Part shown: piece by piece, positions 1-64,000 of the stretch
Layout: every line of letters begins with the position of its first letter
Numbering within the stretch: the stretch's first letter is position 1
The notes under the pieces: model-generated
What the model saw: the letters and a program-made list of their open reading frames with translations, nothing else
What the model was told of the DNA's origin: nothing
Databases searched by the model: none
Made by a program: the position numbers and the translations under genes
NCBI GenBank assembly: GCA_963920525.1
Contig: OY986438.1
Coordinates: 79,182,677-79,246,676, forward strand
Source of the DNA: Dichetophora obliterata
Taxonomy: Eukaryota > Arthropoda > Insecta > Diptera > Sciomyzidae
Length of the DNA stretch: 64,000 bases
Direction of reading: 5' to 3'

Positions 1-230
1 GGTATTGCGTGCCGTGTGGCAAATGGTACCGTCCTGTTGAAACCACATGTCAACCCAGTTCAATTCTTCCATTTTAGGCAAAAAAAGTCTGTAATCATCG
101 CATGGTACCTTGCTCCTAGTGTAACGTTGCGATTTTCATTATTTCTGAAAAATTTCTGTCCAATGATGACGACGCGACGGCTCACAGAGAGTGCATTTTT
201 CAGGGTGAAAAGATAGTCAAGTTTCAACAG
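1..230 (-). pseudogene. mariner-like transposase fragment, cut by window edge
   Basis: Reading the minus strand, positions 1-60 encode WVDMWFQQDGTICHTARNT, the block around the second catalytic Asp of an insect mariner-type DDE transposase. Residues just upstream (NVTLGARYHAMITDFF) lie in another frame, so at least one indel separates the two pieces. The copy is a fossil and continues beyond the left edge of the window. The same QQDG..xHTxR signature recurs in the mariner element at 33.4-34.3 kb, which suggests the same broad group. Confidence 0.75.
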
Positions 231-512
231 CTATAACTTTATGACTCTAGTTTTTGTTTTTGTAATTTTTTGCATTTTGGGAAACCGGAGGCGAACCTTT
301 ACAGGGTACCATGTCTGACTGTCTCAACCTGGCGAGGCTAGCATAATCCTTGTGAAATCGCTTCAAGTCGACTCAAACCTCCACGTGGTGTTTCCTGGGC
401 AACGTCAAAACTGACAACCATTAGTTTGGCGGCTAATCTGAGCGGCGGGCCCTCCTAGGCTTAAAATAGGTTGTGCGTCGGGTTTGAAGCCCACCCGTAA
501 AAACCCATTTCA

Positions 513-1445
513 ATGAAAACACAAAAGAATAGAAGAAAACTGATCCCCAACTATGATAACGACTACCACATACGAAAAACTGATGACGATTTACGGATAT
601 GCACCTGGAACGTCCGAACCATTAATTGGGAAGGTGCCTCTATCCAACTGACTGATGTCTTGGAAAGATACAAAGCTGATATCACTGCTATCCAAGAAAT
701 GCAATGGAAGGGACAGGGTTGCATTCGGCATGCACCCTATGATATCTACTACAGCAGCCATACGAAGAAGCACGAGTTTGGATGCGGATTTGTAGTTGGC
801 AAGAGACTACGGCCCCACGTCCTGCGATTCACACCTGTAAACGAACGAATTGCCATAATCCGCATCAAGGTTAACTTTTTTAATATAAGCCTAATATGTG
901 CGCACGCTTCGACAGAAGACAAGGACAATGAGACCAAGGAAATTTTCTATGAGCGCCTTGAAAATGCTTACGAGCGCTGCCCCCGTCACGACGTAAAAAT
1001 CGTGCTAGGTGACTTCAACGCAAAGGTGGGCAAGGAAAACATTTTTGATCCAACAGTCGGAAAGTTCAGCCTCCACGACAACACCTCCGATAACGGAATG
1101 AGGCTGATTGACTTCGCCGCAGCACGAAACATGGTCGTAAATAACACTAGATTCAAGCATCTCAATATTCATAAAGCCAACTGGATGTCCCCTGATCAAA
1201 AAACCAAAAATCAAATTGATCATGTTTTGATCGACGGAAGGCACTCTTCAAGTGTATTGGATGTACGCACGATCCGTGGTGCAAACATTGGTTCGGATCA
1301 CTACCTTGTTGCAGCCAAGATCAGTACACGTAAGTGCGCAGCTAAGAATACACGCAACCCTACACAGAGAAAGCAAGATGTCGACAAGCTGCAATCGAAA
1401 CAGACAGCCGAAGCTTTCGCCACTCGACCCTGCAGTCGGTTGTAA
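513..1445 (+). pseudogene. RTE endonuclease domain (intact part of broken ORF)
   Basis: This 310-codon frame holds the whole apurinic/apyrimidinic-like endonuclease that nicks target DNA for target-primed reverse transcription. Visible motifs in order are CTWNVRT (residues 30-36, metal-binding Asn), QEMQW (61-65, catalytic Glu), GDFNAKVG (166-173), NQIDHVLI (233-240) and SDHYLV (261-266, catalytic Asp-His). All catalytic residues are present. The Met at 513 follows the GC-rich leader and is a plausible start. After residue about 300 the frame runs out of homology and the polymerase part continues in other frames, so a frameshift near 1440 truncates the product. Confidence 0.85.
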
Positions 1446-1542
1446 CGTGCGCTACTAAGGAGTTTACAAAGAAAAGAGGAGGGAAGAGAGACGTATTTTC
1501 AGACGGAAAAAAGAGAGCCGGAAAAGCGCGAGCAGGAGAAGA

Positions 1543-3305
1543 TTGAGATGTATGGAGACAGGAATGAGGACCGAAATTTTTCGAAAAATAAGACGCCTTG
1601 CCGATGGTTTTAAAACCAGGGCCTCTTCCTGCAAGGATGAAAACGGGAATCTAGTGAAAAATGTCCAGAGTACACTGACGTTATGGAGGGAACACTTCTC
1701 TAAGCTTCTAAATGGCGACGCTGACAACAATCCCGCCAATAGAGATGATATTCCGGAAACCCCAATTTTCGATGACAGCGTCGAGGTCTCGCTGCCCAAC
1801 TATGATGAAGTTCTGACAGCTTTAGCTCGGCTTACAAGTAACAAAGCCGCCGGAGCTGATGGCTTGCCTGCTGAGCTGTTTAAGAACTGAGGCGAAGCTC
1901 TACTTAAATGCATTCACGAGATTCTATGCAGAATATGGTCGGACGAATGCATTCCGAACGATTGGAATCTCAGTGTGCTCTGCCCAATCCACAAGAAAGG
2001 CGATCCCACTATCTGTGCCAATTACCGTGGGATAAGCCTTCTTAATATCGCATATAAGGTCCTGTCGAGAATTTTATGTGAAAGACTGAATCCCATTGTA
2101 AACGAACTGATCGGACCTAATCTGTGTGGCTTCAGACCTGGAAAGTCCACCATCGACCAGATTTTCACGCTGCGACAAATCTTGGAGAAGACTCAAGGAA
2201 ACCAAGTCGACACCCACCATCTTTTTGTCGACTACAAAGCCGCCTTCGACAGCCCAATAAGGAAGCACCTGTACTCCACCTTGTCTGAATTTTGTATTTC
2301 TGCAAAACTAATACGACTTTGCAGGATGACACTGAGCAACACCAGCAGCGCAGTTAAAATCGGGAAGGACCTCTCCCCACCATTTATTACCAAACGAGGT
2401 TTCAGACAAGGTGATTCCTTATCGTGCGACGTTTTCAACCGAATGATGAAAAAGATCAATCGAGCCGCTGATCTGAGACGTAGTGACACAATATTTTACA
2501 AGAGTGTTATGCTGATGACATCGATATCATTGGCCATAATACGGGTGAAGTCAGTGCAGCATTTTCCAGATTAGAAAGAATTTCAAGTCGAATGGGTCTG
2601 TCAGTGAATGCAGATAAGACGAAATACTTGGTGTCAACAAACAAACAGTCCAAGCGTCTTGGAACCCACGTTACCGTTGACAATACCTCCTTCGAGGTTG
2701 TGAAGGACTTCGTTTATTTGGGATCCAGCATAAACTCAACCAACGACATCAGCATTGAGATCAAACGAAGAATAACTCTTGCCAACAGGTGTTACTTTGG
2801 GCTCAGTTGGCAATTGAGAAGCAGAGCCCTCTCTCAACTAATGAAAAACACGCTCTATAAATCGCTCATCATGACCGTCTTACTTTATGCATCGCAAACC
2901 TGGACGCTGAACAGTTCAGATAAAAAGACTTAAGGAGCATTCGAGAGAAAGATTCTTCGTAAGATCTACGGACCAATCTGCGTCAATGGTGAGTACCGAA
3001 TACGGTGAAATGATGAACTGTATGAGCTGTACGCTGACATCGATATAGTCAAGCGCATTAAAATCGAGCGGCTTTGCTTGCTAGGTCATGTTCAGCGCAT
3101 GAAAGACGATGCTCCAGTGAAGAAAACATTCGATTCGGTACCCAGCGGCGGTCAACGCAGAAGAGGACGACCGCATCTTCGTTGGAAAGACCAAGTAGAG
3201 GACAACCTGACGAAGCTTGGAATTTCCAACTGGCGCCAGCAAGCGAAAGACAGAAATGGCTGGCGCAAATTCTTAGATGAGGCCAAGACCGACATACGTT
3301 TGTAG
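1543..3305 (+). pseudogene. RTE reverse transcriptase and C-terminal region, frameshifted
   Basis: The polymerase half is scattered over several frames. 1543-1890 is the linker to RT (NKAAGADGLPAELFKN) and ends in a TGA at 1888. 1975-2510 carries LCPIHKKGDP, the NYRGISLL block, FRPGKSTIDQIF and VDYKAAFDS. The catalytic YADD is at 2508-2519, in the frame of the following 2592-2933 stretch and not of the preceding one. The C-terminal segment (3078-3305) is in that same frame but behind stops at 2931 and 3005. Some sequence between the RQGDSLS and YADD motifs also looks shortened. These lesions rule out a working enzyme. Confidence 0.8.
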
Positions 3306-3330
3306 CGCCATCTAAGTAAGTAATTTTTTC

Positions 3331-5190
3331 ACAAAATACTATGCTATAGCATCGTATGCTATTTTTTGTATTTGTAATAAGTGTTGTTTCGAAAAATATT
3401 TCAGCAACACCTCATTGCAATTTTTTTAAATTTGGATTTGTGCGATCTTTTTATCAAAACAAGAAAGAAAATAACATTTTTTCGAAAACTAAAATATGAC
3501 AACGCTTGTACTTTTAAACCGATTTTTTATGTTTGATAACTGATTTTAAAACACAATTACATTAAAAAGGAAATGTATAATAGTTTTCTAAAAACTTACT
3601 TCAACAGATGTTTTTATTACTTCTATGATCAAATATTATAAAAAATCTTATAAAACGCTTCTTCATTTATTGCGCTCTTGTTCGAGTTCTTAAAGTATAT
3701 CAATCGGCACGAAATTTTATAGATTTTAATTTTATATCAAATCGACTATTTTAAGCCTATGGCGTCAACAATTTGAGCAAACATTTGTTATACTTATAAA
3801 AAATACCTCTTTTGATTTATCGATATAAAAAATATCGATATTTTTTATCAAAAGCTCCTTTAGGTTAATCCTGGCTACGGGCCTGACACTGATTATCAAT
3901 TTGGTTTGAAATCTCTTTCTGGAGCACATTTAAAAAAATTTTAAAGAAAGTTTTGAAGACTCTTATCTTCTTTATGTCTAAGCGCTTTTAATTTCTTATT
4001 TTGTACCCTAGACAACTTAATTTTCCTTTTTTACTCATTACAGTCAAAATGTGATTAGTTAGAGGTATTATTGCTATTGTAGCTGTCAAACAATGTGAGT
4101 AAAATACTTTGTGAATGTTAAAATAGATAAAAAACATAAGAAATTTTTGATTTTGGCGCCCCTTAACATCTTGCGCCACAGGCGTGGGTCTGCTTCGCCT
4201 GCCCTAAGGGACGCCTCTGCCAATGAATATTGATATAAATACGAAGCAACTTTAAATGTCATATGATTAAGTAGCCGATTTGAACGTGAATTTCTGAAGA
4301 ATTTGTTCAAACATGTGTGAAATCTTATACGACTTAAACAGTGAAATTGATCACAGCTTAATCACTCGAAGACTACTGAAGAGGAAATGTAGCGATTTCC
4401 GAAGCAGACTGTCTGGTCAGCTGAGTGATTGACTCTATACAGAGTTGTTGTTGTTGCCTTCTTAAAATCTTACTTGATTTAAAGCTCACAACTAAATTTA
4501 TGTAATTTCACTTATATGTAAAAAATATTCAAATAAACTATTTTTCAAGTCATGCATTGCACTGCTGCATATTCTGCACTTCTGAGAAAAGTCTGCAAAT
4601 AATTTGTAAACTTTTTCAATTGCAGCTACCACTAACCCATTAATGCTCACCACCAGTACCCGTTGAGTTTAGTTTATGAAATTTTAAGCATAAACTTGTA
4701 TTAATATTGGACGGAAAAATCTGAAGTTTAAAAAAAAATCAAAGGATTTGGGTGTGGCAAAGCGAATGACCATAAACGTATCAGGGGTCTGTAAGTAGAG
4801 AAATAATAAAAAAACTACAAAAAATAAAAATTAGAAAAATTATAAATTGAAAAATTTTAATTTCATAGTGTAGGCTGTCAATTTGAACCTAATGCTTTTT
4901 TTTTAATAATATTTTTTTTATGTTTATAAAAAAAATAACTCACCTGAGTGGCATTTTTCACTTTTCTTTGAAATACTGCACAAACTGGTGTGAAAAAAAT
5001 AGACAAAAAGTCTTAAAATGTCAAATTTAGATTTTTTTTTGGAAAAAGCATACTTTGCCTTTTTCACACTGTTGGAAGCAAAAAGCTTTACAGTGGCTGC
5101 GGATTTTTGAAGAGTTAAAGAGTAAAAATTCCTTTCATCGCATATGATATATCATACGTTGTCATTAAGGGATTAAGCCAAGGTATATAT
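3331..5190. other. AT-rich stretch without recognised genes
   Basis: I find no coding signal or domain here. Short frames such as the one antisense to 3988-4310 resemble nothing I know. The only clear structure is a hairpin at 3809-3854, whose outer arms CTTTTGAT/ATCAAAAG enclose a second pair, ATCGATAT/ATATCGAT. The block near 4150-4220 is more GC-rich and could be a repeat edge. Confidence 0.5.
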
Positions 5191-5194
5191 AGGA

Positions 5195-5577
5195 AGGTAG
5201 TGTTAGTAGATAAAATTCTCTCTTCTAGTGGGTACCTTAGCTGTCAAAATCAGTTGTTTACGACTCTTCGGCGTCGTTTTTCATGTTTATAGATTTTTTG
5301 TAGAAATTTACATAACTGATGACACTCTCCAATGGAATCGAAAAGAAAAGCCATTAAAACACTTGCGAACAGTTTAAAATATTTCGCAACAGTTATTTAA
5401 TGATAGCTTGGCGAAAGATACTAAAAAAAACATTCACATTCACATTGCACAAAAATTAAAATTATTTAAATTTTAGAAAACATTCGGCAGTTTCCTATCA
5501 ACTTTTATTTATTATCTTGTGCGCTCTTTTTATCTTTGACAGCTACGGTACCCATCTCTCTCTCTGACTACTCTACC
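5195..5577. repeat. Inverted-repeat element, MITE-like (about 385 bp)
   Basis: The two ends are inverted copies. The best-conserved core is 5230-5248 against 5535-5553 (18 of 19 bases, GGGTACC-TAGCTGTCAAA), and weaker pairing extends outward through GGTAG...TAGT to about 5195 and 5577. The interior has no coding frame. The 10-mer GGATTAAGCC occurs on both sides (5169-5178 and 5594-5603). It is not directly abutting the inverted ends, so I do not call it a target duplication with confidence. Confidence 0.55.
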
Positions 5578-5589
5578 ATGTTGAATATT

Positions 5590-7640
5590 TCTAGGATTAA
5601 GCCGAGAGTTTTAAAATAAAAATGTAGACTTAGTACAGACGGTTAATCTTGCCAAAATTTTACGTCACCAATTACAAAAAAAAAAAGAGGAAATAATTAA
5701 TTTTCGGGAATTTATGTTAAGACAAAAACATTGTGATATTGATATAAGACACAAACGTATTATAAGTAAACAGACTCATCATTTGAATTCCAATGTTGAA
5801 AACACAGAGGACTTTTTTCGCATAACTGTTTTTTATCTGTTCGTTGACTACTATATGACACGGTGTGACCGCCAAATAGTTTAAGCCAAAATTCTTACAA
5901 ATTCGAGAGAGGAACCTCTTGTGATTATATCGCGACCAGTCCGACCTCTCGATTCCATCACATTTTTTTTAAAAACATTTTAAAGTTAAAAAGTAGGACT
6001 TCTGGTATTCCGACTTTTAAATTTTTTTTACATATGCTTAGGTTGTGAGAATTTAAAAACAAAATGCATTTTTGTTCAGTGAAATTAAACGTAAAATGTT
6101 ATTGTGCCAAGAGATTTTTGAAGAAATATACAAAATGTGTTTATCAAAATGGTGAAGTCAATTTTTCATAAACTTTGCACAAATGTTACTGTTTCTTTTT
6201 TTTTTTAAAAGTAGTAACCAACAAAAATCGGAATCGTTATACTATAAAACATCTTTCTAAAAAGTCTAAGATAACTGAAATTAGTTTAATATTAGAAAAA
6301 TGGCAGCAGTATTAAAGTGTTTTTCAAAATGACAATGACCGATTTTTCTGTCATTGATATTGACATTTTCTGTCAACCAAATGAAAACGGATTTTGGTCA
6401 TCTATGGCTTGTTAGAATGGAAGAACTAAATGACACATTTAAAGTATGAAAATTTTTTTTTTTAGATATTTTTAGATTTAAAAATCGGCCATTGCTCAGT
6501 GAAAATCGTATTCTAGGGATCAAAATAAGAAACTTTTCCCGAAAAACTATACCTCTAAATCGAATTCTAATGCCCCAACTTTTCCGTAGGGTCAAATTTG
6601 AAAAACCCGTCTTTGACCCATTTAGAGTGCCCCAATCGAGTCCAAATGTATTACTGACTCTTTCTAACTTTGTAGGGCCGATCCACCCATGCCAGTGGCA
6701 CACCCAATGGAACTCCCCTGGGGGTTCCTCATACAAACATTTGTGTGGGGAACTTATATGGATGGCAATCACCAAGGGTTCTTGAAAATAGAGATCTTTT
6801 CAATATGTTGTTGATTTCTTCAGACCAATTAATAAATTCATACCGGAAAAGTTTTTACCCCAGAGATGCTAAAATTTCTTATACAGCAGGAAGAACGCAG
6901 TTTATCTTCTGATACATCTTTAGATTACAAATCAGAATAAATGAATTTATAATACAAGAGCAAAAAGAATGAAGCTTAACTTTATATATTACTAAAGCTG
7001 CATTGAATTTTAGATTAAGTTCAAGAGGCTATATTTTATTATTTTTTACTATTAAAAACTAAAGTGAAATAAAAAACGATAGCATTTCTTCAGTAAATTT
7101 TTTAAAAATTATAATTTTTAATAAAAACTTCAGGTTCAGTCAGTATTTTTTAAAAAAATTTACTTTGAACTTAAAAATTATGCATTTTTGATTTCAACTT
7201 GCTGGTTTGACCGCAAAAAAATTATTTAAGACATTAATCTCTGCTACAGTTGCATATCGTTAGAAAGGTCAGAAAATTATTTTTAAAAAAATCAATTTTA
7301 AAAAGTCATACGTTGAAAACTTTGGCTACAAGAGTGTTTTGAGTGAAACAACCTCCGAAAAACAATAAATAACCAATAACTCCCAAAGGAGTCAAAATAG
7401 ATCCCCACTTGCCATACATTTTTTCTTGTTTTTGCATAACCTATCGTTTAAAATCAACAAAGAATTTCTGCCGTTTAACTTGTATGAAATGCCACACTGT
7501 GCGACATCTGGTTATCAAGAAAAACGACACCCCGTTTGCCTTCTCATTTTTACGTACATATTTTCATCGCTCTGAGAGGAGGTGGGGGATAAAAAAAATC
7601 GAAGCATAAAAAAATATGAAAAAAGTTAGAAAATTCTTTT
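5590..7640. other. AT-rich stretch without recognised genes
   Basis: No frame here matches a protein family I recognise on either strand. Antisense frames around 6398-6775 and 6492-6785 cover the same DNA in both directions and look like chance. The sequence is mainly A/T homopolymer runs, consistent with old intergenic DNA. Confidence 0.4.
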
Positions 7641-8166
7641 AGGGCCGTTTTATTCACTTTTTATAAATCGAGCTAACTTGAGCAGTTTCAATAACTTTTG
7701 TTAACTTGACTTTTCGTACAACTTGCCAAGTTAAATATTTAAGGGCCGTTTTATTCACTTTTTTAACTTGAGAAGTTGGAATAAAGTTGGAATAAATTTG
7801 GGACTTATGTGCATAAAAAAGTTGTGCTGACCTGTATCGGTTCTAGTCAGATAATACGTGCTTCAAATGTTTTTATAGAAACAATTTTGTTGTTACAGCA
7901 CAAGCGTGTACCAATTGAACTGTGAATGAAGCGAAAATCACAAGTTACACCAAATATCCCAAGTTAGAATTTATAACTGGTCATATATTTGCAAGTTAGA
8001 GAAATCACAAGTTGACAAAAATATCAAACGAAAGTTATATCAAATCTTCAATATGTCAAAATATTTTTGAGAAATTCAAGTGAATAAAATGGAATAACTT
8101 TTGAAATCGAATAAATCCCAGTTATTCCAACTTCTCAAGTTAAAAAAGTGAATAAAACGGCCCTTA
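7641..8166. repeat. MITE with 45-bp perfect terminal inverted repeats, plus a partial copy
   Basis: Bases 7740-7784 and 8122-8166 are exact reverse complements over 45 bp; the ends read AGGGCCGTTTTATTCAC. The flanking dinucleotide is TA on both sides, as for Tc1/mariner-type targets. The interior (about 340 bp) is noncoding. A second head of the same family begins at 7641 (AGGGCCGTTTTATTCAC again) and is cut off by the complete copy, so one copy probably landed in another. Perfect arms argue for recent origin or gene conversion. Confidence 0.8.
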
Positions 8167-8256
8167 GACTGAGCTACAGCAATTGTAAAAAAACGTTATT
8201 TTTGTGGACTTGAACCTCAGGTCATACCTTAACGATTTTAATTTTGTAATTGATGC

Positions 8257-8403
8257 AATGCATCAGTGTGTTTTATTTTGAATTGGTGCTAAGTTTGAGT
8301 ACGAAAAATGCGCAACTCTGTTGATATTCTTAAAAATAGTTTAGTTGCACAGTTTTGGTTGAAAAGTTTCGGACCAATTCAAAATAAAACACACTGATGC
8401 ATT
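8257..8403. repeat. Short MITE (147 bp) with 31-bp inverted repeats
   Basis: Bases 8257-8287 are the exact reverse complement of 8373-8403; the arms contain CAGTGTGTTTTATTTTG. The roughly 85-bp interior is noncoding. Ends of the CAGTGTG type are seen in several DNA transposon families, so the superfamily is left open. Confidence 0.75.
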
Positions 8404-8580
8404 GTATATGGTAATGGTGAATAAAAATGTATATAAAATCTATAAAAAATGGCTCCATTCTTTTGAGAATTTTGTAATTTGTAAAAAAGTATGGCGCGTT
8501 GATTGTGCTGTCAAAAATGTCATTTACCTGGGTTAAGGGCATCAAAAATCCGTTTAAAAAGTTCAATAAATTTTTATACA

Positions 8581-8640
8581 TTTACTAGCAAATACCAGCT
8601 GCTTCGCCTGCGATAAAAATATTAAGTACCATGTAAAAAT
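8581..8640. repeat. Head of a Helentron/mini-me-like repeat (fragment)
   Basis: The string ACTAGCAAATACCAGCTGCTTCGCCTGCG resembles the conserved start of the mini-me/Helentron-related repeats, compare CTAGCTGAACCCGG...GCTTCGCTACC at about 34.52 kb. No body follows; the Penelope fragment begins 150 bp downstream. Confidence 0.35.
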
Positions 8641-8790
8641 TTGAAATCTTAAAATTAAAGTATTTTGTTTATCTTCAAATGCAAAATATAAAAATAATTG
8701 TTTTTGTTGAATAATGAAAATATGTTATAAACACTAAAAAATTATGTACTCAAAGAAAAATTTATCGACAAAAAAAAATATGCACTTATC

Positions 8791-9244
8791 GCCCACCCTG
8801 CAACGGCTCCAAGATTGTATGGGCTACCAAAGATACATAAAGCTGATACCCCCCTTAGACCGATTGCTGCATCGTGTCAGGTTCCCTGCTATAAACTAGC
8901 AAAACACATTGGAGGGATATTGAAACATCTAATTTCGGAGGATTTCAACATCAAGAAGTCAATAGATGTGAAAAACAAACTAAAGTAGTAGTTTCGTTTG
9001 ACGCAGTGCCATTATTCACAAACTTACCGACTTATTTAGCTACAAAAATTATTATGCAAAAATGGACAAAAATTTATGAACATACACTTATAGCCAAAAA
9101 ATATTTTTTAAAAATTCTTAACTTCTGCCTCATAGATAACAACTATTTTATATTGGACAAAATTTTTTACAACCAGACATTTGGGATGCCAATGGGTAAT
9201 CCACTATTACCACAAATTGCAGATATTGTTTTATTCTTCACTTG
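8791..9244 (+). pseudogene. Penelope-like element reverse transcriptase fragment
   Basis: Bases 8791-8988 encode APRLYGLPKIHK, TPLRPIAASC and YKLAKHI, typical early RT motifs of Penelope-like elements. After a TAG at 8986 and a frame change, 8991-9244 gives SFDAVPLFTNLP (the FDVxSLFTNxP block) and GMPMGNPLLPQIADIV (the GxPMGSPLSPIIADI block). The catalytic YxDD and the GIY-YIG endonuclease are absent. The motif pair is diagnostic for this RT class. The copy is truncated on both sides and frameshifted. Confidence 0.85.
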
Positions 9245-9405
9245 ACACATTTTCATTTGAGTCATTCCTCTGTAATTTTCGTATAAATTAAGTATTTTAC
9301 GGATAAAAAAAAACATATAATTTAAACGGTGACCATATTTTTAGAGAAAAACACAGGACAAACCAAAATTTTAAATATTCCATATATAGGATGTATATTG
9401 AATAT

Positions 9406-10234
9406 TGTTATGATGTTAGATTGCCAATGTTAGGTATGGTGTTGCAGGAGAAACCATGAGATCGTCCTTTGTACTGGGATCTATCTAACAAGAATCCTAC
9501 TTGTTGAATTTAAAGCGAGCCACGCTGATATAGAATGCCTCAGAGGCCGCTTTTTTTGAAGATATATTAAAACAGTATACCTCTCAAATTTTTATTGCTC
9601 AGCTTGGACTCCAAACTCGATTATCTCGACTCTGCTTTATTAATCAAAAATGTTAAGCTTATATAATAAAATTACAATAAATTCTTACTTCTAAAAACAC
9701 ACCCACTTTCCAGTCACTTTCCAAACATTAATTTTAGTATATTCTTTTAAACAATCACAATTCTTTGGTTACGACAGAAATGCTAAAATATGCACTTTCA
9801 AATGACAGTTCAAATTCTCAGTGCTTCTTATTTACTCTGATTGTTTTCACATTGTTATTTCAAGATTTTAGAAAAAACAATTAAGAAAACAATCATTTCA
9901 TCAGATGCCCTACTCCATCGAACTATTCTTATGACATTTTATTTCCACACCTTTCCTCACATGTTGACCCACCTGAGCACACTGCAATATGATCTTGTCT
10001 TTTATTATTTTTAATTTCAAACTGAAGTGGCCGCTCGCGTTGACCCACTGGCTAATTTATGATTCATTCATCATTTTCTGTAATTGCTTATTTGTCGCTA
10101 TTCACCAAGATTGTATAGCATTCACATGTGCTCAGCATATGAAGGTTCTGACCTTGGTTGTGACTAGGTGTTTTGTTTATTTTATTCTTACACGTTTTAA
10201 TGCTATTTATTTATTTGTTTGTTATGCACACAAC
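9406..10234 (-). repeat. 3' LTR of gypsy element A
   Basis: 829 bp, homologous along its length to 23626-24504, with scattered substitutions and a few indels (for instance it lacks the TTATGTTGACAGGAAAT stretch present near 23685). On the + strand it begins TGTTATG and ends CACACAACA, i.e. TG...CA type. It is bordered on the internal side by the polypurine tract. Confidence 0.85.
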
Positions 10235-10499
10235 ATACCCTTTAAGAAAAATGATTTTTTTTATCATAAATGACAAAATTATTTTCCAAATTTATATTAC
10301 ATATTTCTTGCTCTTATGAGGTTATTATTGTGTAAATTTATTTTTACATTATTCATACTTTAAGTACTAATTGGTTCATTCTGTGATATTATTTTATGAG
10401 GACCTTTGAAAGGTTTATCCAACTTCTTCTTCTTTTCAACTTTTATATATACGTAATCTCCTATTTTAAAATTTGCTTTATTAATATGTTTTTGTTTTT

Positions 10500-11384
10500 C
10501 TAATACATTTTATTTATTTTCTAATAAATTTTCTTTAGCTTTATTATATGCATATCTGAGTTTTATCTTAAATTCATTTTTATAATTTTCTAAATCATAA
10601 AATAATTCTTTGTTATTAATTATTTCACATGGTACAGTGAATAATTTACCAAATATTAATTCAAATGGTGTGTATTTTGTTGTACTATGAGGTGAAGTAT
10701 TATACGAGTAAGTGTAGCAGGGTAAAAGTTCGTCTTTACCATTCATTGTCGTTAAAAAATCATTTAAAACTCTGTGGTTTCTTTCATTCGTGCCTTATGT
10801 TTCATGATGGTATGGTGTAGATGTTATTTTGTATATGTTCAGTAGTTTACAAATGTTTACTAATCACTCGTTCGTAAACTCAGTTCCTTTGCCCGTTTTT
10901 AATTTTCTAAAACAACCATATTTCGAAGTACATTTTTCTACTATAGTTTTTGCTACTGATACTGCATCTTTTGTTACTAGTGGAAAAGCTTCTACAAATT
11001 TAGTCAGCTCACATTGCATAGTAAGTATGTATCTTTATGTATTAGATGGTCTTGAGGGGCCTACAGTATCTATTGTCACATCGTCAAACGAAGTGTTTGG
11101 TGTTTCTGTCACTGTCAACTTCTCTTTCGTATATCTAGTTATTTTTACCTCTTTACATATTTTACATTTGTTAATATAGTCTCTAACCATTTAATTCATT
11201 CTTTTCCATACATATTTTTGCTTTAGCTTACTTATGCATCTTCTTATGCAGCAATGGCCTGCTCTTTTTGAATCATGATACTCTTTTATTAAATCTTTCA
11301 TTTCTTCTTCATTTTGTATTCTCTTCGGAGTAGTATATAATAATATGTATAGACAATTCTTCTTTTTATTTCCTTGTATCTCAT
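10500..11384 (-). pseudogene. Integrase of gypsy element A (C-terminal two thirds)
   Basis: The minus strand encodes the integrase with several stops and frame changes. The zinc-binding part is 11191-11370 (GHCCIRRCISKLKQKYVWKRM). The catalytic core spans 10800-11180 with DTVGPSRPSNTYRYIL, TKFVEAFPLV and CFRKLKTGKGTEFTNE. The C-terminal part is 10510-10746 (YNTSPHSTTKYTPFELIFGK). In the second catalytic block the expected Asp is Gly (KTGKGTEF, codon GGC), so the enzyme would be dead even without frameshifts. The upstream side was split off by the BEL element. Confidence 0.8.
11380..11384. repeat. Target-site duplication of the BEL/Pao element (left)
   Basis: CTCAT abuts the left LTR at 11385. 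The identical 5-mer abuts the right LTR at 16976-16980. Five bases is the normal duplication size for BEL/Pao elements, and its exactness fixes both borders. Confidence 0.85.
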
Positions 11385-11589
11385 TGTTTGTGAACAGTTT
11401 TTCATACAACGCTCGTCTTACTTCAAAACGAGTTTGAGCGAGACTTAGCAACTAAGATCAGTTATAATAAAAGAATGTAAATCAATGTATGTATACGCGT
11501 TTTAACTGGCGAAGAGCAAACATTAAATTCTTAATATAAATAAAGCAAGCATTACACTGGAGTAGAGATTTAATTTTAATTCATTATCA
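11385..11589 (+). repeat. 5' LTR of the BEL element, internally deleted
   Basis: Only 205 bp against 746 bp for the right LTR. Bases 11385-11404 match the beginning of the right LTR (TGTTTGTGAACAGTTTTTCA). From 11405 the match jumps to the region after 16790, with the repeat GTTTTTCA at the junction in both. About 540 bp are therefore missing, most simply by a deletion between the two short GTTTTTCA repeats. The promoter part of the LTR may be lost. Confidence 0.85.
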
Positions 11590-11921
11590 AGAATTGGTCC
11601 TTCGTGAAGCCGAATAAGAGAACTAAATTAATTTGATGTTAAATTATTTTAAAGTAAAATTAATCAAATCAGCATCATCATAGCAACGAATACAGTTGCA
11701 CGACCTCGGTGGACTGTGAAGTGGACAGGTGTCAATTTCTTTTTCTTTTTTTGGAGATTTGGAGAAGCGGAATCATTTGGAGCACATCCTACAAACGAAT
11801 ACAGCTGCACGACCTTGGTGGACTGTGAGGAAGGAAGGTTGCAATACCTACATTTTAAGACTTGGTAACTATTCTTATAGTGTTCATAAAAAGATAAAAT
11901 ATTATCTCGATTACGGAAGAC

Positions 11922-13491
11922 ATGAACAATTTGGTTCAACTTAGAGGTCGTCTCAAGGGTTCAATTACGAGAGCTTTAGCCTTTGCCGAACGCCCTGCAG
12001 ACGATTGTACATACGAACAAGTTCTTGCGAGGCTTGAAAGATTAGACGAGGTATGGCAGCAGTCTAACTGTTTCGTTAATGATATGTACAAGTTTAAAAC
12101 CTCGGCTGATTATGTCGATCCCGATAGTGATTTTGCTTCGTATGAGGAGAAATTTTTGTCAGCACGTGGTAGTCTTTTTGCATTGAAGAGTTTTCTTGCT
12201 CCAGAACACAAAAATGGTAATAACAATGATGTCTTTTCACAACTAGCTTCTCAGCAGGCATCATTTTTAAAGCAGTTTTCCTCTGTTACGAATTCACCAA
12301 CTGTATTTAGAGAAATCGATTTAATAAAAATCAATAGTCAACCTTTCTCAGGGCAGTACAAGGATTGGCTTTCTTTTCGAGATCTTTTTGTCAGTTCGAT
12401 TGATTCGAAGTCTCTTTGTTGAGAGACGAGGCAGCAAATATTGTGAAGCATATGCCAATTACGGACGCTGCGTACAACACCGCCTGGTCACAGCTCGTTG
12501 ATCGGTTTGATCGACCAAGGCATATTGTAAACTCGTTTATTGAGATATTTATGTCCCTGCCTTCGGTGACCACTGAAAATTCGAACCTGCTTAGGAAAAT
12601 CTCCGATGGTGCAAATGAAATAGTAAGAAGAATGGATGCAATAAATCATCGCGAGTGGGACTGCTGGTTAATTCATTTGCTGGTAGCAAAGGTTGACCCT
12701 GAAACCCGTCGTCGTTGGGTACAGGACAGCAAAGACAACACTTTTCCACAGTTATCAGATTTTTTGTTTTTTTGGATACTCGATGTGAGGAATTAGAGTT
12801 AAGGCAACGTTATCAAACCCCTAAGAATCAGGGTGCTTCCAAACCTAACCAAACATTTTCTCGTTCGTTGGTTTCTCATAACGGAACCAATCAAATGTGC
12901 AGCCGGTGTAATGCAGCTGATCACATTATTAGTAAATGTTCTATATTTTTGTCATTGTCAACTGATGAACGTCGTTTGTTTGTAAAAAGCAAATCTCTAT
13001 GCTTTAACTGTTTAAGAGCAGGCCACACTTCATATTCATGTTCTTCTAAATTTCGCTGTAGGGAATGTCGTCGGCGCCATCATACTCTCGTACATATACC
13101 ACAATCTGTTGCTACTGAACCGACTTCTCCGCTGACGTCAACACTTCCTTCGGCTGTTTCTGTTACTCCTGGCACATCCTGGTCTACCGTCGCTCATACC
13201 GCTCGTCCAGCCTTTTCTCAGCTGGAACATTCTGGCACGGCACAGACTCTCATCGGCCATCAGGGCAGCATATCTCTTTTGCCTACAGCACTAGTTGAAG
13301 TTCGTAATTCTGAAGGTCAATTCATAACATGCCGAGTGCTGCTTGACTGCGCATCGGAACTATCGTACATCTCGGAGCGCTGTGCTCATCGCCTTGGGTT
13401 CTCACGCTCACCTTCTCGAATTGTTGTTACTGGAATTTCATCTGTAAAGGCTGAAACTACGCGTGGCTGTTTTACTATTTCTATAAAATGA
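11922..13491 (+). pseudogene. BEL gag and aspartic protease, frameshifted
   Basis: The likely start is the Met at 11922 (MNNLVQLRGRLKG), 330 bases after the LTR. The capsid-like part continues to about 12795 through frame changes near 12420 and 12720. Zinc knuckles CSRCNAADHIISKC and CFNCLRAGHTSYSC are followed by CRECRRRHHTLVH, the arrangement typical of BEL Gag. The protease lies at about 13270-13490 with VLLDCASELSYIS in the active-site position. A TGA at 13489 interrupts the frame, which resumes in register into the RT. Confidence 0.85.
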
Positions 13492-15460
13492 CGGTTTTCT
13501 GAACATTCTTTAAATGCTTGTGTCCATGTTCTAAATATCATCACTTCATCGCTCCCAAGGTCAACGCTCAACAAAACATCAGCTGAATATTTGTGTGGAA
13601 AAGATCTTGCGGACCCATCGTATTACATATCATCTCCTATTGATATTTTATTAGGAATAAACCATGTATGGAACATCATTACATTTGACAAAATTTTTGA
13701 TGCGATCGGGAACCTCGTGGCTGTTTCTTCGATTTTTGGTTGGGTCATAACATCTGCAGCATCTACAGAGGAGCAAACAACATTGCCGTTTGTATCTACA
13801 GTGGATATTGATCGATCAATTCGAAGCTTCTGGGAGATTGAGGAAGCAAATTTCCCTCTGCCGACAGACCCACACAACGATTTCGTAGAACAACACTTTC
13901 TTAAAACATACTCTCGCCACGTTGATGGAAAATATATAGTTTCTCTTCCTTTTAAGGAACAAAATGTAATATTTTCAAATACTCTTCAAGGCGCACTCTC
14001 GCGATTCACTGCGAGAAATATGTTGACTTTATGCGCGAGTATATAAGATTGGGCCATATGCGAGAGCTTAATTGCGACGAAATCTCTGTCTCTGATGGTC
14101 ACTTATTTTATATGCCTCATCACCCTATACTTGGTCCAAAATTAAGAGTCGTTTTTGATGGATCGTTTCAGGGCACGTCGGGAGTGTCACTCAATAGCAC
14201 CTTACATATTGGACCTAGCATTCAGCGCAACTTATTTGCAGTTTGTTTACGATTTCGCCTTCATCGTTTTGTTTTCTCGGCAGATATTGTGAAGATGTTT
14301 CGCCAAATATGGGTGGCAGAAAAACATCGGAACTATAAGCGGATTGTCTGGAGAGAAACCCCTTCTGATCCTATTAAACACTATCAATTGTGTACGGTTA
14401 CATACGGAACTTCATGTGCACCCTTCTTGTCTATCAGAGTTCTTGAACAGTTAGCGCAGGACTACAAAAATTAACACCCTATTGCTTCAAAGATTTTTGA
14501 CAGAAAACTTTTACGTAGATGATGTGTTAACTGGAGCGCCTACCGAGGTTGAGCTAATTCAAAAGCGGGATGATCTCGTCAAGTTGTTGAAACGTGCTGG
14601 CCTTGAACTTCGGAAGTGGGTATCGAATAATGACTCCATAACTTCAAAATTAAGCGATCTACCAGAAACAATTGCCTGAAAGTTGTCCGAAAATGAAACA
14701 ACAAGGGTCCCAGGTATATATTGGAAACCAAATGAGGATAATCTAGCTTACAAGGTTTGCCTTCAGCGATCGTTCCACTCTAGCAAGCGACAAGTTCTTT
14801 CAGACGTCTCTCGAATTTTTGACCCTTTAGGATTTCTTGCACCGGTAGTAATACAATTTAAAATTCTTTTTCAACAATTATGGTTGCACAATTTGAGCTT
14901 GGCCGCTTCCCTTAAATATGGCCAAGTTGTGGCTTAAGTTTCGAAATGACATTAAAAACATTGAAAGGTTATCTTTGCCACGATTTATTTACAACTCCGT
15001 CGATACTATTGAACTTCATGGATTCTCCGATGCATTCATTAAAGCATACGCTGCTGTAGTCTACTGTCGGTGTAGGGATGAGAAGGGCGAGTTTCAGGTT
15101 AACTTGGTAGCAGCCAAGACGCGCGTGGCTCCTTTAAAGCAGTTATCGTTGCCTCGCTTGGAGCTTTGTGGCGCCGTTTTGTTGACCCGGCTGATGAGTT
15201 CTATTAAAGAAAACCTACTGCATAAATCTGTCATTATTAAGGCTTAGTGCGATTCTACAATTGTCCTTTCTTGGCTTTCTCAACCTCCCGTTAAACTAAA
15301 AACATTTGTGGCAAACCGAACTGCAGAAATTCTCGATACACTTCCGAGAAATATATAGAATTATGTTGCGTCAAAGGCAAACCCTGCGACTGTGCATCTC
15401 GAGGCCTGTTGGTGCAAGACTTACTAAAATTTGATCTTTGGTGGAAAGGTCCAGCTTAGC
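13492..15460 (+). pseudogene. BEL reverse transcriptase and RNase H, frameshifted
   Basis: RT motifs in order are YMPHHPILGPKLRVVFDGS (14112-14168), FSADIVKMFRQIWV (about 14274), TYGTSCAPFLSIRVL and the catalytic FYVDDVLTGA at about 14508. A frameshift falls near 14475 and an in-frame TGA at 14677. RNase H follows at 14918-15247 (HGFSDAFIKAYAAVVY, then PLKQLSLPRLELCGA, a hallmark of BEL/Pao). It ends in a TAG at 15245, after which CDSTIVLSWL continues in register. Sequence decays to about 15460. Confidence 0.85.
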
Positions 15461-15561
15461 TCCATAATGATGAGCTGTACTATTCTACAATAAGCAAGAG
15501 TAATAATTTTAATACTGTTTCAGATTCAGAGTACACAACTGAAGTTAAATCCACAATCAAT

Positions 15562-16204
15562 ATGTTCACCTCTGAAGAAAAGAATAAGGATGCCATTATG
15601 TGGGGAATTGACAGAAAGTCATCATTGAGGAGGTTATTAAGGGTCATGGCATACGTGCTACGTTTTGTGAAAATATTTCATCCTAAAAATAGAAGACAAC
15701 TAGCTGGTGGCTTAACCTTTGAAGAAATTAATGTCGCACGAGTTATACTTTTCCGATATGCGCAAAACAACTTTGATGACGATCGAGCTAATCTTCAAAA
15801 TGAAACCGAATTAAGTCGCAACTCAAAATTACTGAAACTTTCTCCTTTTTTGGACAATGATGGAATTATTCGAGTAGGAGGCCCCATTTGCAATTCGCAG
15901 CTAGATGCAGCTGCATTAGCAACATGTTCAAAACATGTATCAAGGGTTTTGGCGAAAATGGCACCAAGAATATCTAACATCGTTACAACAACGGCCTAAA
16001 TGGCAAACGCCGCAACCAAACGTTGATGTGGGCAACATAGTAGTCGTCAAGGAAAACAACACCGCACCAGCAAACTGGTTAATGGCAAAAATCATTGAAA
16101 CATATTCTGGCGATGGCGGTCTAGTTCGAGCTGTGAGACTTCGAACAACATATGGAGAGATGACGCGTCCAATTACAAAAATAGCTGTGCTACCTTTCTT
16201 ATGA
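15562..16204 (+). pseudogene. BEL integrase with its catalytic core deleted
   Basis: The N-terminal side (15562-15910) ends at LDNDGIIRVGGPICNSQLD, which normally leads into the HHCC zinc domain. The next recognisable residues, in another frame from 15935, are YQGFWRKWHQEYLTSLQQRPKW and the C-terminal DVGNIVVVKENNTAPANWLM...GLVRAVRLRT. This tail normally follows the DDE core. The HHCC motif and all three catalytic acidic residues are missing, so a deletion with a junction near 15900-15935 removed the core. Confidence 0.85.
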
Positions 16205-16229
16205 AACGTTGTTTCATGGCCGCCCGGGA

Positions 16230-16975
16230 TGTTTGTGAACAGTTTTTCACAAGATCAATATAAAGAAGATCACGCCTTAAGTGCGCAGAAATGGCAATCT
16301 ACTGCGCAGGTCTACGTCATAAGTGAAAATACATCCAAACAAAAAAAATCACATAAACAACAAACGAAACTAAGCAAATGAATCTGATTGGCTAATTGGA
16401 AAACAAACGAAATACACACAAAGAAACAGTCAAACTGCTCTCAAAATAAATCGAACAACATAGCTATTTTTTGTGAAGGGGTCAACACGGAAGTTAACAC
16501 CCCAATAAGATATAAAATTTTTATCAAAGATAGTAATGAAAAATATAAAATTTTTTCTTTGCAAGCGTTGTTTTTTGATTTAAAATTATTTCTTTTAAAA
16601 AAACCAAGATTTTATAAAAAAATGAGGAGATTTTTAAATCGATAACTCCTATTAAAAATTTTTTACTACGTTTTTTTCAGTCAGTTTGACTCTCTTTTCT
16701 CTTGCACTTCTGACGTCAAATGTACGTGCTCACAAAGAGAGCGGACATGCACAAGGCGGAATCTTGAATATATAATTCTTGAGTTTTTCATACAACCCTC
16801 GTCTTACTTCAAAACTAGTTTGAGCGAGACTGAGCTACTAAGATCAGTTATAATAAAAAAATGTAAATCAATGTATGTATACGCGTTTTAACTGTCGAAG
16901 AGAAAATATTAAATTCTTAATATAATTAAAGCAAGCATTACACTGGGGTAGAGATTTTATTTTAATTAATCATCA
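16230..16975 (+). repeat. 3' LTR of the BEL element
   Basis: 746 bp, TGTTTGTGAACAG to ...ATCATCA. Its last 190 bp (from about 16788) align with the left LTR from 11405 onward with few mismatches. A small frame at 16388-16645 is noncoding LTR sequence in my view. The CTCAT duplication follows at 16976-16980. Confidence 0.85.
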
Positions 16976-16980
16976 CTCAT

Positions 16981-17303
16981 TAAATATCTTTTTAAATCTA
17001 TGCATAGATATTTCTTCAAATATGTTATCATTATTCGCTAGCGCTAATTTATTTAAATGCTCATGCTCTGTATAAGATAACAATTCAAAATAAATATGAA
17101 CTCTGATAATGTCTTATGATGTATATAATGTCTATCATGCAACATTATTTTAAATTCATAGATGTCACAATTCTGGCCTTTCTTAATTTCTTTCATATAA
17201 TCAAATTTTAACTTTTTTGCTCCTCTTGTATCAGATATTGATGTACACTCCCATATATGAAGATTATCAGTCTTCACTGGCGATGTGTCCCGGGGTATTT
17301 CTT
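16981..17303 (-). pseudogene. gypsy A: RNase H-integrase linker
   Basis: Minus-strand sequence between the RNase H and the integrase of gypsy element A, cut at 16981 by the BEL insertion. A 74-codon frame (17277-17053) with IWECTSISDTRGAKKLKFDYMKEIKKGQ is part of the pol polyprotein by position. I recognise no domain in it. Confidence 0.5.
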
Positions 17304-18370
17304 TTATTGTATCACTTTCATACTACCTTGTTTGAATATGATGTCAAAACCATAATCCATTAAATCTATCCTTATTCTGGTTAATCTAGAAGATGGGTCT
17401 TTATGAGTACATAAACTAACTAGTGGCCTATGGTCTGTATACACTTTAAATCTTCTACCATACAAATATGGTCTAAAACTATTTATTCCCAATGAATTGC
17501 TAATAATTCTTTTTCAAATACTGCTTTATTTAGCTCATGTTTGTTAAGTGATTTGCTTGCACATGCTATGGGTCTATCATTACTATTTTCTCCCTGAGAA
17601 AGTACAGCTCTTAGCGCATAATTTGAAGCGCCTGTCGTCAATAGAAAAGGTTTTGAAAAATCTGGGTAACTTAATATGGGTGGTGACATCAGTTTCTGTT
17701 TTAAAATTTCAAAAGCATTCTGGCAACTTTGTGACCAACTAAAAATTACTTTTTTATTTAATAATTGATTGAACGGTTTTGCTATGTCAGATTACGTTTA
17801 CGTTTGCAGATATTGGATAATTTTTGATTACATCAAATTTGCTAGGGTACGTAGTTACACCTTGATCAGTTCTCAAGTGTCCAAGATGGACTTCTGGTAT
17901 TAGAAAATTGCATTTACCTGGATTCAAATTTAAATTATATTTACGTAATCCTTTAAAAAATTCTATCAAATTTTTATTATGTTCCTTTAAACTTGAACCA
18001 GAAACTATTATATCATCAACATATAAAAATGCTTAAGATTGTAAAGCACTAAGTGAGAGTGAAAGCAATCTCTGACAACTGTTCGTTGAAATTTTAAATC
18101 CAAAAGGTAAACGTTTGAAGTGGAAATGCCCAGAATCTGTTCAAAAAGCTGTGAATGGTCTTGACTTTGGATGTAACGGAATTCGATGAAATGAACTTTT
18201 CATATCTAAGTTGAAAAATATTTTGCTTTGCCTAACTTGTCAAGAACTTCTTCTTGAACTAGGCTTAATGGGAATTTGTCATCCACAACTTTTTTGTTAA
18301 AATCTATAGTCAACTACTAGCCTCTATTTCTTCTCTTCACCTGTACTCTTCTTCGGAACTATATATTAAC
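17304..18370 (-). pseudogene. gypsy A: reverse transcriptase and RNase H, frameshifted
   Basis: Reading down the minus strand, the catalytic FLYVDDIIVS is near 18009-18038. LNLNPGKCNFLIPEVHLGHL (about 17940-17870) is the RT thumb. The RNase H runs 17689-17304 with PDFSKPFLLTTGASNYALRAVLSQ, KELLAIHW and GRRFKVYTDHRPLVSL. The first RNase H Asp is replaced (LTTGASNY where LxTDASxx is usual), while YTDHRPL keeps the later Asp. There are several frame changes. Confidence 0.85.
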
Positions 18371-18557
18371 AGTGGTGAATTATAAATAAAAAGTAAAAAA
18401 AAAATGTTGATTTTATATGACAAATTCTAAATGTTTGATAGTTTAAATCATACTTGATTTTAAATACAAATTCTAGTTTTTTGATAGTTCAAATCATATA
18501 AAATCAACATAATAAATAACAAGGTCATTTAGAAAAAACTTTAGTAAAAAAAAATTT

Positions 18558-18906
18558 TAACAATAAGCTTTTATTTGAAAAAGACATGAACTAAAAAGAA
18601 AAAAATAATTTTAAGTGACATTTGTCATATACATATGTATATAGTAGGTATATTCTAGGTGCAGAAGAACCTCTCTCTTGGTTACGCATCATCATAGTAT
18701 AAGCGTACATAAATTGGTAAGTTCTAAGGACTTATATAAATTTAGAATTTTTCAAATACATTTATATTTAAAAGCTTAAGGCACTGATATTGTGTAGTAA
18801 ACCTGTATAATAGATCGCAGTTTATATACATGTAAGCTTACTAAAAGATTCAATGCCCCTGATAATGTGTAGTATACCTGTATAACGAACGGATCGCGGA
18901 CATCGG
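18558..18906 (-). repeat. Dispersed repeat 'R', copy 1
   Basis: This roughly 350-bp block, lying between the RT and gag parts of gypsy element A, matches the reverse complement of about 51.85-52.2 kb at high identity. It includes GCAGAAGAACC-CTCTCTTGGTTAC and ACTAAAAGATTCA-TGCC. It is noncoding. Two internal units repeat the motif TAATGTGTAGTA-ACCTGTATAA. Just upstream, 18400-18520 contains a separate small inverted repeat around TTGATTTTATATGA/TCATATAAAATCAA. Confidence 0.75.
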
Positions 18907-18939
18907 TCGCGGACTTAGCTACATTAATAATTAAATATT

Positions 18940-19175
18940 CTTTCTTTTGTTTCAGTTTATTACGTAAGAATTCCCAAGTCTCCTGATAGCGGGGGTTATT
19001 TAGTTTCCCTGATTGTTATTTCTATTATTGATACCCTAAGAATGGTTATTATTTCCCCTACTATTATTACCTCTAAAAGTATTATTATGCACCCGTCTGT
19101 TATTGTTATAACTGTTATTTGTATTATTGTTTCTATTATTACCGTACCCTCTATTGTTATTGTTATAATAGCTGC
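18940..19175 (-). pseudogene. gypsy A: end of gag, Asn-rich
   Basis: The minus strand gives REC followed by an Asn-rich tail (YYNNNNRGYGNNRNNN and so on), consistent with the end of a nucleocapsid after its last zinc ligand. The rest of gag lies beyond the 2-kb insertion, at about 21.16-21.8 kb and above. On the + strand it appears as repeated TATTATTGTTAT. Confidence 0.6.
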
Positions 19176-19391
19176 ATTCCCGTGGTCGTTGATCTAGAGC
19201 GCGGCTCTATTTTATTCACAAAACAAAAACAAAAAATAAAACCAGCTCGATTTCTAGCTCTGTTTCTGATCTTTAAATGCTGCCAAGTTTCAAGTATCAA
19301 ATTGAACATAGTTGGCAAATCTCAAAGAAGTAAAATATAAGAAAGCGGTGTAATAGCAGAAAAGTATGTTATTTTCTATATTGGTGTTGGT

Positions 19392-19647
19392 CATTGGCGT
19401 CGGAAGCGGGGGGGCAAGGTGGGCAGTTGCCCCCCACTTTTTTAGCTAGATAAACAATTTAAAAGGAAAAGTTATTCAAAATATCAGTTTTTTTACAACG
19501 ATAATATTTTTGTATTATATATTTTCCTCTTCTTTCTCTCTTCTTCATGTTTCATGTGAAGAAATTTTGGTGAACTTTTTTTGCATCACCATTTGTACTG
19601 CCTCCCCATTTGTACTGCCCCCCCAGATGAAATTCGCTTCCGACGCG
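19392..19647. repeat. 256-bp inverted-repeat element with 12-bp target duplication
   Basis: The ends are GCGTCGGAAGCG and CGCTTCCGACGC, next to G-run/C-run segments (GGGGGGGCAAGGTGGGC; CCCCCCCAG). ATTGGTGTTGGT occurs directly before (19380-19391) and after (19648-19659). Twelve bases is longer than most DNA-transposon duplications, so the class is unclear. The interior is noncoding. Confidence 0.65.
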
Positions 19648-19764
19648 ATTGGTGTTGGTTCACACAAATACACTAACAATCACAAAGGGCATTGGGTTGT
19701 ATCGTAAAAGAAGGCCCAAACTGCTAAAGTTTGTTCTTATGCAAAAATTTCAGATCGCTCGCAA

Positions 19765-20340
19765 TTGGCTTATAAGTTATAGGCATCCAACGTTGGAAAA
19801 AGTGGAATAAAAATTTAGCTGTTTTTTAAGTTTTCCAACTAAACTAAACTTTATGGGTATCAAAAGAGAGATAATACAAGTATCTATTTAACAAGATATC
19901 AAACATAAAAATACATGCATTAGAGATACAATTTTTTTTTTTTACTTAAAACCGCGAGGTTTTTCCAAATTTAATAAAAATTACTTAATGTAGTAATAGG
20001 AGGCCTTCGGCGGCTGCTTAGGGATTACAAACTCCAGTAAGTACAACACAGGCTTCGCTATCTACAGTACTTCTGGATGTAGATATCTTTTTAATAATTA
20101 TATTTTTAATGTATTGCTTTCGTAAAATTAACCACTAGTTTTTCAGACAAATTCTTATTATAAAAATAATTATATCTTAAAAAGTAATGCATGGAATTTT
20201 ATGTTTCACACCTCGTTGAATATATACGCGCAGTACCTTTGTTTTAATACCCATAAAGCTTAGTTTTTTTGAAAAACTAGAAAACAGCAAGATTTTTAGG
20301 TAATTTTTCTAAATTTGAAGGCCTATAATTTCTAAACTTT
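19765..20340. repeat. Fold-back element with about 100-bp arms
   Basis: The arms 19765-19870 and 20240-20340 are imperfect inverted copies. The best block pairs CTAAACTTTATGGGTATCAAA with TTTTAATACCCATAAAGCTTAG, and GTTATAGGCATCCAAC pairs with the ATAGGCCTTCAAA segment farther out. The middle is AT-rich and includes the GC-rich piece GGAGGCCTTCGGCGGCTGC. No coding potential is seen. Confidence 0.6.
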
Positions 20341-20686
20341 AACTTTAATTACAAAATTAATAAGGTTACTTTTTTAAATTCTTATTTTTTGGGTGTTTGT
20401 TGAGTAGAAATCAGAAAAATTTAACAAACAGGTACTAAATTTGATTCACTATGCTGAAAACAAAAGCGCCCCAAAAATGTTTTAAGCTGTGAAAAATGAC
20501 TGCGCCCCTGAAGCAGTGTTTGTGTGTTGACAGATGTGGTTTGATCACACTCGCACAAAGTCAACTTGGTTTAATTTGCATTTTTAAACCATTTTTAATT
20601 AGAAATATATACATTTCTAATACAAATAAGATAAAAAAATATAAAGCACTTTTGTAAAAATAAATCAAACCGTATGGACATATTTA

Positions 20687-20755
20687 CCTGTGGAACAAAA
20701 GCGCATTGTTTTTAACTTTTCGGGAACTTTTACAATTCTTAACCGCACAACTCAT
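20687..20755 (-). CDS. THAP zinc-finger first exon (partial gene)
   Basis: From an ATG at 20755 the minus strand reads MSCAVKNCKSSRKVKNNALLFHR, the first half of a THAP C2CH DNA-binding domain: Cys-x4-Cys, then a basic stretch and the FHR that usually precedes F-P. Immediately after FHR comes CAG|GTAAAT, a consensus splice donor, with a stop 1 codon into the intron. Phase and place fit a THAP coding exon 1. The second Cys-x2-His pair must lie in a later exon, which I could not find. It could belong to a THAP-type transposase or to a captured host THAP gene. Confidence 0.55.
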
Positions 20756-21159
20756 GTTGCATTTATTTTTGTGATTTTTTTCTTTGATTTTGTTGCTTTT
20801 TAAGCAGTGAAAAATGCTTAAAATTAAATTATTTTCAACTATTTTGCTGAGGAGTCTTTCCATCAGATGCCAGGGTTTCTCAGAAATGTCAAAAAACACT
20901 CTCTTTCTCGCTCGCACAATTTACGAATGGTGCGACAGCTCACGTACAGTGTATGTGTTAACAACATCATTTCCTTATATTTTACTTCTTTGGCAAATTT
21001 TAATAACTATTCATTTTCTTATTTTGTCGTATCACCGCTCAATGGGCGTTTTGGTATTGCTGTTTTCTTTTGTTATTGTTCAAACAGCTGTTTCAAGACT
21101 GTGGTGACAAATTGTTATAAAGTTGAACTAACGTTGTTTTACTAGTGCCACGGGAATGC

Positions 21160-22440
21160 AGTTAATGCCCTGCTACATGATTGCTATTACTGCCTTGATT
21201 ATAATTATGGTTATAATTTTTATTACCAAAATTTCTACTAGGAATACTATTCTGCCTACTTCGATTTAAACTTTCTCTACCTTTTTGGAACCTATTAAAA
21301 TGCGTAATCGTACTGTTATTTGTCGTATCTACTTCTGTAGCAACTCTGATTGCATCACCTAATGTTGTTGGCCGAGCTGCTAAAACAACTGACTTAAAAG
21401 GTTCAACTAAACCATTTTTGTTATATCTTCGTTAAATCATGTCGTAACGTTGAAGCTGTCTTTTTTGTTCTATATGTGTTTTGCAGTATGTTTTTAAATG
21501 TTTCTAATGTCTCAGGTTTTGTTTCACTCAATATTCGGTTTTTTACTTTTTCTGCTAATTTGGTAGCTAATATGAACTTAATTAGTGTTTTCTTTGTTTA
21601 GTGTCATGATAAAATTCAATTAACCCTATAAAATTATTTAACTCACAAAAATCTCGTTGTTACTCAGGAACTAATTTAGAAACTGTAACTAAATCAAATG
21701 AAACCATTTTGGTTTCTAATTCTTTTTCTTTTGGTCTTAATGAATTTTTAATTTTTTCTGTAATTGCATCAAAATCATTAACGCCTTCATTTGATACTCG
21801 TAGTTTTATAGCGCATTCTTTTCTGGAAAAAATTCTGCATTTTTTCTGAACTCTTCAAGAGTTCTACATTTTTCCCGTTCTTTTCTAAAAAAAATTGTTG
21901 ACCTGAAAATAAATCGTGTTCTTTTCTCGAAAATTCTGATCGCAAAAGTATAACAAATGTAGAATTTTCTGACTTGTAAAATTCAGCGGTTCTGCATTCT
22001 GCTCTCTGCTAATACCAACATAAAAAAAAATAATTTTGACAGTAATATTATATGCTGTGACAATTGTGAGAAGCAAAATGTTCCAATTTTGAAAAAAATT
22101 TTAAATTTAATCCAAAACAATTTTGATTAAAGTGTTTACTTTTAATAAAACTTAACAGCTCGATGAATATTTGTAAAAAATTCCATGCAGTCGGTACTAT
22201 ACATAACCTCAATCGTAAATACATCGGAATTCAAAACAACAGTGCAGCCAATATCAAATGAAAAAAATGTTGCATTTTTCCGTTCTTTTCTCAGCTCAAA
22301 AGAAGTCAACATTCTGCAAATTCAGGTTAGAATGTAAAAAATTCTGCATTCTGTGAGGTCAGAATTTTTTTCAGAAAAGAATTCGCTATTAGTCTTTCTA
22401 TGTCTTCTAAATTCTTTATTATACAGTCACTCGTATATGT
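21160..22440 (-). pseudogene. gypsy A: main part of gag
   Basis: Minus-strand segments read MVSFDLVTVSKLVPE, FCELNNFIGLIEFYHDT, AARPTTLGDAIRVATEVDTT and then FGNKNYNHNYNQGSNSN, separated by stops and frame changes. The capsid-like helices and Asn/Gly/Ser-rich tail fit a gypsy Gag. The upstream portion (21.8-22.4 kb) contains short repeats of GCATTCTGC and TTCTTTTCT and is poorly preserved. Confidence 0.6.
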
Positions 22441-22512
22441 TCTATTAGGATTTTTTTTTTAATTTACTCAATAACTGTTTAATGTATTCTATTTCCATTT
22501 ATTTATATAATT

Positions 22513-22737
22513 TTATTGACAAGTAATTTTTGTTTCCTTTATACTGAATCTTTTTTTGCCAATTATTCTTTTGCATTTTGTACATTCAAAACATTTTATA
22601 TGGATACTTTCAGTTTTGTAAGTTATGTATGTTACCTTTCCTATATCAATAATTTTACATTTACACTTTGAGCAGATTTTATTAAACAATATCCCAAAAC
22701 ATCCTTGATAGTAACAAATGGTTGCAAATTCTGTCAT
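22513..22737 (-). CDS. Small LIM-like zinc-finger protein, 74 aa
   Basis: The intact frame from Met 22737 to a stop at 22513 contains C-x2-C, then 19 residues, then HIKCFECTKC (H-x2-C-x2-C-x2-C), then 17 residues and a further Cys before the C-terminal Gln. This is the spacing of a LIM domain through the first finger and most of the second; the very last ligand is missing at the stop. The CFECTKC and later KRF match the family pattern. It sits between the 5' leader and gag of gypsy element A on the same strand. LIM domains mediate protein contacts and are not a normal part of retrotransposons. It may be a captured gene piece or a chance retention. Expression is unknown. Confidence 0.5.
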   Translation of the reverse strand: MTEFATICYYQGCFGILFNKICSKCKCKIIDIGKVTYITYKTESIHIKCFECTKCKRIIGKKRFSIKETKITCQ

Positions 22738-23625
22738 TTTATTTTTAGTATATTTTATGTTTTCAATCGCTCACATCATTGTTATGTTTTTAATATATGT
22801 TTTAAAATAATTAGATATCTTATATAAAAGAACTAAAACGATTATTGAAATTAAAATAGTTATTATTATTGTTTTAAGCATTCACTACTCTATTTACTCT
22901 TTTATGCACATATGCCTTAAAATATTGACTTATCTTATATGCTATATATATATCATGATACTTATTATTATTATTATTGTTACTATGCTTGTTGTTGCTG
23001 TGTTTTGCACTTCCGTCCTTGTCACTGCAGATCCAAGATTATTTTCGATATTCTCATTTATTATGATGCTTTCCTTGCTTTTCTGGTTCAGCACTGCGAG
23101 TTGTCTATATGTTTCCGTTAGGTTTGGTATGACTGTCATATACGCCGCTTTTTATCTGTTTCAATTCTTCTATCAATTTACTCTTATTCTCACCCGTTGC
23201 TAGATGAATTACCCTGTATAATTCGCCAAGTTTTCGTCTTCTATTCACCGCTTTTCCTCCTCTGGTTTTTCACTTTGGTTTCTCTGGTTGCACTTGTTGT
23301 GTTCTTACTGTCTGTCTCTTCAGATATTTTTCCACAGTCAGTGGCTTCGATCCAGCAGTTAAAGGTGTTGGCACATAAAATTTGGTAATGCTGTTGTTTC
23401 ACTCAAGGCTTCCGGCACGTAATACGGCACGTAATACGGCACGTATTCTTCTTCTTGTATCGGCGTTGGATGATTCAGATTCTCGAACAATTCGTCTAAA
23501 CTCTCTTTATCGTATGACATTACAGATTTCCGACTGCAGTTAGTGGATTCGTTGTCCTCCGTATTTATATTTGCGGGACTTATCTCACAGAATCTATTTT
23601 CACAGGTTCGTTCTCAGGACCGCCA
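22738..23625 (-). other. Leader region of gypsy element A
   Basis: Almost 900 bp between the LIM-like frame and the 5' LTR, with no recognised protein. Long open stretches on the + strand at 22904-23203 and 23197-23388 are hydrophobic, low-complexity antisense readings. The primer-binding site is adjacent to the LTR at about 23608-23625. GGCACGTAATAC is repeated in tandem near 23413-23440. Confidence 0.45.
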
Positions 23626-24504
23626 TGTTATGATGTTAGATTGCCAATGTTGGGTATGGTGTTGCAGGATAAACCATGAGATCTTATGTTGACAGGAAAT
23701 CGTCCTATGTACTGGGATCTATCTAACAAGAATCCTACTTGTTGACTTTAAAGCAAGCCACGCTGATATTGAAGGCCTCAAAGGCCGCTCCTTTTGAAGA
23801 TAAATTAAAACAGTATACTTCTCAAATTTTTATTGCTCAGCTTGGACTCCAAACTTGATTATCCCGACTCTGCTTTATTAATCAACAATTTTCAGCTTAT
23901 ATAATAAAATTACAATAAATTCTTACTTCATAAAACACACCCACTTTCCAGTCACTTTCCAAACATTAATTTCTGTATATTCTTGTAACCAATCACAATT
24001 CTTTGGTTACGACAGAAATGCTGAAATATGCACTTTCAAATGACTTAGTTCAAATTCTCAGTGCTTCTTATTTACTCTGACTGTTTTCATATTGTTATTT
24101 CAAGATTTAAGAAATAACAATAAAGAAAACAATCATTTCATCAGATGCCCTACTCCATCGAACTATTCTTATGAAATTTTATTTCCACACCTTTCCTCAC
24201 ATGTTGACCCACATGCGCACACTGCAATATGATCTTGTCTTTTATTATTTTTAATTTCAAACTGAAGTGGCCGATCGCGTAGACAGACCCATTGGCTAAT
24301 TTATGATTCATTCATCATTTTGTTTTATTTATTTTCTGTAATTGTTTATTTGTCGCAATTTACCAAGATCGTATTGCATTCACATGTGCTCAGCATATGA
24401 AGGTTCTGACCTTGGTTGTGACTAGGTGTTTTGTTTATTTTATTCTTACACGTTCTAATGCTATTGTTTATTTATTTGTTTGTTATGCACACAAAAATGT
24501 AACA
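23626..24504 (-). repeat. 5' LTR of gypsy element A
   Basis: 879 bp, matching 9406-10234. On the + strand it runs from TGTTATGATG to AAAATGTAACA. Differences from the other LTR include a 20-base extra segment near 23685, small insertions near 24313 and a longer 3' end. Divergence is moderate, indicating an old insertion. Confidence 0.85.
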
Positions 24505-24511
24505 GTATATA

Positions 24512-25147
24512 CCCTCCAGGAAATGTGAGCATTCCCGGATGTAACCAGGAAACATTCCATGGAATGTAAGAAGCATTCCCCTTCGGTGCACACTCCATTG
24601 CTTTTTTACATAGCATGTCATTAGAGGGAAACATTCCTCTCCACTGTGTTAAAAGTCAAGTGGAAACATTCCTCTCCGCTGTCTTAAAAAGTGAACTAGA
24701 AGCAGTCCTTTCCCTGTTCTGAAAAATAATGCCGAAACATTCCTCTCACTTGTTTTGAAAATGCTCGGCCAGGATTCGAACCCGGGACTCTTGAGCGAGA
24801 GTCAAGCGCGCTACCACTAGACTATCGAATTTTATAATAAGCGGCTAGGGAAAAAAATGAAATTAATATTTTCTTTTGTCATTGCTTGACAATAAGTAAA
24901 AGTTTCCATATGCATTCTTAAAGAAGCGGTTTGGAAACAATATTAATTCAAAACTACCAGTATAATTTCAAAAGATATGATGGGGAATGTTTATTCATCA
25001 TTTCCATATGTAAGTCTTCCAACTTATACAATTAGGAAGCGGTTTGGAAAAAACAAATATAAAACTACCCTTAAGCTTCCAAAAGATACGGTGGGGAATG
25101 TTTCTTTATCACATTTAGATGGAAGTTTTCCGATTTTTCCTGGAGGG
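24512..25147 (+). repeat. Inverted-repeat element 'T' with tRNA-like sequence, copy 1
   Basis: Ends are CCCTCCAGGAAA (24512-24523) and TTTCCTGGAGGG (about 25136-25147), with ATATA on both outer sides. Homologous in reverse orientation to 26472-26869. The body repeats AACATTCCTCTCC-CTGT-TT-AAAA units (period about 40, 24630-24750) and holds a tRNA-like sequence at 24770-24838. A 73-codon frame (24977-25198) crosses the right end and is probably noncoding. The element begins within 8 bp of the end of the gypsy A LTR. Confidence 0.65.
24770..24838 (-). ncRNA. tRNA-like sequence (box A/box B), copy 1
   Basis: Read on the minus strand: TTCGATAGTCTAGTGGTAGC (box A type), a stem CTTGA/TCAAG with loop CTCTCGC, and CCGGGTTCGAATCCTGG (T-arm with box B GGTTCGAATCC). 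A 5-bp anticodon stem and 7-base loop would give anticodon CUC (Glu-like). The acceptor stem is only partly paired and there is no terminator in place, so I regard it as a tRNA-derived pol III promoter unit inside a mobile element and not a working tRNA gene. Confidence 0.6.
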
Positions 25148-26471
25148 TATATTCAGAACATTATACTTACAGAAAAGTGTAACGGGGGTTTTATTTAAAG
25201 GCTGAGGTATGCTCAGCCGCTCCAGGATCAGACAAAAGACCCTCGAACTTTCTCCAATAAATAAGAAGACTTGAAGAATTTTAATGCTCTTATTATAATT
25301 GCTGCTTTATTGTTTGTAATTTTTAGCAGTGTACATAGTATATATATATATATATATATTCCCTTAGTGTTTAATTCAATGAGCAAGCCTTACTTATTAC
25401 AATACACAATATTACAAATAAATGCTACAATACGTAATTGAATCTGCCGATAAAGTCCTCGTATGCTGATTGATGATGTGTGGTGTACGGTGGAGTGCGG
25501 TGACTCGGAGAGATTCGGTGGTATTCGTTGAAGTTCGGTGACGGTCGGTATGAGGACGACTTAGGCAAGACCCGACTACGCTGCTTTATTTAGCATTTAA
25601 TCTTAACATATATGATTTTATATGTGGCGTGAATCGCCTTACTATAACTCTAACGATAATAAAAAAAGAAAGAAAAGAAAATAAACTCTTAAGCATAAAT
25701 TTATGTAGCGGATGTCCGACCGACCGAAGCCGACGTGAAAAGTCCGAGCTTAAAAAAACTACTTCGGATGTCCGACCGACCGAAGCCGACATGAAAAGTC
25801 CGAACAAAAGAACCTGCTTCGGATGTCCGACAGACCGAAGCCAACGTGAAAAGTCCGATCCGAATAGAACCTACTTCGGATGTCGGACCGACCGAAGCCG
25901 ACGTGAAAAGTCCGAACAAAAGAAATTGCTTCGGATGTCCGACCGACTGAAGCCGACGTGAAAAGTCCGAGCCGGAGAGAACCTACTTCGGATGTCCAAC
26001 TGACCGAAGCCGACGTGAAAACTCCGAACTTAAAGAAACTACTTCGGATGTCTGACCGACCGAAGCCGACGTGAAAAGTCCGAACTAAACTACAAAATAA
26101 AAATGAAACTTATATATAAAACTACTACAACATGTTTTAGCGACGATCTGCAGAAATGGGATCGTCGGAAAATTTCATCTACTTGTTTATCAAGTAGCGG
26201 ACGGACTCAGCAATACTCTTTCGGACCGTGCCTAAGTCTGCCAAACTACGCATTCTTATTTGTCCTCCGTTAAAAACTTGATGGGAATTATACCATGCTG
26301 AGTTGGCTGTTGCTGGCTATTGACTACGTTGAGTTGCTGTGTTTGTGTGTTTGTTGCATGCCTGGCTATTGACAACGTTGAGTAGCTGTGTTTGTGTGTT
26401 TGTTGTATTCCTGGCTGTTGACTATGTTGAGTTGATATGTTTGTGTGTTTGTTATATGCCTAGCTGTTGGC
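25148..26471. other. Spacer between the two T copies, with tandem arrays
   Basis: Noncoding. It contains a (TA)n run at about 25340-25360, the 56-bp tandem array at 25707-26090, and near 26290-26460 three loose repeats of GTTGAGT-GCTGTGTTTGTGTGTTTGTTG followed by CCTGGCTATTGAC (period about 57-58). Its 25.2-25.6 and 26.1-26.3 kb parts (for example GACTCGGAGAGATTCGG, GACGGACTCAGC) might be old LTR sequence, but I cannot show that. Confidence 0.45.
25707..26090. repeat. Tandem array, about 56 bp x 7
   Basis: Seven units start at about 25707, 25763, 25819, 25876, 25929, 25985 and 26041, each with CTTCGGATGTCCGACC followed by GACCGAAG, CCGACGTGAAAAGTCCGA and a variable A-rich spacer. Each unit contains the inverted pair CTTCGG/CCGAAG and a second pair around TCGGA/TCCGA, so single strands could fold. 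Units differ by a few substitutions, so the array is not freshly amplified. Confidence 0.85.
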
Positions 26472-26869
26472 TCCCTCCAGGAAAAATCGGAAGGCTTGTA
26501 TTTATATTGTTTCCCCACCGCATCTTTTGGAAGCTTAAGGGTGGTTTTGTATTTATATTGTTTCCAAACTGCTTCTTTAAGAATGCATGTGGAAACTTTT
26601 ATTTATTATCAAGCAATGACAGTAGAAAATATTAATATCATTGTTTTCTAGCCGCTTAATGTAGAATTCGATAGTCTAGTGGTAGCGCGTTCGACTGTCG
26701 CTCAGGGGTCCTGGGTTCGAATCCTGGCCGAATCCATTCTTATAACAAGGGAGAGGAATGTTTCCACATGACTTTTTAACACAGCGGGGAATGGAGTGTG
26801 CAACAAAGGGGAATGCTTCCTACATTCCATGGAATGTTTCCTGGTAACATCCGGGAATGCTCACATTTC
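26472..26869 (-). repeat. Inverted-repeat element 'T', copy 2
   Basis: Reverse-oriented homologue of 24512-25147, with ends CCTCCAGGAAAAATCGG (from 26474) and CATTTCCTGGAAGG. It is shorter because it has one AACATTCCTCTCC unit where copy 1 has several. Together the two copies form a 2.36-kb inverted arrangement that encloses the tandem arrays. Confidence 0.65.
26666..26736 (+). ncRNA. tRNA-like sequence (box A/box B), copy 2
   Basis: Homologous to 24770-24838. It reads ATTCGATAGTCTAGTGGTAGC...GGGTTCGAATCCTGGCCGAAT. Here the outer pairing ATTCG/CGAAT is kept, but the anticodon stem has decayed (TTCGA...CTCAG). Conservation of boxes A and B in both copies, with a decayed anticodon arm in one, fits a mobile tRNA-derived unit. 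Confidence 0.6.
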
Positions 26870-27139
26870 CTGGAAGGCTGTCTTATAGGTGCACAGTGGC
26901 GTAGTGGGACAGTGGCGAAGGGAGCTGGGTGCCATTTTGTAACATTGTCCCCTTTACAATTCCCCCCCCACAAATTTCAAAAATAATATTCTTAGTGACA
27001 ACATTAAGAGTAAGTACTAAGAAAATAAAAATAAAAAAAAGTAAAAGAACTGGTGCAAAAAAACTACGCTTAATGCGGATGAGTTCATCGTGAACTTAAA
27101 AGTATTTTTCCTAATAATTGAAATGAAAAAACCGTATGA

Positions 27140-29066
27140 ACAAACTATACAAAAAGAGTAAATTGAACATATCCTTTCGTGAAAACAATCTTGTGGCTCG
27201 TAAACAGTATGAAAATCTAAAGATCTCCCTTTATTGAAGTAATGTCCGGGCGTTGAAATCGGATATTAAATGCAATCCTAGAGCTTTCTGGAAATTTTTT
27301 AATAAAAAGAGAAATACTAAGGGTACCTTCCTAAAAATATGTATTTTAAAGATAAAACATCGAACAATATTGAGGATGCATGTAATATGTTTTCTGACTA
27401 CTTCCAATCAAATTTTGTTTCAGATAATGTTCCTATAATGTTCCTATACATCCTATACATCATGTTCCAATCAAATTTTGTTTCAGATAATGTTCCTATA
27501 CATCAAGATCGATCGCTATATAATGGAGAGCGAATCACTGATTTGGGCAGTTAAGTTCTTTCGGTAGAAGATGTTTTTAACGAGTTGTTGTCACTCGATA
27601 TTAATAAGGGTGCTGGCCCCGATAATATCCCACCAATCGTCCTTCAAAAATGTGCTGCTGCACTTGCTCAGCCTCGTTCACTAATTTTTCATTTGAGAAA
27701 GGTATATTTTTGGATATTTGGAAGGTTTCAATTATAGTCCCTATTCATAAATCGGGATCAAGACAAGACATATACCTATAGAAACTATAGACCAATATCT
27801 AAGTTACCATCAATTCCCAAATTGTTTGAAGCCTTGGTGAAAAAACAGATCTATCAAGGCATTAAAAATTCGATATCTGAAAGCCAGCACGGTTTTGTCT
27901 CTGGAAAATCAACCTCTACAAACCTGGTTCTATTCACTCACTTAATAAAAAATGAATTGGAGAATGGTAAACAAATAGACGTTATTTTCACAGATTTCGC
28001 TAAAGCATTTGATAGCACTCTATTTTAATTAATAAGTTCAGTCTAATGGGTTTTCATTCTTCACTCTTGTCTTGGCTTAGTGAGTACCTTTTAGGTCGTA
28101 GCCAAAATGTATGCATCGGAAAGACGATCTCAAAAGCAATAAATAATCATTCAGGTGTGCCACAGGGTAGCCACCTTGGGCCGTTGTTATTTATTCTTTT
28201 CATCAATGATCTTCCTAATTTTATACAGTACTCAGAATTCCTTATGTATGCTGATGATGTTAAGATTTTTAAATCTGTAAGCTCTCGCAGTAATCAATGG
28301 AGTTTACAAAGTGATTTAAATAGTCTGCACTCATGGTGTATGCTAAATAAACTGAATTTAAATTTGTCAAAATGCAACATAATGTCATTTTATATGGTAA
28401 TATCTCCAATGTTTTTTGATTACTCAATTTTATGCAACGCCTTGATTAGAGTAGATTCTATATCTGATCTAGGTGTACTCTGCGATAAAAAGATGTCATT
28501 TTCAGGTCATTATGATAACATAATCGGCAGGGCTAATGCTATGATGGAATTCGTTAGACGCAACACTAGAGAGTGCTGACCCGTATACCATAAAGACTCT
28601 TTTCATTTCCATTATAAGATCAATACTTGAGTATGAGTGTGTAATATGGGACCCATTTTATGAGTCGAATAGTACAAGATTGGAAAAAGTCCAAAAACGT
28701 TTTACTCGTTTTGTTGTGAAAAAACTAAATTGGAATTTTATGCCAGAGTATAGCTCCCGATGTGCACTTATTGGGCTTAAATCATTGACTTCTAGAAGAA
28801 AATATTTTCTTATAACTTTTGTTCGAGATCTTTTAATGAATAATATTAACTGTGCGCCAATCCTCGCCCGTCTCAATATTTATGCTCCGGAAAGACACTT
28901 TAGGCAAAGAAATTTTTTTTACATTCCGCACCATAGAACTAACTATGGCCGGAGTGATCCGATTTTTAACATGTGCACTGTCTATAACAGTGTAAGTGCT
29001 CATATAGATTTCACTCAAAATAGAGAGGCATTTAAGCAAACTGTAAATAAATAAATAAATAAATAA
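27140..29066 (+). mobile_element. Non-LTR retrotransposon, 5'-truncated, with (AAAT)n tail
   Basis: RT and C-terminal region of a non-LTR element of the Jockey/CR1-like assemblage, ending in tandem AAAT repeats at 29043-29066. The endonuclease is missing, as expected for a 5'-truncated insertion. A 40-bp direct repeat near 27408-27500 (CCAATCAAATTTTGTTTCAGATAATGTTCCTA twice) is a local duplication. Frames change at least four times. Confidence 0.8.
27540..29054 (+). pseudogene. Non-LTR reverse transcriptase, frameshifted
   Basis: Motifs in order: NKGAGPDNIPP (about 27606), ALVKKQIYQ...SQHGFVSGKSTSTNLV (27822 onward), IFTDFAKAFDS (27986), NNHSGVPQGSHLGPLLFILF (28143-28202), the catalytic LMYADDVKIF (28242-28271), LHSWCMLNKLNLNLSKC (28327-28377) and the thumb DLGVLCDKKMSF. 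The C-terminal part 28600-29054 (SILEYECVIWDP, RLEKVQKRFTRFV) ends in stop codons at the AAAT tail. The catalytic Asp pair is intact; the frame is not. Confidence 0.85.
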
Positions 29067-29551
29067 TACAATTAAAACTAGAGACTTAAAATAAAAAAAA
29101 TAAGAAAAGAAGTAAATTTAAAAACAAAACGGTTCTTAAGGCGAAAAATTTTATTGTTTTGCTCTTCACTTCACAGCATAGTCTAGCCTTGCCGTTTTAA
29201 AATAGTTACGGTTATTTTTTCTCCTTTTTTTGATGTGTGCTTTGTAGATCGCGTGTGTCCGGTAAAATTCTGGGCTTGCCGACGGAGTGAAGCGACAGGT
29301 GTAATGGTGGGGCGGTGTATGGTTCGGTGCGAAGCTGTGGTGTGGGTGCGACGGTTAGTGTTTTTGGTGGTGTGACGGTCGACGGCTTGACGTTAGGCTG
29401 TAATGTCGGTGTGGCGGTTAGTGATGTGTTTGCGAAACGGAGTTAGCTGAAGTAGCGGTAGCGCAGTGTTATCAGTTGCGCCTTCTGCGCCCGTGGCCTC
29501 TGCCACATCAGAGCTTCCGTCTGAGTGACAGGGTATCGCCAGGGGTGATAA
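29067..29551. other. Noncoding stretch, G/T-rich 29270-29480
   Basis: No gene recognised. The segment 29270-29480 is rich in GTG/GGTGTGG words and may belong to the same decayed gypsy element as the protease fragment at 30.05-30.44 kb. The SINE inserted at its right end. Confidence 0.35.
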
Positions 29552-29558
29552 ACGAGTA

Positions 29559-29903
29559 AAATAATAATAATAATAATAAACTGGCCATTTCAGCCCTTGG
29601 AAGGACTTGGACCTAGCTTCTATTGATCAATTGTGTTGTGCGTGTTATTAAATGTTTGATCACAAATGACCGAGAACTGTACCTACGTGTTTTATGCCGA
29701 CTCCGAACGGCTTATGTTCTCAAGAAGCTTTTACATGGCAATTTTTACTCTCTAAGGTTTGCCATTGTCTGCAGAGAGGTGACGACCGAACAGAAAAATT
29801 AATTCAATTGAAAAAACTTTCTGTCTGAGCTGGAATTGAACCCGGGCTACCGCGGTTCTTTAGCTTAGGGGCCACGCACTCTACCCACTAGGCTACGGAC
29901 GCC
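29559..29903 (-). mobile_element. tRNA-derived SINE, copy 1
   Basis: Read on the minus strand the element starts GGCGTCCGTAGCCTAGTGGG (tRNA-like, box A) and has CCCGGGTTCAATTCC (box B) about 55 bases later. A unique body of about 250 bp follows, ending CTGAAATGGCCAGTTTATT and a (TTA)n tail. A target duplication ACGAGTA flanks it at 29552-29558 and 29904-29910. SINEs are copied by the enzymes of a partner LINE; the partner is not identified. Four further copies are in this window. Confidence 0.9.
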
Positions 29904-30049
29904 ACGAGTAGTCTGCCGAATATTTCGGGTTTCGTAGATTTTCGGTGGTTCGGGTTCAATAATGCGGTCGATGGTGGGCTTGATTGTTGCAGGCGCGTAG
30001 TTCGTGCTTATAGGCATCGCTCTCCATTTAAATAATTATACGTTTGGTT

Positions 30050-30440
30050 CCGGTGTCAAATTGTCTCGTCTGACAAGAGAGTGCAGGCTTGAGACATTTT
30101 TCGCTTGGTCATTGCTTTGCTGGTCCAGCTCTTGACCGTCCATCGTTAATTTTATGCCTCTGCATCGTAAGAAATCCATTCCTATGATCATTGGCTCTGC
30201 TAGTGATGATAGTGGGGAGACTGAGACAAATACTGAATTCTGCCCATAGTCGACTTGGATGGGATAAGCGTCCTCTCAATCGCCTATAGAGCTATTTGCT
30301 AATTGCATTTTCCTGCTGTGTGGCCGCAGGTTTAATATTTTGCTCAGCTAAAAATTAATTGATGCCATCGTCGACGTATGATAGTGTAGATCCGATGTCG
30401 ATCAATGCCTTTATCGGTTGCCCATAACCTTTACGGTGAT
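30050..30440 (-). pseudogene. gypsy-type aspartic protease fragment
   Basis: The minus strand reads GQPIKALIDIGSTLSYVDDG (active-site LIDxGST, with Ile where Thr is usual) at about 30424-30365. After a frame change it gives SLAEPMIIGMDFLRCRGIKL at about 30215-30145, the conserved second block of retroviral-type proteases. No RT is attached. It is a remnant of a gypsy element different from A and B; the SINE copy 1 lies downstream. Confidence 0.7.
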
Positions 30441-31344
30441 ATAATAGCGAGCATCAAGTAAGTTTTAAAAACGATTCATATTTGATGGTGCTTACTTAAT
30501 AAAACATAACATCGAGACAAAAAAGAGAAACAGAACAATCTCAATTACCGATATTACATTGGTATAAAACTGCGTTAGGTATAATAGGATGAAGTTAAAT
30601 TGATTTAATTATTTAAATGTAATATAATTTTCCGTTTTAAGACGTCTACCGAATCAGAAAAATTAATCATGTTGAAGTTGTCATTGAAATCACTGAAAAT
30701 ACATCGTAAAGGTTCATGAAGAGCATAATTAGAACTGCACTGACTCAACTTGAAAAACAGAAAATGTCTAGTTCCTCTTCTTGGGATGTTAAAATTTAGA
30801 GCTGAGATGAGATATTCCGAATTAATCTTGCCACGAAGTAATTTATACAGAAACATGACATTAAACATCATTCTTCTGCTTCTTAGGGAAGGTAGTAAAA
30901 TAATTTTAAGGCGTATTTCATACGATGGAAGCATAATATTGGGGTTCCAACGACTACGACGTAAAGCAAAAAGTAAAATCTGTTTTTGAACGGATTCTAT
31001 GGCGTCGCTGTAGACATTATGTTGTGGGTTCCATATAACTGATGCATATTCAAGAATTGGCCTAACGAGAGAGGTATTGTATATAATAATTTAGTAGTAA
31101 AGGGATCACTGAATTCTTTAGCCCATCTTTTAATGAAACCAAGGACTCCTCTTGCCTTGTTTATCACCATATTAACGTGGAGATTGAAGCGAAGTTTTGA
31201 ATCCATAATAACACCAAGATCGAGAAGACTGGAAACTATTTCTAAGTTAGTGTTGTTTATAGTGTAATTTATGTTATTCGCAGATCTTCGCAAGAATGTC
31301 ATTTGCTTACATTTTCTTAAGTTGAGATTTAATATATTTAAGCT

Positions 31345-32060
31345 TCACCAGTCCACAAGTCTATTTAGATCAGATTGTACAAGATGTCGTTCTTCGGGTG
31401 ATTTGTAACAAAGAAAAAGTTTCACGTCGTCAGCGTACATTAAGACGTTACAGTGTTTTATTACCACAGGAAGATCATTGATGAATAGTAAAAACAAAAC
31501 CGGTCCAAGATGACTGCCCTGAGGAACGCCAGAAGTGACCGAAATACTTTTTGAAAGAGAATTCTTATATAAAACCTTTTGAGTACGTCTAGATAAATAC
31601 GAATTTATCCAATTTAGTAATGTGACAGGAAATCCAATAAGGTGGAGTTTTTTCAAAAGAAGATTATGATTAACACTGTCTAAAGCTTTGCTAAAGTCCG
31701 TATAAATAACATCAGTCTGCAGTCCCAAAGTAAAACCATTTATAACACGCGTAGTAAACTCTAAGAGGTTTGTTGTAGTGGACTTACCCTTCAGAAAAAC
31801 ATGTTGAAAGACAGAAATGGTGGAAGACGCGGAGTGGGTTAATTAATCAGTTATGATTTTCTCAAATAACTTAGGGATTGCACTTAATTTTGCAATTCTT
31901 CGATAGCTAGAACCATTTATCTTGGAGCCAGATTTATGAAGGGGTATAATATAAGAATCCTTCCATATAATAGGAAAATAACCACTATGCAAGGAAATAT
32001 TAAAAATGTATGCTAGAGGAGTGCACAGGTTAGTGCACATTGCTTTAAAATACAGCTCGG
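31345..32060 (-). pseudogene. Reverse transcriptase of the minus-strand non-LTR element
   Basis: From high to low coordinates: KDSYIIPLHKSGSKINGSSYR (about 31960-31900), a break near 31840, DVIYTDFSKALDSVNHNLL (31715-31660), SVTSGVPQGSHLGPVLFLLF (31545-31487), the catalytic VLMYADDVKLFL (31445-31410) and SDLNRLVDW. The downstream part continues to 30997 (DLGVIMDSKLRFNLHVNMV) and 30605. The catalytic residues are present; the frames are interrupted at least three times. Confidence 0.85.
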
Positions 32061-33371
32061 AATTTCATCAGGGCCGGTCTTAAAAAAGGATTTTACTTAT
32101 CGAAGATAACACATAAAAATATTTGGGTCTATTACAGGAGTTTCAAAAGAGTTAACTGGCGAAAGAAAAGGAAACACCGTGCTAGTATTAAATGGTATAT
32201 CGGAGTAAGTTGATTTGAAGAAGTTTCAAACATGTTAGAAATCACATTGTCACTTCTTTCTGATTGAATTTCATAAGAGGTGGAAAGCTGGAGGCTTTAC
32301 GTTTTGAGTTAACAAAACTATAGAAAAGTTTTGGATCATCTTTAAATTGAGATTTTATGTTAATTATATAAGCAGAATAGCATTGTTTATTTAATAGTTG
32401 ATATCTATAACGACAAGAAAAGAAGGAAGCAAAGTCTAAACTAGAACTAGATATTTTATATATTTAAATAAACGATTTTTTAAATTTTTAAGTGCCTTTT
32501 GATCATTTGTTAGCCTGGGTGGATTTAAAGGATTGGAGAAACACCTTTTTTTTGGGACGGACAATAAAAACACCTTCGCAGAGTATCATTGAAAAACTGT
32601 ACAGAAGATTCGACGTCATAATATGAATATGATGTTCCGCTAGTTAAAATTGGAGACCAATCAGTCTGCGAAAGAAAGGAATTAAGTTTTACATAGTCCG
32701 TTTCCTTAAAATTATAAACTTTTTTATTTCGTGCATCAGCAGTTACTTTATCTACTTTTTCGTGGGGAAGTAAAACTGTTATTTCAAGAGTTGAATGATG
32801 TACATCTTCTGGAAGAGATACGGGATTCGAACAATGGAGATTAACAGTAGTGCATCTATCTACAAATACAAGGTCTAGGGTTCTGTGGTTTATATTTAAA
32901 ATATCATTGACTTGTTGAAGACACAGATCAGACAGCTTATCTAGGAAATCATTTATACAATCACTATTGGAAACAGAAGTAAGAAATGAAGAATCATCAG
33001 ACGATCTCCAAGTCACAAAAGGTAGGTTAAAATCACCCAGCTCAATAAGAACGTCTTTATTTTTTAACAAATTATGAACTTTTTCGATGGCGTGTAAATG
33101 CTTTAAATACATTTCTAAGTCACATTTAGGAAGAATGTAAGAGCAGGTAACATAAATAATACTATAATTTAATTTAACTGCAACTCAAATGAACTCAATG
33201 TCACTGGTGTCAAGAATTGTCAATTCTTCAGATACAAGCGAGTTTTGAACAGCTATCAAAACACCACCACCGATCTTATCATGACGATCTTTACGAAAAA
33301 TTTGATATTTATTGCACATTATTTCAGAATTTAAGATATTAGAAGAGTCTCTGTAAAAGTTATAATGTTAT

Positions 33372-34298
33372 ACAGGGTTGTCAATATTCGAAGCGCCCAT
33401 CTGGCAACACTGTAACTTTCCGCAGTGATGCCAAATCGACTAATGACATACCGCGTTTGAAGCGTCATTCCAAGCAAATGTTTACAATGGAACAGTACAC
33501 GCCACGCGAACGCTCTAAAATTGTTGAAATTTACATTCAACAAAACAAGTCAATAGTGAAAACTCAACTCAATGAGCGATGAAGCTCATTTTCAGTTGAA
33601 CGGAATGGTAAACAAACAAAATTGCCGTATTTATGCCACTGAAAATCCACAAGAGATTCAAGAGGTACCTCTTCACGATGCAAAAGTCACTGTTTGGTGC
33701 GGCGTTTGTGCTAAAATGCTCATTGGGCTGTTCTTTTTCGAAGATGATAATGGCCACAGAGTTACTTTCAATCAGGAGCGTTATCGCGATATGATAAACA
33801 ATTTTTTCATGCCAATCGTTCGTCGAAAGCGTATCAGGCACTACTGGTTTCAACAAGACGGCGCGCCACCACACACAAGCCGCACTACAATCGATTTTTT
33901 GAAGCAATTGTTCCCTGGCCGTTTGATGTCAAAAAATGGTGATTTCGATTGGCCGCCAAGATCACCAGATTTAACGCCTCCAGACTTCTTTTTGTGGGGT
34001 TATTTGAAATCAAAGGTTTACGTCAACAAGCCTAGAAGAGCTGAAAACCAACATCCGTCAAGAAATAACCGCCATTCCCATCGAAATGTTGAAGAAAACC
34101 ATGGAAAATGCTGCAAAACGGGCACAATATGTCGTAGAGGCCAATGGCGACCATTTACGAGATATCATATTCAAGAAATAATGTAAGCAAATCTACTTGA
34201 ACCCAATTAAATGATATTCATGACGAACAGACAAAAAATTGTGGTTTCTTTGATTTATTTAAAAATAAAATAGGCGCTTCGAATATTGGCAACCCTGT
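33372..34298 (+). mobile_element. mariner-like transposon with internal deletion
   Basis: Inverted ends CAGGGTTGTCAATATTCGAAGC and its near-perfect complement (GCTTCGAATATTGGCAACCCTG) are each flanked by TA, the mariner target. The length is about 927 bp, short for an autonomous copy of about 1.3 kb. It carries the beginning and the second half of a transposase. It interrupts the endonuclease of the minus-strand non-LTR element and is therefore younger than that element. Confidence 0.9.
33487..34186 (+). pseudogene. mariner-like DDE transposase, deleted and frameshifted
   Basis: An N-terminal piece starts MEQYTPRERSKIVEIYIQQN (33487), typical of a helix-turn-helix start. It breaks off near 33567, and the frame resumes at SDEAHFQLNG (33575), which holds the first catalytic Asp. 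About 350-400 bp are missing. FQQDGAPPHTSR supplies the second Asp and PPRSPDLTPPDFFLWGY the third, 36 residues later by my count. A one-base shift near 34037 puts the C-terminus in another frame. The WPPRSxDLTPxDFFLWGY signature is common in insect mariner-type elements. Confidence 0.85.
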
Positions 34299-34514
34299 AT
34301 TCAAAATCAAAACTGTTTATGAAAATATCGGAAAATTTGGAGTTAAGACCCCTGACATTTTGGTACACAAGCTCTAATTTAGACTTGTGGTTTATTAATC
34401 GTTTTTTGGATGAGATTGCTTTTAAATCCAAATTCGCGTACAATTGTGTTAGGCGGCCAAAAGCTTACATCAACTATAGAATTAAATAAATTTTCTGGAA
34501 CTGTTAATTTTATA

Positions 34515-35590
34515 TTAATACTAGCTGAACCCGGTGTGCTTCGCTACCCCCTCGTATAAACTAAATTAAAAGTATTTATATATTTACAAAAAATTTATTT
34601 ATTTAATTTAATTATTGCAATGCTTCGCCTCTTTTTTTGTTGTAAACCAATAAGAATTCAGCACTGAATCGCATGTAATTTGCTTCATGCTCCCCCTTTT
34701 TATTTTTAGACCAATCAAAAAGCAGCAATTACACAATCAGCTGTTTCGCAGTCAGTTGTGGGAGAATGAGAATGGGGTTACCCCACTCTCTATTTTAATT
34801 AACACGTATTATAAAATCAGCTGTTTTGAAGACAGTGGTGAAAGAAAGAGAATGGGGCTACCCCACTATTTTAATTAATATGTATTTTATATTTGTGGTA
34901 AAGCCGTTAGTAAACGTAGTAAAAAAGTAGGTGCAGAAGTGTGCATGGTCGAAAAATATTATCATGTAATAAGTATTCCTGAGTCAAAGCTGAACGCTGT
35001 GAAAATTTAAGATCGGTTATCAGGTCCAGCCTCCAATATATCGCAAACAAAGGGGCGTGCTCCGCCCACTTTTCTTTTGGTACGTATTTCTATTCATGCC
35101 AATACCATATATAGCAAATACTGCCGCCGTTGGTCAAAAAATGCCCAAGATATGACGATTTTAAATTTTGGGTAATATGGGAGAGGCCACGCCCCTTCGT
35201 CCACTCACAACAATATAAAGTCAAGAATTTATTATTTCGTAAGAATATCCTATTGTGAAAATTTAATGACGATCGGTCCAGTAGTTAAGACTATATTGCT
35301 TTTTTAATTTTCCTAAAAAGGGGCGTGGTCCCACCCACTTTTCTCCTGGTACATATTCCTAATTATGCCAATACCATATGTACCAAATAGCATCAACGTA
35401 GGTCAAAAAATGCCCAAAATATGGCGATTTTTTCCAATAAAAACTTCATATAGCCTATTATTCTTTCTAGAGTCATAGTAAAATGCTGTGAAAGTTTCAG
35501 GAAGATCGGTCCAAGGGTTTGGTCTCCTATAAAGCACAAACCAACAAACAAACAGACAGACAGACATTCATTTGTATATATATAGATTGA
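34515..35590 (+). repeat. Helentron/mini-me-like nonautonomous repeat, copy 1
   Basis: It begins near ACTAGCTGAACCCGGTGTGC, the conserved head of mini-me/Helentron-related repeats in flies, and ends with GGTTTGGTCTCCTATAAAGC, (ACAAACAAAC)n, (ACAG)n and TATATATATAG. The body contains two to three degenerate repeats of about 200 bp, each with AAATTT-A-GA-GATCGGT, AAAGGGGCGTG and CAATACCATAT. No protein is encoded. Rolling-circle origin is inferred from family resemblance. Confidence 0.65.
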
Positions 35591-35599
35591 AAGCAGACT

Positions 35600-36240
35600 A
35601 ATTATAATTAAAGTAAAATGGGGCGAAAAAGGGGGATTTGGTAATAAAAAAATCTATGGCTACCTTACCTGTAGATACAAAGTATGTAAAACTTTAGGTA
35701 AATACATATTACAAAAAAAGTATTTTGTATAGCAAACATTGTTAGTGGTATAAGTAAGTATTTGAATTAAAGAAAATGGGGTGGTGAAGTGGGCGTGGTT
35801 CATAGTAATATGGCGACGTTAACAGTATTAAGAGCAATATACTACCAAATAAAAAATAATCCGTTGGAAGGAACAAATTTGTACAGAGAACAAAAAGTTT
35901 ATAACTTAAATTTGGCGTGAAAAGGGGCGTGAAAGGGGGCGTGGCGTAAGAAATGTTTATTTCTACCTCGCCTGGAGTATAATGTGTATACAATTTGAAG
36001 TAAATCTGTTAAAAACTATATGGGAGCAATTACATAATTTTAAAAAGGTGGGCGTTAAAGTGGGCATGGTCCAAAAAGTACCCTATTAATCATGTCAGAG
36101 TCCCAGTTAAATGCTGTGAAAATTTCAGGAAGATCGGTCCAGAGGTTTGGTCTCCTATAAGGTACAAACAAACAAACAAATAAACAAACACACATTCCAT
36201 TTTATATACATTTCAGATTTTATATAGATTTATAGATTTC
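35600..36240 (+). repeat. Helentron/mini-me-like repeat, copy 2 (partial)
   Basis: It repeats the phrases GTGGGCGTGGT, GTCAGAGTCCCAGTTAAATGC and AGGAAGATCGGTCCAGAGG, and the tail GGTCTCCTATAAGGTACAAAC with (ACAA)n, directly downstream of copy 1. The conserved head is absent. Tandem arrangement of tails and bodies is common in this family. Confidence 0.55.
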
Positions 36241-36256
36241 AGATATTACTTGTTCA

Positions 36257-36802
36257 TTAACCTTCAAGTTTAATACCGCGGACGACCAAATTTTTTTGCT
36301 TATATTCATGTTAAATTAAAATATTTATTTAAAAAACTCAAAACTAATGTTCCAGATATGTTTGCCACATTAAAAACATTAAATTAAAATAATTCATAAA
36401 ATGTTTAAAACAACAATTTGTTTGATGTTCACCTACTGCTCTAAGTTTGAGCACATTTTTTACATGGGACAAGAAGATGAATTGGACAAACTGAAGATCA
36501 CCAGTAACAAAGAGAGATATTATTTTTATAAAAATGAGCAAAAAATTTACTGTTATAGTTTTTATTTTTTCTTTGCGTTCTTTTCTTAGCTTTGTGTCAA
36601 TTTGACACTGAACGTCGTTTGAGGGAAATTTTGTGTACAGATTAACAACGACATCAATTGGATTTTTTTTCTTTGGTTAAATCTACATTTCGGCATAATT
36701 TTCACATTGAGCCAAAATCCCAAGTGAATTTGAGAATCAGAAAGATATTCAATCCTATATAAAAATAGTGTCAAATTGACACTAAAAGCGTTTGAAGGTT
36801 AA
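36257..36802. repeat. piggyBac-like MITE with TTAA target sites
   Basis: TTAA at 36257-36260 is followed by CCTTCAAGTTT; at the other end AAACG-TTTGAAGG is followed by TTAA at 36799-36802. TTAA duplication and a CCYT-type end are hallmarks of piggyBac. The body has palindromic GTGTCAAATTGACAC-type words near both ends (36594-36610, 36767-36782). The 62-codon frames inside show no transposase motif. Confidence 0.6.
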
Positions 36803-37211
36803 AAATAAAAAATTGTGTAACAGTTAATTTTAGTGAATAGTTTTAATTTATATCACAGATTTCTGTTCAATGAGGATTAAGAGAAAAACTAATTAAGACT
36901 CTTAATATAACAATAACAAAGTAATATAAAAAAAAGTTCAATAACTTTTATGGAATACAATACAATAACAGAACACTTATACAGAACATTTAAATGTTTT
37001 GCATAGCAAAATAATTTATACAGGACATAACCTTAAAAAAGAGTACTGTATTTTAATATACAGTACAGATGGTCACAGTAAATATATATAAGGTAAAATA
37101 ACCTTAAAAAATCACAATAAAATTAATTGGGTTTTAATTAATTAATTCATTTGACAATAAAGTCTTTGTTTTGGGCTTAAAACTAAATGCTTGCATGCTT
37201 CATTACTGACA
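36803..37211. other. AT-rich stretch, nothing recognised
   Basis: No coding motif on either strand. It contains short repeats of AACCTTAAAAAA and of AC/TATAC words. Confidence 0.4.
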
Positions 37212-37582
37212 GGCGCCTCGACAGGCAATAATTCATTGCTTTCCATCTGTCAATTGGCAGTTATTGCTAATCGAGACCACTCAATTGCCATGGTTGGCAA
37301 TTCATGGCGAGCAATATTGCTTTCCATGTATTGCCAAGCAATGAGCTGTATTTTTTCTTGTTTGACAGCCATTTTTAATTTTTCTCCAAAATTTTAAATG
37401 TGTATATCTATAAAAATCAAGTAGCGTGCAGAATAAATTTATAAAATAATAAATTTATATAATAAATGATAAAAATATATGTTGATTTCGTAACAAGACA
37501 AAACCCACCCTTGAAATATTGCCATTGCTTGCGATAGAATTTGACAGATGGTAAGCAATGGATTATTGCCTGTCGAGACGCC
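37212..37582. repeat. MITE with 42-bp inverted repeats (371 bp)
   Basis: Bases 37212-37253 match the reverse complement of 37541-37582 with three mismatches (GGCGCCTCGACAGGCAATAA at the end). The word GCAAT is repeated through the body. Flanking duplication is not clear, so the superfamily is open. Noncoding. Confidence 0.75.
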
Positions 37583-37661
37583 GGGTTACAGCTCTTCGTC
37601 ATTCAATTCGAATCTTTAACTAGAGTTCGCAATGGTGGTCGCAATCGATGGCACTATCGAT

Positions 37662-37999
37662 AATAAAAAAAATAAACTGGCCATTTCAGCCCTTGGAAGG
37701 ACTTTGACCTAGCTTCTATTGATCAGTTGTGTTGTGCGTGCTATTAAATGTTTGATCACAAATGACCGAGAACTGGACCTACGTGTTTTATGCCGACTCC
37801 GAACAGTTTATGTTCTCCAGAAGCTTTACATGGCAATTTTTACTCTCTGAGGTTTGCCATTGTCTGCAGAGAAGTGACGACCGAACAGAAAAATTAATTC
37901 AATTGAAAAAACTTTCTGTCTGAGCTGGAATTGAACCCGGGCATCCGCGGTTCTTTAGCTTAGGGGTCACGCACTCTACCCACTAGGCTACGGCCGCCA
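37662..37999 (-). mobile_element. tRNA-derived SINE, copy 2
   Basis: Same family as 29559-29903, with the tRNA-like head at the right end (GGCGGCCGTAGCCTAGTGGG on the minus strand) and a (TTA)n/T-rich tail at the left. Identity to copy 1 appears above 90 percent by eye. A target duplication is not obvious. Several ACTATCG words lie around the insertion and obscure it. Confidence 0.85.
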
Positions 38000-38152
38000 C
38001 CATAGTTTCACACTATCGTGACTATTGATAGTTTTGGTCTGACTATCGATGGTTTTTGATAGTACTTAGATATTTTTTTCATTGGAAGTACTATTTAAAT
38101 GTCATTACCATTGCTGTTAAATTCGTTTGATTTTGACAATTTGGCATTTTTT

Positions 38153-38770
38153 TTAAACTAAACTAAACTAAACTAACGCTTAGGGGATGCCTCTTATATA
38201 TGTATAAGCATTGTTTTGATTCGGAAGATGGGTGATAGTTGGTTGGAGGGTGGATAGATGGAGTAGTGTCGGTGAAGGTTTGTTTTAAATTTGCGAGAAT
38301 TCCACAGACAAAAGTCCACAACTTAACCGTCCGACTAAAGAACGAATTGTCTCGGTAATGCAATGTTCTGTTGGGCATCAATACAATGGTAAAGGAATGG
38401 GCTTGTGCAGAATAAACCTGGAAAACACACGGGCGGGTGGCGTCAAAACATCCTTAAACACTTCTCATTGTAGTACTTTTACAGATAGCTGAGGCAACCA
38501 CATTACGTCGATGCCCAATAGAGTTGTGAAAAGATGAAATATTTTCATTCACTATCGAATATACCACATGACGCTGAATTCGGTGCAGAAGCTCCAAATA
38601 AGATCTTGAAGCCCCATTTTTGGCCTAAAACATGACGTGTAGATCAGCGAAGATACGCTAGAATGAAATATTATTGAACCTTTTTAAAAAACGTAGGCAC
38701 TTGGCCGGTTCTTTCGACACATCGAAGATATGATCAATCTTGGTTTTGCTTCAAAGTTTCCAATCCCCAT
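38153..38770 (-). pseudogene. 3' end of a non-LTR element, with (TTTAG)n tail
   Basis: The minus strand reads LHRIQRHVVYSIVNE and SIGHRRNVVASAICK, followed after frame changes by MPNRTLHYRDNSFFSRTVKLW. This is the post-RT region of a non-LTR polymerase protein (HRRNV...YRxSFFxRTxxLWN pattern). It ends near 38160 in AACTA repeats, that is TAGTT on the coding strand. The hAT element is inserted at its upstream side (38763-38770). Confidence 0.65.
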
Positions 38771-39185
38771 TAGAGATGAGTCGATATTTCTATAACAGGT
38801 ATTTTGTCATTGTTTCTGAAAAATAACAGGAACAGCCTGTTACAGAAACATTAAAGTAACAGTGACTGTTATTTTTTCACAGAAAAATATTAATCAAAGT
38901 AATAGCTTTGTTATTTAGTCCTCGACTGTTGCTGCTGTTTACGATTGTTACAAATCAAAGTAGCAAGTATTTTTATTTCAAGTATTTGATTGCTGTTACC
39001 GCTGTTCTTTTTTATTTGAATGTTTCTTTGATGTGGACTTTTATATATTATTTTAAGCCATTCTTTAATTTAAACTGATTTTGGATTTTCATTGGCTTAT
39101 TTGTTGAATTTTATATAGAACCAGGTAAATATTATTTTTTAATATGTAGACCAAAGATAATATTACAATTTTTGTAATTCGGAGT

Positions 39186-39380
39186 ATGAGTTCCCTAATA
39201 ACAAGGAAAAGCAGTCCGATTTGGGAACACTTCACACCAGAGGATAGCAGCTTTGCTAAATGTAATATTTGTAAAACAAAGCTGTCTTACAAAGCTACGA
39301 TTAGTAATTTAAGGAAACATGTAGAGAGAAAACATCCAACAGTACGAATAACTAATAAAATGGCCAGCATGCCGTGAAGC
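39186..39380 (+). pseudogene. hAT transposase: BED zinc finger exon
   Basis: The frame gives SPIWEHFTPEDSSFAKCNICKTKL, then LRKHVERKHPTV: the C-x2-C...H-x3to5-H BED finger that binds transposon ends. It ends in a stop at 39375. The next coding piece (about 39781-39925, ATVRDAARSSAEPTSSEVQG) is preceded by an AG, so the 400 bp between may be an intron or a later insertion. Confidence 0.8.
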
Positions 39381-41201
39381 TCCTCACAGAATTCTTCGGT
39401 TAGATATCGTATGAGATTTTTAAAGCTCTTAGTGGTATATGGGTAAATGTAATCGATGAAAAGTTGTGTAAAAATGGGCGGAATACGGCCATTTTTAAGA
39501 ATGCTTGAGAGTGATAGCTCCACTGCGGCTTTAGATTTGTTTTTGTCTTTATTTGGATAGCTTGTAGTTGTAGAGTCTACGTATACCGCAGGTTAGCACT
39601 AAGTTGTTATTAGGAGATAAGTCACAAGTTTAAAAGAGGTGTGCTTAAACCTAAAGAACAAAAATTGAGGCGGGATGTTACTATGTATTATTTACCAGTA
39701 CAAATAAGTGCCAGCCTGGTATGCAATTAGTATTTTAATTGCCATATTCAATATTTTCTTTGTTTGTGTTTATAAAAAGCTACTGTGAGAGACGCTGCAA
39801 GATCATCTGCAGAGCCAACATCTTCCGAGGTCCAAGGTATTGATTTCGATGAAACCGAAAAGTCAGGTTCAGCCAAAACAGCTTCAAACCAAAAACGTAA
39901 ATTGGAATTAGTTCAAGATAAGGTTTGTTTTTTTTTTGCCTAAAAAACTGAAAATGTCACACATGCAAAAACTAGATAATAAGCTAATAGGACTGTTTAC
40001 GAAAGATTTTCTACCAGTTATGTTTGTGGAAGATGATGATTTTAAGGAGTTCGTTCATGCTTTGAACCTTTCATATGTTTTACCTTGCCGGAAAAGATTT
40101 CGAAGGCAATGGTACCGGCAATTTATGAATAAACGTTGTTTGAAATAAAAGATATTATGGCAAACATTGTTAAATGCAGTTTTACGACTGACTGCTGGAC
40201 ATCACGTAACAACGAGAGCTTTTTGGGAGTCATCATTCACTTTATTGACAAAAAATACCAACTTCAGTCATGCCTTCTGGAATGTATTAGCTATAATGAT
40301 GATCATACCTGAGCCTTAATTTAGCTAACAAATTGAAAGAAATTATAGAAAAATGGGACATTTCAAACAACATAATTGTTGGAGTTTCAGATAATGCAGC
40401 AAATATTAAAGCAACTACAACATATCATTTGAAGTTAAAACATTTCGGTTGACTTGCTCATACTGTAAATTTAATCACGCAAGACGGCCTAAAATGTTTA
40501 GGTCCTTTAATCGAAAAAATGGGAAAAATTGTGGTTCATTTAAAAAGGAGCACTTCAGCAAAAAAAAAATTTGTATCATATCAGCCAAATAATTCTGAAA
40601 CAGAAAAGGACCCAAAAAAATATTCTTGACAAGGAACTTCTATCATTATTCTTTAATTGATAAGAAACTTCTAGTTTTAACTTCAGCTGAATGGTTAACT
40701 ATTGAGCATGCGATAAAAGTTTTAAAGCCATTTGAGGCAATAACTAACTTAGTAAGTCGCGCGAAATATTTATCAGCATCTCTTGTAATTTTAATTGTAA
40801 ATGGGTTAAAAAATATTCGTCTAAAAATTGAAGCTAGGTCGTCGATCGAAATTCAACAATCGAAGCTTTAATAACTTCTTGGAGGGTAGGTTAGTTCTTC
40901 AAAAGGTTAGATACTATGGAGAATATTACAAAACTATGTTTCTCTTCTTTTCTTTTAAGCCACGTTTTAAGAATATGGCATTCTCCAATAAAGCTGCAGC
41001 GGATCGAGCTAAGAAGGTGGTCATAAATGCGATAGCTTCAAAAATTATATATATTGAGGAGCAAACTCAGGCTGTTGAAATCGAAACAGTGCCCCCCGCA
41101 GAGTTTCCATCTATTTGGAGTCTGTTTGACGTAAAAGCAGCTAAATTGAAACCAAAGGGAACAACTTCGTCTCGTGCAATAGTTGAAGTTCAGAGATATA
41201 T

Positions 41202-43115
41202 GGGCAATTCCCAAAATCTTTTAAAATCTATGATTTTGGTATAACCGTGTTAATAACTTTCATGTTTCTTAAGTTAAGCTCAAGTTTTAAATGAGCGTGT
41301 ACTTGAAATACATTTAAAAAAATTTCTCTACTAATTTGAGTTTCATAAGTTGCTACCTTAATTTGCAACTGGGATCGAAATTAAAAAAAACACTAAAAAC
41401 TGAGTTTATTTACACACAGATTTTTACCTTCTGACCTATATAAAAATCGTGCGCCACCAACTTTCGGTAAAATTTAAATGAGGTTTGTACGAAAATACTT
41501 GAATACAAAATATATAGTTTTATTATTGATGTGCCATGAAGTTATCGAAAGTTTAACACATTCAAGGCGTGATACCACTTTTGTGGAATTTGTTAATTTT
41601 TCGTAGTTTTTGAGATACAGAAAAATCGCGGCATAAAAAAGGTACTATTATAAACTAATTTTAATTAATTCTATGAGATTTAAAAAATTTTGAGGTGGGT
41701 GGCATTAGTGTGCCATTAATATTATTCACACAACAACTCCTCAAAAATGGTCATTTAAAACGAACACCATCAAAAAATATAACTTTTTTCACTAGCACAT
41801 CGAAGATCCTAAAAAGGATGAGAACGCTCCTCTTTGCACATGTATGTTTTCGACATTTTTGAATGTTTGTCATAATGCGCTCTTAAAAATGTTGAATATT
41901 TTGGATGTGCCAAGATGATCAAAATTCGTTTTTTTATAACGCGATAAACTCAGTAATATAAAATTTGAAGGAGTTGCCCAAGAACCATGAAACTTAGTAT
42001 TAAGCATTATGACAACAAGACATGATACTAAAATCAAAATGGGCTAAATTGGTTCACTACTTCCTGTACCCCTCATATGCCATAAATAAAAAAAAATAAA
42101 CTGGCCATTTCAGCCCATGAAAGGACTTTGACCTAGCTTCTATTGATCAATGTGTTGTGCGTGTTATTAAATGTTTGATCACAAATGACCGAGAACTGGG
42201 CCTACGAGTTTTATGCCGTCTCCGAACGGCTTATGTTCTCAAGAAGCTTTACATGGCAATTTTTACTCTCTGAGGTTTGCCATTGTCTGCAGAGAGGTGA
42301 CGACCGAACAGAAAAATTAATTCAATTGAAAAAAACTTTCTGCCTGAGCTAGAATTGAACCCGGGCTACCGCGGTTCTTTAGCTTAGGGGCCACGCACTC
42401 TACCCACTAAGCTACGGTCGCCATATACCATAAATGGTCAATGTAAAACTAATGTCGCCTTTTTAATGTTACAATGATAAGAATTGGCATGGTGCTTTAT
42501 GTTATGTATGCCAACAATCCTGCCAAAAATAATTGATATTGGTTTTATTTTAAGCCTACTTTTGATACTAATACCTGTAAAAAGTAAAGCACAAGCGCAA
42601 TTCTCGTGACACAAAAAAATTACAAAAATAAAGCGCATATTTTAAATAGTTGATGTACACATTTTTTTTGCAAATCCATTGCCTTTTTCTCATTGAGCAC
42701 GCAGTTCATAACTGATATTCTGGGTTTATGTAAAAATTGGTAAAATGTTGACATGAATATGTACAAAATACTGAATTGCAAGGTTTTTGTAAGATTAACT
42801 AACGAAATTTCTGGCATTTCAGTGAAAAATTTGTCAAAATAAAATTAATTTCTATTCCCTTGAACTCATACGAATCATTTGATACCCATTACATCAAAAT
42901 CGGTGCACTAGTTCTTATGCTTGGGGTAAACATTACAAAAAACCACCAAACCGCGCCCCTTTACCGCGCGCCACGCTAAATATTGTGTTCGCTTTCAGAT
43001 TTATTACTTTGATGGGATGCTTGTTGAGTATGCAAAAGCCCATTAATGTGCCTTCAAATTTTTTTTCCCATTTTTCTCTACACCCAAATGTTAAAAGATT
43101 TTGGGAATTGCCCAT
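41202..43115. mobile_element. 1.9-kb inverted-repeat element inside hAT, carrying a SINE
   Basis: TATGGGCAATTCCCAAAATC with CTTTTAA at 41200-41226 is inverted at about 43088-43114, and TA flanks both ends. The interior is AT-rich with no transposase motif. Frames at 42438-42817 and 42933-43175 (minus) are not recognisable. SINE copy 3 (42087-42422) sits within it. Confidence 0.7.
42087..42422 (-). mobile_element. tRNA-derived SINE, copy 3
   Basis: The head is at the right end and the tail at the left, as in the other copies. The flanking direct repeats ATATGCCATAAA (42075-42086) and ATATACCATAAA (42423-42434) differ by one base in twelve. It lies inside the MITE that lies inside the hAT element, so it is the youngest of that stack. 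Confidence 0.9.
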
Positions 43116-43118
43116 ACA

Positions 43119-43592
43119 CACGGTTAGAAATTTTGGAATAAATTTTAACATATGACCACACCAAAATTGTATCAAAATTAAATACTGGCCAAATATTAAA
43201 ATTAATTTTTAATAAAAAATAGTATTGAAATTTATTGCTTAGTTTGTATTAATTTTTAATACTGATTTTGTATTAAAAATTATATATAATTGTAAATATA
43301 GTATCAAATTGATTCTAAAGGGTATAAATATCTTTGTAATATTTTAAGTGTATAAAAATTTAATACAAAATTGTATTGAAATATTATAGAGCATGGCTTA
43401 AAAATTAAATATAACATCACAAAAGAGTATAAAATATCGATGTAATATTAAAACTGTATTAAAATATAAAAAAACGTATAAATTAAAATGTTGTAATCAA
43501 TTGAGGAGTATTAAATTTAATACTTTTTGAATTAAAAATCTTTGTAATACTTTGCTTGTATTAAAATTTATTCCAAGATTTCTAACCGTGTA
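43119..43592. repeat. MITE with 30-bp inverted repeats, inside hAT
   Basis: The ends ACACGGTTAGAAATTTTGGA and the complementary TCCAAGATTTCTAACCGTGT match over 30 bases with one mismatch. The 410-bp interior is very AT-rich and full of TTAATAC/GTATTAA words. It begins 4 bp from the end of the 41202-43115 element. Noncoding. Confidence 0.8.
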
Positions 43593-44547
43593 GATGAACC
43601 ACATTTGCGAAGGAATGAAGACCCGCTGATGTGGTGGTCGAAAAATTTCCATAATTTTCCTCACTTGATTCAGCTGGTGAAGGAAAAATTGTGTGCTATG
43701 GCGACATCAGTTCTTTGCGAAAGGCTTTTTTCAAAAGCCGGGCTAGTCCTACACGATTGCAGAACAAGACTTAAGTTAAGTCAAGTAAAAAGATTATCAT
43801 TTATAAATCAAATTCATAAATTGTGTAAGGGAAAATAGTCAATAGAAAAGTAAAGCCTATAATACAATACAGCAGGGCAGTACTGCACAGCTTAGCTCGA
43901 TTTCTAAATTTACTGTTGCTGCCTATTGACAATACAGATGCACAAACACTGCTTCTGCCGCTGCCATATTGTATTTCACGCCAAATTCTAATTTCTTTAA
44001 AAAAATCTTAAAAAAGTCAAGCACAATATTTTAATACCCTGTTCTGGATCCACTTTCTTAAATATAATGCAATGAATGTATTGATCTCAGATTTTAATTT
44101 GTGTAAAATTATTTTAATAATACAAATTTATTATTTTTTAATGTTTCTCTGTGTATGATTTTATTTGTTCTGCATGGAATATTTTCGAATTTGAGTGAAA
44201 AACATTACTTTTAGTTGTAAACAAATCTCGCCTGTTTTTTAATCACTCCTGTTATATGAGTTACAGATATTTGAGTCACAAGTATTTGAGTAACAGGTAT
44301 TCGTAACTATTATTTTCCAGTAACAGTAACAGTCAGTAACAGTTACTGAAAAATAACAACTATGCCCATGACTAATCCCCATATAAGTTATATGAAAGGG
44401 TGTTTCGTTTTTGTGTCACAACTTTGGCTAAGGTCATGCTAGAATATTTTGTGTATTTATCGATAACTCAGCTATGTCGTAAGTCTTTTGTTTAATCTTG
44501 TGTTCATTTAGAAAACAAAACATACTTTTTCCAGAAACGAGCTTATA

Positions 44548-46156
44548 CAGTGTTGCGCAAAATAATAGCAACAAAATAGCAAAAAATCGTGTATCTTTTT
44601 TAATATTGGGGGCACACAAAAAAGATTATAGGAATGAAAGCATATATTCATACATCATATATAAAACAAATCAAATTCAAATTTGGTTTGGTTTTTTTTT
44701 TTATTAAATTTAAAATTAATGTGACTACATTCAATTTGTCTGTGAGCAAAGTTAAGTTCGAAGAGTTATTGGTAAAAGTTCCGTTATTGTAAAGCACGTG
44801 TTGTTTGTAAGTCATAAACATTTAAGTTTAGTTTTTTTTTGTGCTAGTTGTGACATTGACTGTTCCATTTATAATGGCACGTTTTAAATACTGTGAGGCT
44901 CTTAAATTACAAATTATTTCCAAATGTAAAAACGAAAATTCGCAAATATCTAACGTGAAACAGTTTAATATTAATCGGCCAATAGTTTACAGATTAATAA
45001 AGAAATATACCTTCACAAAAGACGTAACAATGGTACATTAAAGAGGGCGACCGCGGAAAACATCGCTGCGTAATGACAGGAACATTTGTGGTGTGTTCAA
45101 GCAAAATGCATTTGCCACAGCCAAAGAGGTTATTCGGACACTTGATTTAGATATCCACCACAGCACTGTTTGAAGACGAGCCGTTGAGAACGATTAAAGA
45201 AGTTACAGACCGGCGGAGAAACCTTTGCTTACAGCTTAGCATAAAAAACAAGGTGAGGTGTTGTAATTTAAACAATTCTGTCTGAAATTGTGGCAAATAG
45301 TTGCAATGTATTGTTTTTTAAACTCAGTCTTCCAAAAGAGCACCTAAATTGGACCGTTCAAAAATCGAAAACCGTTTTTTTAGCGATGAATCAAAGTTCA
45401 ACTTGATTAATTCAGATGGGATGTGCACAGTACGGCGCCACCCAGTACACGACTTGAAGCCCGAAACTGCAAAATAAATTTTGAATACGGATGCAATGGC
45501 ATTATGGTCTGGACTTGTTTTTCCTATAAAGAAGTTGAACCATTTCAAAAAATCTATGGAATTATGGATCGATTTGTATATGACATAATAGAAAGCAAGA
45601 TGCAACCACATTCAGAGTGAAATATGTCGCTTCAGTGAACGTTTCAGCCCGATCACGACCCTAAGCACACTTCAACGCTCATCAAAGATTGCATAAGAGG
45701 CAAAGGGATTCAAGTCCTTGATTAGCCGGCACAGTCACAATGACTTGAATCCCATTGAAAATCTTTTTGGGATTTTGAAGGTAAAAGTTTCTGGTCAAAG
45801 GTTTTCCAATAAGACTCCACTGTATGAAGCGCTGAAACTTAATTGGGAACATATACTAATACTAACATATCTACTTTGCCGCTCAGCTGTGCAGCGGGTA
45901 TCAAGAATAATGGATCTTACACCAAATATTAATTATGTTGCTTTTGTTTTGCTCTCAGACAAACTGAATGCAGTCACATTAATTTTAAATTTAATAAAGA
46001 AAACAAAACCAAATTGGAATATGATTTGTTTTTAATATGATGTATGAATATATGCTTTGGTTCCCATAATCATTTTTGTGTGTCCCTAATATTTAAAAAG
46101 ATACACGATTTCGTAGTAGCGTACCGATTTTGTTGCTATTCTTTTGCGCAACACTG
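44548..46156 (+). mobile_element. Tc1-like transposon, decayed
   Basis: Ends CAGTGTTGCGCAAAATAATA and TTCTTTTGCGCAACACTG are inverted, each next to TA (44546-44547, 46157-46158). A second inverted pair (AAAAAATCGTGTATCTTTTT / AAAAAGATACACGATTT) lies just inside. The length of 1609 bp is normal for Tc1. It encodes a broken transposase on +. Confidence 0.9.
44874..46035 (+). pseudogene. Tc1-type DDE transposase, broken
   Basis: The Met at 44874 starts MARFKYCEALKLQIISKCKN, a paired-type helix-turn-helix; RGRPRKTSLRND supplies the AT-hook-like GRPR motif after a stop at 45039. The catalytic part has FSDESKFNLINSDG (about 45372), then EFQPDHDPKHTSTLIKDC (about 45635) and PAQSxxLNPIENLFGILK (about 45725). 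In this last motif the SPDLNPIENLW signature has lost its Asp in the frame seen. At least four stops or shifts separate the pieces. Confidence 0.85.
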
Positions 46157-46158
46157 TA

Positions 46159-46975
46159 TTGTTCAGATATGTGAATACTACATATTAACATAAACACTAT
46201 CGAAAACTATCGATAGTTTATCGATAGTTAAGGTTAGCAATTAATGCTCGAGTCGTAAAACATACCATATGTTTTTCAGTGTTGGTTTTTTTTTTTTTGT
46301 AATTGGTATTACTATAAATTCGACAGTTACTTTGATTCACGCTGTATATAATCAGTAAGATTTGCTGATGATCATTAACCTCCAAATTACATTAGAGGCA
46401 ATTTGACACTATTTGTACAAAAAAAAAAATAATGATATCTTTTTTTATTTAAGCTTAAATTCTCATCAGTAGAAAAACAAGTGTACATTTATTGTTGACA
46501 AAAAAACCATTTCAATAGATGTGAATACAATAAAATTCTCTCAAAAGGTGTTTATGTGCCAAATTGACACTTTAACTTTCAAATTTTTATCGAAAATTTC
46601 ACGAAAAAACATAGATATTTTAAAATTTAAAAAACATTTAAAAACTCAAAATTCGAATTTTTGCAATGAATGAAATATTAAAAAGAATCATACAAATCAT
46701 CAGTAAATTTAAATTATTCAGAATTTCTCACAAAAAAGTTTTCGTTAGGAAGAGACAATCAACACAGACAAAAACGACAATGGGATATGTGTTACTTGTC
46801 ATGCCGCGACACTTTTTTGTGTCGAAAACATTTTCAGGGGGGCCCGTATGTTGTAACCCCCGGGTCCGAACTTGACTCTCTACGGTCCTGATGAGAGTGA
46901 TATAATCTGGTTTCTTAGAATTTTAATAAAAAAAATTAAATTTGTTATCATTTAATTTTAATAATCGTTTTACTG
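46159..46975. other. Noncoding stretch with TCGATAG words and a relic inverted repeat
   Basis: 46190-46230 has several CTATCGATAG words. 46375-46580 contains TTAACCTCCAAA, CAATTTGACAC and GCCAAATTGACAC, which resemble the piggyBac-like MITE at 36.26-36.80 kb and may be a decayed copy. Otherwise I see nothing. Confidence 0.35.
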
Positions 46976-47220
46976 TGACATTCTCAAAGTCCAATAAGTT
47001 TATAATTTTACTTATTCACTTTTGGGTACTCTTTTGAAGAATGTTAATTGTATTGAGGATCTAGGAGTTATATTTGATTCTAAGTTCACTTTTGTTTACC
47101 ATATAAATTATCTCATTCCAAAGTCATATTTCTTGCTTGCCTTCTCTGTAATAGCTCAGAATATTTTGATATGCTTCTGTTTTGCCTTTATAATTCTTTT
47201 GTAAAGTCAAGGCTTACAAA
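46975..47220 (+). pseudogene. Non-LTR retrotransposon fragment (post-RT region)
   Basis: VNCIEDLGVIFDSKFTFVYHINYLIPKSYFLLAF is followed in another frame by LYNSFVKSRLTKC. This is the region after the catalytic motif of non-LTR polymerases (DLGVxxDSKLxFxxHI). No other part of the element is attached. Confidence 0.7.
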
Positions 47221-47365
47221 GTGTTTTTTTTTACATGATTCAACAATGATTTTACATGAAATCACAATGATATTCATGTTACTGCCACCATGAAATATGA
47301 AATCATGTAAAATAAAATCAACTATGCATCACAATGATTTTACTATGCAACATTTTTCTGTGTGT
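47221..47365. repeat. Repeat cluster of CATGATT/AATCATG words
   Basis: ACATGATTCAACAATGATTTTACATGAAATCAC and inverted versions recur within 145 bp, ending TTTTTCTGTGTGT. The same words form the tandem array at 50.46-50.63 kb. It may be the terminus of a noncoding transposon. Confidence 0.5.
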
Positions 47366-48110
47366 ACTATTACTTTGGACGTGGAATGCAGTGGAAAACA
47401 TATGTACGTACCTGTCTCATATCTTCCGTAAAATGTTATTGCGATTTCTTCGTAAAAATTATTTAAATTGAAAAGTCTTCGTTTCCTTTTCAAAATTTTA
47501 TAAGAATGAAGAATTCATGATACAATAACTACCAGGAAACATTGGTAATTTTTATACAGAATTAATGTTTTCGAATTTCTTATTTCAGAATTTTAAATGT
47601 CTTATTTGCAATTTGAAAGTAACATTAAGACTGCTTGCTATAAGTTTGTTATTGCTTTAGGGACCCATTCTTAGAGGTATCATACATATCTCTCAGTCAG
47701 TGTTGTTGGACTGCTATTTAGTCATAACATTTAAAATGCTTTTTAACAAATTCACAATGCTTAAATAAAATTTCGCTCTGCGAAATGTATTTAAATATGA
47801 ATACATCTAAAAACATACATGCGTGAATTCAAGACAAAAAATTAATAGAGCAGGCTACCGTCATTCTGTATTGTGTTTAGAGAAAATACTTGGCGTTGAT
47901 CACATAGCTTTATTTGCAAATCCAATTAATATTCAGGGTCTTACTAAAAAATATTATGCTAGTTCGGTTAGTTATCACAAATATTTCTATTTGAAATTCA
48001 TGAATGTTTTAAATTTTGATTGAATTTAATCTTATTAGCGAAATACCAATGTCATCTAAATACTTGAATGCATGTTTATTTCATTATGACAAACGGTTAG
48101 TTTGCATACT
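47366..48110. other. Stretch without recognised features
   Basis: AT-rich, with no protein motif. A 66-codon frame at 47823-48023 is not recognisable. Confidence 0.4.
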
Positions 48111-48111
48111 T

Positions 48112-49124
48112 ATTTATTTATTTATTTGGCCAAGCAAGGCAATATACTTATTTTAACAGGTTTTTCCCCCCTTCCTTTTTTTGGTGTACAAGATATGCTA
48201 ATCGAAGTGGGCCTAATCCACCCACCTGAATGACATGAATTCAAGAACACGTCAAAAGAAAAGGAGAGAAGAAAATAAAAACAAAAGGAACTTACGTATT
48301 AGCATATTTTATACATATGTAGTAGTAGAAAAGATGACTATTATCACTACTATGTTAACAAATAGGGAACAATTAAAGAAGCATGGATGGTGAATGGTGA
48401 TCGTGATAAGGATAGATGCTTAGGGTGGAAAGAGGTGTTTGAATAGGGAACGCTTCAATATGTATTTAGCCATAAGTGGTCGCTGATAGTACTAAATATC
48501 ACACAACATCTATTAATGGGTTGTTGCAAGCGTACGTGGTGTGGTAATGCGATTCACTCAGAAATCTTGTATGCCTAAAATAAAAAATAAACTGGCCATT
48601 TCAGCCCTTGGAAGGACCTTGACCTAGCTTCTATTGATCAATTGTGTTGTGCGTGTTATTAAGTATTTGATCACAAATGACCGAGAACTGGACCTACGTG
48701 TTTTATGCCGACTCCGAACGGCTTATGTTCTCAAGAAGCTTTACATGGCAATTTTTACTCTCTGAGGTTTGCCATTGTCTGCAGAGAGGTGACGACCGAA
48801 CAGAAAAATTAATTCAATTGAAAAAACTTTCTGTCTGAGCTGGAATTGAACCCGGGCTACCGCAGTTCTTTAGCTTAGAGGCCACGCACTCTACCCACTA
48901 GGCTACGGTCGCCACTATGTATGCCTAGTGCTCCTTATTGGGTCATTAATTGTTACTTTGTTGGAAATATATTCGCTGTCAATGTTTCGCGCAATGACAT
49001 CGAATATAAAACATGCACAGAGTAGCGATCTTCTTGTTGACAACGGAATTATGTTAATGGCTTTCAGTCTGTGAACATATGGTGGCAGGTTTCTATAGAC
49101 CCGAGGGTCGAACGTGTCTCTCAA
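48112..49124 (-). mobile_element. Non-LTR element 3' fragment with (AAAT)n tail, split by a SINE
   Basis: On the minus strand 49124-48930 reads LKAINIIPLSTRRSLLCACF, DVIARNID and NDPIRSTRHT. Below the SINE, 48575-48410 continues LSESHYHTTYACNNPL. This is the end of a non-LTR polymerase protein, matching in type the end of the 27-29 kb element (HRTNYGRSDPI). The 3' end is the AAATAAAT tract at 48112-48137. SINE copy 4 interrupts it. Confidence 0.7.
48578..48917 (-). mobile_element. tRNA-derived SINE, copy 4
   Basis: Full length, with a perfect 10-bp target duplication TGTATGCCTA at 48568-48577 and 48918-48927. The box A type AGCCTAGTGGGTAGAGTGCG and box B GGTTCAATTCC are intact. It is inserted in a non-LTR fragment. 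Confidence 0.9.
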
Positions 49125-50455
49125 GGCAAAAAGTTAGAATGGATTTTTGGATAGAATCTTTTCTATCACTATGCACTTCAAAATGTGCGTTTAATATATA
49201 AGGTATATAAAATGTGCTTTCAACTTTTAAGAAAATGGTTTCGAATCTGCTGTTTCTTTCAAAATATTTATAATATTTTTTTAAGATACAAATTTAGGAA
49301 AACTTTAACTACACCGTAGAATCCGAATATTGTATGGTTTTTATCGGTTAGCTCCAATTTTCTATATAAATGGCACTATATAAATCCGTTTTTGGGAGCA
49401 ATACTTTAAATTGTTTTAAATGATAAGACATTTTCTAAGCTGCAAAACGTGCCATAGTGTCAGTGTATGGCTGTTATAATAGAATGTAGTTAAAAAATTT
49501 TTTTTTAAACGAATTTCAAGTTTCATATAACTGAAAATTTTCATCCTATTTAACCTTTTGAGCAATTTTAAACCTTTCACAATCATAAAATCTGGAACAA
49601 GTCTTTTCCAAACACATGAACATTTAACGGATATTTCATATCAGACCTTCGCATTTATTTAACTTAGAAATTATACTGGCAAGTACAATTTGGAAAAACT
49701 CTAAATGATAAAGAGGACAACATTGTTTTTTTCCATATTTGACATTTACTTGCTTCAAGTTGCCAGTTTGAATGTATGAAAAATTGAATAAGCATTCAGC
49801 TCTTTTTTTACACTGTCTTCTTTTGCACGATTTTGAAATAACACGGTTAACCAAAAAAATTTTGTACACGAATTTTTCGGTTTTGCACTATTAAAAAAAA
49901 ATTTTATTCACGAACAATTTTCATGCTGAATTCAAATATGATCGGCTTATTCAAACACGTATGTGTTACTGATTTTAAAATTTTGCAGACCACAGGTTTA
50001 CTTTTACAAGTTTCGGGGAACAGAGCTACGTACGTTTAATCACTTACAATTTTGTGATTGCAAATTACGTTGTTGTAAACTTGCCGAACATATGCTGTGT
50101 ACATCGCTAATACGGCGTTCATTAAATACCACTCTTGTGATTTCATGTAGAATCATTATGAAATCTAGTAAAATCATTAGTTCTATTTTTGTACTAAGTA
50201 ATTGTTATAGAATAGAGAGTGGACATTTTGCATGTTATTCTTTCATCTCGAGCTTCATAAATTTTGAATATAACGCTTTCAAGCAACTTCAAGTTATTTG
50301 AATCGAGTACGGAAACAGACCTATTATTGCATAATTCCGTTGGTCGTGGCGAATTTTCTGCACATTAGAAGTTTTACGAGGAGTAGCGTAGCACAGAGGG
50401 TTGAAATTGAAAAAAGTTGTACATCACTACTGAATTTCAATGTTATATGTTGTTT
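49125..50455. other. Stretch without recognised features
   Basis: AT-rich. A minus-strand frame at 49869-49636 (CKRRQCKKRAECLFNFSY) has several Cys residues but no family pattern I can name. A + strand frame at 49963-50301 is likewise unassigned. Confidence 0.4.
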
Positions 50456-50459
50456 ACTT

Positions 50460-50630
50460 TAGGATTCAGCTGGATTTCATAATGATTTAACATGATATCA
50501 TAATGAATCAACATGACCATCATAATGATTGAACATGCTTTCATAATGATTCAACATGACAATCCTAATGATTTTACATGATTTCATAATGAATCAACAT
50601 GACCTACCTAATGATTTTACATGCACGCAG
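50460..50630. repeat. Tandem array, about 21-22 bp, six to seven units
   Basis: Units of the form CATGA-(TTTCATAATGAATCAA) alternate between two variants (…ATAATGAATCAA and …CTAATGATTTTA). They end at CATGCACGCAGAGAAAAAAC. Related words occur at 47.22-47.36 kb. Confidence 0.7.
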
Positions 50631-50924
50631 AGAAAAAACATAGTGCAACAACCATGTTTTAAGAGGATCATAGTATGATTCAGATTATGATTGTTGACAC
50701 CATGTTCTTAAACATATAATGGTTTCTATGATTATGATAAAATGATTACAACAACTATATTTAGAAAAGGAATTTTTTTGTAGGAACCAAAATATTATTG
50801 AAACAATCATTATTCTCTTATTGGGTCAAAAATAGAATGATTGCAACAACTATATTATGAATTTATTTTTAGGATCCAGAATATTATTGAATATTATTTA
50901 TTTTCATGCACTCCAATTTCCACA

Positions 50925-51085
50925 GCTATTAATTAAGATATCTCTAAAGGTTTGCCATTGACTAGGCTGAACAGAAATATTAATTGAAAAATCTTTTTGA
51001 TAAAATTTTCTGTCCGAGTTGGGGTTTGAACCGCGGCTTTTTCGCTTACGAGCCACGCACACTACCAGTAAGCCACAGCCGCTAC
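50925..51085 (-). mobile_element. Diverged or second-subfamily SINE (copy 5)
   Basis: The minus strand starts GCGGCTGTGGCTTACTGGTAG, has TCGTAAGCGAAAAAGCCGCGG and box B GGTTCAAACCCC, then CAGAAAATTTT, TCAATTAATATTTCTGTTC and AATGGCAAACC in the same order as copies 1-4. The body ends early. It is clearly related but much more divergent. Confidence 0.65.
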
Positions 51086-51845
51086 TACCGCTCGCCTGAC
51101 CAATACCATTCATAAACATGGTACATTAAGTGCATTGTCACAAAAATAGCCATATTTGTGATAAACAAAATATGGTCAGAATTGCGAAATATGTTTTCGG
51201 TAAATAGAAACATGTTTGCTACAATTAAAGTCGAAAATGTCACTTTTCTGCGTGCTGTTTTTAGGATAAGGCGATTTAAAACAAAACAAAATAATTGAAC
51301 AGTTGACAAACGAAACAGCACATAGCCAGAAATCGATAAAACTTATTGTGTATGAATGAAGTGAAAGTTTTTCCTGCAAACTGTTCAGACACAACAAATT
51401 CTTTCGATTTTCGGTTATGTTCTGCTTCGTTTGCTAAAAAGCAAAGAATAGTTCAGACAAACATTCAAAATTCTAAACTCATTTTTGTTTATAAAAAAGG
51501 AATATGATTCTATGATTCTATAACATATTATATTGAAAAACTGTCAAAAATTCTTATACTAAATTTAGACTTTTATTTTGACTATGATTGGGGCCATTAT
51601 CTTTTTCTTATATAATTAACTCTTATCTTTTTGTCATATAATTTCAAGAATATAATCTCATAAAGCGAGTATGACGACGTAATCCAGGCATATCTTGTGT
51701 ATTGGTTTGGTCTTTTTTTCCGTTTTACATTGTGTTATTTCTAGTGTTATATTATTCTAAGAGTGATATGGAATCTCTTGAAATTGGAATTGAAAATTAT
51801 CCTTACATAAATTTAGAATTTTTCAAATACATTTATATATAAAAG
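51086..51845. other. Stretch without recognised features
   Basis: AT-rich; minus-strand frames at 51085-51397 are hydrophobic and lack family motifs. Confidence 0.4.
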
Positions 51846-52215
51846 CTTGAGGCACCGATGTCCGCGATCCGTTACACAGGTTTACTACACATTATCAGTG
51901 GCACTGAATCTTTTAGTAAGCTTACCTGTACATAAACTGTGATCCATTATACAGGTTTACTACACAATATTAGTGCATTAAGCTTTTATATATAAATGTA
52001 TTTGAAAAATTTTAAATTTATATAAGTCCTTATAACTTACCAATTTACGCACACTTATATTATGATGATGAGTAACCAAGAGAGGGGTTCTTCTGCACTT
52101 AGAATGTACCTACTATATACATATATGACCAATTTCACTTAAATCAATTTTTATTAATTTATTTGTTTCTTTTTTAAATAAAAGCTTATTTTTAAAAATT
52201 GTTTTTTTTTACTTT
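51846..52215 (+). repeat. Dispersed repeat 'R', copy 2
   Basis: Reverse complement of the copy at 18558-18906. Here the repeat also has a terminal inverted pair: TTTAGAATTTTTCAAATACA with the following TATATAAAAGCTT (51808-51846) is inverted at about 51971-52022. GATGTCCGCGATCCGTTACA and the two TAATGTGTAGTA-type units are shared. It is noncoding and is possibly a MITE. Confidence 0.7.
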
Positions 52216-53061
52216 TTATTTATTATTTATTTATTTGGTTGCTAAACCTTAGCAGGTTTTATAGCAAATTGAAATTCTTAAATAAGGTATTGATTACAAT
52301 TTAAATATTATATATATTTGATAAATATGATATTGATTGAAATTAAATATTATTTCAAAAGTATATTAAAAAATATATTAAAAAGCTAAGTCAAAACGAT
52401 AATATCAGACAGCATAGCAGGGTTGCGTTTTCAAGACAAACAAGGTCAAGTCAGCAACAATTTTTGTATCCTGACATCGGCGGAGTCGAGGGACAAAAAA
52501 GGTATCATACCAAATAAATACCACTCCAATAAGTATACATATAATATATATCGTTCTGTCTTCCTGAAGCCGGATCCTGGCTTGACAGGGTGGTTACTCT
52601 ACTAACTAAATCAACTTAACCACACTTACTTAAAATAAAGAAAACCAGTTGCGAACGCAGGCATCAAGACAAACTAGGACATATCGGACACTCATATTAA
52701 TATCTTACAATTTGATCTAACGTAGTGTTTCAAGAGGTAAAAACCAAGACCGCCGACATATGTAGTCACATCCACCAAAAAGTATATATCGTAACGATAT
52801 ATACTTTTTGCATTCACCATGAAGATATACGGCAGTTTAAGATCCAAAGGTGCTAGTTAAAGTATTTATACCGTGTAACGATGCGTTCTCACGGCTGAGG
52901 TAAGCTCGCCGGAACCAGGATCGTTGCAAGAATTTAGTAATTGCAAACACTAAATCAAACTCAAGGGTTTTCAAATAATGACAATATTTATTCACAATTC
53001 GTAGCTTAAATCTAACTTAAATCTACCTAGAGCTACCCTAATCAAATTGATCTGTGATAAT
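52216..53061. other. Noncoding stretch with a perfect hairpin
   Basis: 52229-52245 holds (TTTA)n, a possible non-LTR tail on the minus strand. At 52778-52810 a 33-base palindrome has two 16-base arms around a single A (AAAAAGTATATATCGT-A-). No coding signal is found. The last part may belong to the 3' flank or LTR of gypsy element B. Confidence 0.45.
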
Positions 53062-53194
53062 GTTTCGCAATTTAGATAATGTTTCGTAGTTTAATAGATG
53101 TTTCGTAATTTAAATAATGTTTTGTAATTTAAATAATGCTTTGTAATTTAAATAATGCTTTGTAATTTAAATAATATTTTGTAATTTAAATATT
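53062..53194. repeat. 19-bp tandem array, seven units
   Basis: Units of GTTTCGTAATTTAAATAAT type, 7 x 19 = 133 bp, with a few substitutions per unit. Confidence 0.85.
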
Positions 53195-53293
53195 AATTGT
53201 GAGTTTCTGTAGTTTAAATATTGTCCTTAAATTCCAACTGTCTAATCAGCCGGGGAGAATGCGTTACAATGCCAAAGGAAAGGATGGATTTGA

Positions 53294-53755
53294 AGCACAA
53301 AAGGGTCGCAGTTCTCGCTAACCTTAAGGCAAGGAAAAATGCAATCGGGCTACAAGTCGCAGTTCACGCTAAGCTTGTAGTTCACCGAGGAAAAGGATAT
53401 TTAGGTTGGGTTTAAAGACCAAGCTTACGTTGGGTACGGGCTCGTCCTTGGACAGCGGATCCGAGAGTTCGCGTTCACGCTAATCTCGTTGGAGGAAAAT
53501 AGGTTTTTGGAGGATTAAGAACGGACTGGGTGGTTAGAAGCACAAAAGGGTCGCAGTTCTCGCTAACCTTGAGGCAAGGAAAATGCAATCGGGTCACAAG
53601 TCGCAGTTCACGCAAAGCTTGTGATTCGCCGAGGAAAAGGATGCTTAGGTTAGGTTTAAAGACCAAGCTTACGTTGGGTACGGGCTTGACCTTGGACAGT
53701 GGATCCGAGAGTTCGCGTTCTCACTAATCTCGTAGGAGGTGGGAATAAGGTTTGA
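53294..53755. repeat. 245-bp tandem duplication
   Basis: AGCACAAAAGGGTCGCAGTT begins at 53294 and again at 53539. The two copies then run in parallel through AAGACCAAGCTTACGTTGGG to the GATCCGAGAGTTCGCGTTC segment with about 90 percent identity. GC content is higher than in the flanks. It is probably part of the 3' terminal region of gypsy element B. Confidence 0.85.
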
Positions 53756-53759
53756 GGAG

Positions 53760-55438
53760 GAATTAATTTGGCTATTATGATTTATTTAATTTCACTCACT
53801 TTTAATATTAAATTATTCAAATATTTGTTAGCAAGAATATTTCATATTTTTACTACGTTAAGCTGATATCAAATTATTTAAAAAAAATGTATTTAATTAT
53901 CTACGAAATTATTATTAAATAAACCTACAAGAATCAATATAATAAAAAGGAATGAATAAATGATACTTAATATGGTCCTGCTGCTGCTGACTTCAGGATT
54001 TATCCTGGTATGGCCGGCGTTGCTCTGTCTCTGTCGCTGTTGACGTCTTCCTGGTGCTGATGCTTGTGGCTGCTGCGAAATTGGTGCTGTTGACGTCGAC
54101 TTTGTTAATCGTCGTTGATTAATTACGACGTCGTTGGTGCACTGCTGCTGCCGATTTGGCTATACGGTTTTGGTGCTGTCGATGATGTCGATGATCAATA
54201 CTGCGCTGTTGACGCAGTTATCCTGTTGCTCAAACCGAAGTCTCTTTCAACTGTGCGGCTCTGTTGCTACTGACAGGATGCGGTAGATCTGGCAGCGCTA
54301 TGTGGCGCTGCTACCATTGACGCACGTCCGCTGCCCGCTAGGCCGTGCGGTTCTGTCGCTGTTGTCGTCGGTGTCGATGATCAATACTGCGCTGTTAGCG
54401 CAGTTATCCTGCTGCTCACGCCGAAGTCTCTTTCAACTGTGCGGCTGTGTCGCTGTTGGCAGGATGCGGTAGATCTGGCAGAGCTGTATGGCGCTGCTAC
54501 CGTTGACTCACGTCCGCTGCCTGCGTTGACTGCGCTGCTCTGGCGCTGTCGTCCTGACGGTCGATGTCGCTGCTGCGCTGTCTTAGCGTAGCTGTCGTAA
54601 AGGAAGTTTTGCTGTTTGTAAACTGCCGCTCACTCGATGGACTTACTGTCCTACTTCGCGGTTTAAATAAGACTGGTGTTTCACTGGTGGACTTCTCGGT
54701 TTCGCGTTTCAAACGAGACTGACTTCTTCATCTCGATTCTAGTTTGATATACCCTCGCTTGTTATGTTCGTCTCATGCAGGTGTTCGTCTCTCATATACA
54801 TCGTACGATGGTGCCGTTGTTACATGCAATGAAAAAAGCAAATACAACAAATTATCGCCTGATCGTGTAGCTGTTGTTTTTAATTACGCATTAGTTTTGC
54901 CGAAGCAACAATTATATGGAATTTAACTAAATGTGTTTTATGCTTTCCAGCATCCCTGTGAGAAAATGGGGGCACACCTTATTGGCATGACTAAGTGGTT
55001 CCTGCCTGACTAAGTTAAGATGAAGAACGTCATGGTAGGTCTGGTTTAAATTCATTCCTGCTTTTATTATATATATTATATAAATAAATACTATTTATAT
55101 AAAGGTAAGTATATATATAAAATAAAAATAAAAGCATATTAAATAAAAGTACATAAAGAATATTAGAAATAACTTAGCCTATAATTCACTTTTCCTTAAC
55201 CTACTTTAACCTAATCTAAACCCCTAGATTGGGCCAACCACTCCTCATCTCCTGTCATATTTAGCCTTGACCACCCTTGAAGTGGCCCTCGCATGGCTAA
55301 CCTCCGCACTGGGTAATTCTGGTTGGACTGTGCGTGTAGTCGACCGTGTATGACCCAGCAGGAAACGATATCTGAAATGAAAGTTATTACTATTAAAACA
55401 TGTAGGGCAAAACTTTACAAAAGTTTTGGTCCTTACAT
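53760..55438 (-). repeat. Putative 3' LTR of gypsy element B (right border firm, left border unknown)
   Basis: The minus strand starts TGTAAGGACC at 55438, directly after a purine run. Within it lie a TATA-like GGGTATATC (about 54750), an initiator-like TCAGTCTCG just downstream and AAATAAATC near 53785. These would fit a promoter and poly(A) site of a long LTR. The 5' LTR is outside the window, so the left end cannot be fixed; it may reach as far as 53.0 kb or lower. 54.0-54.55 kb contains GC-rich tandem units of about 190 bp (GATCAATACTGCGCTGTT..., AGGATGCGGTAGATCTGGCA). Confidence 0.5.
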
Positions 55439-55450
55439 CTCCCCCTTACT
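55439..55450 (-). promoter_or_regulatory. Polypurine tract of gypsy element B
   Basis: On the minus strand, GTAAGGGGGAGA directly precedes TGTAAGGACC. A purine run followed by TG marks the site where plus-strand DNA synthesis is primed and the 3' LTR begins. The stop codon TAA of ORF3 (55448-55446) lies inside this run, which ties ORF3 to the element. Confidence 0.75.
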
Positions 55451-57458
55451 TCAGTGGGCGGTGGCGGAGGGTCTCGGTGCCGTCTTTGCGGATGTTCACC
55501 TGGAATTGGCGGTTACCGATGGTGACGAGGAACCGGATCCTTTTGCCTTCTTGTACCCAGTGCTGATGTTGTTCTGCTAATAATTTACTGAAGTAGGGTT
55601 TCAGAGGATCGGTAGCTGGAAGAGGTTGGGTTGACCATCCTGTGGTTGTTTGACGAAGCTCGCCCAGGCTCATGTCGCTGTCCTCACCGATGGCCTCTGC
55701 TGGAGATACTTTCTCTGTCATCTCCCTTAGGAAGAGGGGATCTTGGACTCGGACGTGTGCGTGTTGTGAGGTGCCGGGAGCGCTTGGCTGTCGTCGGGAT
55801 CCGCGTGCTGCTGTATTCAAGCTGATGCGGTTGAGCGCGCGTTTGCATGCGCGTTTGAAGTTTACTTGTCTTTTAAACAAGGTTTCGGCCTGTTGTCCCA
55901 ATGGATGGCTCTTGACAGATTCTGTGGCCTTCTGTGGGACTTGCGGTTGGCCGCTCGAGTAGCTGGCGCTGGCATATTGCCGCGCGCTGTGAATGGGCGC
56001 TTGCTGCTCTGGCAAGCTGCTGACGTGGGCCTCGGTTTCGGGCTTACTTGCTTCTGCTGGCTGCTCTTGCAGACTGACGTAGCCGAATTTGTGGATGACG
56101 CTGGCGCGCGTCGTGGTGCTGTTCGTGGGACCTGGCATAGGTTCACAGCTGAGCTGTGCGAAATCGCTCTCAAATCGTTGCTGCTGTTGTAAACAACGCT
56201 GTTGTGGGGCACAAATCACGCTTTCACGTAACTGGGATGTGCTGGCATGCTGTGGTGGGTCTGGCCATGTAAAGACGATGGGTGAAGAACTGCTGCTCCG
56301 TTTTGTCGACGCTTTGCTGGGACTCTGTATCGATGCTGTTTTGTTTGCGTTGGGCGTGGTGCTGCTGGTGCTAGAGCTAGTAGTGGTTGACGTTGACGAG
56401 CTGCTACTACTGGAGCTGGTGCTGTCGTCAGATGAGCTATCACGTCGGAATCGTCGTGGTGTACGCTGGATTGGTCGCTGTTGTCTTTTCGGAGCCTTGG
56501 CTGGTGCTGGAGGTGTTTTTATGGCTGCGCTGTCGGTTTTCACTGTGCTGATGAATTCAGTCAGGTATAGTGGTGGCAGGCTGGTCCTGACTGATTTTTC
56601 TACCAAGCCAGTTATTAATTCTGCGAGCTCGCGTCGCTTGTTGGCTGCCTCGATGGGTGAGAACCACTCTCTGCCGCCGACTGTTCGTAGGTCTGCTCCA
56701 GGCTCGCGCAAAAATAAGTCTGCGAAGTGAAGTACGAATGGCCCACAGTCTGTTGAATTTAATTGCTGTGGGACCACAACATCGTAGCTTGGCACTGTAG
56801 CCTCGTTCCAAGCTGCAAGGGTAGCATTTGGGTGCGCTGCCTTCCACTCGCTTTGGAGGTATGTGCGCAATATTGGCGCTACATGGCTTCTGGGTGCGTT
56901 GGCAAACGAGTCGAGGATCCATATCCTACCACGTCGCGGTACTGGGCACAACTGGCGTTTCAGGCATATAATCGCCAAGTACCAATGACATCCTTCGTTG
57001 ATGGGCACTACAATGTATGCTTTTTCCAAGAGTCGAATGCGTTTTGTCCAGCGACGCAGTCGGTCGATCTGACTCGGTTCGTAACCGTCACTGGCCACCT
57101 GGCTGAGCTGCGTGAAAAAGTGTGAGCTAAAGATGTGTACGCTCGCTTGTGTGGGACTCGGTTGCTGAAGGTACAACCATTTCAAATAGAATTCGATGAG
57201 GCTATCGTTAAATAGCCTTCCGCACGCAATTCGCTCGTAATCAGAGCGGTAGATAGTGATGCCGCCCTGGCCGGGGGGGTAGATGAGTATGGCCGATTCG
57301 TGGTCTTGAGTTGACGTTCTGCTGACATTGGATTCGCGTGCCGCTGTGGTTAAGCTGTCGCGATTTACCGATGAGGTGCTGGCTATGTCGACCCTTTTGC
57401 ACTGCTCTTCTGCTCTTGCAGGATGGTGTGTACCATTTCCATCATTTGCTCGCTTCAT
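55446..57458 (-). CDS. ORF3: Ulp1/SENP-type (C48) SUMO-protease-like protein, 670 aa
   Basis: Intact frame. Residues about 64-255 form a C48 cysteine protease domain: FNDSLIEFYLKWL (83-95, substrate-binding start of the family), VVPINEGCHWYLAIIC (150-165, catalytic His158), IWILDSF (179-185, Asp183), then QQLNSTDCGPFVLHF (231-245, oxyanion Gln232 and nucleophile Cys238). Order and the Gln-x5-Cys spacing match Ulp1/SENP enzymes, which cut SUMO or related modifiers from proteins; the CHWYLA block recalls SENP6/7. Residues about 330-380 are Ser/Thr-rich and probably disordered. The tail (about 600-670) ends in a compact segment with IRFLVTIGNRQFQVNIRKDG, of unknown role. The Met at 57458 follows a candidate mini-intron. 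It lies where env would be. Being a host gene is unlikely because it ends in the element's polypurine tract. SUMO specificity is inferred. Confidence 0.85.
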   Translation of the reverse strand: MKRANDGNGTHHPARAEEQCKRVDIASTSSVNRDSLTTAARESNVSRTSTQDHESAILIYPPGQGGITIYRSDYERIACGRLFNDSLIEFYLKWLYLQQPSPTQASVHIFSSHFFTQLSQVASDGYEPSQIDRLRRWTKRIRLLEKAYIVVPINEGCHWYLAIICLKRQLCPVPRRGRIWILDSFANAPRSHVAPILRTYLQSEWKAAHPNATLAAWNEATVPSYDVVVPQQLNSTDCGPFVLHFADLFLREPGADLRTVGGREWFSPIEAANKRRELAELITGLVEKSVRTSLPPLYLTEFISTVKTDSAAIKTPPAPAKAPKRQQRPIQRTPRRFRRDSSSDDSTSSSSSSSSTSTTTSSSTSSTTPNANKTASIQSPSKASTKRSSSSSPIVFTWPDPPQHASTSQLRESVICAPQQRCLQQQQRFESDFAQLSCEPMPGPTNSTTTRASVIHKFGYVSLQEQPAEASKPETEAHVSSLPEQQAPIHSARQYASASYSSGQPQVPQKATESVKSHPLGQQAETLFKRQVNFKRACKRALNRISLNTAARGSRRQPSAPGTSQHAHVRVQDPLFLREMTEKVSPAEAIGEDSDMSLGELRQTTTGWSTQPLPATDPLKPYFSKLLAEQHQHWVQEGKRIRFLVTIGNRQFQVNIRKDGTETLRHRPLK

Positions 57459-57475
57459 TTTGCACTTGGATTTTC

Positions 57476-57531
57476 CTGAATAAATCGTTTAAATCGATGT
57501 TATTAGTTGATTTGGAGATTTATAAGTTTAC
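57476..57531 (-). promoter_or_regulatory. Candidate 56-nt intron upstream of the ORF3 start
   Basis: Minus strand: AAAG|GTAAAC donor, CTAATAAC branch-point match (57506-57499), and TTTATTCAG|G acceptor 17 bases before the ATG. The length of 56 nt is typical for fly introns. It could be a true mini-intron in an ORF3 mRNA. Alternatively the acceptor could serve a longer splice from the leader, as env mRNAs are made. No transcript evidence is available from sequence alone. Confidence 0.5.
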
Positions 57532-57534
57532 CTT

Positions 57535-58851
57535 TCAGTTCGCTTGTTGTGTTGTTTTCGAAATAATAATAACGAATGCTTGTTTAAATTTCTAGTGTTG
57601 CAGGTCTGTCCGATTTTCCGATAACAACCAGTGTTGTTATTTTCTGATTAGATTTTCAGGGCTGCGATTTTCAAGTGTTGTGTACACGTAACATCGATGT
57701 CGCACTACTTGGGTCATACGACCACGAAAGGTATCGCTAGGAGAAAGTGAGCATAGTGTTGGGTTGGTAGCTGTAGGGGGGGTTTGAGGTGTTAAGAATA
57801 CATCAAATACGGCGGAATTTTATTCAAATAGAATTTTACACATTCTATCCGACATAAAATATGAATTTTGTCAATTTTATTAATCTCAATCGTGAGAATG
57901 AATAGCATAACCCTGTGTCGTGATGACTTTTAATTCTCAATTATGCCTGTCTTTACCTAAGCTTTTCTAACTTTACGCTTTCTATTCGTTGGTTACGTCT
58001 TATTACGTTGCAGGTTATGTTCTTAATTCGTAATTTTGTCGATTTTCTTGAACTCTTATGCTGTACTACGGGATTGTGAACGTATTTGGTTCCATCTTTT
58101 GGGATTGTACAACCTTCTAACAGTTGTTTTCAGCTGGTGTCGCCACTTTGGTGTCCACTTGAGGTTTTTCGTCTCGCTACTCGGGGTGCAGTTATTGCGC
58201 GGTTGCCGCCGCGGTTTGGCAGTTGTTTTATGGCGGATACGGCCGCCGAGTTGGCTGTATGGCTCTGGTGCTTTTATCGCTGACTCTGGTGATCCTTACT
58301 GCACTACTGGCGCAGCAGTCCTGTTGCTCATACCGTGGTACTCTTGACTGCACGATTTTGTTGCTGTGATCAGGTTCCTAGGGATCTTGTAGCTCTATTA
58401 AGATACTACGGCCGTTGATACACTGCCACTGCCGTTTGACCTATTTTTAATGACGATGGTCGCATCGTATTCGGCTAGATGACTCTGGGGTTGTTGTCGA
58501 TGACTCTGGTGATCCTTACTATCCTGCATGGTATAGTAGTCCTGTTGCTCATACCGTGGTCCTTTGACTGCACGATTCTGTTGCTGTAACCAGGCTCTGG
58601 TGGATCTTGTAGCTCTATTAAGACACTACAGCCGTTGACACACTGCCACTGCCGTTTGACCTATTTTTAATGACGATGGTCGCGTCGTATTTCGACTGGT
58701 ACTTGTCGCTTTCCACAGTTGTTTTAGCGGTTGCCGCCGCGTTTTTGCAGTTGTCCTGCGGATGCCGCCGCGATGATGCAGTTGTTCTTACGGTTGCTGC
58801 CGCCTCTTTGCCCATTTTTTAAAACGACGTTGGCTCGTCGTACTTCGTCTT
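57535..58851 (-). other. Spacer between pol and ORF3, with GC-rich tandem repeats
   Basis: No open frame of note. 58250-58480 and 58490-58720 are two copies of a roughly 230-bp unit (GACTCTGGTGATCCTTACT, CCTGTTGCTCATACCGTGGT, GGATCTTGTAGCTCTATTAAG). Words such as TGGATCTTGTAG/CGGTAGATCTGG and CCTGTTGCTCA also occur in the 54.0-54.5 kb LTR region, so the same family of repeats occurs on both sides of ORF3. The left half (57.6-58.0 kb) is AT-rich. Confidence 0.6.
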
Positions 58852-61800
58852 CTACTTATGACAGTTGGTTTTGCGGTTGCCGCCGCGGTTGGCAGTTGTT
58901 TCTGCGGATGCGGCCGCCTGCTTGACCCCTCCTCCTTGACAGTTGGTTTTGCGGTTGCCGCCGCGGTTGGCAGTTGTTTCTGCGGATGCGGCCGCCTGCT
59001 TGACCCCTCCTCCTTGACAGTTGGTTTTGCGGTTGCCGCCGCGGTTGGCAGTTGTTTCTGCGGATGCGGCCGCCTGCTTGACCCCTCCTCCTTGACAGTT
59101 GGTTTTGCGGTTGCCGCCGCGGTTGGCAGTTGTTTCTGCGGATGCGGCCGCCTGCTTGACCCCTCCTCCTTGACAGTTGGTTTTGCGGTTGCCGCCGCGG
59201 TTGGCAGTTGTTTCTGCGGATGCGGCCGCCTGCTTGACCCCTCCTCCTTGGCACTTGGTTTTGCGGTTGCCGCCGCGGTTGGCAGTTGTTTCTGCGGATG
59301 CGGCCGCCTGCTTGACCCCTCCTCCTTGACAGTTGGTTTTGCGGTTGCCGCCGCGGTTGGCAGTTGTTTCTGCGGATGCGGCCGCCTTCTTCGACTCTCT
59401 TGTCTCCACCTGCAGTTGGTTTAGCGGGTGCCGCCGCGTTTTCACAGTTGTTTCTGCGGATGCTGCCGCCTGTGCAGTTGTTTCTGCGGGTGCTGCCGCC
59501 TCCTCACAGTTGTTAACGCGGTTGTTGCCGCGATTGTGACCTTGTTTAACGACGTTGGTCCCGTCGCGGCTCACTTGGCCCTGTGCAGTTGTTTCCGCGG
59601 ATGCTGCCGCTGTTTGACCTTGTTTAACGACGTTGGTCCCGTCAACGAACTTCTTCAGTTCGCCGACATGAGCTTTTCTTACTTTGGACTCACCTTTCTT
59701 GCGAAGCTGTGCAATCACGGGCGAAATAAATCCGATGACGACGTAAGGGCCTTCATACTTGGGAGCTAATTTCGCAGCGAAGCTGTTTATTGCGCTAGAC
59801 AGCGGATGTTGTTTGACGAGGACCTTCTCGCCTATCCTTGGCTGCCAATCACGCCTACGCAAATTGTAGTGACGTGCCTGGTCGCGCGTAGCTTGACTTA
59901 ATTTGCAGCGCACAAGTTTAAATATTTCTTGCAGTTGTTCTGCACGTGCTGTTGGTGATTGAACTTCTCGGCCGGTGCCCATCGTTTGCTCATCGAAGAG
60001 TGCTCCAGGGAGTCTTGGTTCTTGACCTTGCACTATAAATGCCGGACTGAAGCCAGTGACATCAGACTTGCTGCTGTTCAGTGCCAAGGTGAGCTCTGGT
60101 AGACACTCATCCCACGTCTTATGTTGATTTCGACTGAATTGCGCTATCATTGTTTTGAGCGTCTTGTTGGTTCTCTCAGTCGGGTTTTCCTGCGGTGAAT
60201 ACGGGGCGGTAAACTGCTGCCGGGTACCAATCTCCTGCAGGAACTTCCGAAATGCACGACTGCAAAACTGAGAGCCGTTATCAGTTATGAGTACCTTTGG
60301 GACTCCAAATCGGGCTAATATTCTTTCTCGAAAACCTTTTTTCAAATTATCGCTGGTGGCTTTGCGCATCGGTACCGCTTCGGTCCATTTACTAAATTTG
60401 TCGAATAGTACCAAAATCATGGTGTTACCGTGCTTCGACCTCGGTAATGGCCCAACAAAATCGGCGCACACGACGGACCATGGCTCGTCCGCGATGCGGG
60501 ACAACATTTTCCCTGCCGGAGCCTGCTGGCTTGATTTGTAGCGTTGGCATATCTCGCAGCTTCTCACATATCGGCTGACAGCTCGAAACAGGCCAGGCCA
60601 GTAATAGCGATTGGTTATGCGGCCAATGGTCTTACGAACTCCAAGGTGGCCGGCGCTGGGCTGGTCGTGGTTTTCTGCCATAACTCTCGCTCGCAGGTAT
60701 GTCGGCACGCATAGCTTCCAAGCGGCTGCTTCTTCGTCACCAATCTGGTTAGGTATGTGTCGGTATAGGCTGCCATCTTCTTCCATATAATCAGGAAATT
60801 TTTCAGGATTGTCTCGAACCTCTTGTTTTCGTCGCTCTAGCCAGGGACAATGCTGTGTTTCTGCCGTAACCTCAGTAGTCTTGCACAAGTCCTCCAACGG
60901 TTGTCTTGACAATGCGTCCGCCACCACGTTCAGCTTACCGCGTCTGTACTGGATGTCAAAGCTATATTGCTGCAACTCGAGAGCCCACCGCGCGATGCGG
61001 CCGGACGGACTCTCTATCGAGTTCAGCCATTTCAAAGAAAGATGGTCGGTGATTACTTTGAAGTGGTAGCCTTCCAAATAACAGCGCATTTTCCGGATGC
61101 CCCACACGATGGCCAGGCACTCCTTTTCCGTAGGGCTGTAATTGCGTTCGGCTTGGATGAGGTGACGACTGGCGTAGGCTATTACGCGCTCGGTGCCGTC
61201 AAAATCCTGCGTCAGTACTGCGCCGAGCCCGTAGTCGCTCGCGTCGGTCTGCAGTACGAAGGTTCGGCTAAAATCTGGACAGGCTAAGACAGGCGCCTTG
61301 GTCAATTTTCCTTTTAAGGCTTCGAACGCTTCTTGTTGTTCAGGTCCCCATCGCCAATGCTTGCCTTTCTTCAGCAATTGTGTCATAGGCTGCGAGATAG
61401 TGGCAAAATCGGGTACAAAACGGCGGTACCACGACGCCACACCCAGATATCGACGCAGTTCCCGAAGGCTCGTCGGCGGTGCCAGATTTTTGATGGCCGC
61501 AACCTTATCCGGATCGGTGTGTATTCCGCTTTCGCTTACTACATGTCCAAGGTACTTCGTTTCGGACCTGAAGAACTCGCACTTCTCTATGTTCAGCTTA
61601 AGGTTTGCCGCTCGTAACCGCCTAAACACCTCCTTCAGATTTTGGACATGCTCCTGTTTTGAACCTCCTGTCACAATGATGTCATCAAGATACGCGAAGG
61701 CGAACGGTTCCAATTCGGGGCCGATGACGGTGTCCAATGCTCGCTGGAATGTGGCCGGTGCTGAGTGTAGTCCGAAGGGCATTACGCGCCACTGAAATAA

Positions 61801-62799
61801 ACCTCGTCCTGGGACGGTGAAGGCCGTATACTTTTTGCTATCTGGATGCATTGGAATCTGCCAGTACCCATTCTTCAGGTCAAGGCTGCTTATATATTTG
61901 GCGTTGCGCAGCCTGTCCAAAATGTGGTGTATTCGGGGCAGGGGGTATGCGTCTGGAACCGACTTCGCGTTCAGCTGCCTGTAGTCGATGCATAGCCTCC
62001 ACGAGCCAGTCTTCTTACGCACCAGCACTATGGGCGCGCTGTGTGGGCTGTGGGACGGCTCTATGAAGCCCTTTTCTAGCAGCTCGTCTATCTCCTGGTT
62101 GATGATTCCCTGCATTGCCGGGTTCCTCGGGTAATAACGTTGTTTGAGGGGTCGGTCATCCGTCATGACAATCTTATGTGGCGGCACGTGGGCGGTTCCT
62201 TGTAGAGCGTCGAATTCCTGTAGCTCGGTTTTTAAAAATCCATCCAATGATTCTTCTCGGGGCGCTAGGACATCAGACATCGTTGTACACGCTGGTTCGC
62301 TGGGTACAGGGTTTTTTACAGGCCGTAGCATAATAGTTTGGTTACCCCAGCCAAAAGTGGCTTTGGTCCTTATTAAGAAATCCATCCCAAGTAGGAGGTC
62401 ATCTGTTACTCCAGGCAGGATGAGCAGGTGTAATTTACATTGCCTTGATCCTACTCTTGCTCTCACGCTCAGGGCTTCTTCAACTACCTGCAGAGACCCA
62501 TCGGCCATGCGCACGTTGGTTGTAGTAAATTGTTGATTGTTGGTAGTGCGTAATTTATTTGCTAGCGTGTGGCTGGCAAAGCTGCGTGTGGCTCCTGTGT
62601 CGATGGTGGCCTCTATTTCGTGCTGATCTATTTGCACTCGTACCCAGATTCGCCTGTCATCATGTTGTAGGTGTTTTATTGCTGTCGAGGAGTGTGGCGG
62701 CTGGACCCGTTCTTTCCTCGAACTGGAGCGGGTCCTCTGGCGTTTCCCTGAAACTGTGTTTCGCAACATTCGAAGGTAGCTCGGCCGCGTCGTCCACAT
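58852..62799 (-). CDS. pol: Pol polyprotein of gypsy element B, 1315 aa, intact
   Basis: Order: aspartic protease (IDTGATRSF, Asp67; LLGMDFL 136-142), RT (RLCIDYRQLN 268-277; SLDLKNGYWQIP 305-316; AYLDDIIVTG 369-378, catalytic Asp pair), RNase H (LQTDASDYGLGAVL 516-529; VITDHLSL 582-589), and integrase with a zinc domain (H711, H718, C748, C751) and a DDE triad D780 (VVCADFVGP), D840 (LITDNGSQF) and E875 (NPTERTNK), 34 residues between the last two. All catalytic residues are present. The tail after about residue 1060 is unusual: seven copies of a 26-residue repeat (AAASAETTANRGGNRKTNCQ core). The frame overlaps gag by 124 nt and is shifted -1 relative to it, suggesting frameshifting or internal initiation. 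Products would process the polyprotein, copy the RNA and integrate the cDNA. Confidence 0.95.
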   Translation of the reverse strand: MWTTRPSYLRMLRNTVSGKRQRTRSSSRKERVQPPHSSTAIKHLQHDDRRIWVRVQIDQHEIEATIDTGATRSFASHTLANKLRTTNNQQFTTTNVRMADGSLQVVEEALSVRARVGSRQCKLHLLILPGVTDDLLLGMDFLIRTKATFGWGNQTIMLRPVKNPVPSEPACTTMSDVLAPREESLDGFLKTELQEFDALQGTAHVPPHKIVMTDDRPLKQRYYPRNPAMQGIINQEIDELLEKGFIEPSHSPHSAPIVLVRKKTGSWRLCIDYRQLNAKSVPDAYPLPRIHHILDRLRNAKYISSLDLKNGYWQIPMHPDSKKYTAFTVPGRGLFQWRVMPFGLHSAPATFQRALDTVIGPELEPFAFAYLDDIIVTGGSKQEHVQNLKEVFRRLRAANLKLNIEKCEFFRSETKYLGHVVSESGIHTDPDKVAAIKNLAPPTSLRELRRYLGVASWYRRFVPDFATISQPMTQLLKKGKHWRWGPEQQEAFEALKGKLTKAPVLACPDFSRTFVLQTDASDYGLGAVLTQDFDGTERVIAYASRHLIQAERNYSPTEKECLAIVWGIRKMRCYLEGYHFKVITDHLSLKWLNSIESPSGRIARWALELQQYSFDIQYRRGKLNVVADALSRQPLEDLCKTTEVTAETQHCPWLERRKQEVRDNPEKFPDYMEEDGSLYRHIPNQIGDEEAAAWKLCVPTYLRARVMAENHDQPSAGHLGVRKTIGRITNRYYWPGLFRAVSRYVRSCEICQRYKSSQQAPAGKMLSRIADEPWSVVCADFVGPLPRSKHGNTMILVLFDKFSKWTEAVPMRKATSDNLKKGFRERILARFGVPKVLITDNGSQFCSRAFRKFLQEIGTRQQFTAPYSPQENPTERTNKTLKTMIAQFSRNQHKTWDECLPELTLALNSSKSDVTGFSPAFIVQGQEPRLPGALFDEQTMGTGREVQSPTARAEQLQEIFKLVRCKLSQATRDQARHYNLRRRDWQPRIGEKVLVKQHPLSSAINSFAAKLAPKYEGPYVVIGFISPVIAQLRKKGESKVRKAHVGELKKFVDGTNVVKQGQTAAASAETTAQGQVSRDGTNVVKQGHNRGNNRVNNCEEAAAPAETTAQAAASAETTVKTRRHPLNQLQVETRESKKAAASAETTANRGGNRKTNCQGGGVKQAAASAETTANRGGNRKTKCQGGGVKQAAASAETTANRGGNRKTNCQGGGVKQAAASAETTANRGGNRKTNCQGGGVKQAAASAETTANRGGNRKTNCQGGGVKQAAASAETTANRGGNRKTNCQGGGVKQAAASAETTANRGGNRKTNCHK
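58857..59390 (-). repeat. 78-bp coding tandem repeat, about seven copies, in the pol tail
   Basis: Exactly 78-bp units (26 codons) encode GGGVKQAAASAETTANRGG-NRKTNCQ. Units are almost identical (single-base differences such as CAC for CAG near 59250). The length is a multiple of three, so the frame is kept. Degenerate relatives (AAASAETT/AAAPAETTAQ) continue upstream to about 59.6 kb. Confidence 0.95.
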
Positions 62800-63848
62800 T
62801 CCTTACAGAAGCATATTCGATCGTTTCTACATTCCGTTGGCTGATGGTCCTCTTGACCACATCTGCTGCAGGCTATTCGGACGTTGATAAATTCGGCTAC
62901 TGGTGGTGGTTCCGGTTCCATATGACTATGCCGTTCGTCTGGAATTTGCTCTGGTGCTTTCGCCTTTGCTGTGTTTGGTATGGCAGATCGATACAATTCC
63001 TCCTTGCTTCGCTGAGGGTTCCTACTCGGTCCTTCCGACCCTCGTATGATTTCGTAGTCCTCAGCAAGGGAGAGCAATTCGGTGAAGCTCGAGAAATCGC
63101 GTCGTCGTATGTATAATTGGTACTCCTGTCGACAGTTTCTGAAAACTCGTTCTACCTTTTGTGCTTCGGTCCAGTGAGCATGCCGCATCAGATCGATAAG
63201 GTCCAGGCTATATTCTTTGAACCTCTCCTGCGGCTTCTGTACTCGACTTCGTATTTGGTCCTCTAGGCGCTCAAAGAATCTGGCTGGCAGGAAATAGGTG
63301 AGGAATCTGTGTTTAAAATTTGCCCACGATTCACTGGAGTTTTTATTATTTCGCCACCAAATGAGGGCTCGGTCCTTGAGCAGCTCGGGCATCACCCTAG
63401 GAAAGTGGTCCTTATCCACGCTGTATACACAGGCGAGCTCCTCTAGCCGCTCAACGAATTCCAAGGGGTCTCGGCCCTCCTCGAATCTAACGGGCCACCT
63501 TCGGACCTGGTCCATAATATTGCCGTACGATGATGCCTCGTGAAATCTCCCTCGTCCTGTTGGCACCTCGGGTATCGTGATGCTCACCGGTATGTCCTCT
63601 TGGCCTGGTAGACTGAGCGCAGCTGTGTGTGTTCCCGGTCGTGGCGATGGCGTTCTTCGGTCGCTGTGTTTGCTTTCCAGCTCCACCAACCGCTTTTGTA
63701 ATTGCGGGTTGTCTTCAAGATCGACCACGGCGGCTGCAAATCTCTTGCGTAATTCCTCCACAGTTCCTTCCTCGCTGAGCCCAAACTCGAGGGCGTAAAT
63801 CTGCAAGTCATCCTTCCGAAGGCTGTGTATCCATGAGGTCTTGACCAT
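62676..63848 (-). CDS. gag: Gag of gypsy element B, 390 aa, intact
   Basis: Start Met at 63848 (MVKTSWIHSLRKDDLQIY). Residues 10-45 (LRKDDLQIYALEFGLSEEGT followed by VEELRKRF) resemble a SAP-type helix-loop-helix, a DNA/RNA-binding motif seen in some gypsy Gags. Residues about 115-270 are a retrotransposon capsid domain (DPLEFVERLEELA; LKDRALIWWRNN; ANFKHRFLTYFLP). A zinc knuckle CSRCGQEDHQPTEC (327-340) is followed by an atypical Cys cluster CFCKECGRRG (346-355) and ECCE. It forms the particle and packages RNA. The C-terminus overlaps pol by 124 nt. Confidence 0.93.
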   Translation of the reverse strand: MVKTSWIHSLRKDDLQIYALEFGLSEEGTVEELRKRFAAAVVDLEDNPQLQKRLVELESKHSDRRTPSPRPGTHTAALSLPGQEDIPVSITIPEVPTGRGRFHEASSYGNIMDQVRRWPVRFEEGRDPLEFVERLEELACVYSVDKDHFPRVMPELLKDRALIWWRNNKNSSESWANFKHRFLTYFLPARFFERLEDQIRSRVQKPQERFKEYSLDLIDLMRHAHWTEAQKVERVFRNCRQEYQLYIRRRDFSSFTELLSLAEDYEIIRGSEGPSRNPQRSKEELYRSAIPNTAKAKAPEQIPDERHSHMEPEPPPVAEFINVRIACSRCGQEDHQPTECRNDRICFCKECGRRGRATFECCETQFQGNARGPAPVRGKNGSSRHTPRQQ

Positions 63849-64000
63849 GGTGACTTTGTTCCGTTTAGTTGCCGCAATAACGTGGTGATAATATAATTAT
63901 TAATTTTTTTTTTGTTTTCTTATTACCCACTCGCCCAACCTAAATTCAAGGAAGAATGTAAGAATGCCTTTACCGTTGCAAATTCCTACCTGATACGTGT
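63849..64000 (-). other. Leader of gypsy element B, cut by window edge
   Basis: 152 bp upstream of gag, AT-rich near 63.88-63.92 kb. GGTTGGGCGAGTGGGTAATA on the minus strand (about 63946-63927) might be near a primer-binding site, but neither an LTR end (CA) nor homology to the 3' LTR candidate is visible, so the 5' LTR probably lies beyond the window. Confidence 0.5.

Follow-up and report, generated by a model that had tools for sequence, protein, structure and literature searches.

A SENP6/7-like C48 protease gene at the env position of a Ty3/Gypsy LTR retrotransposon clade in the fly Dichetophora obliterata

Introduction

Proteases of the Ulp1 type are known from several kinds of mobile element. 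A Ulp1-like cysteine protease domain occurs in NeSL and in one nematode Utopia non-LTR retrotransposon (PMC4640811), where it forms the N-terminal domain of a single reverse transcriptase-endonuclease protein. Ulp1 domains are also carried by Mutator-like and Ginger1 DNA transposons, the Ginger1 integrase being Gypsy-like (PMC2836005); these elements have terminal inverted repeats, lack a reverse transcriptase and carry Ulp1 fused to the transposase. Among LTR retrotransposons, Ty3/Gypsy elements of orchids have an extra ORF encoding an AlkB RNA demethylase, which is reported to be active and proposed to counter host surveillance (PMC9289625).

The Ty3/Gypsy elements of insects (Osvaldo/Ulysses, errantiviruses) combine gag, a pol with protease, reverse transcriptase, RNase H and integrase in that order (PR-RT-RNaseH-IN), LTRs, a primer binding site (PBS) and a polypurine tract with a third ORF at the env position, which is env itself. 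In flies, the silencing of transposons depends centrally on SUMO. We found no Ulp1/C48 ORF in LTR retrotransposons in the literature searched, outside which lay Repbase and the subscription journals, so that this is weak evidence of absence; the part of the Troyka paper covered holds nothing on C48 (PMC12440569), and Ulp, C48 and SUMO occur at no place in the orchid AlkB paper (PMC9289625). Nor did the literature searched yield a transposon-encoded counter-measure against SUMO. Here we describe a Ty3/Gypsy-type element from a 64,000-nucleotide stretch of D. obliterata DNA (the window) that shares every one of the insect features listed above, but whose third ORF encodes a C48 protease rather than env.

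Results and Discussion

The element in the window is a Ty3/Gypsy-type LTR retrotransposon, and a complete and young insertion. This follows from the LTR pair, identical (100%) over 2564 bp, from a 4-bp target-site duplication, CGGT, at both flanks, and from a PBS, TGGCGCCCGAGCAGGGAC, separated by two bases from the 5' LTR; ORF3 lies inside the element so delimited. The 3' LTR (52874..55437, minus; 2564 bp, TGTAAGG...CGTTACA) is followed by CGGT at 52870-52873, and the 5' LTR lies, like the PBS, beyond the window end; this LTR occupies 972-3535 of the flanking piece L057. An intact gag (62676..63848, minus; 390 aa) matches Pfam Retrotrans_gag. The pol frame, open from 62802, shares 127 nt with gag at an offset of -1 and yields an intact pol (58852..62799, minus; 1315 aa) in which Pfam matches place aspartic protease, reverse transcriptase, RNase H, H2C2 and integrase in the order PR-RT-RNaseH-IN. 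A polypurine tract, GAAGTAAGGGGGAGA (55438..55452, minus; AAGTAAGGGGGAGA preceding the 3' LTR), contains the ORF3 stop and abuts the LTR start TGTAAGG.

The LTR pair with its target-site duplication, the domain order, the PBS and the polypurine tract are the class features of Ty3/Gypsy. Given that LTRs and a reverse transcriptase are present, the element departs from the pattern of Ginger1 or Mutator-like DNA transposons, and with LTRs and a protease that is a separate third gene of SENP6/7 type it departs equally from the single-protein, LTR-less NeSL/Utopia arrangement. Its long LTR and lysine-tRNA-like PBS are reminiscent of Osvaldo/Ulysses.

Repeats are frequent within the element. The C-terminal tail of pol is made of 26-aa repeats (78-bp units at 58859-59404, minus) that are near-identical to one another, and pieces of the 78-bp unit recur in the 1.4 kb of non-coding sequence that separates pol from ORF3 (57459..58851, minus), which also contains two 220-nt direct repeats (58253-58471 and 58473-58691). 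Part of that stretch (58242-58365) shows about 70% similarity to a repeat region within the 3' LTR (54147-54268), so that weak direct repeats lie on both sides of ORF3. The LTR itself consists partly of tandem repeats (53038-53208, 53289-53766 and 54174-54591), some in units of 19 bp and others as two pairs of longer units.

ORF3 (55446..57458, minus; 670 aa, intact) lies downstream of gag and pol on the same strand. Besides the C48 domain it has a linker rich in Ser and Thr and, at the C-terminus, a short segment shared between lineages. The Peptidase_C48 match (residues 82-253; 56700..57215, minus; E 2.1e-28) was the only Pfam match in ORF3, and the envelope glycoprotein typical of errantiviruses was not found there. 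Alignment identified the codons of the catalytic residues His158 (56985-56987), Asp183 (56910-56912), Gln232 (56763-56765) and Cys238 (56745..56747), all on the minus strand, and these four columns were invariant across the 19 aligned sequences. When the DNA of ORF3 was shuffled 200 times, the longest open frame was 249 codons, against the real 670.

A sequence-only reading of this stretch had proposed an intact 670-codon frame on the same strand as, and 3' of, intact gag and pol, with His158, Asp183, Gln232 and Cys238 in Ulp1-type motifs and a stop codon within the polypurine tract. All of this was borne out, the motifs by the C48 match and the invariant columns and the stop by the TAA in GAAGTAAGGGGGAGA next to TGTAAGG. 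It had also located the ORF correctly, although its start was a few bases too low and it left the strand unnamed (the real frame is 55446-57458, minus).

Because ORF3 lies past the 1.4-kb non-coding stretch and its reading frame is not open until 57488, it is not an extension of pol and needs a separate message. A candidate 3' splice site, TTTATTCAG/G, lies at 57476..57477 (minus), 17 nt before the ORF3 ATG; several other lineages have AG-type sites near the start of ORF3. A stringent acceptor scan by pyrimidine count listed 57738 and 57772 and not the site just before the ATG; the naming of the acceptor at 57476-57477 rests on its position and on the other lineages. The candidate 5' splice site, CAG/GTAGGA (63988..63989, minus), lies in a 1046-nt leader. 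A conserved donor was unsupported across lineages, the strict pattern being present in two of the five leaders scanned (A and E; not G, I or A2). Translation of ORF3 from a spliced RNA is likely, to judge by the arrangement of frames and candidate sites. The leader (63848-64000 and L057) also contains TTTTCAG/AGG and, 20-odd bases on, CAG/GTAGGA, which resemble the two ends of a very small exon.

The best Protein Data Bank chain by sequence was human SENP7 (E 5e-29), followed by SENP2, SENP1, SENP5, Ulp2 and Ulp1. The fold of ORF3 is likewise nearest to SENP7, and both SENP7 and the SENP2-Loop1 construct 3zo5 can be aligned with its domain through the YPPGxGG stretch. In the tree, the ORF3 lineages were monophyletic (100/100) and adjoined SENP6/7-type proteins of Anopheles together with P0013 (93/86); when the SENP6/7-type gene of the D. 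obliterata genome was added, a joint clade was recovered at 96/93, the SENP6/7 labels of the Anopheles, P0013 and own-genome proteins having been assigned in this analysis. P0021, a SENP6/7-like protein, fell outside the clade of ORF3 and Anopheles. Grouping of ORF3 with fly Ulp1 (p 0.006) or with fungi (p 0.003) was rejected, and grouping with plant ULPs was not firmly rejected (p 0.067). The proposal that the element is Gypsy-type and bears a SENP6/7-like protease at the env position, made from the sequence alone, is therefore supported by the Pfam and Protein Data Bank matches and by the tree of ORF3 with host SENPs that the same reading had suggested.

ORF3 thus resembles SENP6 and SENP7 (Ulp2-type) in catalytic residues, fold, YPPGxGG stretch and tree position, but sits on a mobile element, and its linker and tail are unrelated to theirs as far as seen. 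It also lacks the large insertion that splits the catalytic domain of SENP6/7, which is present in the own-genome gene (L062) and in P0004 and of which about 10 residues are left in ORF3. Because this insertion is missing, we describe ORF3 as derived from SENP6/7 rather than as a typical member; its substrate choice may differ from that of SENP6/7 for the same reason, and it amounts to a naturally simplified SENP6/7 catalytic domain. Presumably a single capture of an insect SENP6/7 gene, by an element ancestral to the clade, and a loss of the large insertion lie behind this. Protein searches, which covered proteins of limited length, returned no close ORF3 relatives in other species (17, 10 and 1 matches, the 17 dominated by low-complexity words), and scans of viral_contigs returned no ORF3 relative.

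The own-genome search with ORF3 (1.31 Gb, 76 contigs) gave at least 66 scored loci in 83 matched stretches, from 2,382 first-look candidates. Identities to the window copy were about 100%, 92%, 52-61% and 40-46%, indicating several diverged lineages. Sixteen of the 83 stretches ran without a stop from residues 1-4 to 670, and six further copies differed from the window copy at 1-5 of 2040 nt, which makes seven near-identical copies. Among the 46 loci read (L001-L046), the frame was open into the tract before the LTR start in 27, with TAA, TAG and TGA all used as the tract stop, and was broken or cut earlier in 19. One copy of lineage G has its 5' LTR, at 99.8% identity over the 1486 bp compared. 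Two ORF3 pairs lie on one strand each, L002/L005 (C1:145154119 and 145165762) 11.6 kb apart and L024/L025 (C4:62312089 and 62322017) 9.9 kb apart, a spacing as in tandem elements with a common LTR.

The link to pol was equally consistent. Among the best 35 scored pol loci of 22,726 candidates, 26 had a listed ORF3 on the same strand, downstream by no more than 5 kb; ORF3 was also present at all three that were probed of the other nine. Conversely, same-family pol in the same orientation was found in nine of ten pieces upstream of ORF3 (one truncated, one with a deletion); upstream of the tenth copy, L042, was only a distant Gypsy pol of 31% identity. The SENP6/7-type gene of the host, L062, is separate and lies away from the element. 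A second SENP6/7-type match, C4:213187697-213189175, shares 60% identity with the Anopheles protein across residues 126-577 and contains four stops; it is possibly a pseudogene.

For estimates of selection we hand-picked close pairs and 18 representatives of the 46 loci. All 18 own-genome representatives retain His, Asp and Gln, and 17 retain Cys, the exception being frameshifted at that place. Since dS was saturated between lineages, we report omega solely for close pairs. In seven such pairs (NG86) dN/dS was 0.07-0.18 for the protease against 0.23-0.79 for linker and tail, and lower for the protease within every pair; further close protease pairs gave 0.075-0.225, the top value involving the decayed copy L009. 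By these estimates purifying selection on ORF3 is strongest in the protease domain, and linker and tail are far less constrained. Over the same 21 lineage pairs, identity was 0.42-0.71 for the protease domain versus 0.81-0.93 for pol, a comparison by which the domain, though constrained, evolves faster than pol.

As conditions that would tell against it, the sequence-only reading had named copies of the gag-pol family that lack ORF3, and ORF3 being a single-copy host gene; other copies do carry it, it occupies many loci, and the SENP6/7-type gene sits elsewhere (L062). Purifying selection on the protease, which that reading had proposed to measure, was found at dN/dS of 0.07-0.23. Its claim that the element captured the gene is supported as to derivation from SENP6/7 and extended in scope, ORF3 being an old, clade-wide gene under purifying selection and not the acquisition of a single element.

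A second set of C48 genes emerged from the own-genome search with the Anopheles protein, which gave 61 scored loci. Two of these are host-like, one of them with four stops; the remaining 59 all lie more than 8 kb away from the 66 ORF3 loci and more than 12 kb away from the 35 pol loci. Many are open, in sets of similar length, and among the matches listed most align in two blocks close together, which indicates that they lack the insertion just as ORF3 does. Of the 59, one locus was read (L063-L064; C6:104923000-104930100, minus); it has a C48 ORF of 641 aa that ends in TAA CCGGGGGG TGTAAGGACC, the same LTR start as in the window element. Upstream are a gag 42% identical to that of the window and then a frame rich in Pro and Thr, 590 aa or longer, with no Pfam match; the window pol had no match in the L063 and L064 pieces. 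In the tree the L063-L064 ORF grouped with ORF3 at 79/88, which is not firm. Judging from this one locus, elements without pol may keep gag and protease, and L063-L064 is possibly a non-autonomous element retaining the protease.

What might such a gene do for the element? We give an even chance to the reading that ORF3 is a SENP6/7-type SUMO protease in the env position that removes SUMO from host silencing or chromatin proteins. After the capture and the loss of the large insertion, ORF3 would be translated from the spliced RNA as an active enzyme with a preference for SUMO, perhaps for chains; it would strip SUMO from host silencing and chromatin proteins, and the relief from SUMO-dependent silencing would favour the element's own transcription or integration. 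The sequence-only reading had proposed that the protease may strip SUMO from host factors or from Gag/integrase, for example to counter piRNA or chromatin silencing. In yeast, Ty1 RNA is reported to be raised in ubc9, siz1 siz2 and ulp1 mutants, which is attributed to less SUMOylation of cellular factors (PMC8585004). The orchid AlkB elements offer a comparison in being LTR elements with a captured host enzyme; enzyme, host kingdom and target differ, and activity is reported for AlkB (PMC9289625) and predicted for ORF3.

The main rival to host targets is that Gag or integrase is the substrate, ORF3 removing SUMO (or ubiquitin) from them or cleaving the polyprotein, and so aiding particle assembly or nuclear entry. 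It is consistent with ORF3 being encoded together with gag and pol at 26 of the 35 pol loci, by listing, and at the three further ones probed, and Gag as substrate fits L063-L064, which keeps gag and a C48 ORF where no pol is recognisable; the same locus disfavours integrase. Against it, pol has an aspartic protease of its own, and the protease changes faster than pol (0.42-0.71 versus 0.81-0.93), which host targets fit better, though not decisively. On balance we hold own-protein targets to be unlikely, if still worth serious attention. Some C48/CE-clan proteins work on other ubiquitin-like proteins, and ORF3 could have kept the fold while acting on ubiquitin or NEDD8; given that sequence, fold and tree all place SENP6/7 first, this is improbable.

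Of similarly low standing is the idea that the domain persists chiefly because it binds SUMO and so anchors the element to chromatin, its catalysis being of lesser importance: SENP folds do bind SUMO, but retention of His, Asp and Gln in 18/18 and of Cys in 17/18 representatives makes it a poor prospect. It is extremely improbable that ORF3 belongs to the host and has an insertion next to it by chance, or that it is a functionless passenger; nothing speaks for this beyond the origin from a SENP6/7-type gene. The host gene was ruled out by the occurrence at no fewer than 66 loci, the tract stop, the co-occurrence with pol and the separate gene L062, and the passenger, for the protease domain, by dN/dS well below 1.

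A selected, clade-wide SENP6/7-type gene in an active LTR retrotransposon makes a counter-measure against SUMO directly testable. LTR elements join Mutator, Ginger1 and NeSL/Utopia as mobile elements with separately acquired Ulp1-type proteases. A wider and decidedly tentative view, which we consider doubtful, is that a whole radiation of LTR families armed against SUMO goes back to one old SENP6/7 capture. Selection would then keep the protease in every lineage compared and even in pol-less elements of gag and protease, and SUMO-dependent silencing would be a main front of the war between this genome and its transposons.

Other mobile-element sequences occur in the window. LINE-type endonuclease and reverse transcriptase pieces lie at 513-2574, 28046-28579 and 32525-33112, and the minus strand carries pieces of a distant Gypsy-type pol at 10603-11292 (23% identity to the pol of the element) and 17310-18377 (29%). 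Two elements with terminal inverted repeats, DNA transposon- or MITE-like, are at 44584-46111 (120-nt arms, 88% alike) and 51802-52026 (54-nt arms, 93%). A tRNA-like match at 24765-24828 (minus) scored 30.7 bits, just above the gathering score of 29.
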